Part shown: positions 1 to 45,833 of the stretch, piece after piece
Numbering within the stretch: position 1 is the stretch's first letter
Layout of the letters: every line of letters begins with the position of its first letter
IMG/VR virus record: IMGVR_UViG_3300046656_000050
Coordinates: 1-45,833 of that record
Source: a virus
Direction: 5' to 3' (one strand)
Length of the DNA: 45,833 bases
The notes under the pieces: model-generated
The model's database searches: none
Seen by the model: only the letters and a program-made list of their open reading frames with translations
What the model was told of the DNA's origin: nothing
Translations under genes and position numbers: made by a program

Positions 1-68
1 TCTTCTTCTTCTTCTTCTTCTTCTTCTTCTTCTTCTACCAGATCATCTTCATCTTCATCTTTAATCAT
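1..68 (-). CDS. Truncated left copy of the junction-spanning acidic miniprotein gene
   Basis: Only the first 22 codons plus two bases of the 42-aa acidic protein lie here, starting at the ATG complementary to 66-68 and running off the window at base 1. The complete gene is read at 45646-45774. Not a second gene. Confidence 0.75.
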   Translation of the reverse strand, partial: MIKDEDEDDLVEEEEEEEEEEE

Positions 69-127
69 TTGCTTTCTGCCTTTTGCTATTTAGCCTGTTA
101 GTAATTGATTTGGTGGTCATGGCAGGG
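1..127. repeat. Terminal direct repeat, left copy (assembly overlap of a circular genome)
   Basis: These 127 bases are identical to positions 45707-45833. An exact overlap of this length at both contig ends is what a de Bruijn assembler with k=127 leaves on a circular or circularly permuted molecule. I infer one biological copy and a 45,706-bp genome. The repeat starts inside a (CTT)n microsatellite, so the number of triplets may not be exact. Confidence 0.95.
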
Positions 128-179
128 TAGCAAGCCCTCTGTCTTATTCAATATATTCGGACAGTAACCACCAAATCAA
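105..179. repeat. 13-bp perfect inverted repeat with 49-nt spacer
   Basis: Bases 105-117 (TTGATTTGGTGGT) are the exact reverse complement of 167-179. The spacer holds a smaller AGGG...CCCT dyad near 123-137. It lies between the SSB-like gene (stop at 187) and the acidic miniprotein gene (start at 68) on the leftward transcript. It could be an RNA stem in the intergenic leader or a pair of protein-binding sites. There is no U-run, so a Rho-independent terminator is not supported. Confidence 0.6.
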
Positions 180-186
180 ATTCTAA

Positions 187-606
187 CTATCCCTTGAACC
201 CGGACTGACTGCCCAGAGGGGCATAGTCCTTTGCGTCGTTGAAGTCATTACCCTTGTTGCTTGTTCCACGGGCAAGATAGATATCAATCTTCTTGCCAAC
301 AGTGGTTTCAGCGTTGAGTTCGATCGGAGTCATGGACTGTTTACCAGTCACTGAATCCCGAACGATCTTGGCACCCAAGGCGAGAAAGAGATTCTTTCCG
401 AATCCCATTGCCTTTTCATTGAGAAGCACGCGGGTTCGAGCACCCTTGTGTTTCTCTCCAATCACTTTCCAATACATGATGTAGTTCGTGCTACGGTCAG
501 TAGTAGCAGGTTTCTCTTCGTACTTCGTGCATTCGCACGCAAACCAAGAGGGTTCAACAAGTTCGCCGCCGGAAAGATCGTCATCAGTCAGTTGGATTCT
601 AGCCAT
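187..606 (-). CDS. Probable single-stranded-DNA-binding protein
   Basis: 139 aa. The start is supported by an upstream AGGA. I read it as an OB-fold type ssDNA-binding protein resembling phage proteins that accompany Sak4-like ATPases (DUF669-like). The body is rich in beta-strand-forming residues (segments around YIMYWKVIGEKHKG and VGKKIDIYLARG). Unlike classical SSBs it has no acidic C-terminal tail; it ends SQSGFKG. The next gene downstream encodes a very acidic 42-aa protein, which is curious in that light. The gene directly follows the Sak4-like ATPase across a (ACTTC)8 spacer, the arrangement expected for an annealing/recombination pair. The assignment rests on context and overall look, not on a diagnostic motif. 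Confidence 0.55.
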   Translation of the reverse strand: MARIQLTDDDLSGGELVEPSWFACECTKYEEKPATTDRSTNYIMYWKVIGEKHKGARTRVLLNEKAMGFGKNLFLALGAKIVRDSVTGKQSMTPIELNAETTVGKKIDIYLARGTSNKGNDFNDAKDYAPLGSQSGFKG

Positions 607-640
607 TGTTCTGTTCCTGTTCTGGTTTACTTACTGGTTT

Positions 641-681
641 ACTTCACTTCACTTCACTTCACTTCACTTCACTTCACTTCA
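641..681. repeat. Tandem pentanucleotide repeat (ACTTC)8
   Basis: Eight uninterrupted ACTTC units plus one A (GAAGT on the coding strand) fill most of the 67-nt spacer between the Sak4-like gene and the SSB-like gene. The stop codon TGA of the upstream gene lies in the first coding-strand unit, so the repeat starts exactly where translation ends. After it comes a duplicated GTAAACCA and then the AGGA before the next start. It is a slippage-prone tract that could vary in length between phage clones. Confidence 0.9.
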
Positions 682-1465
682 TGTTTTCTTGATCCTCCAT
701 TTCACCATACTCATTCAAACAATTCTGAATGAGTTCGTACAAGCTCAACACTTGACCTTCACTTCCAGTCAAGGTAAATCTATGTGGCAATGGCAGGCTA
801 GTCTTTGCCAATGGAAACTCAGCAGTTGGCCTAGTGTTTACAATGTAAAGCAACTGACCATCTATGCTTCTCTCAGTGGTAAAGTACCATATCTCATCAA
901 AGTACGCCGGGATTACAGACTCAACCTTTGGGCCAAAAGATACAATCGAAGTGTACTTCGTGGATGTTGCCATATCCACGCGCTGTATTGGATGTGCCTC
1001 TACAATTACATTACATGGCAACGCTCGTAGTGCATCCAATACTTGGGATATAATTGATGCTTCCCCAGAGTATTCATCCCATCCCGGTACAACTATACCA
1101 CCCTTGTTCTTCTTTCCAATCTCGTTAGAACCTTGTCTGACCCTCAACTGATAAGTAACTAGAACGTTTGAAAGTGATGTAATTCCAGCAAGTTGCACTG
1201 TCTTGAAATCACAGCGCGAGAGCAAACCTGGAATGTAGCGATAGGCAAACTCTTCAACGTTCTTCGTGTTGAATTCAGTATAGTGAATCTGAGCCTTTGG
1301 ATAATGGAGCCGAACTGGTTTCATTCGTCCATCGAAGTCCATGAATTCCATCGGCCCGGCCTCACTAAAAGAAGCTCCAGCTAAAGTCTTTCCAGTTCCG
1401 GGTTTACCAATAAGTAGGGCCATGAACTTAGAATTGAGTAGTGAGATTTCGTTTGTGAATGGCAT
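674..1465 (-). CDS. Sak4-like RecA/AAA-type ATPase (probable recombinase)
   Basis: 263 aa. The N-terminus has a clear Walker A (GKPGTGKT, residues 20-27), then FMDFDGR (about 41-47), typical of the AAA_24/Sak4 group of RecA-like phage ATPases. An EAHPIQR segment about two-thirds along is a plausible sensor/polar strand. Known family members bind ssDNA and promote annealing together with an SSB, and here the next gene is the SSB-like one. The ATG overlaps the stop of the upstream 71-aa gene (TAATG), so the two are translationally coupled. Length fits the family (about 220-280 aa). ATPase identity is secure; the recombinase role is inferred from family and neighbours. Confidence 0.75.
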   Translation of the reverse strand: MPFTNEISLLNSKFMALLIGKPGTGKTLAGASFSEAGPMEFMDFDGRMKPVRLHYPKAQIHYTEFNTKNVEEFAYRYIPGLLSRCDFKTVQLAGITSLSNVLVTYQLRVRQGSNEIGKKNKGGIVVPGWDEYSGEASIISQVLDALRALPCNVIVEAHPIQRVDMATSTKYTSIVSFGPKVESVIPAYFDEIWYFTTERSIDGQLLYIVNTRPTAEFPLAKTSLPLPHRFTLTGSEGQVLSLYELIQNCLNEYGEMEDQENMK

Positions 1466-1680
1466 TATGTTTTCCTCATTTTCTCTATGATGTTTGTTAC
1501 GTGGTAATTGTAACCTTCTGCTAACCTTTCTCCAACATTGATTGCATTAGTCATGTTAGACATAAACATTTGAAACTGACTAAGTGCAACCCTGATGGTC
1601 ATACACTCAGCAAAAGATAGAGTGTGACCGTTAATGATTATGTCTGGCTCTGTCCAACCTGTCTCCTTATCTATTGGCAT
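1465..1680 (-). CDS. Small conserved-type phage protein
   Basis: 71 aa, no recognised domain. The middle (GHTLSFAECMTIRVALSQF) looks like one amphipathic helix. It lies between a 70-aa unknown gene and the Sak4-like ATPase with 1-nt overlaps or abutting ends, so it belongs to the same translational unit and may work with the ATPase. The ATG immediately follows the previous stop (TAA ATG). Confidence 0.6.
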   Translation of the reverse strand: MPIDKETGWTEPDIIINGHTLSFAECMTIRVALSQFQMFMSNMTNAINVGERLAEGYNYHVTNIIEKMRKT

Positions 1681-1893
1681 TTATTCTACCCAATAAGCTT
1701 CGTCGTTTACCATTACTGGACTGTCAATGTCTGAGTTCTCAAGCATCAATTGTGCTTCTGCTTTTGATACCTTATAGTGATAATGCACTGCCATTACTAC
1801 AGATTCTTCCTCGGCGCGCCAGCATTCTGTTGACTCACCTCTTGATGAATAGAGAGTTAAAGGAAGTGAAGTGACAGGATCATAGAGTTTCAT
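1681..1893 (-). CDS. Hypothetical protein, 70 aa
   Basis: The start is fixed by a strong GAGGAG seven bases upstream that overlaps the end of the preceding gene. The protein has an acidic C-terminus (ENSDIDSPVMVNDEAYWVE) and no motif that I recognise. It is tightly packed in the replication/recombination operon. Confidence 0.6.
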   Translation of the reverse strand: MKLYDPVTSLPLTLYSSRGESTECWRAEEESVVMAVHYHYKVSKAEAQLMLENSDIDSPVMVNDEAYWVE

Positions 1894-1894
1894 T

Positions 1895-2365
1895 TTAGTT
1901 CTCCTCTTTGTTATATTTGTCTACTGCCTTCCTAATATCGTCGAGTGCTTTCTCGTAAAGCTTTGCTCTAGTTCTCCAATACTCTACGTCTACTTCCAAG
2001 CACGCTACTTTCTCTACAAGATTATTAATGTAATAAAACTTTGCTTCCGCTTGGGGAAGCACAGCTAACTTTTGCTCTCGATTCCATATGTTCCTAATTT
2101 GAGCTTGATTCCTTAGTGCCGGGTAAGTGATACAATTTTCCAACGCCCAAAGCTCAAGCTCAACCGGAGTAAAATCGCTGCTGCTAGATTCTGGAAGATT
2201 CCTGTTTTGGTATGGGTTGTCATTGGTTAGTTCCTTTCTTGCAATATCCCTGATTGCCAGTAAGATGTTTACTAGATACTCATCTGATAGTTTAGATACA
2301 TGTATGAGTTTGTCACTAGACTCTGACCACCAACTATTTGTTGTTCCCTTAAACGGTAGCTTCAT
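1895..2365 (-). CDS. Hypothetical protein with C-terminal coiled coil, 156 aa
   Basis: No recognised domain. The C-terminal 60 residues (from YYINNLVEKVACLEVDVEYW to DKYNKEEN) show a heptad-like pattern rich in E, K and L and probably form a coiled coil. The ATG lies inside the last codons of the upstream membrane-protein gene, with AGGAAAC upstream as ribosome-binding site. Probably a small oligomeric accessory protein. Confidence 0.65.
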   Translation of the reverse strand: MKLPFKGTTNSWWSESSDKLIHVSKLSDEYLVNILLAIRDIARKELTNDNPYQNRNLPESSSSDFTPVELELWALENCITYPALRNQAQIRNIWNREQKLAVLPQAEAKFYYINNLVEKVACLEVDVEYWRTRAKLYEKALDDIRKAVDKYNKEEN

Positions 2366-2531
2366 CTTGAGTTTCCTGTTTTACTTGCCTTTTGTTTAGT
2401 CTTACCTTCCAAGCTCTAGCATACAGAACTTGTATCCTAAGCTCGGCGTAGTTGAATATCCGATAGACTATGTACCCAAGGAATAGGTAAGTGATCAGGT
2501 CATTGACTAGCTTCACTACTGAATCAGTCAT
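2349..2531 (-). CDS. Small single-pass membrane protein, 60 aa
   Basis: One hydrophobic helix near the N-terminus (LVNDLITYLFLGYIVYRIF), then a basic and finally acidic cytoplasmic-type tail (KVRLNKRQVKQETQDE). I prefer the ATG at 2531 because it overlaps the upstream stop in an ATGACTGA arrangement; an in-frame ATG three codons earlier (2540) is also possible. It overlaps the next gene by 17 nt. Membrane role unknown. Confidence 0.55.
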   Translation of the reverse strand: MTDSVVKLVNDLITYLFLGYIVYRIFNYAELRIQVLYARAWKVRLNKRQVKQETQDEATV

Positions 2532-2838
2532 CTTCCACATCCAATATCTCAGCCATTGACATGACAGGAATATTAATGTGAACTTGATTACCTTTAACTC
2601 TAGTACATGCTTTGCAATGCGGTTTGTTTACAAGCATCCTCAAAGCATTAGGTAGCAAAAACTCCGCGCCGCACCTATTGCAAATCGAACGCTTACCAAG
2701 GACTAGGAAATCCTTTTGATAGTGTGAGCAATCAGGATCGGCGCACTTGTAGTAGTTTACGAAACCACTATCCTTATTCTGCTCTGTGAGTTTACCCACG
2801 GCGCGAACATATCGGTGAACGTGAGTTTTAACTGGCAT
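2524..2838 (-). CDS. Zinc-ribbon protein, 104 aa
   Basis: Contains CADPDC, then CNRC, then CKAC, spaced as paired metal-binding knuckles (residues about 32-80), and an acidic C-terminus (ILDVEDD). Probably a zinc-binding nucleic-acid or protein-interaction module. Overlaps its upstream neighbour by 11 nt and its downstream neighbour by 8 nt. No enzymatic motif seen. Confidence 0.65.
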   Translation of the reverse strand: MPVKTHVHRYVRAVGKLTEQNKDSGFVNYYKCADPDCSHYQKDFLVLGKRSICNRCGAEFLLPNALRMLVNKPHCKACTRVKGNQVHINIPVMSMAEILDVEDD

Positions 2839-3163
2839 TTTCTCCTTCCTTTACTATGAATTTAACTTCAACTATTTCTAGGTCTTCCTTCTTCCTACCA
2901 TCTTCCTCTATGTCTAGCTCACGGTCTGCCCAAGGTTCATCTGATATATAACGCAAGGCATAGTTCGGTTTGGCGAACCATTGCACTATACTCTGAGTAG
3001 CCTTATTCCTAGCAGTAAAAAGTCTAGGTACTCCAAGCTTAAAGTACGTGCTATCCGTAACTTTCGCGCCGGGGTTCCAATGTGTATACCCGCCGCGCCA
3101 CACCGATTGTGGCATCAACTCTTTGGTTTGCTTGTGTCTTATTGCATAGAATGTGTAGATCAT
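2828..3163 (-). CDS. Conserved-type phage hypothetical protein, 111 aa
   Basis: A soluble protein starting MIYTFYAIRHKQTKELMP, with an aromatic, glycine-containing middle (WRGGYTHWNPGA) and acidic C-terminal half. Its N-terminus resembles small phage proteins often seen in replication operons. I cannot assign a function. The 49 nt before it hold no obvious site. Confidence 0.6.
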   Translation of the reverse strand: MIYTFYAIRHKQTKELMPQSVWRGGYTHWNPGAKVTDSTYFKLGVPRLFTARNKATQSIVQWFAKPNYALRYISDEPWADRELDIEEDGRKKEDLEIVEVKFIVKEGENAS

Positions 3164-3212
3164 AAATCACTTTTTGGATTCTTTCTATCTGCCTCTTTGA
3201 TTAGACCAACGT

Positions 3213-3464
3213 TTACAAATCTCCTTCATTACCTAAAATAAGCTCAATGTTCTTGAACATCAACCCACATAACTTGAATCCAATTGTTACATGAATGGTA
3301 TAGTAGAATCCATAAAAGCTACCCTCTTCCTTTTCCTTTGAGTATTTGAAAACTCTCTGGCAAGCATGAGCATAGGTATGTGGACTGACAACTAAACTCT
3401 TGGGCCACGCCTTACCTACGCCATAGGTATTGTTTATGTAACTAACTAACTCCTCCGAATTCAT
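3213..3464 (-). CDS. Hypothetical protein, 83 aa
   Basis: No motif recognised. The ATG lies inside the end of the upstream gene (23-nt overlap), where GGAGGAG belongs to its own second to fifth codons. There is no clear upstream ribosome-binding site, so expression probably depends on coupling to the neighbour. Confidence 0.5.
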   Translation of the reverse strand: MNSEELVSYINNTYGVGKAWPKSLVVSPHTYAHACQRVFKYSKEKEEGSFYGFYYTIHVTIGFKLCGLMFKNIELILGNEGDL

Positions 3465-3660
3465 ATTCTTTTACTCTCTTCAAAGACCAGAACCTAAGCT
3501 TTAGCAATCCATCTTCGTCGTATACTGATTCTTTGGGAAGATGGATTGCTTTACTAAGATATCCTAGTTTGATTACTCTTGGTAATCCACTTCCTCTCTC
3601 TGCTCTATGTAGTCTGCCTTTGTAGATTACTAAATCATAATCACCGGGATGAGCAAACAT
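3442..3660 (-). CDS. Hypothetical protein, 72 aa
   Basis: A small basic protein (MFAHPGDYDLVIYKGRLHRAERGSGLPRV) with no recognised domain. It starts two bases after the stop of the nuclease gene, so it is in the same operon and probably co-translated. The N-terminal half has alternating hydrophobic residues suggesting a small beta-barrel. Confidence 0.55.
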   Translation of the reverse strand: MFAHPGDYDLVIYKGRLHRAERGSGLPRVIKLGYLSKAIHLPKESVYDEDGLLKLRFWSLKRVKEYEFGGVS

Positions 3661-3662
3661 AA

Positions 3663-4511
3663 CTACTCTCTATGTTCTAGAACTGAGGTTGGGTCCCACT
3701 TATCTCCAACTAAGAATTGATTCTGTAGCTTCCATGCTTTACTCTCTGGTGTAGCAGAGCAACACACTTCATAGAACTCACACAATTGAAACTTAAAACA
3801 ACCTTGGTGATTCTCAGGCCACTCATCATTCTTTGAGTAGATAAGATACTGCTTAACCCAATAGATGACATGTGTCTTCCATCTATTGAGTAAATCTTGG
3901 GGATAAGACAAGCACACGCGCCGGAATTTTTCATCCGGTTTCAAGGATGTTTGTAATCCAATTACATTCACCCAAAGGTTATTGCTTTGTGTTGCCGTAC
4001 AGTATCCCTCGAATTGATCGTCCAATAGAATGTATTCGGAACGCCGCGTCTGACTTTTGTGGTCAAAGAGTTTGTCTTCACTACCCATTAGTGAGGCAAT
4101 CAAATCAATTACACCAACGTAAACTATACGAAGAGTGTCATCTTTGTAGAGTTCAAAAGCAAATGGTTCCTCAACGAACTTGACTTCCATTGGTTCGTGC
4201 TTCCTAAACTCAACGTATTGTTCGAGTGAACGAAAAACATTGTTGATCTCAATGTCTGGTAACTCAAGCTTTACAGATTCAGGACGGGTCAAGGTCCATG
4301 CTGACTGAGCGCACGATTCCCAATCCAATTTGTTGTCTGATTCCTTGCGTGCTCCATAATACTTAGAAAAGAAATAGTGAATCAGAGTGCCGCGTACAAG
4401 TGAAAGCGGTTTCTCAATCGTCCTAAAGTCTTTCTCAAAGTAAAAGTTCGTCCGCGCCGGGCACCTTTGAATACTTGAAAGCAATTGTGAGTCTACAACT
4501 ATGGTTTGCAT
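3663..4511 (-). CDS. PD-(D/E)XK nuclease of the RecB/Cas4 type
   Basis: 282 aa. Motif I-like H45 (GTLIHYFF), motif II D136 (GVIDLIA) and motif III D150-x-K152 (FDHKSQ) make a PD-(D/E)XK active site. Cys17 near the N-terminus and a C-terminal cluster (CFKFQLCEFYEVCC) match the four-cysteine iron-sulphur arrangement of Cas4/AddB-type nucleases. Length fits stand-alone phage members. Expected activity is end-processing of DNA, consistent with the Sak4-like ATPase, SSB and SNF2 helicase in the same operon. The start has AAAGGA seven bases upstream. I am confident of the fold; polarity and partner are not visible. Confidence 0.8.
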   Translation of the reverse strand: MQTIVVDSQLLSSIQRCPARTNFYFEKDFRTIEKPLSLVRGTLIHYFFSKYYGARKESDNKLDWESCAQSAWTLTRPESVKLELPDIEINNVFRSLEQYVEFRKHEPMEVKFVEEPFAFELYKDDTLRIVYVGVIDLIASLMGSEDKLFDHKSQTRRSEYILLDDQFEGYCTATQSNNLWVNVIGLQTSLKPDEKFRRVCLSYPQDLLNRWKTHVIYWVKQYLIYSKNDEWPENHQGCFKFQLCEFYEVCCSATPESKAWKLQNQFLVGDKWDPTSVLEHRE

Positions 4512-4520
4512 TTGGTTCCT

Positions 4521-4607
4521 TTAATAGTAAGTTACAAGGTAAAGGATCAGCGCGGCCAATAGTGTCGCGCCGATCCATACAACATCAAGAATGGATAGTT
4601 TTGGCAT
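4521..4607 (-). CDS. Possible 28-aa single-pass membrane peptide
   Basis: Begins inside the last codons of the cysteine-protease-like gene in another frame and ends just before the nuclease gene's ribosome-binding site. After a short polar start nearly the whole peptide is one hydrophobic helix (VVWIGATLLAALILYLVTYY). A GGAGG lies 12 bases upstream of the ATG, a little far. Comparable tiny membrane genes occur elsewhere in this arm, which raises plausibility, but size makes it tentative. Confidence 0.4.
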   Translation of the reverse strand: MPKLSILDVVWIGATLLAALILYLVTYY

Positions 4608-5205
4608 ATCTAGAGAGTGCCTCCACTACATGACTAACTTCATCTTTGTTCTTGAGATAGAATGTACCAAGACCAATCTCAACATTGTCCTCAGGATTTT
4701 CGTATGTTTCGTATCTTGAAATAGAGAACCTAACTGAATCCTTCATGTACGATTGCTCATTGATTACTGTTACTATCTCAGTACCAATAAGCTTAGGTTC
4801 AGGTTTAAGCTCCACTCGAATAAGCTTGTCAACACGCTGACTCATTCGTGCGCTGGAGGAGCCACGAATAGGTTCCTTTGTATGATTGTCACAAAAGTAA
4901 ATCTCATGGGATGAAACTACTTCCAGCGCCCCTACATGCTTTGGCAATCCTACAATATAGAATCCCGGCTTACTAGAGACTTGAACCATGCATGAATAGA
5001 GTGAGCAGTCAGTTGCAATGTCAGTAAACTTGTAACGCAGTTTAGTAAGAATGGCGTGCATGTCTGCGTATGTGATTTCCTTGACATCTGACACCCCCTT
5101 ATGTTGAGCAAAGAGGCCAGCACAATCATCGACTGACTTACCAGTAATAATAGATAAAACCGCAGGTCCACAGAACTGATTGGTTCCGGTATGTACTTTG
5201 TTCAT
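4585..5205 (-). CDS. Papain-fold (C39-like) cysteine peptidase-like protein
   Basis: 206 aa. The N-terminus TGTNQFCGPAVLSIITGKS carries the QxCGP(A/T) signature of C39/papain-like peptidases with Cys12 as nucleophile. KHVGALEV (about residues 87-94) gives a candidate catalytic His, and YFCDNHT shortly after gives the usual Asp/Asn position. The C-terminal half has no match that I know. It lies in the early operon between two helicase/nuclease genes, not in a lysis cassette, so a protein-processing or host-takeover role fits better than cell-wall hydrolysis. It is preceded by a repeated spacer also found in the virion arm. The catalytic call is inferred from motifs only. Confidence 0.5.
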   Translation of the reverse strand: MNKVHTGTNQFCGPAVLSIITGKSVDDCAGLFAQHKGVSDVKEITYADMHAILTKLRYKFTDIATDCSLYSCMVQVSSKPGFYIVGLPKHVGALEVVSSHEIYFCDNHTKEPIRGSSSARMSQRVDKLIRVELKPEPKLIGTEIVTVINEQSYMKDSVRFSISRYETYENPEDNVEIGLGTFYLKNKDEVSHVVEALSRYAKTIHS

Positions 5206-5237
5206 GATTGGTTTATCTCACTTAGAGATATCCTCAC

Positions 5238-5290
5238 TTCAATGTGAACTTGAGAACTACTTGAGAACGACTTGAACTTGAGAGCACACT
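5238..5290 (-). repeat. Post-stop TTCAAGT-type spacer repeat, copy i
   Basis: Read on the minus strand, it begins at the TAG stop of the 228-aa gene and runs through repeated units of the kind CTCAAGTTCAAGT and GTTCTCAAGT. Its first 15 bases (AGTGTGCTCTCAAGT, 5276-5290) are identical to 15781-15795 on the plus strand. Related spacers lie at 12596-12655, 13046-13108 and 15780-15856. A small dyad TATCTC/GAGATA follows at 5215-5231. Confidence 0.75.
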
Positions 5291-5975
5291 AAGCTAACTT
5301 AATTGCCTTCTTAATATCATCTACACTCATGCCCATCTTGAGCAAAGCCTGTGCTGACTTTCTTTGTTCCTTCGTAGCACTAGTCAAGTCTAGTGTCTTC
5401 ATTACTTGGTCTATCTCACGCTCCTTTGCAATCTTCTTGAACTCCGAATTGGTTGCCGGTTGAAAGCTCGGATCGTTTATCAGCGCGAGGCGTTCTTCCT
5501 TAGTCAATCTAGCATTTAATTCTTTCGCCGCGTCGTACACCACGCGCCGTTTTGTTCTTGCTTCTAGTTCCAGTGTTTCCATTGAAGTAATGAATTGAAA
5601 CATTGCCTCATTCATTTCTTCTGGAGAGTTAAAGTTTGAGAGAACCCAATTAGGACGCTCTGCCACAAAGATTTCTTGCCACTTCATGGTAGTGTTGAGG
5701 TTCGTTTTCTTCCAAGCTTCCACGCGCCGTTCTAAAGAGTCAGGCACATTCTGCCTATATTCGTGCAATGATTTATCCGACTCCATAATCAGGTTTGCTT
5801 CCTTAGCATAACAAGAATCACATAAGTCTAAGTAACGGTTGTGGAAGTTAAGCCTAGTAAGTCTAAGCTTAGATTCGTTGTTAGGGCAAGTACAGGTACC
5901 AAACAATTCCCTTGCACAATTTGGTTCATGTACTTGAAACTCTGTAGTACCTTTACCACACCCATCGCAAGTCAT
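5289..5975 (-). CDS. Zinc-binding hypothetical protein, 228 aa
   Basis: The first 65 residues contain CDGC, C(T)C and CDSC pairs (MTCDGCGKG...CTCPNN...LCDSC), arranged like two zinc ribbons. The rest is predicted mainly helical and highly charged, ending in a helix-turn-helix-like or UBA-like stretch (KSAQALLKMGMSVDDIKKAIKLA). No enzyme motif is seen. It lies between the SNF2 helicase and the peptidase-like gene. AGGT six bases upstream supports the start. Probably a DNA- or protein-binding adaptor. Confidence 0.65.
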   Translation of the reverse strand: MTCDGCGKGTTEFQVHEPNCARELFGTCTCPNNESKLRLTRLNFHNRYLDLCDSCYAKEANLIMESDKSLHEYRQNVPDSLERRVEAWKKTNLNTTMKWQEIFVAERPNWVLSNFNSPEEMNEAMFQFITSMETLELEARTKRRVVYDAAKELNARLTKEERLALINDPSFQPATNSEFKKIAKEREIDQVMKTLDLTSATKEQRKSAQALLKMGMSVDDIKKAIKLA

Positions 5976-6006
5976 TTTGTTTACCTATTGGTTACTAAGT
6001 TTGAAT

Positions 6007-6049
6007 GCAAGGGTTCACTAAACTAAACTAAACCAACGTGAACCCTTGC
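6007..6049. promoter_or_regulatory. 12-bp perfect inverted repeat between SNF2 helicase and downstream gene
   Basis: GCAAGGGTTCAC (6007-6018) pairs exactly with 6038-6049 around a 19-nt loop made of TAAAC repeats, and two overlapping GCGCCG motifs abut it (6050-6060). It is transcribed between the helicase stop (6065) and the next start (5975). A stem of this stability would pause or partly terminate leftward transcription, or stabilise the upstream mRNA 3' end. No U-run follows. Confidence 0.7.
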
Positions 6050-6064
6050 GCGCCGCGCCGCAAA

Positions 6065-7657
6065 CTAAAGCTTCCAACGCTTTCCACCTTTCATTGCCAC
6101 AACTTCAAGCAATTCTTTCATCAGACTAGATTCGTCCCAAGCAATTTCCTTGTTATCCAAGGTAGAGGTAACGATTGCTCTTTTCTGTTCTACAAGCTCA
6201 GTGAACATTTCATCCACTGTTCCAACAGTAATCATGTATGTTGCAATTACTGGCAATGCTTCGTTTGCCCGGCCAATACGGATAAACCTACCTTCTACTT
6301 GTTCTTCTGCCGCTGGCGTCCATTGCCTTTCCATTAGAATAGCATCATTGCAGAATTGCATGTTCAACCCTTCACCTGCTGCAAGGGTAGATGCTACGCA
6401 AATTCTGGAGTTAATATTATCCTTGAATCTCATTACTGCTTCATGCCTTTTGTCCATTGATTGGCTAGCAGTAATCTCTTCAATGTCTACCGAAAGACCA
6501 TTGGAAAGAATCATCTCCTTAAGCTTTGCAATCAGGTGCGCCGTTACATCCAAATGATGAGTAAAGATTGTAAGCTTAGATTCAGGTTCCCTATCTAAGA
6601 GAAAGTCTTCAACAAACTCTACTGTAGGATTAACCTTGTTCCATCCTGATAGATGTCTAAGCTTAGTCAATTGTTGAAGTGCATTGATATAGCCACCATT
6701 TTCTTTATCATCATTCATGTGATAGAAAGCATCTTCCAAGTCTTCCTGAGTTTTATCGTATGCCTTTTCAAACTCTTTCTGCATTTCCACACTGTGGAAA
6801 TTTCTGGAGATTGTAGGCAATTCCGGCGCGACTTCTGCCCTTGTGCGCCGGATGATAAAGTCAGATGTTAGTTCATGAAAGTATTCAGCGTTACGTAAAC
6901 CACCTACTTTTGTAGACCAACCGCTAGAATACGAATCACAGAAATCTCGAATGTAGCTTGCATAGTAAGTGAATGTTCTCGGTCTAAGAATGTTCAAGAC
7001 TGTAAAGTATTCTCCAGCATTGTTCATGATAGGTGTGCCGGAGAGCGCAATTATGTGAGAAACATTCTTACAGATATCTTGAACTTCCTTTGCTCTCTTT
7101 GATTCATGGTTCTTTACTTTCTGACACTCATCCAAGATTACCAGTTTGATATTGAGTGAAGCTTTGACATCTTGTGGGAGCCTACGGAGCATGTCATAAG
7201 ATACAATGTAACCCTTGAATCCCGGTACGATTTTGTCCTTTGAAGTCTTAATCATTTGTGGAATGAATTCATATCCAGCCCACCTAGACATTTCTCCAAA
7301 CCATTGCATCATCAAAGCACCCTTACATACGACAAGGTAAGGGCAAACTTCAGTTTTGTGAAGTTTCACTACACCACATGCTTGGACTGTCTTTCCCAAT
7401 CCCATTTCGTCGCTGATAAGACAACGAATGTTTGACTTCTCAGCAAACTTAATGCCTTCTACTTGGAATGGCCTAAGAGAACGTCCATCCATGCTAGTAA
7501 TATCATAGATAGAACCAACTACCTTTTCTGCTATGAAAGAGTGACCACACTTCAACTTAATGATAGTGTCCGCGCCGAATGACGAGCGTGACACTTCAAT
7601 AGCTATTGCAGTGCAATGCGGGCATTTATCTTTCATTATATGAGATACTGGACTCAT
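6065..7657 (-). CDS. SNF2-family (superfamily 2) DNA helicase/translocase
   Basis: 530 aa. A small N-terminal zinc site (C12-x2-C15 and CGH about residues 37-39) precedes the two-lobed helicase core. Motif I is DEMGLGKT (83-90), motif II DECQ (176-179), motif III SGTP (206-209). The C-terminal lobe has TIFTHH, VASTLAAGEGLN and QVEGRFIRIGR (motifs IV-VI, with arginine fingers). Length is typical of compact phage SNF2 proteins. Expected role is ATP-driven DNA translocation in replication or recombination, consistent with neighbouring Sak4, nuclease and SSB genes. GAAAGGA upstream supports the ATG. A promoter and inverted-repeat pair lie directly upstream. Confidence 0.9.
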   Translation of the reverse strand: MSPVSHIMKDKCPHCTAIAIEVSRSSFGADTIIKLKCGHSFIAEKVVGSIYDITSMDGRSLRPFQVEGIKFAEKSNIRCLISDEMGLGKTVQACGVVKLHKTEVCPYLVVCKGALMMQWFGEMSRWAGYEFIPQMIKTSKDKIVPGFKGYIVSYDMLRRLPQDVKASLNIKLVILDECQKVKNHESKRAKEVQDICKNVSHIIALSGTPIMNNAGEYFTVLNILRPRTFTYYASYIRDFCDSYSSGWSTKVGGLRNAEYFHELTSDFIIRRTRAEVAPELPTISRNFHSVEMQKEFEKAYDKTQEDLEDAFYHMNDDKENGGYINALQQLTKLRHLSGWNKVNPTVEFVEDFLLDREPESKLTIFTHHLDVTAHLIAKLKEMILSNGLSVDIEEITASQSMDKRHEAVMRFKDNINSRICVASTLAAGEGLNMQFCNDAILMERQWTPAAEEQVEGRFIRIGRANEALPVIATYMITVGTVDEMFTELVEQKRAIVTSTLDNKEIAWDESSLMKELLEVVAMKGGKRWKL

Positions 7658-7692
7658 AATGTATCCTTTCTGTTTTTTAGATTAGTTCAAGT

Positions 7693-7762
7693 AGAATCAC
7701 TAGACTGTTGTGTCTTTAGACACTGGAATAATTGGTCTCATTATAAAGTGTCTAGTGATTCT
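7693..7762. promoter_or_regulatory. Inverted 13-bp pair around the SNF2 promoter (candidate operator)
   Basis: AGAATCACTAGAC (7693-7705) is the exact reverse complement of 7750-7762; centres are 57 bp apart. The right arm lies in the spacer between the -35 and -10 elements of the leftward promoter, the left arm in the untranslated leader. As the expected transcript starts near 7733, both arms cannot be in that RNA, so a DNA-binding regulator acting at two sites is more likely than an RNA hairpin. A further small dyad GTGTC/GACAC lies between them (about 7710-7723). Confidence 0.55.
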
Positions 7763-7769
7763 AATTCAA
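7740..7769 (-). promoter_or_regulatory. Candidate sigma70-type promoter for the SNF2 helicase
   Basis: On the minus strand, TTGAAT (7764-7769) is followed after 18 bp by a perfect TATAAT (7740-7745). This places the start near 7733 and leaves a leader of about 75 nt before the helicase ATG. Confidence 0.55.
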
Positions 7770-7930
7770 CCAAACTAAAATTGCAGAATATTGACATACT
7801 AGGCTATCCGTCTACTGCTTGGGTTTAGTGCGCCTAGACCTTTTATTAAATCAAGTAGTATCAAGTGATGTTATCTATCATTTGAATCTCCTTTCTATTG
7901 CCGAATTGCAGTAAATTCATATTTAAATCT

Positions 7931-8477
7931 CCGTGTTCACTTGAAAATGTTGGTTAATTAGGATTGAATGAGTAAGTATTGTGTTCTTCTAATGTGGTAC
8001 TCCGGGGTTACTCCGGGGGTTAACTGACTTGGTTTGGCGACTGTAAGCCTCACGTTTGCCTAGGGTTACGGCTGTCGGCACTCGGTGACTCCCTGCCTAT
8101 GCCTTCAGTATACACCCCATGTCAAGTGTGTCGGTTTGACCACAGGTGTCCTGTTTAGGTGACATGGGCAAGGGGTGTGCCATAGTATGTATATATATAG
8201 TACATATATATATTATCATACTCTTTTCACATTTTCTCTCCTGTGTCCACTTACGGTGACACTTTTGGATCGGGTTCATGGGCACTCTATCACCGGAATA
8301 GATGTATACCCTAATGGCAAGGACGGCGGTAAGTCCTTTCGTTGCAACGGGTTACGGCGTTTCCCGTGCCGTGATTCGGGCCCGGAGTAACCCCGGAGTA
8401 CCACATTAGAATCCCTGAATACCAGACAGTTAAAGGTAGATTAACCAACATTCCACATGAACAAAAAGTGAACACGG
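7931..8477. ncRNA. Nested inverted-repeat region: candidate large structured RNA (or replication origin)
   Basis: Three pairs of arms close on one another: 7931-7942 with 8466-8477 (12 bp), 7947-7959 with 8440-8452 (13 bp), and 7987-8017 with 8381-8411 (31 bp, perfect). The 363 nt inside fold further by eye: 8112-8124 with 8160-8178 (7+6 bp, one bulge), an ACAGG/CCTGT hairpin inside that loop, an AT-rich hairpin at 8184-8222, a GTGT-CAC/GTG-ACAC hairpin near 8242-8262, and AAGGAC/GTCCTT near 8320-8338. The long arm holds TACTCCGGGG twice. The nested design resembles large phage RNAs such as GOLLD or ROOL in kind, but I recognise no family consensus. Strand is unknown. A replication origin is the main alternative. 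Confidence 0.5.
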
Positions 8478-8490
8478 CAATTGAATAGAT

Positions 8491-8535
8491 AAAAGAATAC
8501 TTCCTTGAGTATGATTGAAGTGGAAGTACTCTTTT
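8491..8535. terminator. Bidirectional hairpin terminator candidate
   Basis: AAAAGAATACTTCC (8491-8504) pairs with GGAAGTACTCTTTT (8522-8535) with one mismatch, loop 17 nt. A-runs and T-runs flank the stem on both strands, so it can act both ways. It lies 11 nt after the stop of the kinase-like gene on the minus strand and just right of the nested repeat region on the plus strand. Confidence 0.65.
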
Positions 8536-8546
8536 ACGTGTTCAAT

Positions 8547-8924
8547 TTACCTTTCCCAACGTTCTCTCATTACATCAATGGTTGATTGTGGTACACCATG
8601 CACATTTGGAAATAGTTTACCAGTCATTGTCATTTCGACAACGGTGTAATCGAATTTGTGAGCAATGGCATAGTAGAAATCCATTTCCCAACGTCTGGAG
8701 AATGTGTTAGACACAACTATCTGTGGACTTCCACTTTCCATCAGTAGTGTGACGTTGTTCTGACAGAATAAGTGTGCTTCCGATAGTTTAGAAGCATCAA
8801 AGTGGTATTCTCCTTCTACATTGTAGAAGTAAGTGTCTGCTTCACAATGTGGAATGTTTAGTGAACAAGCAAAGGTTGACTTTCCACTACCGGGCAGTCC
8901 ACGAACAAGATAGAGTGTTTTCAT
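8547..8924 (-). CDS. P-loop kinase-like protein (AAA_33/N4BP2L1-like)
   Basis: 125 aa. Walker A GLPGSGKST at residues 9-17, an EAD(T)YF segment after the first strand, a YHFDA-LSEAH region, VVSNT before the base-contacting helix, and a C-terminal NVHGVP...MRERWER. This order matches small polynucleotide/zeta-toxin-like kinases of the AAA_33 group. The substrate cannot be read from sequence; nucleic-acid 5' ends are one possibility. The ribosome-binding site AAGGAG overlaps the stop of the preceding 46-aa gene. A hairpin terminator follows, so this is the last gene of the leftward accessory unit. Confidence 0.75.
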   Translation of the reverse strand: MKTLYLVRGLPGSGKSTFACSLNIPHCEADTYFYNVEGEYHFDASKLSEAHLFCQNNVTLLMESGSPQIVVSNTFSRRWEMDFYYAIAHKFDYTVVEMTMTGKLFPNVHGVPQSTIDVMRERWER

Positions 8925-8937
8925 TTGTGTTTTCTCC

Positions 8938-9078
8938 TTATGCTTTGTTTACTCTTGTTTGAATACTTAGGTAAACTAAGAGCTTACCTAAAGATTCAAT
9001 AAGCGCAGGTTTTACCTTAATATTCCAGAGCCTACGTAACCCGGCAAAGGTATAGGTCTGGAAAGCTAGAGCACTCAT
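8938..9078 (-). CDS. Microprotein, 46 aa
   Basis: ATG at 9078 has a good AAAGGA seven bases upstream, and the stop overlaps the AAGGAG of the next gene, so it is spaced like a real operon member. The peptide is basic and amphipathic (LRRLWNIKVKPALIESLGKLLVYLSIQ) and could be membrane-associated. The coding-strand dyad GGTAAGCTCTTAGTTTACC lies near its 3' end. Function unknown. Confidence 0.55.
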   Translation of the reverse strand: MSALAFQTYTFAGLRRLWNIKVKPALIESLGKLLVYLSIQTRVNKA

Positions 9079-9152
9079 ACCACAATCCTTTCTTAGCAAT
9101 GATTACCTAGCTTTGGTTAATTCACATTGGGTAACCTCACACTAGGTTAGTA

Positions 9153-9308
9153 TTATCTGACTTCAATCCAAACATAAGAATCGAAGTATGGTGCAAGCGT
9201 AGTCAGTAAGTCATTCCACGTAGCGAATGACTCCACATACTTAACATCGTCTCCGCAGTAGACTTCTACCGCAGTGAGAGTGTTAGAGTATATGATTAGA
9301 GTAGTCAC
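9153..9308 (-). CDS. Hypothetical protein, 51 aa (GTG start)
   Basis: I place the start at the GTG at 9308 because AAAGGAG stands seven bases upstream. The in-frame ATG at 9374 has no ribosome-binding site and falls in the loop of a 13-bp hairpin. The protein (TTLIIYSNTLTAVEVYCGDD...WIEVR) looks like a small alpha/beta fold. Function unknown. Confidence 0.6.
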   Translation of the reverse strand: MTTLIIYSNTLTAVEVYCGDDVKYVESFATWNDLLTTLAPYFDSYVWIEVR

Positions 9309-9357
9309 GATTAACTCCTTTGGTAAGCTTAAGAGTTTACCAAAATAGTTAATCTTT

Positions 9358-9390
9358 GGGTAGACTGTAGACATACGCTACAGTCTACCC
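9358..9390. terminator. 13-bp perfect hairpin, probable transcription stop or pause
   Basis: GGGTAGACTGTAG (9358-9370) and CTACAGTCTACCC (9378-9390) pair perfectly around a 7-nt loop. It lies 25 nt after the stop of the 151-aa gene on the minus strand and before the 51-aa gene. No U-run follows on the leftward transcript, so termination may be partial. Confidence 0.6.
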
Positions 9391-9414
9391 TTAGATTACT
9401 TGGATAGTCCTAAA

Positions 9415-9870
9415 CTATCCAATGATACCCTTTGCCGTAGTAACTGCTACTTCAAGGGTAGCGCCAAGTTTCTGCATAGCATTCACTGCATCCCTAAATG
9501 CCTTTGTCTGTGCATCAGTCCATGCAGGATTCAAGAACTGAGCAAGAACGTCAGACGCCAAATGGAACTGACGCAGATTGTATCCAATGACTGCATCGTC
9601 AATCATTGTCTGCATATTTCCGGCGTAAGCTTCAGCAAGAAATGCCTTTGGGTCAGTAACTACTCCAGCCGTTCGCAATTCTTTCTCGGTTGTCATTACC
9701 TGATTGCCTTCAGCGTCCTTCACAAGCTTGCCAATGGTAACTTTACCACTAGCATCGGTCGTATCAGGTTCACGCTTTTCCACTTCCACATCAACATACG
9801 TGCCGATACCCTTGTATGTGACTTCCTTTGTCTGCCGACCGCGCGTTTTTCCAGTGATGTCTACAAACAT
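9415..9870 (-). CDS. Hypothetical protein, 151 aa
   Basis: The best-expressed looking gene of the accessory block: it has a near-consensus promoter at 9910-9938 and AAGGAG six bases before the ATG. The N-terminal half is beta-rich (YKGIGTYVDVEVEKREPD), the C-terminal half helical (AFLAEAYAGNMQTMIDDAVIG, FRDAVNAMQKLGATLEVAVT). I recognise no domain. Its promoter strength and the 13-bp hairpin after it make a single-gene transcript plausible. Confidence 0.7.
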   Translation of the reverse strand: MFVDITGKTRGRQTKEVTYKGIGTYVDVEVEKREPDTTDASGKVTIGKLVKDAEGNQVMTTEKELRTAGVVTDPKAFLAEAYAGNMQTMIDDAVIGYNLRQFHLASDVLAQFLNPAWTDAQTKAFRDAVNAMQKLGATLEVAVTTAKGIIG

Positions 9871-9909
9871 GGCTGACTCCTTCGATTGGGCGTTATTGCC
9901 CGCAAGCCG

Positions 9910-9938
9910 ATTGTATCATAGGCGTTAGAGAATGTCAA
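9910..9938 (-). promoter_or_regulatory. Near-consensus sigma70 promoter for the 151-aa gene
   Basis: On the minus strand TTGACA (9933-9938) is separated by exactly 17 bp from TACAAT (9910-9915). The TG one base before the -10 makes it an extended -10. Expected start is near 9903, giving a leader of about 33 nt that contains the AAGGAG of the gene at 9870. Confidence 0.75.
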
Positions 9939-10124
9939 CTGTGGTGAAACTACCACGGTCAAGCTTTGCCGTCAACCGAACAGACTAGCAGGCGAGATAC
10001 CGTGATAGTCTATTAACCTTTCGGCCTGATTGATAACCTAGACTCACTAGAGAGTCTTAATACCTTGCAATTGAATGCAAGCATAAATCAGGTTTGCCCT
10101 ACTTGGTTAATCTTGAATTCTCCT

Positions 10125-10163
10125 TTCAAAATGTTTAGACGACCGAAAACTCAAAAGGTTCAA
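10125..10163 (-). repeat. TTTAGACG direct repeat, copy 1 (possible promoter)
   Basis: 35 of 39 bases match copy 3 at 10833-10871. On the minus strand it reads TTGAAC, 18 bp, TCTAAA, a weak sigma70-like layout, followed by an AAGGAG that has no start codon behind it. It lies between the 73-aa gene and the 151-aa gene. Confidence 0.6.
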
Positions 10164-10226
10164 ACTGAAAACTTGCTCGTAAGCTTGAATCAGAAAGACT
10201 CAAGCTTACTGGTAAGCATTCACTTT

Positions 10227-10247
10227 GCCGTTCAAAATGTTTAGACG
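10227..10247 (-). repeat. TTTAGACG direct repeat, copy 2
   Basis: Twenty of 21 bases equal 10829-10849 (core GTTTAGACG). On the minus strand it spans the stop codon of the 73-aa gene, whose last codon and TAA are read from GTCTAA. Only the proximal half of the longer repeat is present. Confidence 0.6.
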
Positions 10248-10462
10248 TGATAGCTTGGAAAAAGTTCCCCCTGCATTTCGTCGGTTTCCACGATTTCATA
10301 GTTCCACGGCAAACGAAGAGATAGCCAATAGTTTAAAGCACGTTCACGGGTAGTGAACGGAAAAGCATTGAACGGAATGTTCGTTGAACCTTCAGGTCTA
10401 ACCCATACCGTTCTTTTAAGGGTAGACTTGGATAGAACTGGAAAATAGGCAATCATGCACAT
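10241..10462 (-). CDS. Hypothetical protein, 73 aa
   Basis: The ATG is preceded by GAGG eight bases upstream, which overlaps the stop of the 24-aa gene. A segment FTTRERALNYWLSLRLPWNYEIVETDE suggests one helix and a terminal strand. No recognised domain. Its stop codon lies in repeat copy 2. Confidence 0.6.
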   Translation of the reverse strand: MCMIAYFPVLSKSTLKRTVWVRPEGSTNIPFNAFPFTTRERALNYWLSLRLPWNYEIVETDEMQGELFPSYHV

Positions 10463-10471
10463 AGGTTTACC

Positions 10472-10546
10472 TCATATTGAGAATATGGCATACAATTGTG
10501 CCGATACCATGATTGAGAACACGACAACGAAAACGAACAAAAGCAT
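10472..10546 (-). CDS. Possible 24-aa transmembrane microprotein
   Basis: GAGG eight bases upstream of the ATG, and the TGA stop overlaps the GAGG of the next gene. The whole product is one hydrophobic helix (LLFVFVVVFSIMVSAQLYAI). The operon-like spacing argues for translation. It could be a membrane-interaction peptide or only a coupling leader. Confidence 0.45.
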   Translation of the reverse strand: MLLFVFVVVFSIMVSAQLYAIFSI

Positions 10547-10565
10547 GATTGATACCTCAAGGAAT

Positions 10566-10586
10566 GGCATATCAAAGGGATATGCC
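10566..10586. terminator. 8-bp hairpin between microgenes
   Basis: GGCATATC (10566-10573) pairs with GATATGCC (10579-10586). A second hairpin GAATAGC/GCTATTC (10608-10624) overlaps the stop codon of the 57-aa gene. Both lie in the leftward transcript and may tune expression; neither has a U-run. Confidence 0.5.
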
Positions 10587-10618
10587 AAACCTTCAATTAT
10601 CAATCTAGAATAGCTAGG

Positions 10619-10792
10619 CTATTCGTTGTTGTTCTTCAGATTGTGCCACGCAATCTTGTTTGAGAGAACAACACGGCTATAGGAGCAAACACCATCAACG
10701 AAGATTGACGACAATTCGTTGTTGAAGTAATTGATAGTTACTCCGTGGAAGTGGAAGTAACCTGTTCCGGGGGTTTGTGTGTAGCGTTCCAT
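10619..10792 (-). CDS. Hypothetical protein, 57 aa
   Basis: The start has AAGGAG seven bases upstream. The product (MERYTQTPGTGYFHFHGV...) is polar with alternating aromatic residues, probably a small beta-sheet, and ends in an Asn-rich tail (LKNNNE). It is the first gene after repeat copy 3. No homologue that I recognise. Confidence 0.6.
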   Translation of the reverse strand: MERYTQTPGTGYFHFHGVTINYFNNELSSIFVDGVCSYSRVVLSNKIAWHNLKNNNE

Positions 10793-10828
10793 GATGTTTC
10801 TCCTTGGTTAGCCTTGCTTGGTTTTTCT

Positions 10829-10871
10829 GCCGTTCAAAAAGTTTAGACGCCCGAAAACTGAAAAAGTTCAA
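10829..10871 (-). repeat. TTTAGACG direct repeat, copy 3 (possible promoter)
   Basis: The longest copy. On the minus strand it offers TTGAAC (10866-10871), 18 bp, TCTAAA (10842-10847), upstream of the 57-aa gene whose start is 50 nt away. The same layout in copy 1 suggests a shared promoter or regulator site rather than chance. Confidence 0.6.
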
Positions 10872-10895
10872 ATGCTTTTTGAATGCTTTGCCATA

Positions 10896-10919
10896 GCCTA
10901 AACTGGAAAGGGTTTAGGC
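10896..10919. terminator. 8-bp hairpin after the 66-aa zinc-ribbon gene
   Basis: GCCTAAAC (10896-10903) pairs with GTTTAGGC (10912-10919), 14 nt beyond the gene's stop on the leftward transcript. Candidate terminator or processing site; no U-run. Confidence 0.5.
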
Positions 10920-10932
10920 CACAGCAAAGGAT

Positions 10933-11133
10933 TCAACGTTCGTCGAAGTAATCATCGTAACCATTGGCAATGTTGCGTGCTATTGCCTTCTGGCATTTGG
11001 CACAAATGCTTGAGGTAGCCTTACGAGAAAGCTTTTTGCCACATTCCACGCAACGATAGACTTCTCTGCCCTTAGAATCGTGAGTAGGGCAATCTCCAAG
11101 AGAATGGCCGCAGCAAGGGTAATCTTCACACAT
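10933..11133 (-). CDS. Zinc-ribbon protein, 66 aa
   Basis: Two clear metal knuckles, CVEC and CAKC (residues about 28-48), plus an N-terminal CEDYPCCGH and DCPTH that could bind a second zinc. An acidic tail (DDYFDER) follows. Such small ribbons are usually nucleic-acid- or RNA-polymerase-binding. It is second in the leftward transcription unit, an early position. AAGGAG overlaps the stop of the preceding microgene. Confidence 0.65.
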   Translation of the reverse strand: MCEDYPCCGHSLGDCPTHDSKGREVYRCVECGKKLSRKATSSICAKCQKAIARNIANGYDDYFDER

Positions 11134-11135
11134 GG

Positions 11136-11246
11136 TTAACTCCTTCTCGAATGGCTATGCCTGATGTTTAGTTCATGCATATCGTATGCTGCTGTTTCGT
11201 GGGGCATGAACAATATCAAGACATAGAATAGAACTGACTTAATCAT
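11136..11246 (-). CDS. Microprotein with signal-like hydrophobic N-terminus, 36 aa; first leftward gene
   Basis: AAGGAG nine bases upstream of the ATG, and its last codons form the AAGGAG of the next gene. The N-terminal KSVLFYVLILFM is a hydrophobic core followed by PHETAAYD, reminiscent of a signal peptide with AxA-like cleavage, then a His/Arg-rich tail. Being first in the early arm it may be a host-takeover peptide; that is inference. Confidence 0.5.
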   Translation of the reverse strand: MIKSVLFYVLILFMPHETAAYDMHELNIRHSHSRRS

Positions 11247-11365
11247 TGATTGGTTCTCCTTCGTTGGTTGGTTAAGGTTTGAGGTTTAGGTTCTCTCTTG
11301 TCGCCACATCGTTTGACTGGCGAGTGAGGTAGCAATCGGCCTGCCAGCGAAAAACCCCAATGATT

Positions 11366-11377
11366 CCACAATTGTGG
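11366..11377. promoter_or_regulatory. 12-bp perfect palindrome (candidate operator)
   Basis: CCACAATTGTGG reads the same on both strands. It lies 120 bp upstream of the first leftward gene and 84 bp left of the iteron array, a position suitable for a repressor or initiator. Confidence 0.55.
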
Positions 11378-11461
11378 ACAGAGAAGTCTGCGCCCGGCGC
11401 GACAAATGTTCACGTATTCGCCAGACAATTGGTATTTTACGGATTCCTTACGAACTTTGAA

Positions 11462-11591
11462 TACTTATGGATTCTTTATATACTACTTATGGATTCTTTA
11501 TATACTACTTATGGACTACTTGTGTACTACTTATGGACTATTTATATACTACTTATGGACTACTTATAACTCTTTACGGACTACTTATGCC
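11462..11591. repeat. 22-bp tandem iterons (five good, one degenerate copy)
   Basis: Units start at 11462, 11484, 11506, 11528, 11550 and 11571. Units 1 and 2 are identical; all of the first five begin TACTTATGGA and most end TATATAC or GTGTAC. The 22-bp period is about two helical turns, so equivalent faces align, as in replication-initiator or activator arrays. A more diverged unit precedes at about 11437-11458. Open frames through the array merely translate the repeat. Confidence 0.85.
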
Positions 11592-11697
11592 CCACGATTG
11601 GCGACGTTGCCCTACGGCGCGATTGAATGCCGGGCATATCATAGGGCATCCTTTCCGGGTAATCGTTCCTGAGCAATCCTCGCGGCTTTTATATCAT

Positions 11698-11724
11698 TTG
11701 ACCTAATCATAAGGATTATATAAA
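11698..11724 (+). promoter_or_regulatory. Weak promoter-like sequence, rightward
   Basis: TTGACC (11698-11703), 15-bp spacer, TATAAA (11719-11724). The spacer is shorter than the ideal 17 bp. The palindromic pair at 11728-11759 begins four bases downstream, where a repressor could block initiation. Confidence 0.35.
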
Positions 11725-11727
11725 GAC

Positions 11728-11759
11728 TACGAAGGCTTTCGTATACGAAGACTTTCGTA
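11728..11759. promoter_or_regulatory. Two adjacent 16-bp palindromic units
   Basis: TACGAAGGCTTTCGTA (11728-11743) and TACGAAGACTTTCGTA (11744-11759) abut without a gap and differ at one base. Each has TACGAA/TTCGTA half-sites, typical of dimeric regulator binding; tandem spacing by 16 bp would favour cooperative binding. Confidence 0.7.
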
Positions 11760-11841
11760 TTGGGGCTAATGCCCTAAACCTGCCTACCTCTCATCTATCC
11801 ACTGGTTATCTATCCCCCGTATACCCCGCCAGCAGACACCC

Positions 11842-11883
11842 CTCCGCGCTCACGCGCGGAGAAATATTCATCCCCGTGGATGA
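11842..11883. promoter_or_regulatory. Two consecutive GC-rich hairpins
   Basis: CTCCGCGC/GCGCGGAG (11842-11849 and 11854-11861, tetraloop TCAC) followed by TCATCC/GGATGA (11868-11873 and 11878-11883). They could be a terminator, an anti-termination element or a primase site. The first is the more stable. Confidence 0.55.
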
Positions 11884-11886
11884 TGC

Positions 11887-11940
11887 TATATCTTTTAGTT
11901 CACGGATGTGTACATATCTTTTAGTTCATCTTTTAGTTCA
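11887..11940. repeat. Three TCTTTTAGTTCA direct repeats
   Basis: Copies end at 11902, 11928 and 11940, with a shorter CTAGTTCA about 30 bp on. TTTTAG/CTAAAA forms a dyad around the last copy (11931-11946). They lie upstream of the rightward promoter at 12050-12078 and may bind an activator. Confidence 0.65.
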
Positions 11941-12049
11941 CTAAAACTAAAATTAAAACAAAACCTCTAGTTCACATATGAACGCAAGCTCCCGTTCACC
12001 CAGAAATCGTAAGTCCTTCAAATACAACATGTTGCGCTCTCCCCCACAC

Positions 12050-12078
12050 TTGACAACCCGTAAAGCGGCTGCTACACT
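12050..12078 (+). promoter_or_regulatory. Sigma70-type promoter for the rightward arm
   Basis: TTGACA (12050-12055), a 17-bp spacer and TACACT (12073-12078) with TG one base before the -10. Expected start is near 12085, leaving a 13-nt leader with GGGAG before the ATG at 12098. This supports starting the first rightward gene there and not at 11978. Confidence 0.65.
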
Positions 12079-12097
12079 CCATGCACGGGAGAAATAT

Positions 12098-12598
12098 ATG
12101 ATTCTAGATGAAGAACAAGTCAACCTCAGACTTGATTCACCGGATAATCTAATTAACAAGCTATTGATTAAGCCTCTTCATAATAGTCCTGGACCTAGAG
12201 GTATTCCTCCAATGGTGCAGACTCTTGCTGTTGCTTTGGGTCAGATAGATAGTCAGCCTGCCGCTGCCAAAGCTTTTGGTATGGCACAACAGAATGTTTC
12301 TTATCTTACCCATCATGGTAAGAACATTGACAGAGATTTTGTTAAAGAGAAAGTTACCAGTGCCCATTCCTCTGCATTGGATGCAATGCTTGAATCCATT
12401 TCCCTACTTGGACCCAAGCTTAAGGATGTTAAGAAGGCAAGTGAGCTTGCACGTATAGCAGACAATATGGCAAGTGTAGTAAACAAAACAACTCCACATA
12501 CAAACACACCAAGCAATTTGGTGGTCGTAGCCTACGCGCCGAGAATGAAAGATGAAGCAGAATTTGAGCAAGTTATCACTGTAAATTCCAATCAATAA
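12098..12598 (+). CDS. Probable terminase small subunit
   Basis: 166 aa. I chose the ATG at 12098 because GGGAG lies six bases upstream and a good promoter ends 20 bases before it; the longer frame from 11978 adds 40 basic residues, has no ribosome-binding site and would put the promoter in coding sequence. Residues about 43-72 (ALGQIDSQPAAAKAFGMAQQ) form a helix-turn-helix; the following helices (ALDAMLESISLLGPKLK, ASELARIADNMASVV) match an oligomerisation region, and the tail is flexible. This order fits small terminases, which recognise packaging sites and load the large subunit. The large subunit is 6 kb downstream, an unusual separation. A transcriptional regulator is the alternative. 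Confidence 0.5.
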   Translation: MILDEEQVNLRLDSPDNLINKLLIKPLHNSPGPRGIPPMVQTLAVALGQIDSQPAAAKAFGMAQQNVSYLTHHGKNIDRDFVKEKVTSAHSSALDAMLESISLLGPKLKDVKKASELARIADNMASVVNKTTPHTNTPSNLVVVAYAPRMKDEAEFEQVITVNSNQ

Positions 12599-12655
12599 AC
12601 GTGCGCTCTCCCGGTCACTCTCCCGGTCAAGTTCACTTTCAAGCTCACGTTTAGA
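12596..12655 (+). repeat. Post-stop spacer repeat, copy ii
   Basis: Starts at the TAA of the small-terminase-like gene. Contains CTCTCCCGGTCA twice, then AAGTTCACTTTCAAGCTCACGTTT, the same TCA/TTCAAG vocabulary as copies i, iii and iv. Confidence 0.65.
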
Positions 12656-12667
12656 TAGGATCAATCA

Positions 12668-13048
12668 ATGGCTTTGACTGCTCAAATAGATGGCAAAGAT
12701 TTTGGGTGCAGCACGGCGCACATTCAGGCAACAGCGGCTGTAATTAGAGAAGTTATCAAGGCCGCGTCTGGAACTATCTATGCCATATCTGTCTCAAACA
12801 CAAACGCAACCGTTTACTATGCTCAAATATTCAACCTCGCCACACCACCTGTTGCCAGTGATGGTACAGGCTTTATGTTTAGTATCCCTATCCCTGCAAA
12901 TACAGCTGTAGGTGGAAGGGAAATGGGTATCCCTGTAAAGGGTATTGGTTGCCCTGATGGTATTGCAATTAAGATCTGTGGTGGCGGCGCGGGCAATGAC
13001 AATAGTGTGGCGGCAACTGGTGTAACTGTAACTGTCTTCTATAGGTAA
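12668..13048 (+). CDS. Predicted virion beta-sandwich protein, 126 aa
   Basis: The sequence is Gly/Ala/Thr-rich with alternating hydrophobics (TIYAISVSNTNATVYYAQIFN, VAATGVTVTVFYR), typical of a single beta-sandwich of the sort seen in phage decoration or fibre-associated proteins. It has AGGA upstream of the ATG. It is flanked on both sides by TTCAAG-type spacer repeats, suggesting a cassette that can move. No family name can be given. Confidence 0.6.
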   Translation: MALTAQIDGKDFGCSTAHIQATAAVIREVIKAASGTIYAISVSNTNATVYYAQIFNLATPPVASDGTGFMFSIPIPANTAVGGREMGIPVKGIGCPDGIAIKICGGGAGNDNSVAATGVTVTVFYR

Positions 13049-13108
13049 GCTCACGTTGTTCTCACGTTGGTTCAAGTTCAAGTAGTTCTCAAGTTCAAGT
13101 TCAAGGTC
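13046..13108 (+). repeat. Post-stop spacer repeat, copy iii
   Basis: Begins at the TAA of the preceding gene. Runs of GTTCTCA, GTTCAAG and CACGTT units fill almost the whole 64-nt gap; the final AAGG six bases before the next ATG doubles as its ribosome-binding site. Confidence 0.7.
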
Positions 13109-13112
13109 ACAT

Positions 13113-13565
13113 ATGCTTGGAGTAGAAAACGATGCACCGGCGCCGAGAGATTCTTGGAAGGCCATAGTATCAGAAGTTTCACCTCTATCTGGAAATACTT
13201 TTGAGGTTGTAGTTAGGCTTCTAAATAGCCTAACCACAAACATTCCCCTTCGCATTCAGGTTCCAATTGATTTAGAAGATCATCAAGCATACATAGAAGA
13301 ACAAACACGAGCATTCGTAAACAGCGCGCCCCGTGCGATTGATGCGAAGATAAACATTGTTCCTGGTTTAGTTTTAGACTTGAAGGAACCTATTGTTCCG
13401 GATAAGCCGCCGGACCCTAAGCTTGGTGAGTTCTCTTTGAATCTCTCGAAGCTTAGGAAGATCGAGCGCAATCCAAATCTAGATACTGGTTTAGATCTAA
13501 ACGCTATACTTGAAATACTTGAGAAACTAATAGAACAAGAACCTAGATTCTTAGATTTGCTGTAA
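13113..13565 (+). CDS. Hypothetical virion-arm protein, 150 aa
   Basis: The N-terminal half is beta-like (FEVVVRLLNSLTTNIPLRIQV), with a Pro-rich linker (EPIVPDKPPDPKLG) and a Leu/Glu-rich C-terminal helix (LNAILEILEKLIEQEPRFLDLL). Its stop overlaps the start of the next gene (TAATG), so both are coupled. No domain recognised. Confidence 0.6.
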   Translation: MLGVENDAPAPRDSWKAIVSEVSPLSGNTFEVVVRLLNSLTTNIPLRIQVPIDLEDHQAYIEEQTRAFVNSAPRAIDAKINIVPGLVLDLKEPIVPDKPPDPKLGEFSLNLSKLRKIERNPNLDTGLDLNAILEILEKLIEQEPRFLDLL

Positions 13566-14323
13566 TGGCTATAGCTTTTGATACAGCTAGCACTGGTAAC
13601 AATGCAGGTGGTAGCGCATCTTACTCACTATCACATACCTGCAATGGACCCAATGCCTTGCTTGTAATTGGCATATCAGCTGATCCAACCTCAGATATTG
13701 TTACATCAGTAAAGTACAATAGTGTTAATTGTACCCTCATAGATAAGATAAGCTCCTTCTCAGTGTCTGGTGGTAGGTGGTCGTATCTCTACTTTATCTT
13801 AGGACAAACAGGAACTAATAACATAGATGTTGTTGCCTCAACCGGTGGTTATCTATTTGTGTTGGGTGCTAGTTATACTGGTGTCAAACAAACGGCGCAG
13901 CCGGATAACCATGATGCAACGGTCACTGGTTCTCAGGTAGCAAGTTATACATCAAGTTTAACATCTAGTGCAGCTAATTGTTGGGTAATGTTACTTTCTT
14001 CGATGTATAATGGTAATGCTGCCGATCCCGGCGCCGGCACAGGATCTACACGTAGGTGTAAGGATAATTCATTTGGTGTTAATGGATTGTTTGATAGTAA
14101 TGGTAGTGTCACTGGTTCTTACAGCATGACAACTACACGTACACCTAGTATGTACTTTCAACATCTTATGGCATCGTTCGCGCCGGACACAGGCGGCGCG
14201 CCAAGTGGTAATTTGTTTAGGAAATCAAACCTAGCAGGCATCGGCGCGGGTGGTCCGTTCTTTCAAGATCCATTAGGATTTTCTAGACGTAATCATATCT
14301 ATGTGCCCAGACATCTAGCTTAA
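13565..14323 (+). CDS. Beta-rich virion/fibre protein, 252 aa
   Basis: Starts with FDTASTGNNAGGSASYSLSH and continues LLVIGISADPTSDIVTSVKYN, a pattern I associate with a beta-sandwich domain common in uncultured-phage structural proteins. High Ser/Thr/Gly content, no signal peptide. The last 50 residues are a Gly/Phe/Arg-rich tail (FRKSNLAGIGAGG...YVPRHLA). Start coupled to the upstream stop. Probably a receptor-interacting or capsid-surface protein; the precise role is unknown. Confidence 0.55.
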   Translation: MAIAFDTASTGNNAGGSASYSLSHTCNGPNALLVIGISADPTSDIVTSVKYNSVNCTLIDKISSFSVSGGRWSYLYFILGQTGTNNIDVVASTGGYLFVLGASYTGVKQTAQPDNHDATVTGSQVASYTSSLTSSAANCWVMLLSSMYNGNAADPGAGTGSTRRCKDNSFGVNGLFDSNGSVTGSYSMTTTRTPSMYFQHLMASFAPDTGGAPSGNLFRKSNLAGIGAGGPFFQDPLGFSRRNHIYVPRHLA

Positions 14324-14327
14324 TTAA

Positions 14328-15782
14328 ATGGCTAAACTTTCTGTACTCAAAGGTGCAACTTCAGTTCTAGTTCCTGTATTCATTCAGGATAGTTCTAGCA
14401 TAACTGGGGCTGGCCTTACTGGTCTTGTATTTAATACCAGTAGTTTGGTCTGCTATCGAGCTAGGAATGATGATGGCAATGCAGGTGGCACTTCAATTAC
14501 ACTTGCAACTGCAACTAGAGGAACATGGACCAGCGGTGGATTTGTAGAAAAAGATGCCACGAACATGCCAGGTTGGTATGAGTTTGGTATACCAAATAAT
14601 GCCTTGGCATCTGGTTCTCGGAGTGTTGGTATTCATTTCAAAGGTGCAGCTAACATGGCACCGCTTGCGCTTGAGATTGAACTAACTGGTTTTGATAACC
14701 AATCAGTCACTGATGGCGGCTTGAGTAAGCTAACCAGTCTAACTTTCACAGGTGCAAACAAAGTAGATGCTAGCGTTAGGGATTGGACTGGTCAAACCAT
14801 CCCCGCGCCGAACGTAACTGGTGTTCCTTTGATAGATGCAAAGTATCTATTGGGAACAATCCTTAGTACACCTGCAACTGCGGGTATCATTGAGGCAAAC
14901 GTAAAGAATATCAATAACCAAGCAACTAGTGCCTCAGGTACCATTACATTCCCATCTGGAACTATTGCAAGTACAACCGGCGCCGTGGGTAGTGTTACTG
15001 GCTCGGTTGGAAGTGTAGTTGGAAACGTTGGTGGAAATGTGGTTGGTAGTGTTGGTAGTGTAGTTGCTGGCGTTTCGTTGAGTGCTTCTGAATCTCAAGT
15101 AATTGCAAGTGGAACATTGGTGTCAGGTAATGTAAACAGTTGTGTATTGCCATCAGCTCTCGGCGCGGATGAATTGGTTAAAGGTTCCAAAATCCATTTT
15201 GTAAGCGGTGCTGGAGCTAAGCAAACAAGGATTGTTTCTAGCTATGTAGATTCTTCCAAGACAGTTTCCTTTGATAGCACACTACAAGTTGCAGTAGACA
15301 ACACTACTGGATTTGTTCTCTCTTATAATAGGCTACCACAACTCACGACAAATCTTGGTGTAGCAATCGTTGATAATGTGAATACCATTCTCGATTCAAG
15401 GATGACATTTCTTAATGCATCTATTACGAGTCGAATGGCAACCTTTACTCTGCCAACCAATTTTGACTTGCTTGCGGTCGATAGTAATGGTAAGATCAAG
15501 ACACAATCTAACATAGCTAAGAATGCAGCCCTAGCTAAGTTCCAGTTTGTGATGCGCGATGCTACAACCAATGCACCGGCGCCAGGTAAAATAGTTACTG
15601 TTACACGAAGTATTGATAACGGTACCCACGGCGCGGGTGCGCTGAGTGCTATCACGGAAATAGGATTTGGTACCTATAGTGTGGACTTTGCAGCAGCAGA
15701 CTTGAATGGTAATGTGATTGTGCTCAGAGCTACGGCTGGTAGTTGTAGTGATACATTTGAACGAATCATTACCACCCCATAG
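14328..15782 (+). CDS. Large virion protein with glycine-rich repeat stalk, 484 aa
   Basis: The N-terminal 120 residues form a beta domain (SVLVPVFIQDSSSITGAGLTG...MPGWYEFGIP). The middle has 'ANV'-type linkers (VRDWTGQTIPAPNVTGVP, IIEANVKNINNQ) and a repeat stretch of GSV/GNV units (residues about 215-245), typical of a trimeric fibre stalk. The C-terminal 100 residues look like an Ig-like domain. This is the architecture of tail-fibre or capsid-fibre proteins that present carbohydrate- or receptor-binding ends. Its location before the large terminase differs from the second fibre cluster at 30-34 kb. Confidence 0.6.
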   Translation: MAKLSVLKGATSVLVPVFIQDSSSITGAGLTGLVFNTSSLVCYRARNDDGNAGGTSITLATATRGTWTSGGFVEKDATNMPGWYEFGIPNNALASGSRSVGIHFKGAANMAPLALEIELTGFDNQSVTDGGLSKLTSLTFTGANKVDASVRDWTGQTIPAPNVTGVPLIDAKYLLGTILSTPATAGIIEANVKNINNQATSASGTITFPSGTIASTTGAVGSVTGSVGSVVGNVGGNVVGSVGSVVAGVSLSASESQVIASGTLVSGNVNSCVLPSALGADELVKGSKIHFVSGAGAKQTRIVSSYVDSSKTVSFDSTLQVAVDNTTGFVLSYNRLPQLTTNLGVAIVDNVNTILDSRMTFLNASITSRMATFTLPTNFDLLAVDSNGKIKTQSNIAKNAALAKFQFVMRDATTNAPAPGKIVTVTRSIDNGTHGAGALSAITEIGFGTYSVDFAAADLNGNVIVLRATAGSCSDTFERIITTP

Positions 15783-15856
15783 TGTGCTCTCAAGTCGTTC
15801 TCACGGTCAAGTCGGGTTCACGTTGTTCTCAAATTCAAGTCGTTTTCAAGTCGTTT
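15780..15856 (+). repeat. Post-stop spacer repeat, copy iv
   Basis: Begins at the TAG of the 484-aa gene. Contains AGTGTGCTCTCAAGT identical to copy i on the other strand, then GTTCTCA, GTCAAGTCG and GTTTTCAAGTCG units up to the next ATG. It has no Shine-Dalgarno sequence, so initiation of the downstream gene must use something else. A frame from the GTG at 15782 would translate the spacer but looks non-protein-like. Confidence 0.75.
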
Positions 15857-17056
15857 ATGATCACAAGCTTAAATCCACTTGGACCTGGAGATTCATCTCA
15901 TGATTCCACAGGTTCAAAGACTCTGTTTGTTCAAGGTTCGCTTGCAGGTCCATTAGTATTGTATGCAAAGGCAGCAGGTGGTAATTGGTCTTCCCCAAAC
16001 ACTTGGAGTATTACTGGTTCAGGTGGAGCTGATAATAGTGGACCACCAGATGCTACACAACCATATGATGTAATCTTCGAGGCTGGTAGTGGAAATGTAA
16101 CTATAGATGCAGATGCTTCGTGTCGTTCTTTGGATTGCACTGCCGGCGCGGGTAGTTACATTGGAACATTGACACACAATGCGTTCAACTTGAAAATTGG
16201 TCACACCTCGGCGCCGCCGTCGAACGTTAGTTTAAAGTTTAGTATTGGAATGACCTATGTTCCAGTAAGCACTTCTTCAATCATTACTCTGACCTCTACG
16301 GTAGTGACTTCAGTGTCCATAATTACAGCTAACAAAACTCTCGGCGCGCTAACAGCTAGTGGACTTACTGGTTCCTGGGCGCAAATAGGTTCCATTACAA
16401 TTACTGGATTCTTAATTCTTAGTGGTGGTACTTACAACACTAATAGCAACACAATCACGGCGCAGGGTATTGCCTTTACTGGCTCGACCGCAAACTTGGG
16501 AAGTAGTCAGATAAACCTAACTAGAACAACAGCTGGAAACATAGTTACTGCTACGGCTGGCACGATCAATGCTGGCAACTCTGAGATGATCGTTGTTAAT
16601 GCTAGTAGCAGTGCCAGAACATTCGCTGGCGGTGGCAAAGTCTATTACAACCTAACATATATTGTTGCTGGATCTTCGGGTGGTCTGATCATAACAGGTG
16701 CTAACACATTCCATGATCTAAAATTTAGTGATGCTATCAGTGCTCGAACACTAACAATGCCATCAGGAAGCACAACTACTATCACCGGAGTGTTCGGAGT
16801 TAATGGTACTTCTAGCAATCTCATGACTGTAGTTGGTAGTTCGACAGGAGTCAGCGCGCCGGTAAGTAAAGCTAGTGGAATTGTTAGTTGTGATTATTTG
16901 TCGCTGAAAGATAACCCGGCAACAGGTGGTGCAACTTGGTATGCTGGCGCTAATAGTATAGATAATGGTAACAATGCTGGTTGGTTCTTTACTGCGGCGC
17001 CGGGCGGTGGCGCTGGAGTGGGGCAATACTTGTTACTCGTAAAGGCAGGACAGTGA
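15857..17056 (+). CDS. Beta-helix-like virion protein, 399 aa
   Basis: I start at the ATG at 15857 (MITSLNPLGPGDSSHDSTG); a longer frame would read through the spacer repeat. From residue about 45 it has WSITGSGGADNSGPP...VIFEAGSGNVTIDADASCRSL, then repeated short strands with S/T/N turns (TLGALTASGLTGSWAQIGSI, LILSGGTYNTNSNTITAQG), consistent with a right-handed parallel beta-helix. Ends with a C-terminal Gly-rich hinge and hydrophobic strand (GVGQYLLLVKAGQ). Probably a fibre or adhesin. Stop overlaps the next ATG. Confidence 0.6.
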   Translation: MITSLNPLGPGDSSHDSTGSKTLFVQGSLAGPLVLYAKAAGGNWSSPNTWSITGSGGADNSGPPDATQPYDVIFEAGSGNVTIDADASCRSLDCTAGAGSYIGTLTHNAFNLKIGHTSAPPSNVSLKFSIGMTYVPVSTSSIITLTSTVVTSVSIITANKTLGALTASGLTGSWAQIGSITITGFLILSGGTYNTNSNTITAQGIAFTGSTANLGSSQINLTRTTAGNIVTATAGTINAGNSEMIVVNASSSARTFAGGGKVYYNLTYIVAGSSGGLIITGANTFHDLKFSDAISARTLTMPSGSTTTITGVFGVNGTSSNLMTVVGSSTGVSAPVSKASGIVSCDYLSLKDNPATGGATWYAGANSIDNGNNAGWFFTAAPGGGAGVGQYLLLVKAGQ

Positions 17057-17295
17057 TGGATCTCCATGTAGATCTAGGACAAGTAATCATTGCAAGTTTG
17101 ATAGGAACTGTTGGTTACTTTATTAAAAAGGAAATCTCAACATTTGGTGCAAGACTAGATAGGCACGAGACTATCATCTTTGGAATGGCCCAGAACATTT
17201 CTACTGTCATTGGGCAAGTTGGCATTCTTAGTAAGATGATTGGTATCGAGTCGAATGCCATTGAGATGTACAAAATACATTCCAAAAGTCCATAA
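17056..17295 (+). CDS. Small membrane-anchored protein, 79 aa (holin candidate)
   Basis: The ATG overlaps the upstream stop (TGATG). One transmembrane helix (VIIASLIGTVGYFI, residues about 9-22), then a coiled-coil-like soluble part (TFGARLDRHETIIFGMAQNISTVIGQV). The layout resembles haemolysin XhlA-like or spanin-like proteins, but nothing diagnostic is present. With the two-helix protein at 17970 it could form a lysis cassette. Confidence 0.55.
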   Translation: MDLHVDLGQVIIASLIGTVGYFIKKEISTFGARLDRHETIIFGMAQNISTVIGQVGILSKMIGIESNAIEMYKIHSKSP

Positions 17296-17334
17296 AGTTT
17301 TCGGATACAAATGTCTTTGGAAAAGGGGACAGAG

Positions 17335-17775
17335 ATGAAATTTGCGATTGAGACAAACAATGGTTGGGTTAGCTTGCAGCCGGACGGTTCTATTCAATAT
17401 CGTCCCAAAGAAACTACACCGGGTCCATACGAAATATTTAATCTTGTAAGTCTTGATCCTCCTATCTCTATCTGTAAGTTTGTTCCAAGTACTCCAAGTA
17501 CACCTACTGGATTTGATCCAGCGGTAAGGCAACCTTGGCCGCGCCCGATGCCGCCTGATATTGATACAACAGTTGAAAATGAGGTCATTGACCGAGTTGA
17601 CTGGAACCTTCAGAATCTGAATAGTAGCGATGATAGATCCTATTGGGTTGATGTAATTCAAGGTAGGAAAGAACATCTTGCTGTTCCTGGTTGGACTGCT
17701 GATGGATACTGGCGCACAGAGAAGATGGCTCACGCTGAGGGTAATGGTAAAGGTTACGTTTGGCCACCGAGGTAA
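17335..17775 (+). CDS. Hypothetical protein, 146 aa
   Basis: ATG at 17335 is preferred over 17311 because AAGGGG lies seven bases upstream. The N-terminus (NGWVSLQPDGSIQYRPKETTPGPYEIFNLVSL) has the look of a beta-trefoil/fascin-like repeat; a Pro-rich linker (STPSTPTGFDPAVRQPWPRPMPPD) follows, and the C-terminus is aromatic (WVDVIQGRKEHLAVPGW...GYVWPPR). It lies between two small membrane-protein genes; a role in adsorption or lysis is possible but unproven. Confidence 0.55.
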   Translation: MKFAIETNNGWVSLQPDGSIQYRPKETTPGPYEIFNLVSLDPPISICKFVPSTPSTPTGFDPAVRQPWPRPMPPDIDTTVENEVIDRVDWNLQNLNSSDDRSYWVDVIQGRKEHLAVPGWTADGYWRTEKMAHAEGNGKGYVWPPR

Positions 17776-17784
17776 GGAGACAAC

Positions 17785-17970
17785 ATGAATAGCTCAAATG
17801 GTAAGCAGATTGCTGTTGGTGACAAAGTGATCATCGAAGGAATTGTCCGAGATATTGTTTCAGGACTTCCTAACCATGTCCGCGTCGAGCTTGTACATCG
17901 TAATCCAGTTGAAGAGAATCTAGTTGAGTCCTTAGTCATTAGTTCAAGTCAGCTAACAAAGGCTGAGTGA
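17785..17970 (+). CDS. Small SH3-like protein, 61 aa
   Basis: AAGGAG six bases upstream of the ATG. The sequence VGDKVIIEGIVRDIV...VRVELVHRNP has the alternating pattern of an SH3/KOW-like small barrel. Its TGA overlaps the next ATG. Function unknown. Confidence 0.6.
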   Translation: MNSSNGKQIAVGDKVIIEGIVRDIVSGLPNHVRVELVHRNPVEENLVESLVISSSQLTKAE

Positions 17971-18173
17971 TGATTACTGTACTACTAGCAGTCACTATTA
18001 TTGGATTTCTGGCATATGTGCTATCTGAATTGGTGCCAGAGCCATTTAAGAAGATTGTAATAGCAGTTGGAATACTGTTGATAATCTGGTACTTAGTACA
18101 GACCTTTGGTTTAGACTTTCCAATTCCACGCAGACACGCAGATTCGTTCATTCCTACCTGGGAGCCAAGATGA
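17970..18173 (+). CDS. Two-helix membrane protein, 67 aa (holin-like)
   Basis: Two transmembrane segments, residues about 2-19 (TVLLAVTIIGFLAYVLS) and 30-48 (IVIAVGILLIIWYLVQTFG), joined by a short ELVPEPFKK loop, and a basic tail. It resembles the small two-helix phage membrane proteins annotated as Thivi_2564 family. Size and topology suit a class II holin, but there is no endolysin next to it. Stop overlaps the next start. Confidence 0.6.
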   Translation: MITVLLAVTIIGFLAYVLSELVPEPFKKIVIAVGILLIIWYLVQTFGLDFPIPRRHADSFIPTWEPR

Positions 18174-18442
18174 AGCCAAGCATTGGTCGTATTGTCCATA
18201 TTAGTTTCAATGGCAAGATCTATCCTGCAATTGTAACTAGTGTCATGCCAGATGATTCCTTGAACCTGAATGTCTTCAATGATGCAGTTATCTTCTTTGA
18301 AGGTAACGCGGCGCCGATGATCATGATACCTTCTGTGTATCATGGGAGTGGCAATATGGAATGGAACTGGCCGCCTATTGTTGATGTTGGTAAGGCTGTA
18401 GCAGGAGCAACAACAGCACCAACAAAACAGTCTGAGAAGTAA
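18170..18442 (+). CDS. Small phage protein with beta-barrel look, 90 aa
   Basis: Starts KPSIGRIVHISFNGKIYPAIVTSV and continues LNLNVFNDAV...MEWNWPP, a pattern seen in small SH3-like proteins encoded just before large terminases in many uncultured phages. The C-terminal 25 residues are a low-complexity Ala/Thr linker. It overlaps the upstream gene by 4 nt and the terminase start by 1 nt. Confidence 0.6.
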   Translation: MKPSIGRIVHISFNGKIYPAIVTSVMPDDSLNLNVFNDAVIFFEGNAAPMIMIPSVYHGSGNMEWNWPPIVDVGKAVAGATTAPTKQSEK

Positions 18443-20109
18443 TGGAGATAAGTAATCCGGAATCCGTAATCGAGAAAGCTTGGAAACCTCATCCTAAGCA
18501 AGCTCAGTTTCTAAGCATTCCGGATACTATCTTTGAGGGTTTCTTTGCTGGTGCTAAGGGTCCAGGTAAGACTGATGCTTTAGTAATGATGGATGTGGTA
18601 CGTGGCTTTATTGACCATCCTAAGTTTAAGTCAATTACTCTGCGCCGTAACTTTGTTGATCTTGATCAAGAAATTGTTGTCCGACAACGAGAGTGGTATG
18701 CTCCTGCTGGAGCAGTTTACAACGAACAGAAGCGACGATGGACCTGGCCTAGCGGAGCAATTAGTCAGAACGGACACGCCGATAAAGAACAAGACATCAG
18801 AAAATATGATACTGCCGAATACAATCTTGTCAAGTGGGATGAAGCCACCCACTTTCTACCTTTTCAATATCAATACATGTCGTTTACTCGATGCAGATCA
18901 AGCTCTCCCGATCTTCCATCAATTGTTCGCGCCGGTAGTAACCCAGGAAACGTTGGACATTCTTTCTTTCGCAAAAGATTCGTAGATCCTTGTAGGACGG
19001 GTGGTAAGATTCTAATTGATAGTCATACTGGACTCAAAAGAATTTATATTCCAGCAGGTCCACATGATAATCCTACCCTACTCAAGAACGATCCGATGTA
19101 TCTGGCAAAGCTTGAGAGCTTACCAGAAGCGGAAAGAAGGGCAGCATTCGGCGATTGGTATACATTTAGTGGTCAGGTCTTTGAGGAATGGAGACTTGAA
19201 CCGCTACTTGGTGAGCCAAGTAATGCTAGCCATGTAATTGCTGGATTTAAGATTCCCTTTTGGTGGCCTAGAGTTATTTGCATTGATTGGGGATTCACAG
19301 CACTAACTGTAGTTGGTTGGGGTGCAATTGGACCTGATGGTAGACTATACGTTTACCGAGTCTATTCTTGCAAGGGAAGGCAAATCAAGGATTGGGTTGC
19401 AGACGTTGCTAACTTAAGCAGGGGCGAAGAGATAATCCTTGGTAGAATTTGCCACAGCGCGGCGCAGAATCGTGGTGAGCCGCTTACCATTCAAAAGCAA
19501 GTACAAAATGGTTTAGCGGAAGCAGGATTGGAAGTTGCGCTTGAACTTGCAGAGCGGGACAGATTAGGTGGGAAAATGCTAGTGCATGAGTACCTGCGCT
19601 GGAAGCAAAAGGAAAAGATTAAACCTCAAGAAATGTTTGATCCGAGGAAAGCTCAAGAGATTGAGATCCTTTATGGTCAGTCCAGGCTTTTGGAATACTT
19701 GAGTTTCTTTGCAGAGCAGCCAGACGAAACGAATCTGCCAAAGCTTCAAATCTTTGAGTATAGTCCTGAGGGAATTAGTAACCAGGCCCTAGGTGAGTGC
19801 ATTGCTCAATGCATATATGATGATAAGGATACCGACGGTAAGCCTGCCGAAGATGTGAAGGAATTCGACGGCGACGACTATTACGACATGCTTCGGATGA
19901 TGCTCCGCGCCGTTAATGATTACTTCACCGGTGTTAAGAATGAGTTTGAGGAACGACAGAAGATAGAAATGATTTATGAGAAACTTCAGCAAACTCAGAA
20001 TCAAACAGCGTTTTATCGTGCTATGGAGCGCGTTGAAGCTGAACATTCAGAGAATTCTTCTGTTCGGGCGCACTCTAGACTTGCTAGACCGCGACGAAGA
20101 ATACGTTGA
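18442..20109 (+). CDS. terL: Terminase large subunit
   Basis: 555 aa, the ATP-driven DNA-packaging motor and headful nuclease. Walker A GAKGPGKT at residues 37-44, Walker B YNLVKWDE with the catalytic acid at 134, and a coupling-motif region near SNPGN (166-170). The RNase H-like nuclease starts at VICIDWGF with D282 as first metal ligand; a C-terminal GDDYYDML (about 508) supplies the last acid. Length is normal. It starts on the last base of the preceding stop. The probable small subunit is 6 kb upstream, and the portal follows after two small genes, the usual order downstream. Confidence 0.93.
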   Translation: MEISNPESVIEKAWKPHPKQAQFLSIPDTIFEGFFAGAKGPGKTDALVMMDVVRGFIDHPKFKSITLRRNFVDLDQEIVVRQREWYAPAGAVYNEQKRRWTWPSGAISQNGHADKEQDIRKYDTAEYNLVKWDEATHFLPFQYQYMSFTRCRSSSPDLPSIVRAGSNPGNVGHSFFRKRFVDPCRTGGKILIDSHTGLKRIYIPAGPHDNPTLLKNDPMYLAKLESLPEAERRAAFGDWYTFSGQVFEEWRLEPLLGEPSNASHVIAGFKIPFWWPRVICIDWGFTALTVVGWGAIGPDGRLYVYRVYSCKGRQIKDWVADVANLSRGEEIILGRICHSAAQNRGEPLTIQKQVQNGLAEAGLEVALELAERDRLGGKMLVHEYLRWKQKEKIKPQEMFDPRKAQEIEILYGQSRLLEYLSFFAEQPDETNLPKLQIFEYSPEGISNQALGECIAQCIYDDKDTDGKPAEDVKEFDGDDYYDMLRMMLRAVNDYFTGVKNEFEERQKIEMIYEKLQQTQNQTAFYRAMERVEAEHSENSSVRAHSRLARPRRRIR

Positions 20110-20374
20110 ATGCATTCGTTGCAGACAATTGCTTGAGGATTTAGACTATGAGAGGGAACGAAATCGAGAACTCTTCCAAATTATCCTTGCGTCATCTAGA
20201 GTATCTGTGGCAGAGAATAAAGAAGAAGAAAAAGAAGAGTTCCATTCTGTTCGACCGCGTTATGTACCTTGGCACCAGAGAAGGCGAGAACTTGAAAGGC
20301 AGAGAAGGACTTCTAAACTTACGGAAGCTGAAGAATTATTCGAGAGGGAATTAGATGCCAGCAAAATCGGATAA
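19976..20374 (+). CDS. Charged helical protein between terminase and portal (start uncertain)
   Basis: The last 88 residues, read after the terminase stop at 20109, look genuine: EYVECIRCRQLLEDLDYERERNRE coiled coil, then RPRYVPWHQRRREL, a pattern common in small phage genes at this place. The only ATG (19976) lies 134 nt inside the terminase in another frame without a good ribosome-binding site; a TTG near 20079 is an alternative. I therefore trust the 3' part and not the start. Role unknown, perhaps a packaging accessory. Confidence 0.5.
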   Translation: MRNFSKLRIKQRFIVLWSALKLNIQRILLFGRTLDLLDRDEEYVECIRCRQLLEDLDYERERNRELFQIILASSRVSVAENKEEEKEEFHSVRPRYVPWHQRRRELERQRRTSKLTEAEELFERELDASKIG

Positions 20375-20519
20375 ACAATATAGGTTCATGGCTGGTGTTG
20401 CTCACGGTTCAATTCCAGCTACAGGCGGCTTGACGAAAGGTAAAGCGAAGGAATTTGTAGATGCAACGCCTCCTAAAATGAGATCTAAATGGTCACAGAA
20501 GAAAAAGATCAAGAAGTAG
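20355..20519 (+). CDS. Small basic protein, 54 aa, upstream of portal
   Basis: MPAKSDKQYRFMAGVAHGSI...GGLTKGKAKEFVDATPPKMRSKWSQKKKIKK. This QYRFM...G...K.KEFV..TP pattern is a recurrent short phage protein found next to terminase and portal genes; its function is not known to me. It overlaps the gene before it by 20 nt and the portal start by 31 nt. The basic tail suggests nucleic-acid contact. Confidence 0.75.
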   Translation: MPAKSDKQYRFMAGVAHGSIPATGGLTKGKAKEFVDATPPKMRSKWSQKKKIKK

Positions 20520-22666
20520 CAGACGTAACTCAAACTACTCAGCAAGAGGATGAAACAAGAGTAGTTCCAGAAGAGATTGAAGTTGCTCTGAGAACTATTT
20601 TTGAGTCTTGTGAAAGAGAAGATCAAGAACTACGTCTGAGATACCTTTCAGTATGGAGGCAGCTACAGCTATATGCCAAAGGAATCTTTGACTTATTCTG
20701 GGATGATACTGCACGGGACTGGCGGAGCTTTAGTAACGAGAACACAGAGGACGATTCCAATCAATACAATCGGAATATCAATATCTTCCGCGGTCACATG
20801 GAATCAGTCGTTGCTGCATTATCTGTTAAACTACCCGGTGTTGAGTTCCTTCCGGATGACGCCGATGATCCTTTGGATTTGGAAACCGCTCAAGCCTTCA
20901 GTGAAGTTGTCAAGCTAATTCAAAAGCACAATAAGTCACATCTTCTATTGATCAAAGCTCTTTACATCTTCTGGACTCAGGGTACGGTCTGTGCTTACAA
21001 TTACTACAGAACTGACCCAAAGTTTGGTACTATTAAAGTTCCCGAGAAGCAGAGTGACCAGATTACTAACTACAAGATGTACTGTCAAGCTTGTGGTAAT
21101 TTGATTGCTACAGTTAAGGAAACCAAACCCACGACGCCGATTACCTGCAATAACTGTGGCACCATAGAGATTCCTGAAACTACAGAGTACTATGAGACGG
21201 TCGAACGAATTACTGGATATCGAGAGGAACCAAAGGGTAGAGAAGTCTTTAACTTCTATGGTCCTATCAATGTCAAGATTCCAATGTATGCTCGGACACA
21301 GGAGAACGTTGGGTATCTGATATTCAAAGACGATGTTCATACTTCCATGCTCAAGAATCAATTTCCAGAGTTTGAGGATTTGATTTCTGCTGGTGGTACT
21401 GGCAATGACTCCTACGAAAGATATATTAGATTATTGCCGGAGTATATTGGAAATGTTCCTAACTCTCTTGGCACTATTGCTTGTGTTTGGATTCGTCCTT
21501 GGAACTATTGGACTATTGATGACAAAGATATTCGGGATCAGTTGTTTGAGTTGTTCCCCAACGGCGCGAAGTATATTTACGTTGGTGATGTTCTAGTTGC
21601 GGCGGCTGATGCTTGTCTCGATGATAGCTGGACCATTAGTGTAGATCCTTTGAGTGACTTCATTCATAATGAACCGCTTGGGAAACCTTTGGTGCCAGTT
21701 CAGGAAATGCGGAATGACTTGGTTAGTCTGGCATTTCAAAGCATTGAGTATTCAATTCCTGAGAATTTTGCAGATCCTAGGGTCCTAGACTTTGATAAGT
21801 ACAAACAGCAGCAAAGTTTGCCTGGAATGTTCACTGCTGTTAAGAAAGCTCCAGATAGTGGGAGTTTAGCTGATGCATTCTTTCAAACAACTCCAAGTAG
21901 ACTCTCAGAAGAAGTTCAGGTCTTTGGAGAAAATCTGGATAGAGACGGTCAGTTTGTCACACATGACTTTCCGAGCGTCTATGGCGGACCCAGCGAAGGT
22001 TCAAAGACAGCTTTTGAATATAACAAAAGCAATACAGCAGCACTCCAAGCTCTTGGACTCACTTGGAAAAGAGTAGTTGATCTCTGGACAAACACAATGG
22101 CTAAGTCTGCCGTTGAGTTTGTCGAGAACATGAAGGAAGATGAGAAGTACGTTAAGAAAGAGGGTGGTAAGTTTCTTAACGTTTGGATTAGGAAGCAATC
22201 ACTTACTGGTAAGATAGGTGAAGTTGAACCTGAAACTAGTGAAATGCTTCCCCAGAGTTGGGAGCAGAAGTGGCAGTTGATTGTACAACTATTGCAGATG
22301 AAAGATCCTACAATCAATTCTGTACTACTCATGCCAGAAAATTCTGGGCTGATGAAGCAAGTTGTTGCCATGCCAGAGTTTACTATTCCTGGCGAAATGG
22401 ATAGGCAGAAACAACTTGGTGAGATTTACGATATCATAAATGGTGATCCTAGTGTAGATGTTGACATAGAATTAGATAACCATCCTGTTCACATGAGTGT
22501 GATCAAGAATCAGATGGTAAGTCCCATCGGCGTCAGTTTACATAAAACTAATCCACAAGCATATGGAATGATAGTTGAGCACTATAAGAAACACGAAATG
22601 GCTATGGCAGCTAAGATGCCACAGAGTCCACAGCAAGGAAACGTCGCGCCGCCGGCGCAACAATAA
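20489..22666 (+). CDS. Portal protein
   Basis: 725 aa. Identified by position (after terminase, before scaffold and capsid), length in the P22-like range, and the phage-portal pattern of a long N-terminal helical region (EEIEVALRTIFESCEREDQELRLRYL...WDDTARDW), a central wing/stem and a C-terminal helical barrel (VEHYKKHEMAMAAKMP). It carries a CxxC...CxxC zinc ribbon (CQAC and CNNC, about residues 195-225) inserted in the wing. The dodecameric portal is the DNA gate and seeds capsid assembly. Start weakly supported; an overlap with the upstream gene suggests coupling. Confidence 0.85.
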   Translation: MVTEEKDQEVADVTQTTQQEDETRVVPEEIEVALRTIFESCEREDQELRLRYLSVWRQLQLYAKGIFDLFWDDTARDWRSFSNENTEDDSNQYNRNINIFRGHMESVVAALSVKLPGVEFLPDDADDPLDLETAQAFSEVVKLIQKHNKSHLLLIKALYIFWTQGTVCAYNYYRTDPKFGTIKVPEKQSDQITNYKMYCQACGNLIATVKETKPTTPITCNNCGTIEIPETTEYYETVERITGYREEPKGREVFNFYGPINVKIPMYARTQENVGYLIFKDDVHTSMLKNQFPEFEDLISAGGTGNDSYERYIRLLPEYIGNVPNSLGTIACVWIRPWNYWTIDDKDIRDQLFELFPNGAKYIYVGDVLVAAADACLDDSWTISVDPLSDFIHNEPLGKPLVPVQEMRNDLVSLAFQSIEYSIPENFADPRVLDFDKYKQQQSLPGMFTAVKKAPDSGSLADAFFQTTPSRLSEEVQVFGENLDRDGQFVTHDFPSVYGGPSEGSKTAFEYNKSNTAALQALGLTWKRVVDLWTNTMAKSAVEFVENMKEDEKYVKKEGGKFLNVWIRKQSLTGKIGEVEPETSEMLPQSWEQKWQLIVQLLQMKDPTINSVLLMPENSGLMKQVVAMPEFTIPGEMDRQKQLGEIYDIINGDPSVDVDIELDNHPVHMSVIKNQMVSPIGVSLHKTNPQAYGMIVEHYKKHEMAMAAKMPQSPQQGNVAPPAQQ

Positions 22667-22677
22667 GGAAAAGTGAG

Positions 22678-23925
22678 ATGGATATTCCAGTTCAAGGCAC
22701 AGGTCAAGGCACGCAGACTAATACTCCACTTGGGAGCAAATCTACTGGTTCAGTCGAAGATGATTTGAAGTTTCTACGTACTCCGGAAGCAGGAGTTGTA
22801 GACAAACCAGAGGAAAAGGAAGAGGAAGAAAATGAAGAAGAAACCTCTGAAGAAGAATCTGAAGAAAAGGATGAAGAAGAGTCTGAAGAAGAGTCTGAAG
22901 ATGAACCTGAAGAGTCCGAAGAAGATGAAGAAGAACCAGAAGAAGAAACAGCAGGAGGACTGGTAACTGCCAAAGATCTTAAGGCTAAGTTTCCAGATAT
23001 CTTCAAGAAGGTTCCAGAACTTCGAGCAGTCATTTATCGTGAGCAGCAATTTTCTAAAATCTTTGTAGATCCACGCGAAGCACAGCAAGCATCTCAGGAT
23101 GCTGATAACTTCAGAACAATTGAAGCTGACCTGGTTGGTGGTAAGTCCAAGCCATTGTTCGAGGCGCTTAAGGGAATTAAAGGCGCAAAGTTCAATGAAC
23201 TTGCAGCAGGGATTCTACCCGCGCTGAAGGATGTTGATGAGCAAGTATACATGAAGATGCTTGCGGTACCATTCAAGCAACTTCTGCGTAGTGCTTATGC
23301 TCATGGTGTAGCTAAGAAAGATAAGAATCTTGAGGCCAGCGCGCAGCATTTGCACGCCTTTGTTTTTGATAACTATGACTTGAATGACAAGACAGAGTTT
23401 GAGTCTGCAATCGAAGACAAGAAGCCTAACCAAGAAGAAGAGAAATACAAGAGAAAGCTCGAAGAAATTGATGCCCGTGACCATCAGTCCGCTAAGAACG
23501 AAATTGACAAAGATTGGCTCAAGGGAGTTCATGATTCATTCTTTGACAAGTTTGATCCTGATGGTGTGTTTACCAAATGGGCAAAGGAAAAGATGTTTGA
23601 GGATTGTGTTAAGCAACTGAATGAGCAGTTTGTTGCTGATGCAAGGTTCAAGAAATCTATAGACGCACTTTGGTCACAAGCTAGAGCTTCGGGTTATAAT
23701 ACTGATTCCAAGTCCAGAATAGTGAACGCGGCACTGGCCCGTGCGAAACAGATTATTCCCCAACTGAGAAGCAAGATTCGTGGAGAGGCTTTAGCAAAAG
23801 AGAAACGGACTGACCCACAAAAACAATTGAAGGTTGTTAAGAGGGAAGGTCAACAGAGAAAAGAAAAGCCAAGCACTAAGGATACATCCAAGATGAGTGA
23901 CTTGGATATTATTCGTAGTGCTTAG
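22678..23925 (+). CDS. Scaffolding protein
   Basis: 415 aa between portal and major capsid protein. Residues 40-98 are almost entirely Glu, Asp, Ser and Lys (EEKEEEENEEETSEEESEEK and similar), followed by helical segments (VTAKDLKAKFPDIFKKVPEL, FKQLLRSAYAHGVAKK) and a basic C-terminus (KQLKVVKREGQQRKEK), the usual capsid-binding end of scaffolds. Known family role: forms the procapsid core and leaves before maturation. No protease motif seen. A strong AGGAGG for the capsid gene follows. Confidence 0.75.
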   Translation: MDIPVQGTGQGTQTNTPLGSKSTGSVEDDLKFLRTPEAGVVDKPEEKEEEENEEETSEEESEEKDEEESEEESEDEPEESEEDEEEPEEETAGGLVTAKDLKAKFPDIFKKVPELRAVIYREQQFSKIFVDPREAQQASQDADNFRTIEADLVGGKSKPLFEALKGIKGAKFNELAAGILPALKDVDEQVYMKMLAVPFKQLLRSAYAHGVAKKDKNLEASAQHLHAFVFDNYDLNDKTEFESAIEDKKPNQEEEKYKRKLEEIDARDHQSAKNEIDKDWLKGVHDSFFDKFDPDGVFTKWAKEKMFEDCVKQLNEQFVADARFKKSIDALWSQARASGYNTDSKSRIVNAALARAKQIIPQLRSKIRGEALAKEKRTDPQKQLKVVKREGQQRKEKPSTKDTSKMSDLDIIRSA

Positions 23926-23936
23926 GAGGAAAAATC

Positions 23937-25208
23937 ATGGCTGTTGCTGAAGGACAGGTAATCGCTCTCGAAATGGAAAAGGTTGCAACGAAAGTTCCAG
24001 TCCTTTTCGATCGAGATGATGTGTACTATTCACAGTTGGAGAAGTCTACTGATTGTGAAGTAGTTTCTGACAGGGCTATGCGAGTTCCATTGGAAATGAG
24101 GCCCGGTGGCTACTTTGGACAATTCAATCCAGATGACGCCGATCTGGGTGTTGGTGATGGGCCGCAGTTTGATAAGGGCACTATTTCTGTGTGCCATCTC
24201 AAGTATGCGGTTCAGTGGACTAAGCTGGCTGAGTGGGGAACCAATGATAAAAGGAAAGCTGTTGTGGATGCTTTCCAGAGAATTCTGGCGTCGGCAATGC
24301 CAGAATTTCGGCGCAATGTTGACTCACTGACTCAACAGGCTGGTTCTGGTATTCTCGGAACAATTAGTGCTGTGGCTACTACTACGGTTACTAATGACAC
24401 GCTTACTCTGGGAAGTGATGGATTCGGCGCGAAGCTTCTCCGCTTTGGTCAGATGGTAAATATCTATGATACCACGCTGGCTACGCAGAGAACAGCAGCG
24501 GGTGGTGAAGCGAAGATCATTGGTCATGATCTTGTCAACAAAAAGATCATTCTGGACCGTACTGTTCCTAATATCACTTCCCCTGATGTTGTTGTCATTA
24601 GTGGTGTCAGTGGTGCTTCTCCTGTCAGTTTGCTTGGTGTTCCATACCATGCAACTAACAGTACCGCAGGAACATGGCTTGGTTTCGCGCGTAGTACTAC
24701 TCCTGAAATTCGTGCTAATCGAGTTAATGCTGCTGGCAACCTTGCTCTACCTTTTGCTAGGCTTGCAATAAACAAGATTGGTGATCGAGTTGGTATTAAG
24801 GAGCGTAAGCAGAAGCTCACTGCTTGGATGCACCCGGCGCAGGTTCAAGCGTATGAAGCATTGGGACAGTTGGTTCAGATTATCAGTCGTGATCGAACTG
24901 ATAAGATGGATCTCTATTTCGGTGACGGTGAAGGAATGCAAATGGCTGGCGCGAATGTCATGCCACACTATGCGTGGGATAAGACTCGAATTGATTTCCA
25001 GAACATGGAATTGTGGGCGCGGTCTGAATTGAATCCTGCTGGATTCTACAAGTCCAAGGATGGAAGGAAATTCTTCGAGTTGCGCGGACCTTCCGGCGGC
25101 GTCAAGACCAGTGATGTGTTCTACATGGTTGTCAGTTTCAATATGTATGCAAAGAACCCCGCTGCTGTTGCATACATTGATGGATTGACCGTTCCTGCTG
25201 GGTACTAA
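23937..25208 (+). CDS. Major capsid protein (HK97-like fold expected)
   Basis: 423 aa after an excellent AGGAGG spaced for high expression. The N-arm (residues 1-65) contains LFDRDDVYY and MRVPLEMRPGG, followed by GDGPQFDKGTISVCHLKYAVQWTKLAEWG, a pattern of HK97-type shells in P22/N4-like podoviruses. FRRNVDSLTQQAG and a C-terminal AVAYIDGLTVPAGY complete the core. The N-arm has a second copy fused in the minus-strand gene at 41516-41806. The next gene is a decoration-like protein. Confidence 0.85.
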   Translation: MAVAEGQVIALEMEKVATKVPVLFDRDDVYYSQLEKSTDCEVVSDRAMRVPLEMRPGGYFGQFNPDDADLGVGDGPQFDKGTISVCHLKYAVQWTKLAEWGTNDKRKAVVDAFQRILASAMPEFRRNVDSLTQQAGSGILGTISAVATTTVTNDTLTLGSDGFGAKLLRFGQMVNIYDTTLATQRTAAGGEAKIIGHDLVNKKIILDRTVPNITSPDVVVISGVSGASPVSLLGVPYHATNSTAGTWLGFARSTTPEIRANRVNAAGNLALPFARLAINKIGDRVGIKERKQKLTAWMHPAQVQAYEALGQLVQIISRDRTDKMDLYFGDGEGMQMAGANVMPHYAWDKTRIDFQNMELWARSELNPAGFYKSKDGRKFFELRGPSGGVKTSDVFYMVVSFNMYAKNPAAVAYIDGLTVPAGY

Positions 25209-25258
25209 AATGATTTGGTTTGTTGTGTTTGTTCTGAATATTGTTTGGGGGTACTAAG

Positions 25259-25561
25259 ATGGCTGTAGAAGAACAAAGCAAACTTGCGGGTATTGGCAGC
25301 ACACTGAATGGAATTGTTGGTCCGGCGCTAGCAAGTGCAACTACGATTGCACCTACTTCCAGCATTCACCATGTCACTGGCACAACTGCAATTGTCAACA
25401 TCACCCCGCCATATCCTGGATTTCAGGGTACCATTACCCTGATTCCTGATGGTGTTCTCACTACGACAATTGCTGGTAATCTTGGGCTGGCAACTACTAC
25501 TGTAATTGGTAAGGCACTTGAGATGGTATTTGATGGATTGAAGTGGTATCCATCATACTAG
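25259..25561 (+). CDS. Capsid decoration/head-fibre-like protein, 100 aa
   Basis: Start at ATG 25259 with GGGGG upstream. The sequence IHHVTGTTAIVNITPPYPGF...TLIPDGVLTTTIAGNLGLATT...LKWYPSY is a pattern that I know from small phage head-surface proteins encoded next to capsid genes. Predicted all-beta. Two hairpins follow it, so it shares a strongly expressed transcript with the capsid gene. Confidence 0.7.
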   Translation: MAVEEQSKLAGIGSTLNGIVGPALASATTIAPTSSIHHVTGTTAIVNITPPYPGFQGTITLIPDGVLTTTIAGNLGLATTTVIGKALEMVFDGLKWYPSY

Positions 25562-25564
25562 TTT

Positions 25565-25628
25565 CCTAACTAAGCTTGGGCGGTTAGGTTTGGGCACGGC
25601 GCGGGTTAGTGCCTTTTCTCGCGCCGTG
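25565..25628. terminator. Tandem hairpins after capsid/decoration genes
   Basis: First CCTAAC/GTTAGG (25565-25588), then CACGGCGCG (25595-25603) pairing with CGCGCCGTG (25620-25628). The second stem has 9 GC-rich pairs. No U-run follows, so they are best read as a partial terminator or mRNA-stabilising structure limiting read-through to connector genes. Confidence 0.65.
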
Positions 25629-25649
25629 TTCTAAAATTCAGGAAGGAAA

Positions 25650-26171
25650 ATGGAGACACTAGAGATAGTAAATCAAAGACTTGATGATTACTATGGGAAG
25701 GGATTCAATGGTCTTCCCAAGTATAGAGTTGTCTGGAGTACTACTGAGATAGAGAGAAGGGCAGTTTGGTTTACTCCGTCTGGAATACAGCTAGACAGAC
25801 CTATATCTATGGATGTTTCTAAATATCCACAAGATAAGGATCGTTGGATACTTGAGCAGGTTCTTCCTAATATTGGAAATCCAGAACTACACGGCACTTA
25901 TAGCTACGAACCTCTTTGGGTATTCTCAGATAAGAACAACGATTACATAGATTATGACTGGGAAATCCTAGAGAAGGTTATCTACTTTCACATTCACAGA
26001 CAAGCACCCAAAACTCCACAGATGCTTGAGCATGAAGAAGAAGAAAAGAAATTGAAAGAACAGGACGAAGTTCTGGATTTGCTAAAGCACGATGAAGCAA
26101 TGCCAGATAGAATGTACGATACACCCATAGTTACTGTTCCACACAATTATAAAGGAAGAGATGATGTTTGA
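25650..26171 (+). CDS. Hypothetical virion-assembly protein, 173 aa
   Basis: GGAAGG nine bases upstream. Reads EIVNQRLDDYYGKGFNGLPKYRVVWST...VSKYPQDKDRWILEQVLP, then an acidic coiled-coil tail (EEEEKKLKEQDEVLDLLKHDE). Genes of this look occur after capsid genes in related uncultured phages. Function not assigned. Confidence 0.65.
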   Translation: METLEIVNQRLDDYYGKGFNGLPKYRVVWSTTEIERRAVWFTPSGIQLDRPISMDVSKYPQDKDRWILEQVLPNIGNPELHGTYSYEPLWVFSDKNNDYIDYDWEILEKVIYFHIHRQAPKTPQMLEHEEEEKKLKEQDEVLDLLKHDEAMPDRMYDTPIVTVPHNYKGRDDV

Positions 26172-26892
26172 AGAATACGTAGAACTCGCGCCGATCATTC
26201 GAGAAAGCTCGATGAATTGCACCGTTGTGTCGATTATGCCATTTCCTTTAAAAGAGCATAAGCCACAGATTCATCCTGGGTATTTCCAAATCCCAGCAGC
26301 GCGGGATAAAGAAGTTCAGTGTTTGCCTGTTGGAGATTCTATTCATTGGATGGAATCACCCTTTAAGGGTATGCCGCCAATTAAGATAACTGAGACATCG
26401 AAGACAATGGCACGTAGTATTGTCAGCGATTACATTGAAGCTCAGTTGGCTGTTGACACTAATTCATTCCCTGGTTTGTTTTGGGTAGAAGGTCATTATA
26501 CTCCCAATGGTATCAAGCTAGAGCATAAAGCTGAGCTTGATATGGCTAGAGATGCTCAGAACAATTGGTTTGTGAACTTGGTAAGAATCGCTGATGACGA
26601 TTGGCAAAAGGCTCACACTCACCAAGCAATTAGTGATAAGCAGAGATTCGCTGCCAAGGCACTTGGACTAGTTGATCGTGAGTGGGTTAGTGTTACTCTG
26701 GATGCAATTAGGATTCGGTGCCCACTCTGCAAGGAGATGGTTGATCCTGATGCAATTGTTCACTCAGTTTGTGGTTACATTATTGATCCAAAGAGATATG
26801 AAACTTTGAGAGATCGAGTAGTTAAGAGAGCTGAAAGAACTAATCCAATGGAAAAGGATATCTTTGGTGGGGTTCAGGTTGGAGGTAAATAA
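26161..26892 (+). CDS. Virion-region protein with C-terminal zinc site, 243 aa
   Basis: Two adjacent ATGs (26161 and 26164); the second has better spacing to AAGGAAGAG. The N-terminal 80 residues are beta-like (VSIMPFPLKEHKPQIHPGYFQIP), the middle helical, and RCPLCKEMV...HSVCGY near residue 190 provides three Cys and one His for zinc. Ends GGVQVGGK. Probably a virion or assembly cofactor. Overlaps its upstream neighbour by 11 nt. Confidence 0.65.
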   Translation: MMFEEYVELAPIIRESSMNCTVVSIMPFPLKEHKPQIHPGYFQIPAARDKEVQCLPVGDSIHWMESPFKGMPPIKITETSKTMARSIVSDYIEAQLAVDTNSFPGLFWVEGHYTPNGIKLEHKAELDMARDAQNNWFVNLVRIADDDWQKAHTHQAISDKQRFAAKALGLVDREWVSVTLDAIRIRCPLCKEMVDPDAIVHSVCGYIIDPKRYETLRDRVVKRAERTNPMEKDIFGGVQVGGK

Positions 26893-27293
26893 TGGCTGTC
26901 ACTACTCTAGCTGATGTGAATATCTCCCTTGCAGGTAGAATTGAAAGTAATGTTCCGCAAACTGATGAGTATTGGAAGGTAGCTAACAGATACAGATTTG
27001 AGCAACTAAAGAAAAAGTATCTTCCAGAACGATCAGCATTTGAAGTTGCGGCGCCGGAAGATTTCGAGTTCGAGGGGGTTGAGGAGTTCCTAGCAGCTAA
27101 CCCACAAATTCGTAGACCGTCCGGTTTGGATGTTCAAGTAGATCCAATAAGTCCAGAACAACCAAATCAGATTCACACATTCTTTGCTACTCTTGCAAGT
27201 GAAGGAAAAGAAGAAGAACAAAAAGAAGAACAAAAAGAAGAACAAAAAGAAGAACAAAGAAAAGATCCACTAGATTTTCTGAGAGCTTACTGA
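26892..27293 (+). CDS. Hypothetical protein with EEQK repeat tail, 133 aa
   Basis: Begins on the last base of the upstream stop (TAATG). The N-terminal 100 residues have no known domain. Four near-identical EEQK units (GAAGAACAAAAA repeated at about 27210-27259) form a charged linker before the end KDPLDFLRAY, a conserved-looking hook that may bind a partner. The repeat is slippage-prone. Confidence 0.65.
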   Translation: MAVTTLADVNISLAGRIESNVPQTDEYWKVANRYRFEQLKKKYLPERSAFEVAAPEDFEFEGVEEFLAANPQIRRPSGLDVQVDPISPEQPNQIHTFFATLASEGKEEEQKEEQKEEQKEEQRKDPLDFLRAY

Positions 27294-27295
27294 AA

Positions 27296-27973
27296 ATGGC
27301 TAGCCCCTTCTCCGCCGCTGATGTGATGGATCAGTCAGCTATCTTGTTGAATGATCCAGTCAAGGCTCTATTTAGTTACGAAGCTCAATTACCTTTTCTG
27401 AGAAGGGCAAATGAGTTTCTAGAGAACTTGATGATATCCAACGGCGCGAGCGTTCAACGTCAAGCCGGTACAGTGCTGACGGTATTGCCAAGTACGATAA
27501 ATATTGATCTTAGTCAAAACATTAACTATCCCTCGGACATGCTACTTCCAATTCGTTGTTTGGAAGCAGAGAGTGCGAGTGGATTGTTTAGTCAAATGAC
27601 TGAGAAGGATTGGGAACCTGAGCTTAATGTAACTAGTAGTATCTCGATGTGGACGTATAGGAACAATAGAATCTATACACCAGGTGTAACAACTACTAGA
27701 TACATGAAGATCGACTATTGGCGTCAGCTTAGTGTAGTTACTAGTGAGGGAGATAACCAAGAATTCGTAGCTAGTAAGACATATCTGGCTGCAAAAACCG
27801 CTGAGATGTGTGCTAGGTACATTGGACAGAACAAAGATATTGCTGATGATTTGCTAACAGTAGAAGTCTTGCCAGCGCAGCTTTTGCTAGAAGGGATTTA
27901 CATTAAGAATAGCCAAGGTGTTAGAACTCGGAGGATGAGGTTTACTAGGCCAAGAACATACTATTCTCGTTAA
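27296..27973 (+). CDS. Head-tail connector/adaptor-like protein, 225 aa
   Basis: A mostly helical N-terminus (SAADVMDQSAILLNDPVKALFSYEAQLPFLRRANEFLENLM) followed by strands (VLTVLPSTINIDL). This resembles adaptor proteins binding below the portal in podoviruses (P22 gp4 or T7 gp11 type), matched by position before the nozzle-like gene. The C-terminus is basic (RRMRFTRPRTYYSR). Confidence 0.55.
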   Translation: MASPFSAADVMDQSAILLNDPVKALFSYEAQLPFLRRANEFLENLMISNGASVQRQAGTVLTVLPSTINIDLSQNINYPSDMLLPIRCLEAESASGLFSQMTEKDWEPELNVTSSISMWTYRNNRIYTPGVTTTRYMKIDYWRQLSVVTSEGDNQEFVASKTYLAAKTAEMCARYIGQNKDIADDLLTVEVLPAQLLLEGIYIKNSQGVRTRRMRFTRPRTYYSR

Positions 27974-27974
27974 T

Positions 27975-28017
27975 TTAGTCTGTCTCACTAAAAGTGAGAC
28001 TCCGAAAGGTGGACTAA
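27975..28017 (+). promoter_or_regulatory. Structured leader before the 213-aa gene
   Basis: TTAGTC (27975-27980) pairs with GACTAA (28012-28017), enclosing an 8-bp hairpin GTCTCACT/AGTGAGAC with AAA loop (27982-28000) and CCGAAAGG, a GNRA-capped mini-stem. The AAAGGTGG ribosome-binding region and the GTG start lie in or directly after it, so the fold could regulate translation. Confidence 0.6.
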
Positions 28018-28018
28018 G

Positions 28019-28660
28019 GTGATTTATCAACCTTCTATTTGGGCTGCGCTGAAAGATCGTGCAGAATTTGGTGTTTTTGATTTAGTTGGAAGTGGCGTGC
28101 CGATCTCTGGTGTAAATGGCGCGGGTGTTAACTTTGCCAGCTATGGTTCAACCTATATCAATTCAGTAACTGGTGAAGTATATAGGAATTTCGGTACTGC
28201 TCTTAGTCCTCTCTGGTCACTCACAGACTCAAACACACTAGTTCAGAAAGCTAGTGGAGTAATCAGTTCTGCTAACATTACTGGAACTGCTGTTGGGCAA
28301 TTGGGTCACGCTCAAGGTGTTCCTCTTACTGTAATTCCTCCTGCTGGCGTGGCCCTCCAACTCATTAGTGCTGCAATCTACTACACTTTTGGTGTTGCTG
28401 CATATACTCTCGGCGGCAACCTCACAATCAATTGGGGTGCAGGCGGCGCCGCGCTCACAGGTTTAGTGAGCAATGCCAATAGTATTGGTGCTGCTTCAAG
28501 TAAGGCGGTTCAATTCTATCCATTGAGTACCGCTGGCGTTCCTTTAGTTAGTGCGGCTTCACTGAATCTTGTTAGTAGTGCAGCCTTTACCAATCCCGGC
28601 ACCGCTACTGGAACAGTGGCTTATGATATTTGGTATCGTATTGCCAACGTTGGGTTCTAA
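28019..28660 (+). CDS. Virion protein, 213 aa (GTG start)
   Basis: Start GTG at 28019 with AAAGGTGG upstream. The protein has two beta segments (YGSTYINSVTGEVYRNFGTALSPLW; LISAAIYYTFGVAAYTLGGNLTINWG), rich in Ala, Gly, Ser and Val, like phage decoration or tail-needle-associated proteins. It is transcribed between the connector and nozzle-like genes; the structured leader suggests that its dose is controlled. Ends in a TAATG overlap. Confidence 0.65.
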   Translation: MIYQPSIWAALKDRAEFGVFDLVGSGVPISGVNGAGVNFASYGSTYINSVTGEVYRNFGTALSPLWSLTDSNTLVQKASGVISSANITGTAVGQLGHAQGVPLTVIPPAGVALQLISAAIYYTFGVAAYTLGGNLTINWGAGGAALTGLVSNANSIGAASSKAVQFYPLSTAGVPLVSAASLNLVSSAAFTNPGTATGTVAYDIWYRIANVGF

Positions 28661-30558
28661 TGGATAACACTCACGTTCCCATTCCTATTGAAGAGTGGAA
28701 AGGTATGTTCACTCGTGGTGTAGATGATGCTACACCAGAGGGATACTTTCTTGATTCTTTGAATATCAAGTTCAATGAATCAAGTGCTCACACTAGGGAT
28801 GGGAGCGAGAGAATATTAGATGTAATGGATATTGTTAGGTTCTCGATTTATAAGCGGTTAGGTGAGACTTCTAGATTTATCTATCTAAACAGCTCTGGTC
28901 AGTTGTTCGACAGTCTCTTTCCTACCACACCAATTTGGACTGATGCTAGTTTTGTGGACTTTAGTGGTGCTAACTTCAATAACAGATACTATATTACACC
29001 ACACAATAGAGTAACTGGTATTCCTGGTAAGCATCTACTTGTTTACGATGGCAGTGGTGCAGCTAGGTTAGCAGGCGGCGCGGCGCCAATTGGTTTCACA
29101 TTAACTGCTGTTAACTCAGCAACAAGTGGTGATATTGAAAAGGGCACTCATATTATTGCCGTTGCATTTTTGACTGATTCTGGTTTTGTATCCGCGCCGG
29201 GACCGGCGATTTTTGCAATACTTAATGCGAATGGTAGTCATTCTGCTAATATTGGTGGACTACCAATCGGACCTACCGGAACTATTGGCAGAGTTCTGCT
29301 TAGCAGTAAAGCTATCCAAGACTACAATGGTAATCAGTTGGGTTATCAATTGTTCTTTATTCCATCAGCTAATGGTGGGCAGATATTCAACAATTTCGAT
29401 ACCACTGCCACAGTAAGTTATTTTGATGCGGAGTTACAAGCTGATGCCACATATTTATTGGATAACCGCGGACTCATTCCTGCTGGTGTTTGTATCACTG
29501 AATACAATGGTAGGATGTGCATTGCTGGTGTTAACGGCGACGAACACTCGGTGTATATCTCAAAACCATTTGACCCAGAACAGATGAGCACTACTTCTGG
29601 ATTCCTAACGGTTAATCCATTTGATAGTCAAAGTGGAGTTACCAACCTATTCAGTCACAGAGGCAACTTCATAATCAGCAAAAGAAATAGACTTTACCAA
29701 ACGATGGATAACAAGGATGATCCATCCACCTGGACTATTCCAGAAACGGTAGATGAGGGAACTGGAACTGAATGCTTTGGTGTGGCAACAATTCTAGATC
29801 ACAAAAGTCAACAGAATAATTGGGGATTCCTTGCTGATCGTTCAGGTCTTATCATTTATCAAGGCTATGTAACTAGACCTGAAGGATCATGGCTTATTCA
29901 GGATACTTGGCGTAGAATCAACAAGAATGTATTTAACAAGATTCAGATAGTTGTAGATACAGAAACTTCCTCGGTGTATGTTAGTTTACCACTTGATGGA
30001 AGTAATGTACTGACTCACATTCTGTATGGCTACTATGGTGAAGCGTGGTCGGCGTATGGAATGGATTCAATGAAAATCAAGTGGTCACTCTGGACTCTAC
30101 CACTTGGTGTCGTTTCTATTACCTCTGATGTAGATTCCGTCACCGGCGCGAGCGTATTCCAATACTCTGGCACAGCCGGTAACATCTATAAAATTGGAAG
30201 TGATCTTTCTATACACAATGACGACAACAATGCTTACCCTAGCTACATCAAGACCGCTCTCTATACCACTAAACCTAAATGGACGCAGCACATAGCTTTG
30301 GTTGGAATGAGAATCGGTGGTAATGGAGTTTTGCATACATCCTGTCATGGTCAGGATAATGTGGATTTCAAAGCTCTCCGAGACAAAAACCTAAGTCTCG
30401 CGCCGGGTAGGGATATAGAGGTAAAGGCTAACTTTCAGTCAACTAAAATTGCAATCAAGATTGCAACTGGTGATAGCATTGATGAATACTTTAAGATAAG
30501 TAGAATGGATATTTATCTTAAACCTATGTGGCAGACTACCTACGATCAAACTATCTAA
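28660..30558 (+). CDS. Tail nozzle/stabiliser-like protein
   Basis: 632 aa. The start MDNTHVPIPIEEWKG overlaps the preceding stop; a longer in-frame start at 28630 is unlikely. EGYFLDSLNIKFNESSAHTRDGS is typical of podovirus nozzle proteins (T7 gp12/P22 gp10 type): a beta-propeller presented below the adaptor. Repeating blades such as GRMCIAGVNGDEHSVYIS and NRLYQTMDNKDDPSTWT support it. Position after connector genes and before fibres agrees. Confidence 0.65.
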   Translation: MDNTHVPIPIEEWKGMFTRGVDDATPEGYFLDSLNIKFNESSAHTRDGSERILDVMDIVRFSIYKRLGETSRFIYLNSSGQLFDSLFPTTPIWTDASFVDFSGANFNNRYYITPHNRVTGIPGKHLLVYDGSGAARLAGGAAPIGFTLTAVNSATSGDIEKGTHIIAVAFLTDSGFVSAPGPAIFAILNANGSHSANIGGLPIGPTGTIGRVLLSSKAIQDYNGNQLGYQLFFIPSANGGQIFNNFDTTATVSYFDAELQADATYLLDNRGLIPAGVCITEYNGRMCIAGVNGDEHSVYISKPFDPEQMSTTSGFLTVNPFDSQSGVTNLFSHRGNFIISKRNRLYQTMDNKDDPSTWTIPETVDEGTGTECFGVATILDHKSQQNNWGFLADRSGLIIYQGYVTRPEGSWLIQDTWRRINKNVFNKIQIVVDTETSSVYVSLPLDGSNVLTHILYGYYGEAWSAYGMDSMKIKWSLWTLPLGVVSITSDVDSVTGASVFQYSGTAGNIYKIGSDLSIHNDDNNAYPSYIKTALYTTKPKWTQHIALVGMRIGGNGVLHTSCHGQDNVDFKALRDKNLSLAPGRDIEVKANFQSTKIAIKIATGDSIDEYFKISRMDIYLKPMWQTTYDQTI

Positions 30559-30559
30559 A

Positions 30560-31465
30560 ATGGGCGACAATCAAAACACAGTAAACAACTTAATAGGTGG
30601 TATTGAGTTTAGGGATAGCAGGCTTGCTAGTCTACTGCAAACTCTAGCTAATGACCTTTATGGTCTAAATAGGCAAATAAACCCACCTGAAACTCAGAGT
30701 AAGAACTTAATCATTGGTGGTGGTGGAATCACGGTGGTTCCCGCTACTGGATTCACAATATTAATATTCTTAAATGATATAAGACTGAACTGGAATGTAC
30801 CTTCAACTGGCATATTCTTGTATGAAGTTAGGCTCGGCACGGTTTACGAAACGGCTAACATCTTATTGACTACGGCAACCCACAGCGCGGACATTGACCC
30901 GGTAAGTCGATTTATCGTTACGAATGCTAATTACACGTTTTGGTTAACAACTGAGGATGAGTTTGGTAACAGAAGTCTGCCATTGACTTCTACCATCAAT
31001 ATCCCAGCTATCGGCGCGTCGAACCTTACGGGTAGTGTGGTAGGTAATAGCGTACTATTGAGATGGACCGCGCCGACCAGTTCCTTTCAGATTAAGCACT
31101 ACATAGTCTACAGAAATGGTGCGGTTATAGGTACCCTCAATGGAACCTTCGATGTAGTCTTCGAGCCTGTAGCCGGATCGTATTCTTATCAAGTTCAAGC
31201 CGTTGATATCGTTGGTAACTTAGGTCCAATCTCTGGGGTGGTTGATTTTGCTTTAGGTAATCCAACTGATTATTTTCTCTTTGCAACAATAAATGATCCC
31301 TTCGCTGGTGGTAAGGTTAACTGCGCCGTTGATATGGATGGTAGATTGCTAATGAATATTAGCACTACTGATACTTGGACTGATCATTTTGTTAACAATG
31401 GTTGGACTACTATCCAACAACAAATAACTGCTGGATACCCATACTATTGGGAGCCTGGACCCTAA
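30560..31465 (+). CDS. Fibronectin III-like virion protein, 301 aa
   Basis: Two FnIII-like segments: residues about 60-155 (DIRLNWNVPSTGIFLYEVRLG... FWLTTEDEFGNRS) and about 160-230 (LRWTAPTSSFQIKHYIVYRNG...YSYQVQAVDIVGNLGPIS). The N-terminal 50 residues are helical and may anchor to the tail. FnIII repeats in phages mediate surface contacts. First gene of the second fibre cluster. Confidence 0.7.
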   Translation: MGDNQNTVNNLIGGIEFRDSRLASLLQTLANDLYGLNRQINPPETQSKNLIIGGGGITVVPATGFTILIFLNDIRLNWNVPSTGIFLYEVRLGTVYETANILLTTATHSADIDPVSRFIVTNANYTFWLTTEDEFGNRSLPLTSTINIPAIGASNLTGSVVGNSVLLRWTAPTSSFQIKHYIVYRNGAVIGTLNGTFDVVFEPVAGSYSYQVQAVDIVGNLGPISGVVDFALGNPTDYFLFATINDPFAGGKVNCAVDMDGRLLMNISTTDTWTDHFVNNGWTTIQQQITAGYPYYWEPGP

Positions 31466-31466
31466 C

Positions 31467-31955
31467 ATGTCTATTGATTACATCTCAATTCTGGATAGTA
31501 ATGGAATTCCTGTTAAAGTACTTGCGGAGGATCTTGGTTCCTCTACATGGATTCAGGCAGTAAAGGTATGTAAGGGTCCAGATGGTGTATGTGAGGTTGT
31601 TACTCAAAATGATCCACTGCCAGTACTGACTGGACTACAAATAGTTAGTGACTTTTCAGAGACTACATTTCAAGTTAACACTATTGGAGATAACCTTGTA
31701 ATTCCTGGTGTTTCTGGGAAGGTCATTTATATTTGGGGATTCATGATCCAAAACCAAAGCTCAAGTCTTCAAGTTATTATACTTAGAAGTAATACTATGG
31801 ATTTGCCACCTACCATAGTTATGCCTCCATACCAGTGGTTCGACAAACCACCAATGGGTAGATCGTGGTTCAGGACAGCGGCGTCGGAAAACTTTAATAT
31901 CAATCTGCTCAATGCTACGGGTGTTGCTGGAAAAGTCTGGTACACTCAAGTCTAA
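31467..31955 (+). CDS. Beta-sandwich virion protein, 162 aa
   Basis: A conserved-looking small structural protein: VIPGVSGKVIYIWGFMIQNQ...IILRSNTMDLPPTIVMPPYQW...NINLLNATGVAGKVWYTQV. The last two strands resemble the C-terminal sheet of phage base/fibre tips. Stop overlaps the next start. Confidence 0.6.
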   Translation: MSIDYISILDSNGIPVKVLAEDLGSSTWIQAVKVCKGPDGVCEVVTQNDPLPVLTGLQIVSDFSETTFQVNTIGDNLVIPGVSGKVIYIWGFMIQNQSSSLQVIILRSNTMDLPPTIVMPPYQWFDKPPMGRSWFRTAASENFNINLLNATGVAGKVWYTQV

Positions 31956-32524
31956 TGAGCACTCTTCTCCTACTCATCGGTCCCGGTATTTTCTCTTCTA
32001 GTGTACCTACCCTATCCGGTAAGTATTACAATACTTACGATTTTGGGTTGGTAGTTCAGAAGGTCATTGTTAATGTTGATTGGACAGTAACTAACATAAC
32101 TGGATCTGGTACTGTTTCATCGTATATCTCTGTATCAACGGACGGAATAACATACACAACTCCAGTACAAACAGCCGCGCTGTACGCCGACGCCGTGAGA
32201 TTTGCTCACGTTGAAATTTTCTTCACTGCAAGTAATGATAGGTCAGCAGTGAAGCTAGCTAACCTTAAAGTATCGTTGAATGTTCATAATGAAAATGACA
32301 GCGGCGCCGTACATGCTTTGAGTACTGACGCTCTAGGAACACGGGTAACATTCAACAAGACTTTCCAAGCTGTGAATTCTATTACAGTAACTCCAATCAG
32401 TAGCAGTACAGCATTTGCTGCATACAATAATGCAGATAAGTTTGGGTTTAATGTGTTTGTATGGGATCAGTCGGGAGTTAGAATTACTAGGGATGTAACT
32501 TGGATAGCTAGGGGAGTTCTTTAG
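31955..32524 (+). CDS. Beta-rich virion protein, 189 aa
   Basis: All-beta pattern (VNVDWTVTNITGSGTVSSYISVSTDGITYTT, RFAHVEIFFTASNDRS), like a discoidin/jelly-roll accessory domain found in fibre clusters. No signal peptide, no enzyme motif. Coupled to its upstream neighbour. Confidence 0.6.
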   Translation: MSTLLLLIGPGIFSSSVPTLSGKYYNTYDFGLVVQKVIVNVDWTVTNITGSGTVSSYISVSTDGITYTTPVQTAALYADAVRFAHVEIFFTASNDRSAVKLANLKVSLNVHNENDSGAVHALSTDALGTRVTFNKTFQAVNSITVTPISSSTAFAAYNNADKFGFNVFVWDQSGVRITRDVTWIARGVL

Positions 32525-32525
32525 T

Positions 32526-32696
32526 ATGAGTACATCAATCCAAGAAGTATTAATGCTTTTGGGTGACAAGGTAATCGAGATTCACGAAAAAGACAAGCTA
32601 ATCAACGCATACAAAACTGAGTTAGAGAGACTTGAAGGCGATAACAAACAACTAAGAGAAGACTTGGGTAAGTTTCAGCAAGCTAAGGTAGAATAA
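32526..32696 (+). CDS. Coiled-coil microprotein, 56 aa
   Basis: Starts two bases after the preceding stop and ends two bases before the next ATG, so it fits the operon exactly. The sequence (IQEVLMLLGDKVIEIHEKDK...ELERLEGDNKQLREDLGKFQ) is a continuous heptad pattern; it probably forms a coiled-coil linking fibres. Confidence 0.65.
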   Translation: MSTSIQEVLMLLGDKVIEIHEKDKLINAYKTELERLEGDNKQLREDLGKFQQAKVE

Positions 32697-32698
32697 AT

Positions 32699-33826
32699 AT
32701 GGCCGACTGGTCACACCCACTTCTTTCTGATCTCTATACAGATGTACTACCCGCACTGACAGGTAGAGATATCGATGCCATAACTTTACTCAAAAATCCA
32801 GCATCAAATGTGCCAGTTGGCACAATGGCATATGATAGAAGCTTTGATTTATTTAAAGAGTGGAGTGGGACTGCATTTGTAAATAAGAGGCTTTCCATTG
32901 CTGGTGGTGGTACCGGCGCGGACAATGCAACTCAGGCCAGGATTAATCTTGGTTTGGGTAGCATGGCAACTCAAAATTCCAATGCTGTAAGTATCACTGG
33001 TGGCACAATTAGTGGCGTTGCGTTTGATGCCAATGCTATCACCGCTGGTATTGTTGCCTTAGCCAGAGGTGGAACCGGCGCGAGTTTAGCATTAGGTGGC
33101 GCCGGTAGTTTCTTGCAGTCTAATGGTTCTAGTGTGGGATTTGGTGTAAGTGGAGCTGCACTTACTAATCTAAATGCTAGTGCTATTGTAGCTGGTGTTC
33201 TACCACTGGCTTTTGGTGGAACTGGATCTGCGCTAGGTTTAGCTGGCTATGGAGCATTTCTAGGTTCAAATGGTGGTGGCGTTCTGTTCATGACAGATGG
33301 GCAGGCCATTGTAAATCTCAATGCCGGCGCGTTAGCATTTGGTACTGTTCCGCCAGGTAGATTGCCACCACAAAAAGTAATTCAGACAGTTTTCTTTTCT
33401 GATAGTTCAAACAATTCTATCTCTGTTGTGAATTTTGTAACAGCATCTACTATGGCAGTAGCAGCAACTTCTGCTGCTGGCGGAGGCTTTCATCTTACCG
33501 GCGCCGCTAATGTCGCAGCTTCTACTAGTGTTGTTGGAAATGCATTTGTAAACGTTGTTATCCAAAGAAGTGTAAATGGTGGTGCGTTCTTACAGGTAGC
33601 TGATGTTGGTGGAAGTCTTGGCGCATTCTACAATCTTGGTACAGCTGGTATTGTCTCAACTACTGGCATGATTGCAGTTGATTATTTTGATAATCCTGGA
33701 CCTGCCGGTACTGGTGTTGTTTATCGATTAGGATTTTCACTTAGTGGCAGTATAAGTTCCGGTCAGGGCGCGGCAAATCTTGGTTTGAGTAAGCGTAGAG
33801 CTTTAACTTTGATTGAGTATCTATGA
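32699..33826 (+). CDS. Tail fibre with GGTG repeat stalk, 375 aa
   Basis: The N-terminal 70 residues attach (PVGTMAYDRSFDLFKEWSGTAFVNK). Then GGGTGADNATQARINLG, ALARGGTGASLALGG and LAFGGTGSALGL repeat the GGTGA..A..NLG unit of many trimeric phage fibres. The C-terminal 130 residues are a beta-rich tip (SDSSNNSISVVNFV...YRLGFSLSGSI). Probably receptor-binding. Overlaps the next gene by 4 nt. Confidence 0.75.
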   Translation: MADWSHPLLSDLYTDVLPALTGRDIDAITLLKNPASNVPVGTMAYDRSFDLFKEWSGTAFVNKRLSIAGGGTGADNATQARINLGLGSMATQNSNAVSITGGTISGVAFDANAITAGIVALARGGTGASLALGGAGSFLQSNGSSVGFGVSGAALTNLNASAIVAGVLPLAFGGTGSALGLAGYGAFLGSNGGGVLFMTDGQAIVNLNAGALAFGTVPPGRLPPQKVIQTVFFSDSSNNSISVVNFVTASTMAVAATSAAGGGFHLTGAANVAASTSVVGNAFVNVVIQRSVNGGAFLQVADVGGSLGAFYNLGTAGIVSTTGMIAVDYFDNPGPAGTGVVYRLGFSLSGSISSGQGAANLGLSKRRALTLIEYL

Positions 33827-34197
33827 TTGTTAGGAGGCCAAGAGTTGCAGAACTTGAAAAACTCAAACAACTCCACGAGCCTTTTAGTGACCAGTTTCCT
33901 TTTCCTGATCTTAGCCATGTGTCTTCTATTTATGTCGTGGAAGATGACGGACAAATCCTGGGATTTGGAACGCTCCAACCAATACTTGAGGCAACGATAG
34001 TGTTAGATCAAAAGGCTACCATGCAAGAGAAGATGAGTGCCTTGAGATTGCTTCAACAAAAGGCTGAGCAAGAGGTTGGGGATGGTCAGATTCACATCTT
34101 TGTTCAAGCTAAGAAGTTTCTGAATTTGATGAAGAAACGCTTTGGATATAAATATACCAAGGGTATTGCTCTAGTAAAGATTGTGAGTAAGGAATAA
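33823..34197 (+). CDS. GNAT-fold acetyltransferase-like protein, 124 aa
   Basis: VRRPRVAELEKLKQLHE...SSIYVVEDDGQILGFGTLQPILEA is the first part of a GNAT fold; LRLLQQKAEQEVGD...IHIFVQAKKFLNLMKKRFGYKY matches the later helix-strand and YxxR/KxGF-like end. The acetyl-CoA loop (Q/RxxGxG/A) is weak. Podoviruses often encode a small GNAT-like protein next to internal virion genes (T7 gp13-like place). It may be structural. Confidence 0.6.
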   Translation: MIVRRPRVAELEKLKQLHEPFSDQFPFPDLSHVSSIYVVEDDGQILGFGTLQPILEATIVLDQKATMQEKMSALRLLQQKAEQEVGDGQIHIFVQAKKFLNLMKKRFGYKYTKGIALVKIVSKE

Positions 34198-34201
34198 GAC
34201 T

Positions 34202-35872
34202 ATGGCTAAGGGCGACCAAGAAGATTTAATGTCGGATATCAACAAACAGAAGGGTGTTGCCAATGCCCAGAGTTCTGGGTATATGAATAACCTTCAAAGT
34301 AGGATTGGTGGTGTAGGCACTACTGATCCTAGGACTGGGATATTTACTCCTGGTTACGGCTTGCGTGGTCAGCAAGAAACTCAGTTGAATACTGTTACTC
34401 CACAACTCCAGAATTTTGCTAACACTGGTGGTATTGGTGATGATACTAGACTTGCACTTGGTAGAAGTGCAGGTTCTATTGCTGACCAGTACAGGTATGA
34501 TATTGGTGATAGTCAAAATAAGTTCAATACTATTGGTGCTGGAATAGTACCACCTGATTATTCAGCAGCTAATGCTGGCTATGGTGATATAGCTAGGACT
34601 GGTGGTATTGATCCCACTAGAGCACAGAGTACTTTTGGGATGCTCCAGTCCGGCGCGGGGCCAAACCAAGATATCATAAAACGACTGATGGACACCAATG
34701 GTATGTACGGTGATGTGAATAATACTATTGGCCAACTAAAGAACGCTGATTTTAGTGGTGTTAACAATAGCATCGGTGATCTTGGAAAGATTGACTACAG
34801 CAAAGTTAACAATAGCATTAGCTCACTAAATGATTTCGCTAAGACTGGCGGCGTGACCGACGCCGATAAAGCTCAAATCAATAGGCCGCTCTATGAAGAG
34901 TTTGAGAAGACTGGCGGGTACACGCCGGAAGACATAGCCAATATTAAACGAGAGACTAACGCCACAGTTGGTGCCAACTATAACAACCTAAGTGATGCCC
35001 TAAATAGGCAAAAAGCAACGTCTGGAGGATATGGTGCAAGCTTCGGCGCCGCGCAGCAAAAGCTTGCTAGAGATTCTGCAATGGCTAGCGGTGATCAAGA
35101 TCTCAGTACTAACATTGGCTTAGCTGATACTATTAGACAGGGTAGAATGGATGCTGCTAATAAGATCTCAGCTAACCAACTAGATATTAATAGAATAACT
35201 TCACCTGCTATAGTTAATGCTCTGTCATCTGCTGGAACCCTGGGAACCACGATGACAGGACAGCAGGCAGCTAATATTGCCAAGCAAGGTGAGCTTGGGT
35301 TAGGTGTTGCTCAACAGCAGGGTACTAATCTTAGTAATGCTGGTCAGCTAGGATTGAGTGAATCTGGTCAGCAGATAAATGCATTGGGAACTGCTGGTGA
35401 TTTGAGTACCAGGCAAGGTCAATTACAACTAGCCGCAGCGCAGGGAGATATTGGGGCGCAGCAAGCTGTTCAGCAAGGTAGACTTGCAGGACTGAGTGGA
35501 CTTTCATCTAATCAAACTAATGCTGGTCAACTTAGTTTGGGTCAGGCTGGATTGCTTAGTGATAATGCCAGGTCTGTATTGGGTGCTCAGGGTAATCTTG
35601 CTGGACTTACCTCTAGTAATGTTGGTAATCTTCAGAGCATGATACAGCAGGGCAGGCAGTATGGTACTAGTGGATTGTCTAATCTTTATCAATCTACTAC
35701 TAACCAACTGAGTGATGCTGATCGAAATCAATTGACTGCTATGGGCTTGAGCAATGATCAGATAGCTAAACTACTAGAGATACAACAGAAGGGCGCTGGA
35801 ATGGCTGGCAGTAATCAGCAGATGTTTGGGAATATCATGAGTGGTGTCGGTACTGCTGCTATGTTCCTGTAA
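34202..35872 (+). CDS. Gln/Asn/Gly-rich internal virion protein, 556 aa
   Basis: Low-complexity repeats: NNSIGDLGKIDYSKVNNSI, then from residue about 330 repeats of the (Q)xGxLGLxxxGQQxxN kind (GELGLGVAQQQGTNLSNAGQ and similar). Composition and position after fibres suggest a DNA-ejection protein. The repeats may form an extended flexible rod. Many TGATC-like codon repeats are simply coding. No catalytic motif. Confidence 0.6.
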   Translation: MAKGDQEDLMSDINKQKGVANAQSSGYMNNLQSRIGGVGTTDPRTGIFTPGYGLRGQQETQLNTVTPQLQNFANTGGIGDDTRLALGRSAGSIADQYRYDIGDSQNKFNTIGAGIVPPDYSAANAGYGDIARTGGIDPTRAQSTFGMLQSGAGPNQDIIKRLMDTNGMYGDVNNTIGQLKNADFSGVNNSIGDLGKIDYSKVNNSISSLNDFAKTGGVTDADKAQINRPLYEEFEKTGGYTPEDIANIKRETNATVGANYNNLSDALNRQKATSGGYGASFGAAQQKLARDSAMASGDQDLSTNIGLADTIRQGRMDAANKISANQLDINRITSPAIVNALSSAGTLGTTMTGQQAANIAKQGELGLGVAQQQGTNLSNAGQLGLSESGQQINALGTAGDLSTRQGQLQLAAAQGDIGAQQAVQQGRLAGLSGLSSNQTNAGQLSLGQAGLLSDNARSVLGAQGNLAGLTSSNVGNLQSMIQQGRQYGTSGLSNLYQSTTNQLSDADRNQLTAMGLSNDQIAKLLEIQQKGAGMAGSNQQMFGNIMSGVGTAAMFL

Positions 35873-35887
35873 TTGCTGGGTGACAAT

Positions 35888-37126
35888 ATGAATCTATCAT
35901 TATTGAAGAAAAAGAATCCATTTGATTTCAGCTATTCTGGTCAGCAAACGCAACAACCACAAGATAGTGGGGATGATGATGGACAAGACACCGAGAATGA
36001 TAATGATGAAGATGATGCGGATACTCAAGATGATTCAGACTCAGCAGCAACTAGTGCAGCAGATGATACAGAAGAACAGCCTTCAGTAGCAGAACCATTA
36101 AATCCAACACCACTAGATCCAGCACCACCAGATCAGCAAACAGCACAACCAAATAGATTCCAAAATATCTACAATCAAATGGTCAATCAACCTCAGGGTC
36201 CAATGACCAGGAGGTTCTCTGATTATTTGAGTCAACCTCCACCCACCAAAGAGCAATACAAACCAAGTAAAATGAATAGGTTAGGAGCTATTTTGGGTGG
36301 CGCTAGTGAAGCTTACTTTCGTGGCCCTGGTGCTGGATTGAAGTATAAAGAAGCAATACTAGATCGACCATACCAAGAGGCAATGAATAGGCATGTATTG
36401 CTTGGTAAGCAGTTAGAGCAAGCAGCAGGCATAGAGAGTAAGAATTTAGGCCGCGCCGCTAGTGTAGCCAGAACTGCAACTACAGCAGAAACAGCGGCGG
36501 AAACAAATAGAATCAAAGCAATCCAAGCAGAAACTCAGGCTAGGCATCTTGAATCTGCTGATGCTACTGCTGCCGCTAATGCTGTACAGAGAGGTTGGAA
36601 GACTCATACCAATCCAGTTGATGGGCATCTAATCTTCAGTAAGCCCAAACCTGATGGTACGATTCAAACTGTGGATGGTGGCAAGGCTGGAGAAAGTTTA
36701 TCTGAGAGAGCTAAAAGAATTCTAGAAGAGAAGGTTGCTGTAGAAGGTGTTATCCAAAAACGACAACTTGCTGTAACTGAAGCTGCGGCTGCTGCAAGAT
36801 CTAAGTTGGCTGACAAAGAAAATGAGGCTAGGAAAGAAGCCGCGCTGGAGCTTGCGGCGCAGCAGCAAACTAGGGATAATAAGAATGCAAGAACTCAGCA
36901 ACAGTTGATTAAGGATAGGGGAGAGCAGACCAGAACTAACCAGGCAAATAAACCATCAGAAACTACAGAAACTAAAGTAACTGATGCACAAGGTAATGTT
37001 GCAGGAACCAAAACTACTACCAAGAAAAAAGGTGATAATAAGATTAGCGTTATTCGCCTGTCTGATGGTTTGTCTGGTACAATCGACGAAAAAGATTTTG
37101 ATCCAGCTAAGTACAAGAGACAATAA
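35888..37126 (+). CDS. Internal virion protein with acidic N-terminus, 412 aa
   Basis: I prefer ATG 35888; a TTG at 35873 is possible. Residues about 20-60 are Asp/Gln-rich (GDDDGQDTENDNDEDDADTQ), then a Pro/Gln linker, a helical middle (YKEAILDRPYQEAMNRHVLLG), a long Ala/Glu/Arg coiled coil (TATTAETAAETNRIKAIQAE), and a Lys-rich C-terminal strand. Likely ejection/core protein. Stop overlaps the next start. Confidence 0.6.
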   Translation: MNLSLLKKKNPFDFSYSGQQTQQPQDSGDDDGQDTENDNDEDDADTQDDSDSAATSAADDTEEQPSVAEPLNPTPLDPAPPDQQTAQPNRFQNIYNQMVNQPQGPMTRRFSDYLSQPPPTKEQYKPSKMNRLGAILGGASEAYFRGPGAGLKYKEAILDRPYQEAMNRHVLLGKQLEQAAGIESKNLGRAASVARTATTAETAAETNRIKAIQAETQARHLESADATAAANAVQRGWKTHTNPVDGHLIFSKPKPDGTIQTVDGGKAGESLSERAKRILEEKVAVEGVIQKRQLAVTEAAAAARSKLADKENEARKEAALELAAQQQTRDNKNARTQQQLIKDRGEQTRTNQANKPSETTETKVTDAQGNVAGTKTTTKKKGDNKISVIRLSDGLSGTIDEKDFDPAKYKRQ

Positions 37127-39981
37127 TGCCTGATTCATTTCAAGCAGACAGCTTTCAGCCTGAACCCAATGAAAAGAAGTCATCTTTTTTGGGTGGGATA
37201 AAGAAGTCTGCTGACGAGTTTATCTTAAGACATTTGGATGAACTTGCTCAGAAGAAGTCTGGGATCTTGAATCCTGATCCCGCCCAAAATCCTTTAATGG
37301 ATAAGCCTATTCTACCTGAGATAAATAGGTTTAATCGTTATGATAATGTGATACCAAGAGCAGCTCAAGGTATCTATAACCAAGTAGTACGTCCATTTAC
37401 TAGTCCACTTGGAATACTAGGACTAGGCATTGATCCTGAAAAGGTTGGTAGTCCACAGCCACCAGAAGTGAAACCGCCAGTATGGGCACCTAAACCAAAA
37501 GTTCCATTACAGTTAGGTGCCGCGCCGGAACATATAGCTAATCCTCCTAAATTCATTGCTGGTCCTACTGGTAATGTAGCTCCAGCTAATATTGTTGATC
37601 CATCTCTAGCTGCTAGACTTGCAAATATGGGTACTGAAGGGCATCCTCAAACTACAGGTTTGGGGAGTATGTTTAGTCCCGCTGAGTTAGCAGAACAGAG
37701 AAGACAAGCTAGTTTAATGTATGGTCCAGCAGAACAATACCCCGGAACCAGACTTCAAGTACCTGACGTCGAGCCTGCAATTCCACCAACTAGTGGGGAT
37801 ACTAGAGGTGGATTCTCAGAACAGACTGGCTCAGAGATGGGATATCCTTATAATGTAGTTCCAAATAGAATGCGGCCCAGGACAGCGCAGAGTAATGTTC
37901 TATCAACTACAGGACTAGGCCACGTTGAACCTCCAGTTAAACCGCCAGTAATTGAACCTTCGGTTGAAAGAGTAGCTGAACCTCCAGTCATTGATGAGAA
38001 TGCTAGGCCAAGTTATGTGGGTGCTATTCAACCTGGTGAACCTGTTCTTCCTAGTGCGATTAATAGACCAGCTAGACCAGCAGCGCCGGGAAGAACTACA
38101 AGAGATATGCTAAAGGGCATACCTCCAAAGCAAGCTGCTCCACAAGGTGGAGCAAGCTCAGTAGCACCAATCATTGATGCTGAGATAGTTAAGAAACCTA
38201 TCAAGCCAACGGTTTCAACTAAGCAAGCGGTGCAGGATTGGGCTAATGGCAGGAAGGCAGCTAATCAATATGGCAGGAATGCTGCTGACGAATTTAGGGA
38301 TTTGGATGATCCTACTCTAATTGATAAGTATCAAGCTGGCGACAGATCAGGTAGGCTCACTGAGGTACAGGATCACTTGGATCAGTTACGTCAAAACGAA
38401 GTTTTGGCTGGTGTATTGCCTGAAGATGCAGTGAAAGCTAACTACTTGCGCCAGTATTGGGAACAAACTCCAGAGCAGGTAGACAAAATCTTTGCTGGTC
38501 TTATAGCTAAGACTCCAGCCTTTGCCAAAGAATCGGTGTTTCAAAGCTATCGGCAAGGAATCGCCGCTGGCTTGACTCCCAAGTTCCAAACCCTGCCAGA
38601 GATACTTGAAGCTCGAACCGCTGATTCAGTAAGAGCAATCAAGAACAAGCAGTTCTATGATTATCTTCAAAATAGTGGAAAGGTTAAGCCTGGAGTAACC
38701 ATACCCAATACTCAAGATATTGATAAGATTAGCAGGATGTTCAAAGATCCTGCTGATAAGGAAAGCAAAGAACTTATCAGATATATCAGCAATTATCTGG
38801 GTGACTCTTCTGGTCCCATTAAGAAGACTGCTGATGTAGTTAGCTTAACTAAGAACATATACTTAGGTGGCGGTGGGCCTGGAACTAAGTACAACATGCA
38901 CGGAATAAATACTGCTAAGTCTGACTCCAAGCTTAGGGGATTCATTACTGGAATCAAAGAATTTGTTACCGATCCGACAGGCAATAAGGCTCTAGAGTTT
39001 GTAAACAGTAAAGAGTCTAAAGCTAGAATTGCTAAGTTAATGGAGTATGGGTACCAGTACCATCCAGTAGAGGATATGGGTCATGCTGTATCCCAACCAC
39101 TTGGTCCGGCTATCGGTAGTATTGTTGAAGCTGGGCAGAATATATTTGAGAAACCGCTCTTTGAGCGTTCTCTACCAGCAATGAAACTCAAGGGTGCTAA
39201 CTATGCTTTCGATAAGCTAACTAAAGCAGGAGTACCTGAAGAGGATGCTTATAGACAGGCTGCTAAGATAGCTAATGAATTCTATGGTGGCATGGACAAG
39301 TCTATCAGGAATAAGAGTGGTCAGGACGCAGCTAGGATTGTAGCACTTGCACCTGATTGGCTTGAGTCCAGAGTTAAACTTGCAGCAAATGACTGGAAAG
39401 GCGCGGCTAAAACAATAGTAGGTAAGGGCACGCCCGCTGATGTGATGCACGCTAAGTCATTGGCTAGGGGTGCAGCAATGGCCGGCGCCGGTGCTGTTGG
39501 TTCGGCTTATGGATATGGTAGTTTAACTAAACCGCAGGATGTAACAAACATACCTATTGGAACTGATGCCAAAGGTAAGCAGAGAGTATTGGATGTTTTG
39601 GGTACTGCTGACGAAGCGATGAGACTTCCCATCCAACTTCCTCTAAGAGCAAGTCAGGGTGATCCTATGGCTTTCCTGAAGATGTATGGTGAGAATAAAA
39701 TGTCTCAGCCTGCTAAGACAATTATGCACTTAGCACAGGGTAGGGATGAGTTTGGTAGGCCATTCAGTGGAAAGAATATTTCTGGAGCACAGAGCTTTAG
39801 GAATAATCTGTACGAAGCCTCGCGGCCATTCATGTATCAAGGAGTCCAGGGATTCATTGACTACATGAATGACCGATCAAGTGCAGAGGAAGCAGCAAGT
39901 CAGGGATTGGAACTACCGCTCAAATACGAAACTAAACCAAAGACTGGATTAAGATTAGGTGGATTGGGAAGCTTGAAGTGA
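37126..39981 (+). CDS. Largest internal virion/ejection protein, 951 aa
   Basis: The first 330 residues are Pro-rich and disordered; residues 350-950 are helical (AVQDWANGRKAANQYGRNAA...NLYEASRPFMYQGVQGF). A region KNIYLGGGGPGTKYNMHGIN...FLKMYGENKMSQPAKT resembles the C-terminal portions of large 'polyvalent-protein-associated' phage virion proteins. Likely ejected with DNA. Its 3' end overlaps the convergent gene at 39955-40254 by 27 bp, marking the end of the rightward arm. Confidence 0.65.
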   Translation: MPDSFQADSFQPEPNEKKSSFLGGIKKSADEFILRHLDELAQKKSGILNPDPAQNPLMDKPILPEINRFNRYDNVIPRAAQGIYNQVVRPFTSPLGILGLGIDPEKVGSPQPPEVKPPVWAPKPKVPLQLGAAPEHIANPPKFIAGPTGNVAPANIVDPSLAARLANMGTEGHPQTTGLGSMFSPAELAEQRRQASLMYGPAEQYPGTRLQVPDVEPAIPPTSGDTRGGFSEQTGSEMGYPYNVVPNRMRPRTAQSNVLSTTGLGHVEPPVKPPVIEPSVERVAEPPVIDENARPSYVGAIQPGEPVLPSAINRPARPAAPGRTTRDMLKGIPPKQAAPQGGASSVAPIIDAEIVKKPIKPTVSTKQAVQDWANGRKAANQYGRNAADEFRDLDDPTLIDKYQAGDRSGRLTEVQDHLDQLRQNEVLAGVLPEDAVKANYLRQYWEQTPEQVDKIFAGLIAKTPAFAKESVFQSYRQGIAAGLTPKFQTLPEILEARTADSVRAIKNKQFYDYLQNSGKVKPGVTIPNTQDIDKISRMFKDPADKESKELIRYISNYLGDSSGPIKKTADVVSLTKNIYLGGGGPGTKYNMHGINTAKSDSKLRGFITGIKEFVTDPTGNKALEFVNSKESKARIAKLMEYGYQYHPVEDMGHAVSQPLGPAIGSIVEAGQNIFEKPLFERSLPAMKLKGANYAFDKLTKAGVPEEDAYRQAAKIANEFYGGMDKSIRNKSGQDAARIVALAPDWLESRVKLAANDWKGAAKTIVGKGTPADVMHAKSLARGAAMAGAGAVGSAYGYGSLTKPQDVTNIPIGTDAKGKQRVLDVLGTADEAMRLPIQLPLRASQGDPMAFLKMYGENKMSQPAKTIMHLAQGRDEFGRPFSGKNISGAQSFRNNLYEASRPFMYQGVQGFIDYMNDRSSAEEAASQGLELPLKYETKPKTGLRLGGLGSLK

Positions 39982-40254
39982 TCTGAAAATCTGAATAGCA
40001 ATTTCAATCTCTCTCAAGTCCATTGCAGCGTCGGCCACGCCGTGCCAGTCCATAGTGCTGACTTTGAGTCCAAGATAATTAATCATAGATCCTCTATGAC
40101 CTTCTAATGATTTGATCTTGTACTCAATCTCCTCTGGTGTCATTTTTTTTTTATTCTCCTTTTTATTCTCTTTCCCCTCCTCTGGTCTACAGTTTGAGCA
40201 TCCTTTACCATAATACCAGAGTGCTGTTTTAGATCCACAATTATCACATTCCAT
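39955..40254 (-). CDS. Zinc-ribbon helical protein, 99 aa; last leftward gene
   Basis: ATG at 40254, one base beyond the upstream TGA, with GGGGAG as ribosome-binding site; a longer frame to 40296 would overlap the upstream gene and is less likely. N-terminal CDNC...CSNC zinc ribbon (residues 3-22), a Lys/Glu linker (EENKKKM type) and a C-terminal helical domain (EIEYKIKSLEGHRGS...DLREIEIAIQIFRSLQ). Possibly a DNA-binding accessory of the DUF3987-like ATPase. Confidence 0.65.
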   Translation of the reverse strand: MECDNCGSKTALWYYGKGCSNCRPEEGKENKKENKKKMTPEEIEYKIKSLEGHRGSMINYLGLKVSTMDWHGVADAAMDLREIEIAIQIFRSLQASQST

Positions 40255-40255
40255 C

Positions 40256-41500
40256 TCACTCCCCCTTGAACTTCTTGTACTGTCTGATTGCCTCATTGGT
40301 TAGCTTATACACATCAGTGTACACTAGCTTGCCGTTCCTATTCACCTGAGTTCTCTCCTTAGTTACCCATCCAGTTTCCCCAAAGATTCCATCTACTATC
40401 CTATCTAGGATTGCAGAATCGAAATCTCCGTATCCCTTCCTAAGTAACTTCTGCCTTTCAATCGTATGTTCAGGACTACTAAAGATGTAGTCTAGGATGA
40501 TCTTTGCCTGCGGCGCGAGTGGATCTTTACCTTTACCTTCGCTTACTCTTTTGGTTGCGTAGCCCAAGTTGGAAGTCATGTCTATGGATTCTTCTATGTG
40601 AGCCTCCCTGATTTTGAAATCGACGGCTTCGCTTAGTGAAAGGCACATGGCAACCTTTAGTACGTGGTCAGGTAATCTTTCCTTAAAGCCTGTCTTATCG
40701 TCCGCTTCTGTTGTCCTAGTTTGATTGTACCATGTTTCAAATAAATTGGCCGCGCCGCGGGTCCACAAGAACTTTCGCTCTCCCTTATTGCATTCATTGA
40801 CAATGCACTTAAGGTGTCCTGCTAGTTCTTCATAAGGGAAGTTGAAGTTATCTATTTTTTCACCTTCCACGTCGCTCATAAGACTGTTTATTTTAGATCT
40901 CTTTTCTTCATAGACTAATAGAAGTCTTCCAACAAATCCTCCAGTGATGTTCGCTTCAGCAATGGTATCAAAGAAATGGCTAGGACTACTACCACTAAGT
41001 AATGTAAGGTTTGGATTAATAACCTTATCCGTGGCCCGACCAATGAGTCCAACATTCCATTCCTCATTCCATTGACAATCGTACAGGTCAGTCAAAATCT
41101 TTAGGGCTGCGTCGTCCTTAATCATAGACGACGAAAATTCCGAGGTAACAAAGAATGCCCTGCTATCTTTGAAACTTGGTATTGGGTTCTTCTCATCTGT
41201 TTGCTGAGTTGCCATATCCCTAACGATTGATTGCACTGAGTTCCTGCCTGAGATCACTCTTGTTGCTTTGGCTAGGGTTACTAGCTTCTTTGCTACGTTG
41301 ACTGGAAAGCCTTTACCAAGTCCTGACTTCGCCATTAACATCACATACACATTGGGCCGTAAGATGTAAATTCCCTTTCGGTTCAAGTACGCGCCGTTGT
41401 TTACTGTTGCAGCAATCGCGGCTATTGCACTCCAATAGAGAAAACTAATTGGAGTTTCCGCCTCCGCGCTTGCCTCGATCACTCGGCTTATCCAGTTCAA
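40256..41500 (-). CDS. DUF3987-like P-loop ATPase (replicative helicase/primase-helicase candidate)
   Basis: 414 aa. TTG start at 41500, fixed by GGAGGG five bases upstream. A hydrophobic helix-rich N-terminus (SFLYWSAIAAIAATVNNGAYL) precedes Walker A AKSGLGKG (57-64); FFVTSEFSSSM (about 116-126) is a Walker B-like strand. GGFVGRLLLVYEE gives an arginine-finger region. The C-terminal winged-helix (EHTIERQKLLRKGYGDFDSAILDRIV, VYKLTNEAIRQY) is typical of DUF3987/YfjI-type phage replication proteins. Acts with the polymerase in this operon. ATPase is certain; helicase is inferred. Confidence 0.7.
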   Translation of the reverse strand: MNWISRVIEASAEAETPISFLYWSAIAAIAATVNNGAYLNRKGIYILRPNVYVMLMAKSGLGKGFPVNVAKKLVTLAKATRVISGRNSVQSIVRDMATQQTDEKNPIPSFKDSRAFFVTSEFSSSMIKDDAALKILTDLYDCQWNEEWNVGLIGRATDKVINPNLTLLSGSSPSHFFDTIAEANITGGFVGRLLLVYEEKRSKINSLMSDVEGEKIDNFNFPYEELAGHLKCIVNECNKGERKFLWTRGAANLFETWYNQTRTTEADDKTGFKERLPDHVLKVAMCLSLSEAVDFKIREAHIEESIDMTSNLGYATKRVSEGKGKDPLAPQAKIILDYIFSSPEHTIERQKLLRKGYGDFDSAILDRIVDGIFGETGWVTKERTQVNRNGKLVYTDVYKLTNEAIRQYKKFKGE

Positions 41501-41515
41501 TAGTACCCTCCATAC

Positions 41516-41806
41516 TCATTTCCATTCTCCTGGTTTGATTATTAATGGTACTCTCATCTTCCTTGAGTTTATTGGTTCTGATTCTTTTTCTGTTATCATC
41601 TTGTAGAACACGTCATCTCGATCGAACAGACCTTTCATCTTGAATATGAATCTGTTCAATTCTTCTGCTACAATCTGAGCCTCAGTTATTGGTTTGCTTG
41701 GTAGAAATATCTTCTTCTGTCCTGGCACCCAGAGTAGCTTGTCAATGTCTAGCTCATGACCAACTATGCCAAGTCCAAGTAGCTTTAGAATCTCTCTCCT
41801 ATTCAT
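41516..41806 (-). CDS. RR-leader protein carrying a copy of the capsid protein N-arm, 96 aa
   Basis: Begins MNRREILKLLGLGIVG, a twin-arginine-like hydrophobic leader, then LLWVPGQKKIFLPSKP, a motif I know from small phage RR-leader proteins. Residues about 43-95 align with the MCP N-terminus: LFDRDDVFY versus LFDRDDVYY and MRVPLIIKPG versus MRVPLEMRPG with one single-residue gap. At DNA level the LFDRDDV region keeps TTCGATCGAGATGA identical. It ends where the MCP fold would begin. Could be a truncated extra MCP, a capsid-interacting decoy or a virion protein. It is in the replication arm, on the opposite strand to the MCP. Overlaps the upstream gene by 4 nt. Confidence 0.7.
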   Translation of the reverse strand: MNRREILKLLGLGIVGHELDIDKLLWVPGQKKIFLPSKPITEAQIVAEELNRFIFKMKGLFDRDDVFYKMITEKESEPINSRKMRVPLIIKPGEWK

Positions 41807-42225
41807 TCCTCTACCTCAATGAGAAGTGAACTTAACCAATCACGGATCTTCTTGGCATCCTCTATCGTAGGTTGTATGACTAGTGAATGCTTTTTGTGAC
41901 GTGCATATATTTCAAATACATTAAGGTTTATAGATTTGAATACAAGATCCTCATCTATGTCATCTAGAATGATTAGGTCATTCATATCTTTCAACCTGAT
42001 CCTTGATTTAACTAGATTAACTAAATCATCATACTGGGGAGAAATAATCAGGTCAGAAAATTCCCACCCTAAGATATCTTCGCGCGAACTAACTAACAAA
42101 AAAGTGACCCCAGATTCATCCAATAACATTCTTTGGGATAAATTTATTTGTTTGATCTTGTAGTTATCTTTCATCCACTGCGTGGTACTTTCTATATTAG
42201 ATGTAAGTACAGCAATAAATCTCAT
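41803..42225 (-). CDS. Hypothetical protein, 140 aa (Rossmann-like)
   Basis: Predicted alternating strands and helices: RFIAVLTSNIESTTQWMKD, VTFLLVSSREDILGWEFSDLIISP, MNDLIILDDIDEDLVF, HSLVIQPTIEDAKKIRDW. No nucleotide-binding loop. It sits between polymerase and RR-leader genes, coupled to both by 4-nt overlaps. Function unknown. Confidence 0.6.
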   Translation of the reverse strand: MRFIAVLTSNIESTTQWMKDNYKIKQINLSQRMLLDESGVTFLLVSSREDILGWEFSDLIISPQYDDLVNLVKSRIRLKDMNDLIILDDIDEDLVFKSINLNVFEIYARHKKHSLVIQPTIEDAKKIRDWLSSLLIEVEE

Positions 42226-44720
42226 GTTAGCTTCAACCCTTTCATGTTCTTATAGTTAGTGTCACTCCATTCAAATTCCGCAGGAATAGTGAGCTTGACC
42301 TTCCGGCGCAGGGTACATTCACTGAAGTCAATCTCGCGTTCGATTTTGGACTTCATGAACTTAGCTATCTCTATCATTTCCCTTTCCCTAACCATTACAG
42401 TTAGGGCGTCGTGGTCTTCCTTCAACCACTTGATATCCAGTCCTTCAGCCTTGATATCTAATGCCCCACGCGTAAGCGTGTCGTGTACCGTACTTTGTGG
42501 TATCTGAGCGTACCCCTCACGATACATTTCCTCACCTACCCTATCAAGAAAGAATCTAATTCTACCGTAAGGGTTAATGAGGTACCTCTGTTTGTTGATG
42601 TAATGTTGGATTTGATTGTGGAAGACTCCTTTAATTTTGGGAGAACATTCATGAAACTTTTCAAGGTTTCGTCGTGCTTTGTACTCCGATAGGTCGAGCT
42701 TAATGCCCGCGCGCCGTGCTTCAGAGTGACAGTCAGCATGATGCCTTTCTGGTCCCATGTTATAATTACCTGCATGTCTTGTTTTCTTTCCAAGGAATCT
42801 CTCACCCCCCTCCTTGTCTATTTTGTCAACCAATGGATTGGAACAAACCGTTGTCAGCTCAATAGAGTTAACATAATCGAATACCAATCCTGCTGTTCTT
42901 CTATGAATGTCTACTGTATCAAATGCCTTGAGTAACTCCCAATCTTCTGATAGAACTGCTACTACTCTTGCTTCTGCTTGACTGAGATCACAAGAGAGAA
43001 AAACATATCCCTCATCTGGAACGAGCATACGTCTGACATCTGCACCGATATCTCCATGTTTGGTAATCGTTTGGAAAGCCAACCCGACACTATGTCCTTT
43101 AGGTCTGATTGGGCTGTCAAGAGTATTAGTCGTTGAGCGGCCAGTTTCTGTGCCGGTGATAAAGAAACTACTCTTAAGTCTTCCATCGTAATCAAGCTCC
43201 GCTTCTATGTACGTGCCTTTAGCCTTTCTCACGCGCCGGTCTTCAAGGATATTACTAAGAATAGTTTTCCTTCTATCATCCTTAACTGCATTGGTCATCA
43301 ACTGAACAATAGTATCTTCACCAGTATCTTTACGGAGAGGACAACCAAGTTCGTTGTAAACCAAATTAAAAATCTGCTTGGGTGAAGCAACATTGATGGG
43401 CCGCCCGACCAACTTGATGAATTCTTGCTGAAGTCGATTGTGCCATGCAGTGTACTTTTGGTTGAGTCTAGATCGTATATGAGGATCGACTCTAAATCCA
43501 GTTCTTTCCATTTCAAGGTAGAAATTGTGGAGCCTCGCGACGTAATTGTAATAAAAATCTTTGATCTTTGGGGAGTAGTCATGGGCTAACTCATCTAGTT
43601 CTTTGTCTTGATCTTCCCATACCTCGTAAGTAACGGCGCAGTCCCTCGCGTTGTAGATAAACAACTGATCTGCGTTGTCTATGTTTGGCCTATACTCCTT
43701 GCCATCATCCTTGTAGTATGATTCCTTAGTCCTGAAACTAGTGATTACTGAAAGCTTCTTACTTGGTAGCTCAGGATTAAGTGTGTGTTCAAGGCTTAGG
43801 GTATCTGCAAAGATAGTTCCTTGCGCCGGCCGCAGCCCCAATCTAAACAACTTCTCATCATCGTACTTAAAGTTGTGTCCTATGATCTTTTTGGAAGGAT
43901 CTGAAAGAAACTTAGTTAAGAGTTTCCATCTCTCGACAAGATCAGAAGTATGGCTGTCACTAAACTTGATACCACCAAAGTGAGAATAAAGTGGTACACT
44001 GATAGCCTCATGCTTGTTGAAAGCAATACCAACACATACAGGCAAGCAGTTAATAGATTCGATATCAACACTTGCGATAGCTTGGGATTCATATTCCCTC
44101 AGGAATCGGAATAGATCAAGTGAGTTTCTAGCTACCTTTAAGTTTCGTTGTGGCAGAACTAGTTGCGGACTGGCAGATTCCTCAAGTGCTCTCTTGAAGT
44201 CTGCAATCATTACGTACTTCCAAGAGTACTTAAAGAGTCCGGCGCCGGGAGTTCTTCTCTTCTGATAGAGTAGGTTTGCTGGATGAAATGTGGCTACTAC
44301 TTTTGGTGTTCCTTCTTTTGAGGGTAGTATACTACCACGGTAGTTATGGATTCCGAATTTGTTTGTTGTGGCTTGTAAAGCTTTGTCTCCAAGTGCGAGA
44401 ATCGCATTTGGCTTGACGGTTCTGATTTCTTGCCAAAGGTTACTAATCTGTTCGTTAATATCAACTCCGATTTCATGAAGTCTGGAGAACTCATTATTTG
44501 GCGGGCGATACTTAGACACGTTCGTAATATAAATATCTGAACGGTCAATACCAGCGTCTTTAAGTAGCTCATTAAAGAGTTCCCCTGTGGGTCCAACTAA
44601 AGGCTTGCCATGAATTTCCTCTACCTCTCCCGGCGCCTCGGCTACAACCATTAGTTTGGTATTGAGAGCGCCCGCGCCGGGAACATAGTTGCCTTTCTTA
44701 ATGTAAGATCCTGTATTCAT
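42222..44720 (-). CDS. Fusion of uracil-DNA glycosylase (family 4-like), 3'-5' exonuclease and family A DNA polymerase
   Basis: 832 aa. UDG domain residues about 1-190: AEAPGE (27-32) and HPANLL (146-151) keep both active-site motifs. The four Cys ligands of family 4 Fe-S UDGs are absent (Y71 in SKYRPPN, no N-terminal CxxC). Exonuclease about 210-395: D219/E221 (SVDIES), D287 (HNFKYDDEKL), D360 (YNARDCAVTYEV). Polymerase about 395-832: motif A LSCDLSQAEARVVAVLS with D578, motif B GKKTRHAGNYNMG (644-656) and motif C KEDHDALTV with H770-D771. Expected to replicate the phage genome; UDG fusions are known in other phage polymerases (e.g. SPO1 type). Start is the first ATG; 4-nt overlap with the upstream gene and with the downstream one. 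Confidence 0.88.
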   Translation of the reverse strand: MNTGSYIKKGNYVPGAGALNTKLMVVAEAPGEVEEIHGKPLVGPTGELFNELLKDAGIDRSDIYITNVSKYRPPNNEFSRLHEIGVDINEQISNLWQEIRTVKPNAILALGDKALQATTNKFGIHNYRGSILPSKEGTPKVVATFHPANLLYQKRRTPGAGLFKYSWKYVMIADFKRALEESASPQLVLPQRNLKVARNSLDLFRFLREYESQAIASVDIESINCLPVCVGIAFNKHEAISVPLYSHFGGIKFSDSHTSDLVERWKLLTKFLSDPSKKIIGHNFKYDDEKLFRLGLRPAQGTIFADTLSLEHTLNPELPSKKLSVITSFRTKESYYKDDGKEYRPNIDNADQLFIYNARDCAVTYEVWEDQDKELDELAHDYSPKIKDFYYNYVARLHNFYLEMERTGFRVDPHIRSRLNQKYTAWHNRLQQEFIKLVGRPINVASPKQIFNLVYNELGCPLRKDTGEDTIVQLMTNAVKDDRRKTILSNILEDRRVRKAKGTYIEAELDYDGRLKSSFFITGTETGRSTTNTLDSPIRPKGHSVGLAFQTITKHGDIGADVRRMLVPDEGYVFLSCDLSQAEARVVAVLSEDWELLKAFDTVDIHRRTAGLVFDYVNSIELTTVCSNPLVDKIDKEGGERFLGKKTRHAGNYNMGPERHHADCHSEARRAGIKLDLSEYKARRNLEKFHECSPKIKGVFHNQIQHYINKQRYLINPYGRIRFFLDRVGEEMYREGYAQIPQSTVHDTLTRGALDIKAEGLDIKWLKEDHDALTVMVREREMIEIAKFMKSKIEREIDFSECTLRRKVKLTIPAEFEWSDTNYKNMKGLKLT

Positions 44721-45073
44721 TTGAGTGGATTCTGATTCTGCATTCCAAGCATCTTCTCGTACTCAAGACGACTTGGACTTGTTTTTGTTTTATAGCTTGC
44801 CCACAGCGCGCAGTATGTGCAAAGGTCTAGGAATGAATCATCAACGCTCTCATTGTTTGGTTCTCTATTTTGGTTACGTAGGGTTGCTAGTCTAGCAAGC
44901 TTAGTTGCGATCAAGCTAACGAACGCTTTGTCTATTGGATCGTTGAACCACTCAATCAATAAAGCGGATCGCTCAAAGTTTTCGTATTGGTTCGATTGTG
45001 CCGCGTAGTCCAGATTCTTCTTGTGGTGAATGCTTTTCATTCTGTCCAACAAACTCACAAACTCTGGTATCAT
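44717..45073 (-). CDS. MazG-like/Nmad1-type nucleotide-associated protein, 118 aa
   Basis: GGAGG seven bases before the ATG at 45073. The pattern KNLDYAAQSNQYENFERS...IDKAFVSLIATKLARLATL...EPNNESVDDSFLDLCTYCALW matches the all-alpha 'Nucleotide modification associated domain 1' (DUF1599-like) group, related to MazG pyrophosphohydrolases. Probably houses or alters dNTPs for the polymerase just downstream. Acid metal ligands seem partly kept (E51 region, D86). The precise substrate cannot be read. Confidence 0.6.
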   Translation of the reverse strand: MIPEFVSLLDRMKSIHHKKNLDYAAQSNQYENFERSALLIEWFNDPIDKAFVSLIATKLARLATLRNQNREPNNESVDDSFLDLCTYCALWASYKTKTSPSRLEYEKMLGMQNQNPLK

Positions 45074-45194
45074 TATTGAACCTCCACGTTCTCAGACAGA
45101 TTGTGCAAAGGAATGTTTGTGTTGCCTTCCAAGGGAGCCTCAATTTCAATCTCGGCTTACACTCAAAGCACTCGCGCCGGTAGTTGAACTTCAT
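44973..45194 (-). CDS. Zinc-ribbon protein, 73 aa, overlapping the next gene
   Basis: ATG at 45194 follows the previous TGA by one base with AGGTG as ribosome-binding site. Contains ECFECKPR and LCTICLRTW, a four-Cys zinc ribbon. The last 34 codons overlap the MazG-like gene in another frame (101 nt), unusually long; the functional ribbon ends before the overlap, so the tail may be incidental. Confidence 0.5.
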   Translation of the reverse strand: MKFNYRRECFECKPRLKLRLPWKATQTFLCTICLRTWRFNNDTRVCEFVGQNEKHSPQEESGLRGTIEPIRKL

Positions 45195-45195
45195 T

Positions 45196-45357
45196 TCACC
45201 TACTTGAATGTTTAGGGAGGATAGCACTCTCTAACCAATCTACAACTATCTCTAGAGTATCTAGCGTTCTTCCCTCTACCTTCCACTTAAGTACACCGTT
45301 GTCATAGTACTCAGTGTAGAAGTAATCACCGTTCTTGTACATGAATACTGATCTCAT
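45196..45357 (-). CDS. Hypothetical protein, 53 aa
   Basis: The ATG overlaps the HTH gene's stop (TAATG) and the stop is one base before the zinc-ribbon ATG. The product starts MRSVFMYKNGDYFYTEYYDNGVLKW, a beta-hairpin-like sequence, and ends in a helix (LDTLEIVVDWLESAILPK). The precise coupling on both sides supports reality. Function unknown. Confidence 0.55.
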   Translation of the reverse strand: MRSVFMYKNGDYFYTEYYDNGVLKWKVEGRTLDTLEIVVDWLESAILPKHSSR

Positions 45358-45587
45358 TAGTCCTCTGCTCTTTCAAAGCCTTTTGCTTTAACATACTCCA
45401 ATGCTTTCTGATAGGATTCCATTTCCTCTAACCTTGGATAGACACGTAGTGCTGCTGCTAACTTTAGGTCTTGGCAAATCTTACCTATGCTTCGCTTAGT
45501 GTGCGCCGCTACCTCCCTAATTGTGTAATCATTCTTCTTCTTAAAATACTCTATTTCATTAACTTGAACTTGCCATCTGTCTCGCAT
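45357..45587 (-). CDS. Small helix-turn-helix protein, 76 aa
   Basis: Residues about 16-42 (KKNDYTIREVAAHTKRSIGKICQDLKLA) form a helix-turn-helix of the sigma/MerR-like recognition type; a helix-rich C-terminus follows. Likely a transcriptional regulator of the polymerase section. GGGAGC upstream of the ATG. A hairpin precedes it. Confidence 0.6.
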   Translation of the reverse strand: MRDRWQVQVNEIEYFKKKNDYTIREVAAHTKRSIGKICQDLKLAAALRVYPRLEEMESYQKALEYVKAKGFERAED

Positions 45588-45604
45588 AATAAGCTCCCAA
45601 AAGG

Positions 45605-45637
45605 AGACGGCGCGGGCATTGGTTTACCCACGCCGTC
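45605..45637. terminator. GC-rich hairpin before the HTH gene
   Basis: GACGGCG (45605-45611) pairs with CGCCGTC (45631-45637), extended inward by GGG/CCC after a one-base bulge on each side. It lies between the acidic miniprotein gene and the HTH gene on the leftward transcript and contains one CGGCGC motif. Followed by TCCTTTTG, a weak U-tract, so a partial terminator. Confidence 0.55.
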
Positions 45638-45645
45638 GGTGTCAA

Positions 45646-45774
45646 CTAAGCTTTGAAGCCGGGATCTTCCTCTTCTTCATCTTCTTCATCTTCTTCTGAA
45701 GAATCCTCTTCTTCTTCTTCTTCTTCTTCTTCTTCTTCTTCTACCAGATCATCTTCATCTTCATCTTTAATCAT
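45646..45774 (-). CDS. Very acidic miniprotein, 42 aa, at the circle junction
   Basis: Begins MIKDEDEDDLV, then 12 consecutive Glu, then DSSEEDEEDEEEEDPGFKA; 30 of 42 residues are Asp or Glu. AAAGGCAG precedes the ATG. The Glu run is encoded by a GAA microsatellite, so length may vary or be set by the assembler. A DNA-mimic or an acidic partner for the SSB-like protein (which lacks an acidic tail) is conceivable. The last residues PGFKA echo SGFKG at the end of the SSB-like protein. Confidence 0.6.
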   Translation of the reverse strand: MIKDEDEDDLVEEEEEEEEEEEEDSSEEDEEDEEEEDPGFKA

Positions 45775-45833
45775 TTGCTTTCTGCCTTTTGCTATTTAGC
45801 CTGTTAGTAATTGATTTGGTGGTCATGGCAGGG
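45707..45833. repeat. Terminal direct repeat, right copy
   Basis: Identical to 1-127; see the left copy. Reading across it restores the acidic miniprotein and the intergenic inverted repeat to a single locus. Confidence 0.95.

Follow-up and report, generated by a model that had tools for sequence, protein, structure and literature searches.

Among described replication origins, the nearest known layout to the phage element analyzed here is, by analogy, that of herpes simplex virus, where the UL9 origin-binding sites of OriS and OriL flank an AT-rich spacer in inverted orientation (PMC12543377). A related arrangement is found in phage lambda ori and in the iteron plasmids P1, RK2 and pSC101, in which repeated binding sites for the initiator adjoin an A+T-rich region that unwinds (PMC5043065). 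Helix-phased repeats beside such a region, as seen for the plasmid iterons, are the standard initiator layout of iteron origins, and transcription can activate origins of this type, as it does lambda ori (PMC5043065). Cluster A mycobacteriophages have RNA-based prophage origins, in which a non-coding region of about 400–500 bp starts replication (PMC7157519), and large structured bacterial RNAs such as GOLLD and ROOL have also been described (PMC12286853).

The locus examined here lies at 7.9–8.5 kb in the window, by which we mean the whole 45,833-nucleotide stretch of viral DNA that was analyzed (IMG/VR record IMGVR_UViG_3300046656_000050). We infer that it functions in double-stranded DNA as an iteron-type origin from which the phage replicates, two-fold symmetric and resembling herpes OriS in layout, and we put the probability of this reading at roughly 0.65. 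The likeness to OriS resides in initiator-type sites inverted around an AT-rich centre. The herpes origin, however, has three boxes, whereas the phage family carries up to six 10-bp-phased repeats per arm; the viruses are unrelated, with no UL9 homologue shown, and the symmetry of the phage element reaches about 250 bp each way. Unlike those of lambda ori and the iteron plasmids, the phage arrays are mirrored on both sides, with repeats of about 10 bp, and among the proteins scanned none was recognized as an O, RepA or DnaA-like initiator. The cluster A origins share a non-coding region of similar size, which in the present case is likewise proposed as a replication start, but they need a non-coding RNA beside parABS, whereas here there is neither a strand-specific RNA signature nor a ParA. 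With GOLLD, ROOL and OLE the element has in common a large non-coding region and extensive predicted pairing; it differs in lacking a strand-specific signature and in giving no match to their covariance models even at E ≤ 10.

With respect to genome context, the window carries a 127-bp terminal direct repeat (1–127 and 45707–45833), the record being listed among those without end repeats. Most likely, therefore, the record represents an entire genome of about 45.7 kb in circularly permuted form. Encoded within it are terminase, SNF2-type helicase, UDG–PolA fusion, exonuclease, Sak4-like and primase proteins. The closest annotated phage polymerases share about 27% identity, and a DNA similarity search of annotated phages returned no match.

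Three pairs of inverted repeats frame the element (Table 1). The 12-, 13- and 31-bp pairs, which the first-pass annotation of this DNA had described as concentric, are confirmed: all three are exact and nest within one another. They centre on 8204, 8199 and 8199, respectively, and occupy a gap (7658–8546) that holds no convincing gene. The arms are far above chance expectation; specifically, when the window was simulated 30 times with a first-order Markov model, perfect inverted repeats at a span of 300–600 bp reached 13 bp at most. The terminator-like hairpin reported beyond the right arm is also present, reads as a terminator-like stem in both directions and may shield the element from leftward read-through. 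Absent from the earlier description were the AT-rich palindrome at the axis, the paired 27-bp sites and the occurrence of the same element in related phages. A separate hairpin just upstream of the helicase start (7675–7780) has 31-nt arms that are 87% complementary and holds a leftward promoter-like site, TTGAAT-18-TATAAT.

Table 1. Coordinates of the element's parts and of two other loci in the window.
Feature	Position	Strand	Description
Outermost left arm	7923–7942		12-bp perfect core, 7931–7942
Second left arm	7946–7958		13 bp, perfect
Main left arm	7987–8017		31 bp, perfect; two TACTCCGGGG copies at 11-bp spacing, iteron-like
Left inner site GTAAGCCTCACGTTTGCCTAGGGTTAC	8043–8069		27 bp; centre ~143 bp left of axis; seen in the sequence, same site class scored in relatives
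Leftward promoter-like site CCGACA-16-TATACT	8107–8134	−	Degenerate in the window; near-consensus in most relatives
Left near-core palindrome GTGTCCTGTTTAGGTGACA	8146–8164		Seen in the sequence; related motifs in relatives
AT-rich alternating palindromic core	about 8184–8222		At symmetry axis; relatives have cores too
Right near-core palindrome GTGTCCACTTACGGTGACAC	8243–8262		Seen in the sequence
Right inner site GTAAGTCCTTTCGTTGCAACGGGTTAC	8329–8355		27 bp; centre ~143 bp right of axis; 18/22 consensus positions
Main right arm	8381–8411		Perfect inverse of 7987–8017; two TACTCCGGGG copies as in the left arm
Second right arm	8440–8452		13 bp, perfect
Outermost right arm	8466–8485		12-bp perfect core, 8466–8477
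Two-way terminator-like hairpin	8491–8535		Over 8484–8545, folds at −15.9 kcal/mol on one strand and −18.6 kcal/mol on the other
11-bp direct-repeat array	11462–11589		About 12 copies of unit TACTTATGGAC; non-coding gap at gene-direction switch
76-aa ParB-type helix-turn-helix protein	45357–45587	−	Tentative binder of the repeats; beside PolA

Comparison was made with helicase relatives collected from viral contigs, which are uncultured phages. In about 20 of them an alternating-AT core lies 1.5–4.5 kb upstream of the helicase, with inverted material on both flanks. From the outside in, each side presents short repeats, a TAAGTC...GACTTA-type palindrome of ~27 bp, recognizable in most relatives, and then the core; many relatives also have a GTGTCC...GGACA-type palindrome left of the core. 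The core itself sits at the symmetry axis and measures 45–65 bp, while the outer arrays, of up to six repeats per side, have a 10-bp spacing, with direct copies in the left array and inverted copies in the right one. The element heads a leftward replication-gene operon near the switch between leftward and rightward genes, and its distance from the first rightward gene encoding 100 aa or more is 0.3–3.8 kb in 20/20 genomes, which share ancestry and are not 20 independent observations of position. It is present as a single copy in 21 of 23 contigs, with one extra match in each of the other two. One doubtful case (L056) was excluded from the element statistics.

In the clearest cases the left arm and the inverted right arm align almost without gaps at equal distance from the core (for example, −209..−25 with +29..+215, and −209..−53 with +52..+208), with z up to 33; in four relatives (L034, L054, L030 and L005) the alignment is weak. 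Autocorrelation of the outer arms gave match fractions of 0.365/0.377 at lag 10, 0.319/0.326 at lag 20 and 0.319/0.302 at lag 30, with about 0.25 at other lags. The repeats fall into classes that vary among phages (ACGTGTCGGA, ACTCGGAGGA, AATCTGAGAG and CGTTGTC-like), yet within each phage the two sides agree. Taken with the strand-neutral mismatches, the equal folding of the two strands and the internal outward promoters described below, this layout fits binding sites in double-stranded DNA rather than a conserved RNA helix.

These features correspond to those of iteron-type origins. Multiple short repeats are provided by the 10-bp-period arrays of the relatives, the window having only two per arm; helical phasing is seen in the family peaks at 10, 20 and 30 bp, with the window peaking at 11 bp; and the alternating-AT core at the axis supplies the adjacent A+T-rich region, where unwinding is predicted. 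The promoter that most relatives carry inside the element, its position at the operon head and its usual single copy are further points in favour of an origin. A plausible sequence of events is that a phage initiator binds the repeat arrays of both arms, joining them or bending the DNA, and that the alternating-AT core would then be strained and opened. The internal promoter, transcribing leftward, could help opening or priming, after which the phage primase and PolA would launch two forks. A possible initiator is the ParB-type helix-turn-helix (HTH) protein of 76 aa listed in Table 1, perhaps acting with the neighbouring SNF2-family helicase.

Several observations weigh against the origin reading. 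The window itself has two repeats per arm at 11-bp spacing and a weak promoter, and control of divergent early genes would likewise account for the element's position. The first-pass annotation had named a double-strand origin as the rival to its preferred RNA; the evidence now favours that rival, although the GC-skew check proposed for it gave no support. At fourfold sites we detected no replication signal: coding-strand GC skew is negative on both sides of the element, so the cumulative minimum mirrors gene direction and the test is uninformative.

The identity of the protein that binds the repeats was approached through covariation. Among 31 protein families, the 76-aa HTH protein was the top raw correlate of repeat similarity (r 0.64). 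Across 15 genomes the link had r 0.50, falling to a partial r of 0.31 after phylogeny, with a permutation p of about 0.01 before any correction for testing 31 families; two further families reach equal scores, which counts against this part of the origin reading. In four distant relatives the HTH profile aligns with part of a larger protein, namely the stretch that comes after a ParB-like N-terminal region, and the window protein is thus a stand-alone ParB-type HTH. In comparison with ParB/KorB-type proteins, the candidate is homologous to the segment after ParB_N but is short (about 76–100 aa) and has neither ParB_N nor a ParA partner. A PDB sequence search with the HTH profile yielded chance matches only. 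We propose this protein only tentatively as the binder of the element's repeats. In the helicase relatives G023, G029 and G032 a ParB-type HTH is embedded in reading frames of 410–489 aa, and the G029 copy, scanned against Pfam, contains ParB_N together with an N6/N4 DNA methylase domain.

A bolder proposal, which we consider possible but doubtful, is that the element represents an undescribed class of phage origin, the bacterial-virus counterpart of the herpesvirus layout. Such a class would be defined by full mirror symmetry, phased arrays on both sides of an alternating-AT core, a recognition sequence that shifts jointly on both arms between phages, and a stand-alone ParB-type HTH initiator. 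If the origin reading is right, phages of about 45 kb that form a clade with no close cultured relatives would gain a recognizable origin, together with a naturally occurring set of origin variants whose repeat specificity shifts in step on both arms. This concerted change would make initiator–origin coevolution directly testable.

Of the alternatives, the one that survives best, although we regard it as unlikely, is a DNA regulatory hub. On this view both arms would be bound by a phage regulator, which would form a DNA loop and control the leftward early operon and, in some relatives, a rightward gene diverging from it; the AT core would act as promoter DNA on the upstream side. Most relatives do have a strong leftward promoter (TTGACA-17/18-TATAAT-like) inside the element, at −42 to −116 from the core centre and often scoring above 95–99% of background. 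Rightward TTGACA-17 promoters lie just beyond the right arm in several relatives, operator-like palindromes adjoin the −35, and the element is always near the gene-direction switch. A core of 45–65 bp of alternating AT and as many as six repeats per side nonetheless exceed what a promoter needs. In the window, moreover, the internal promoter is degenerate and there is no rightward gene of at least 100 aa within 3.7 kb.

It is also conceivable, though improbable, that the true origin of the window is the 11-bp direct-repeat array and that the 8.2-kb element is a secondary origin or a remnant. This array could be a competing origin or centromere-like candidate, and its repeat run is longer than those of the element's arms; with about 12 copies in a non-coding gap where gene direction switches, it is a further point against the origin reading of the element. 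In the relatives scanned, however, no clear counterpart of a non-coding 10–11 bp array was found outside the element, while the same repeat scan flagged the element arms in several of them.

The first-pass annotation itself had preferred a new large structured non-coding RNA, transcribed over 7.9–8.5 kb. In favour of this reading, which we now think very unlikely, are RNA fold z-scores of −9.1 and −9.0 for the two strands against shuffles, the retention of pairing by arms that diverge among phages, and the precedent of GOLLD and ROOL. Selection for an RNA helix is nevertheless expected to make mismatches lean toward wobbles on the transcribed strand, and the compensatory-change check revealed no such RNA signature. 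Specifically, arm mismatches in the relatives comprised 39 of wobble type on one strand, 38 on the other and 148 transversions, the latter making up two-thirds, which is the random expectation; interior mismatches comprised 11 and 14 of wobble type on the two strands and 56 transversions. The inner regions also fold equally on both strands (mean z −3.9 and −3.7). A single transcript across the element is unlikely as well, given the outward promoter inside it in most relatives. Rfam gave nothing at its gathering thresholds, and at E ≤ 10 it gave chance-level microRNA-type matches, none of them convincing. The elements are too diverged for sequence alignment to support a covariance model. Taken together, the strand-neutral mismatches, the 10-bp-phased mirror layout and the internal outward promoters favour a DNA site. 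If this reading is right, it also brings a caution: an inverted repeat that spans a long distance and scores excellently as an RNA fold may be an array of protein-binding sites in DNA. Wobble-strand bias and repeat period offer inexpensive ways to tell these apart.

A telomere-resolution, integration or partition site appears highly improbable. Concentric palindromes with an AT centre, the recurrence in bacterial genomes of the inner sites' recombinase-like geometry, the presence of a ParB-type HTH protein and the ending of several contigs at or near the element would all suit such a site. Key enzymes are missing, however, from the 14 genomes searched: protelomerase (PF16684), tyrosine recombinase (PF00589) and ParA-type ATPase (PF13614) were each found in 0/14, which weakens the readings as a telomere, as a tyrosine-recombinase integration site and as a ParA-based partition site. 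Assembly failure at inverted repeats also predicts contig ends, and those of L007, L025, L043 and G023, which terminate in or beside the element, probably arose where assembly broke off at the inverted repeat and AT core. Insertion sequence ends or a MITE are ruled against by synteny in about 20 relatives and by the predominance of single copies.

Apart from the element, a scan of bacterial genomes with the inner 27-bp site found one exact geometry, TAAGTCNTT-N6-CAACGACTTA with its 6-bp gap, in 113 of 134 matches (L120–L228), many of them in Planctomycetota records. Inspection of three genomic contexts did not reveal a function for the site. Contigs labelled Planctomycetaceae (L144) and Rhodobacteraceae (L135) have several site copies between short open reading frames and look phage-like. 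Within the window, a 43-nt repeat (CCTTTCAAAATGTTTAGACG...) occurs three times in the 9.9–12 kb gap, at 10122–10270 and 10830–10872, where it surrounds hairpins, and an inverted partial copy of the TACTTATGGAC array lies at 11708–11726.

Follow-up and report, generated by a model that had tools for sequence, protein, structure and literature searches.

The window analysed here, 45,833 bases long, is the whole of the virus record IMGVR_UViG_3300046656_000050, from an uncultured phage. The two ends of the record are identical over 127 bp, which allows a circular reading of the map. The closure lies inside a (TCT)n run (positions 1–36 and 45665–45742), and the shared 127 bp may be a k-mer overlap left by the assembler instead of a true terminal repeat of the phage. 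The window contains a tailed-phage gene set, including a Sak4-like protein and an exonuclease. It encodes a SNF2-type superfamily 2 helicase with conserved Cys/His residues near its amino-terminus (6065–7657, minus strand), which served as the anchor for the family, the large terminase subunit (18442–20109), a primase/helicase-like DUF3987 protein (40256–41500, minus strand) and a family A DNA polymerase with an amino-terminal uracil-DNA glycosylase domain (42222–44720, minus strand; 31–48% identity in relatives). The leftward genes start at 11133 and the rightward genes near 12 kb, which bears out the divergent point of the map described in a first-pass annotation of the sequence. The leftward arm contains the replication genes and the rightward arm the structural genes; an array of 22-bp repeats is located in the gap between them. 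The statement that no Rep gene is recognised also held for the proteins scanned, which include a minority of the structural-arm genes between 22.7 and 40 kb. In the structural arm, low-complexity GAAGAA and AAGAAGAACAAA repeats are present (22825–22949 and 27208–27265). At the DNA level, window positions 10001–30000 have no match in a collection of 50,697 phage records.

The divergent gap is 964 bp long. It extends from the first gene of the leftward arm (10933–11133, minus strand), which encodes a 66-residue zinc-ribbon-like protein with weak zinc-ribbon matches below the curated cut-offs, to the rightward gene F3, with a probable start at 12098. The array occupies positions 11462–11589 (plus strand, 5.8 × 22 bp) and is real: for 11462–11588, Tandem Repeats Finder reports a period of 22 with 5.8 copies, 87% matches and a score of 163, or alternatively a period of 11 with 11.7 copies. 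Of the five 22-bp units, two read TACTTATGGATTCTTTATATAC and the others TACTTATGGACTACTTGTGTAC, TACTTATGGACTATTTATATAC and TACTTATGGACTACTTATAACT. The array is built on an 11-bp half-unit with the core TNNTTRTRNAY, in which TACTTATGGAC and TATTTATATAC alternate; there is a one-base slip in the last part of the array, and the units decay at both ends. All four window matches to a degenerate 30-mer of the array fall inside it, and 100 dinucleotide shuffles contain none. Compared with such shuffles, the 11-bp array scores z = 24 within its gap. It has the series of helically spaced direct repeats that is looked for in an iteron origin.

A single inverted copy of the unit (AGTCTTTATATAATCCTTATGA, 11707–11728, minus strand) is found about 120 bp beyond the array and matches better than any other site in the rest of the window. 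Its score is 18.1, against a mean of 9.1 (standard deviation 2.5) in shuffles of the gap, when all phases of the 22-bp unit are scored (p = 0.007). The DNA between the array and the inverted copy is not AT-rich (AT fraction 0.30–0.63); measured per 30 bp, AT content is 67–80% in the array itself and 60–67% around 11681–11770, unlike the TATATA cores of the family described below. An array that is private to one genome and decays at its ends could also be tandemly duplicated AT-rich DNA that is neutral, maintained by slippage and bound by no protein. However, the half-units vary at some positions while the core positions are kept, the pitch equals one helical turn, and the inverted copy also counts against slippage because slippage makes no inverted copies; we regard such an origin of the array as very unlikely. 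A hairpin or RNA element was rejected, as the single strand has no fold (z = –0.27), and Rfam gives no match within 7600–12200. A protein-coding reading was likewise rejected: frames on the plus strand run open across the array and the unit contains no stop codon, but no ribosome site was seen.

To the right of the array, two tandem 16-bp palindromes TACGAAGNCTTTCGTA (11728–11759) have an operator-like appearance and are followed by three TCTTTTAGTTCA repeats (11888–11942). By eye, TGAAA-N-TTTCA palindromes can be seen in many relatives upstream of the structural-arm promoter, at the place of the TCTTTTAGTTCA repeats, and are likely to be an operator. The structural-arm promoter itself is a sigma-70-like TTGACA-17-TACACT sequence (12050–12078, plus strand) with 10 of 12 matches. 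In a promoter scan of the region as a whole, sites were no commoner than in shuffles, so this assignment rests on the sequence itself and on the occurrence of promoters like it in the relatives. The annotated start of the first rightward open reading frame, at 11978, is probably wrong and the ATG at 12098 more likely, since the promoter falls inside the frame begun at 11978.

This first structural-arm gene, F3 (12098–12598, plus strand), encodes a helix-turn-helix protein that may be a packaging small subunit or a regulator. In the alignment, the helix-turn-helix region is present in the window and several distant relatives, and is missing from most main-clade members, which retain the two ends only. 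Packaging sites often adjoin the small-subunit gene, and the array could accordingly be a pac or cos recognition site for F3, which is the next rightward gene, encoded 500 bp away, and has the region that most main-clade members lack. However, F3 has no match to small-terminase families, its structure model (pLDDT 81, pTM 0.43) has no match in the PDB at E ≤ 0.001, and gaps next to an F3 with the helix-turn-helix region are not significantly richer in repeats (Mann–Whitney p = 0.11, or 0.23 without the window). We consider a packaging site quite improbable.

Relatives were collected with the helicase alone (five), with a six-row helicase alignment (42 loci), with the polymerase (13 loci, some of them already in the set) and with the terminase (one further record, G006). 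The number of records examined, including the window, is 46 (39 + 7); loci L032, L035, L043, L053 and L054 and records G040, G041 and G046 were left out. The best protein identities to the window are about 28–51%, depending on gene and genome, with the nearest relatives at about 45–51%. No closer relative was found, including in a search of IMG/VR contigs and in a helicase scan of genome contigs, which returned only helicases of 24–29% identity. The family has a common gene order, with the large terminase subunit and F3 on one strand and the helicase on the opposite one.

The gap adjoining F3 was tested in 34 records including the window, one of which (G036) is a near-duplicate of G020. The z-score for a 10- or 11-bp array is 24.2 in the window, followed by 6.6 in G007, 5.5 in G027, 4.6 in G001 and 4.1 in G038, whose arrays differ in sequence from that of the window; none of the 33 other family gaps contains a comparable array. 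When an 11-bp matrix derived from the window array is run over the 34 gaps, three consecutive similar units are found only in G020 and G036 (score 17.6, shuffles near –9 with a standard deviation of 4.4 to 5.1), with G033 weaker at 2.8. No IMG/VR contig matched the array pattern. A wider repeat search revealed unrelated repeats in the F3 gaps of G023, G012, G006, G001, G027 and G029. Repeats in this gap are common, and the 22-bp array is private to the window phage. Conservation in related genomes, on which the first-pass annotation had let its proposal depend, is missing apart from the three units in G020 and G036. This absence is a weak refutation of an origin, because even the nearest relatives share so little protein identity.

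In many relatives, Tandem Repeats Finder detects 10-bp arrays elsewhere, upstream of the helicase gene. Often two such arrays flank a TATATA stretch, which is followed by a TTGACA-17-TATACT-like promoter aimed at the helicase. This dyad lies 1–5 kb before the SNF2-type helicase gene and has units of 10 bp, or 11 bp in a distant clade. An array test was performed on 330 bp at each side of the AT-rich core in 30 genomes including the window, with matched dinucleotide shuffles. Dropped before counting were two duplicates (G034 of G032 and G036 of G020), three genomes with no core by the selection rule (G045, G048 and G049) and those in which the region was not reached or the helicase was unusable (G003, G004, G006, G016, G021, G022, G026, G028, G030, G044 and G047). 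The helicase of G045 (record positions 36180–38771, minus strand) matches in two pieces about 1 kb apart within a single 876-codon open frame, a pattern that an intein or another in-frame insert would give. The cores were hand-picked as the AT-rich stretch before the promoter, and those of G012, G023, G027, G029, G032 and G035, which gave no promoter match, and of G031, G037 and the window were chosen by eye, partly after the repeats had been seen. A z-score of at least 4 was obtained for 43 of 58 flanks and for 3 of 120 segments drawn at random from these genomes, a difference to be read with the core selection in mind, which is biased towards the dyad in a way that the random-segment control does not remove. 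At least one flank reaches z = 4 in 27 of the 30 genomes, the exceptions being G013, G014 and the window.

Autocorrelation of the dyad regions, summed over 21 main-clade genomes, gives z-scores of 25, 14, 10 and 5.4 at lags of 10, 20, 30 and 40. In five distant genomes, lag 11 reaches 5.8, with lag 22 weak at 3.0 and lag 10 also at 3.0. In the F3 gaps, with the window excluded, short lags dominate and lag 10 (z = 5.6) is not accompanied by a series. In all 18 of the 30 genomes that have both flanks at z ≥ 3 and equal pitch, the units on the two sides mirror each other. The left unit agrees with the reverse complement of the right unit at 0.78 on average and with the right unit itself at 0.37 (Wilcoxon p = 7.6e-6), and its agreement with its own inverted partner also exceeds that with right units from other phages (0.38, p = 1.3e-11). 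Manual scoring of G037 yields 0.94 for the inverted and 0.65 for the direct comparison. The distance between the arrays is 271–381 bp. The family dyad has inverted sites at either side of an AT-rich core, the arrangement looked for in an oriS-like element. The unit sequence varies between phages, while pitch and geometry are constant, and in the 13 genomes tested the unit occurs elsewhere at about chance level. The named distant phages PP438425 (Mel-JY34), OP947158 and MW202489 have no such paired arrays in the Tandem Repeats Finder output, and no description of the phage family or the dyad was found among the openly licensed PMC papers searched. A separate motif, TGATTCTAAAGGACTTA (with four two-way positions), occurs eight times in 6 of 39 genomes (G008, G023, G024, G027, G032 and G034, with G032 and G034 near-duplicates there) and not in one shuffle of each; by eye, related forms are present inside many dyads, sometimes facing GTAAGT as a possible hairpin.

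The window has a corresponding element of its own, 0.3 kb from the helicase gene. Its outer arm (8381–8411, minus strand) is 31 bp long with 11-bp units TACTCCGGGGT and TACTCCGGGCC, and its inner arm (7987–8017, plus strand) is an exact inverted repeat of the outer one. The arms, with two units each, are about 360 bp apart, inside the family range, and enclose an AT-rich core with a TATATA stretch (8181–8220). After the core follows a TTGACA (8120–8125, minus strand) with a TATACT 7 bp on, not 17, so that the promoter seen in the dyads of relatives looks broken in the window. The array test is weak here (z = 2.2 and 2.3) because there are only two units per arm. From its position, core, geometry and inverted repeat, we take the region 7987–8411 to be a reduced form of the family dyad.

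The first-pass annotation had read the 22-bp array as a replication origin. The array is indeed real and at the divergent point, with the cumulative GC-skew minimum (about 12.9 kb) 1.3 kb away, but the relatives do not have it and the dyad offers a better candidate elsewhere. The skew minimum is near the array, but in relatives it follows the change in gene direction and marks no element precisely; GC skew was rejected as an arbiter of the origin, as it tracks gene direction. On the best reading of the sequence, the array is lineage-specific and the dyad the better origin candidate. We put at roughly 0.5 the probability that the 22-bp array is a control or accessory element and not the conserved origin of the family, the likely origin being the dyad at 7987–8411.

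Some observations go against this assignment. The array equals the best family arrays in strength while the dyad of the window is weak, so the function could have moved to the array in the lineage of the window, and the array has an inverted partner, as half of an origin would. The array would then be the working origin, with an initiator on the phased 11-bp sites, and the dyad at 8.0–8.4 kb a relic or a second origin. This is possible but doubtful: the 11-bp pitch is the same as in the window dyad and the distant clade, and the skew minimum is not far, but there is no AT-rich core between the array and its partner, no other family gap contains such an array, the dyad persists with its exact 31-bp inverted repeat, and the array unit TACTTATGGAC and the dyad unit TACTCCGGGGT share only 6 of 11 positions, a level judged no better than chance over all phases and strands.

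As to the proteins that might bind these sites, the left and right units of a dyad mirror each other and match their own partner best, so one putative protein probably reads both arrays, which would change together in each lineage. One conserved protein encoded near the dyad, F15 (9415–9870, minus strand), is present in 22 genomes and is preceded by a sigma-70-like TTGACA-17-TACAAT promoter (9910–9938, minus strand). It has no fold match, its structure model (pLDDT 88) giving no PDB match at E ≤ 0.001. Co-variation of the unit with 18 protein families over 19 genomes left none outstanding after correction for relatedness (partial rho ≤ 0.22); the unit similarity is weakly correlated with most core proteins alike. 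The distant phages G010 and G033 have nearly the same unit (0.94) and proteins that are not specially alike, which leaves room for a host protein as the binder.

If the dyad is the origin, the putative protein would assemble on both of its arrays and thereby strain and open the TATATA core; the geometry of arrays and core is what is observed. The opened core would allow loading of the DUF3987 protein, the SNF2-type helicase and the family A polymerase, and in relatives transcription from the adjoining promoter may assist the opening. The 22-bp array would provide 11–12 helically phased sites, one per turn, for one protein that binds double-stranded DNA, the phased pattern being apparent in the sequence. 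That protein, either the one of the dyad or another, most likely wraps or loops the early/late region and so controls the two divergent arms, or else the array serves as an accessory site for the replication protein. A further proposal is that the family initiates at the mirror-array dyad with an unrecognised type of initiator bound once per turn, which might be the SNF2-type helicase or a small protein encoded next to it. The sites would drift from phage to phage under a constant geometry, with a change of pitch between 10 and 11 bp among clades, and the second array, having grown at the early/late hub in the window lineage, would perhaps be taking over. We hold this more elaborate scenario to be unlikely.

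The layout of the dyad can be compared with that of known elements. In the herpes simplex virus oriS, according to PMC12543377, boxes in opposite orientation flank an AT-rich spacer and the initiator is an SF2 helicase. Like oriS as described there, the phage element has opposed sites around an AT-rich core, with an SF2 helicase of SNF2 type encoded nearby. In contrast, oriS has single boxes where the phage dyad has 4–7 phased units per array, and the phage helicase is at most a candidate binder of the arrays, akin to the oriS initiator in its superfamily. In iteron origins (of plasmids, lambda-type phages and satellites such as PLE with its RepA iterons), tandem direct repeats are likewise located in a non-coding region, and the iteron sequence of PLE is required for replication, as stated in PMC7145576. 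Unlike these, no Rep or O-like gene is recognised among the phage proteins scanned, the conserved element of the family consists of two inverted arrays of 10- or 11-bp pitch, and the 22-bp array has no adjoining AT core of the family kind.

The repeats themselves are like those of parC of plasmid R1 and its relatives, which are 10- or 11-bp direct repeats of a sequence divergent between families. PMC9426499 describes ParR binding to direct repeats of 10 bp (pB171) or 11 bp (R1), with parC repeats differing between families, and a reference cited there gives ten repeats flanking a promoter for R1 parC. The dyad, and perhaps the array too, could by analogy be a centromere-like site for a ribbon-helix-helix protein, since here also 10–11-bp direct repeats lie near a promoter. 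However, the Pfam scan of the window proteins, which covered part of the open reading frames, contains no ParM-, ParA- or ParR-like protein, and the phage arrays, in a phage genome, are inverted halves around an AT core; a centromere is therefore highly unlikely. The dyad resembles oriS in its layout and parC in its 10/11-bp repeats, a likeness of arrangement that we do not extend to membership in either class. In lactococcal phage c2, the divergent early and late promoters enclose a non-coding origin. The 22-bp array, as an origin-type element in a divergent early/late gap, is like it in location.

Without a recognisable Rep gene, a phage origin is hard to place from sequence. In this family, a geometric signature of phase, inversion and AT core outlives the sequence of the sites across about 30 genomes, and a search based on geometry is a way to seek origins in uncultured phages. 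The family also offers a clean system in which to study the joint change of specificity in a binding protein and its sites, and poses the question of whether spacings of 10 and of 11 bp are both compatible with an assembly that places one subunit on each turn.
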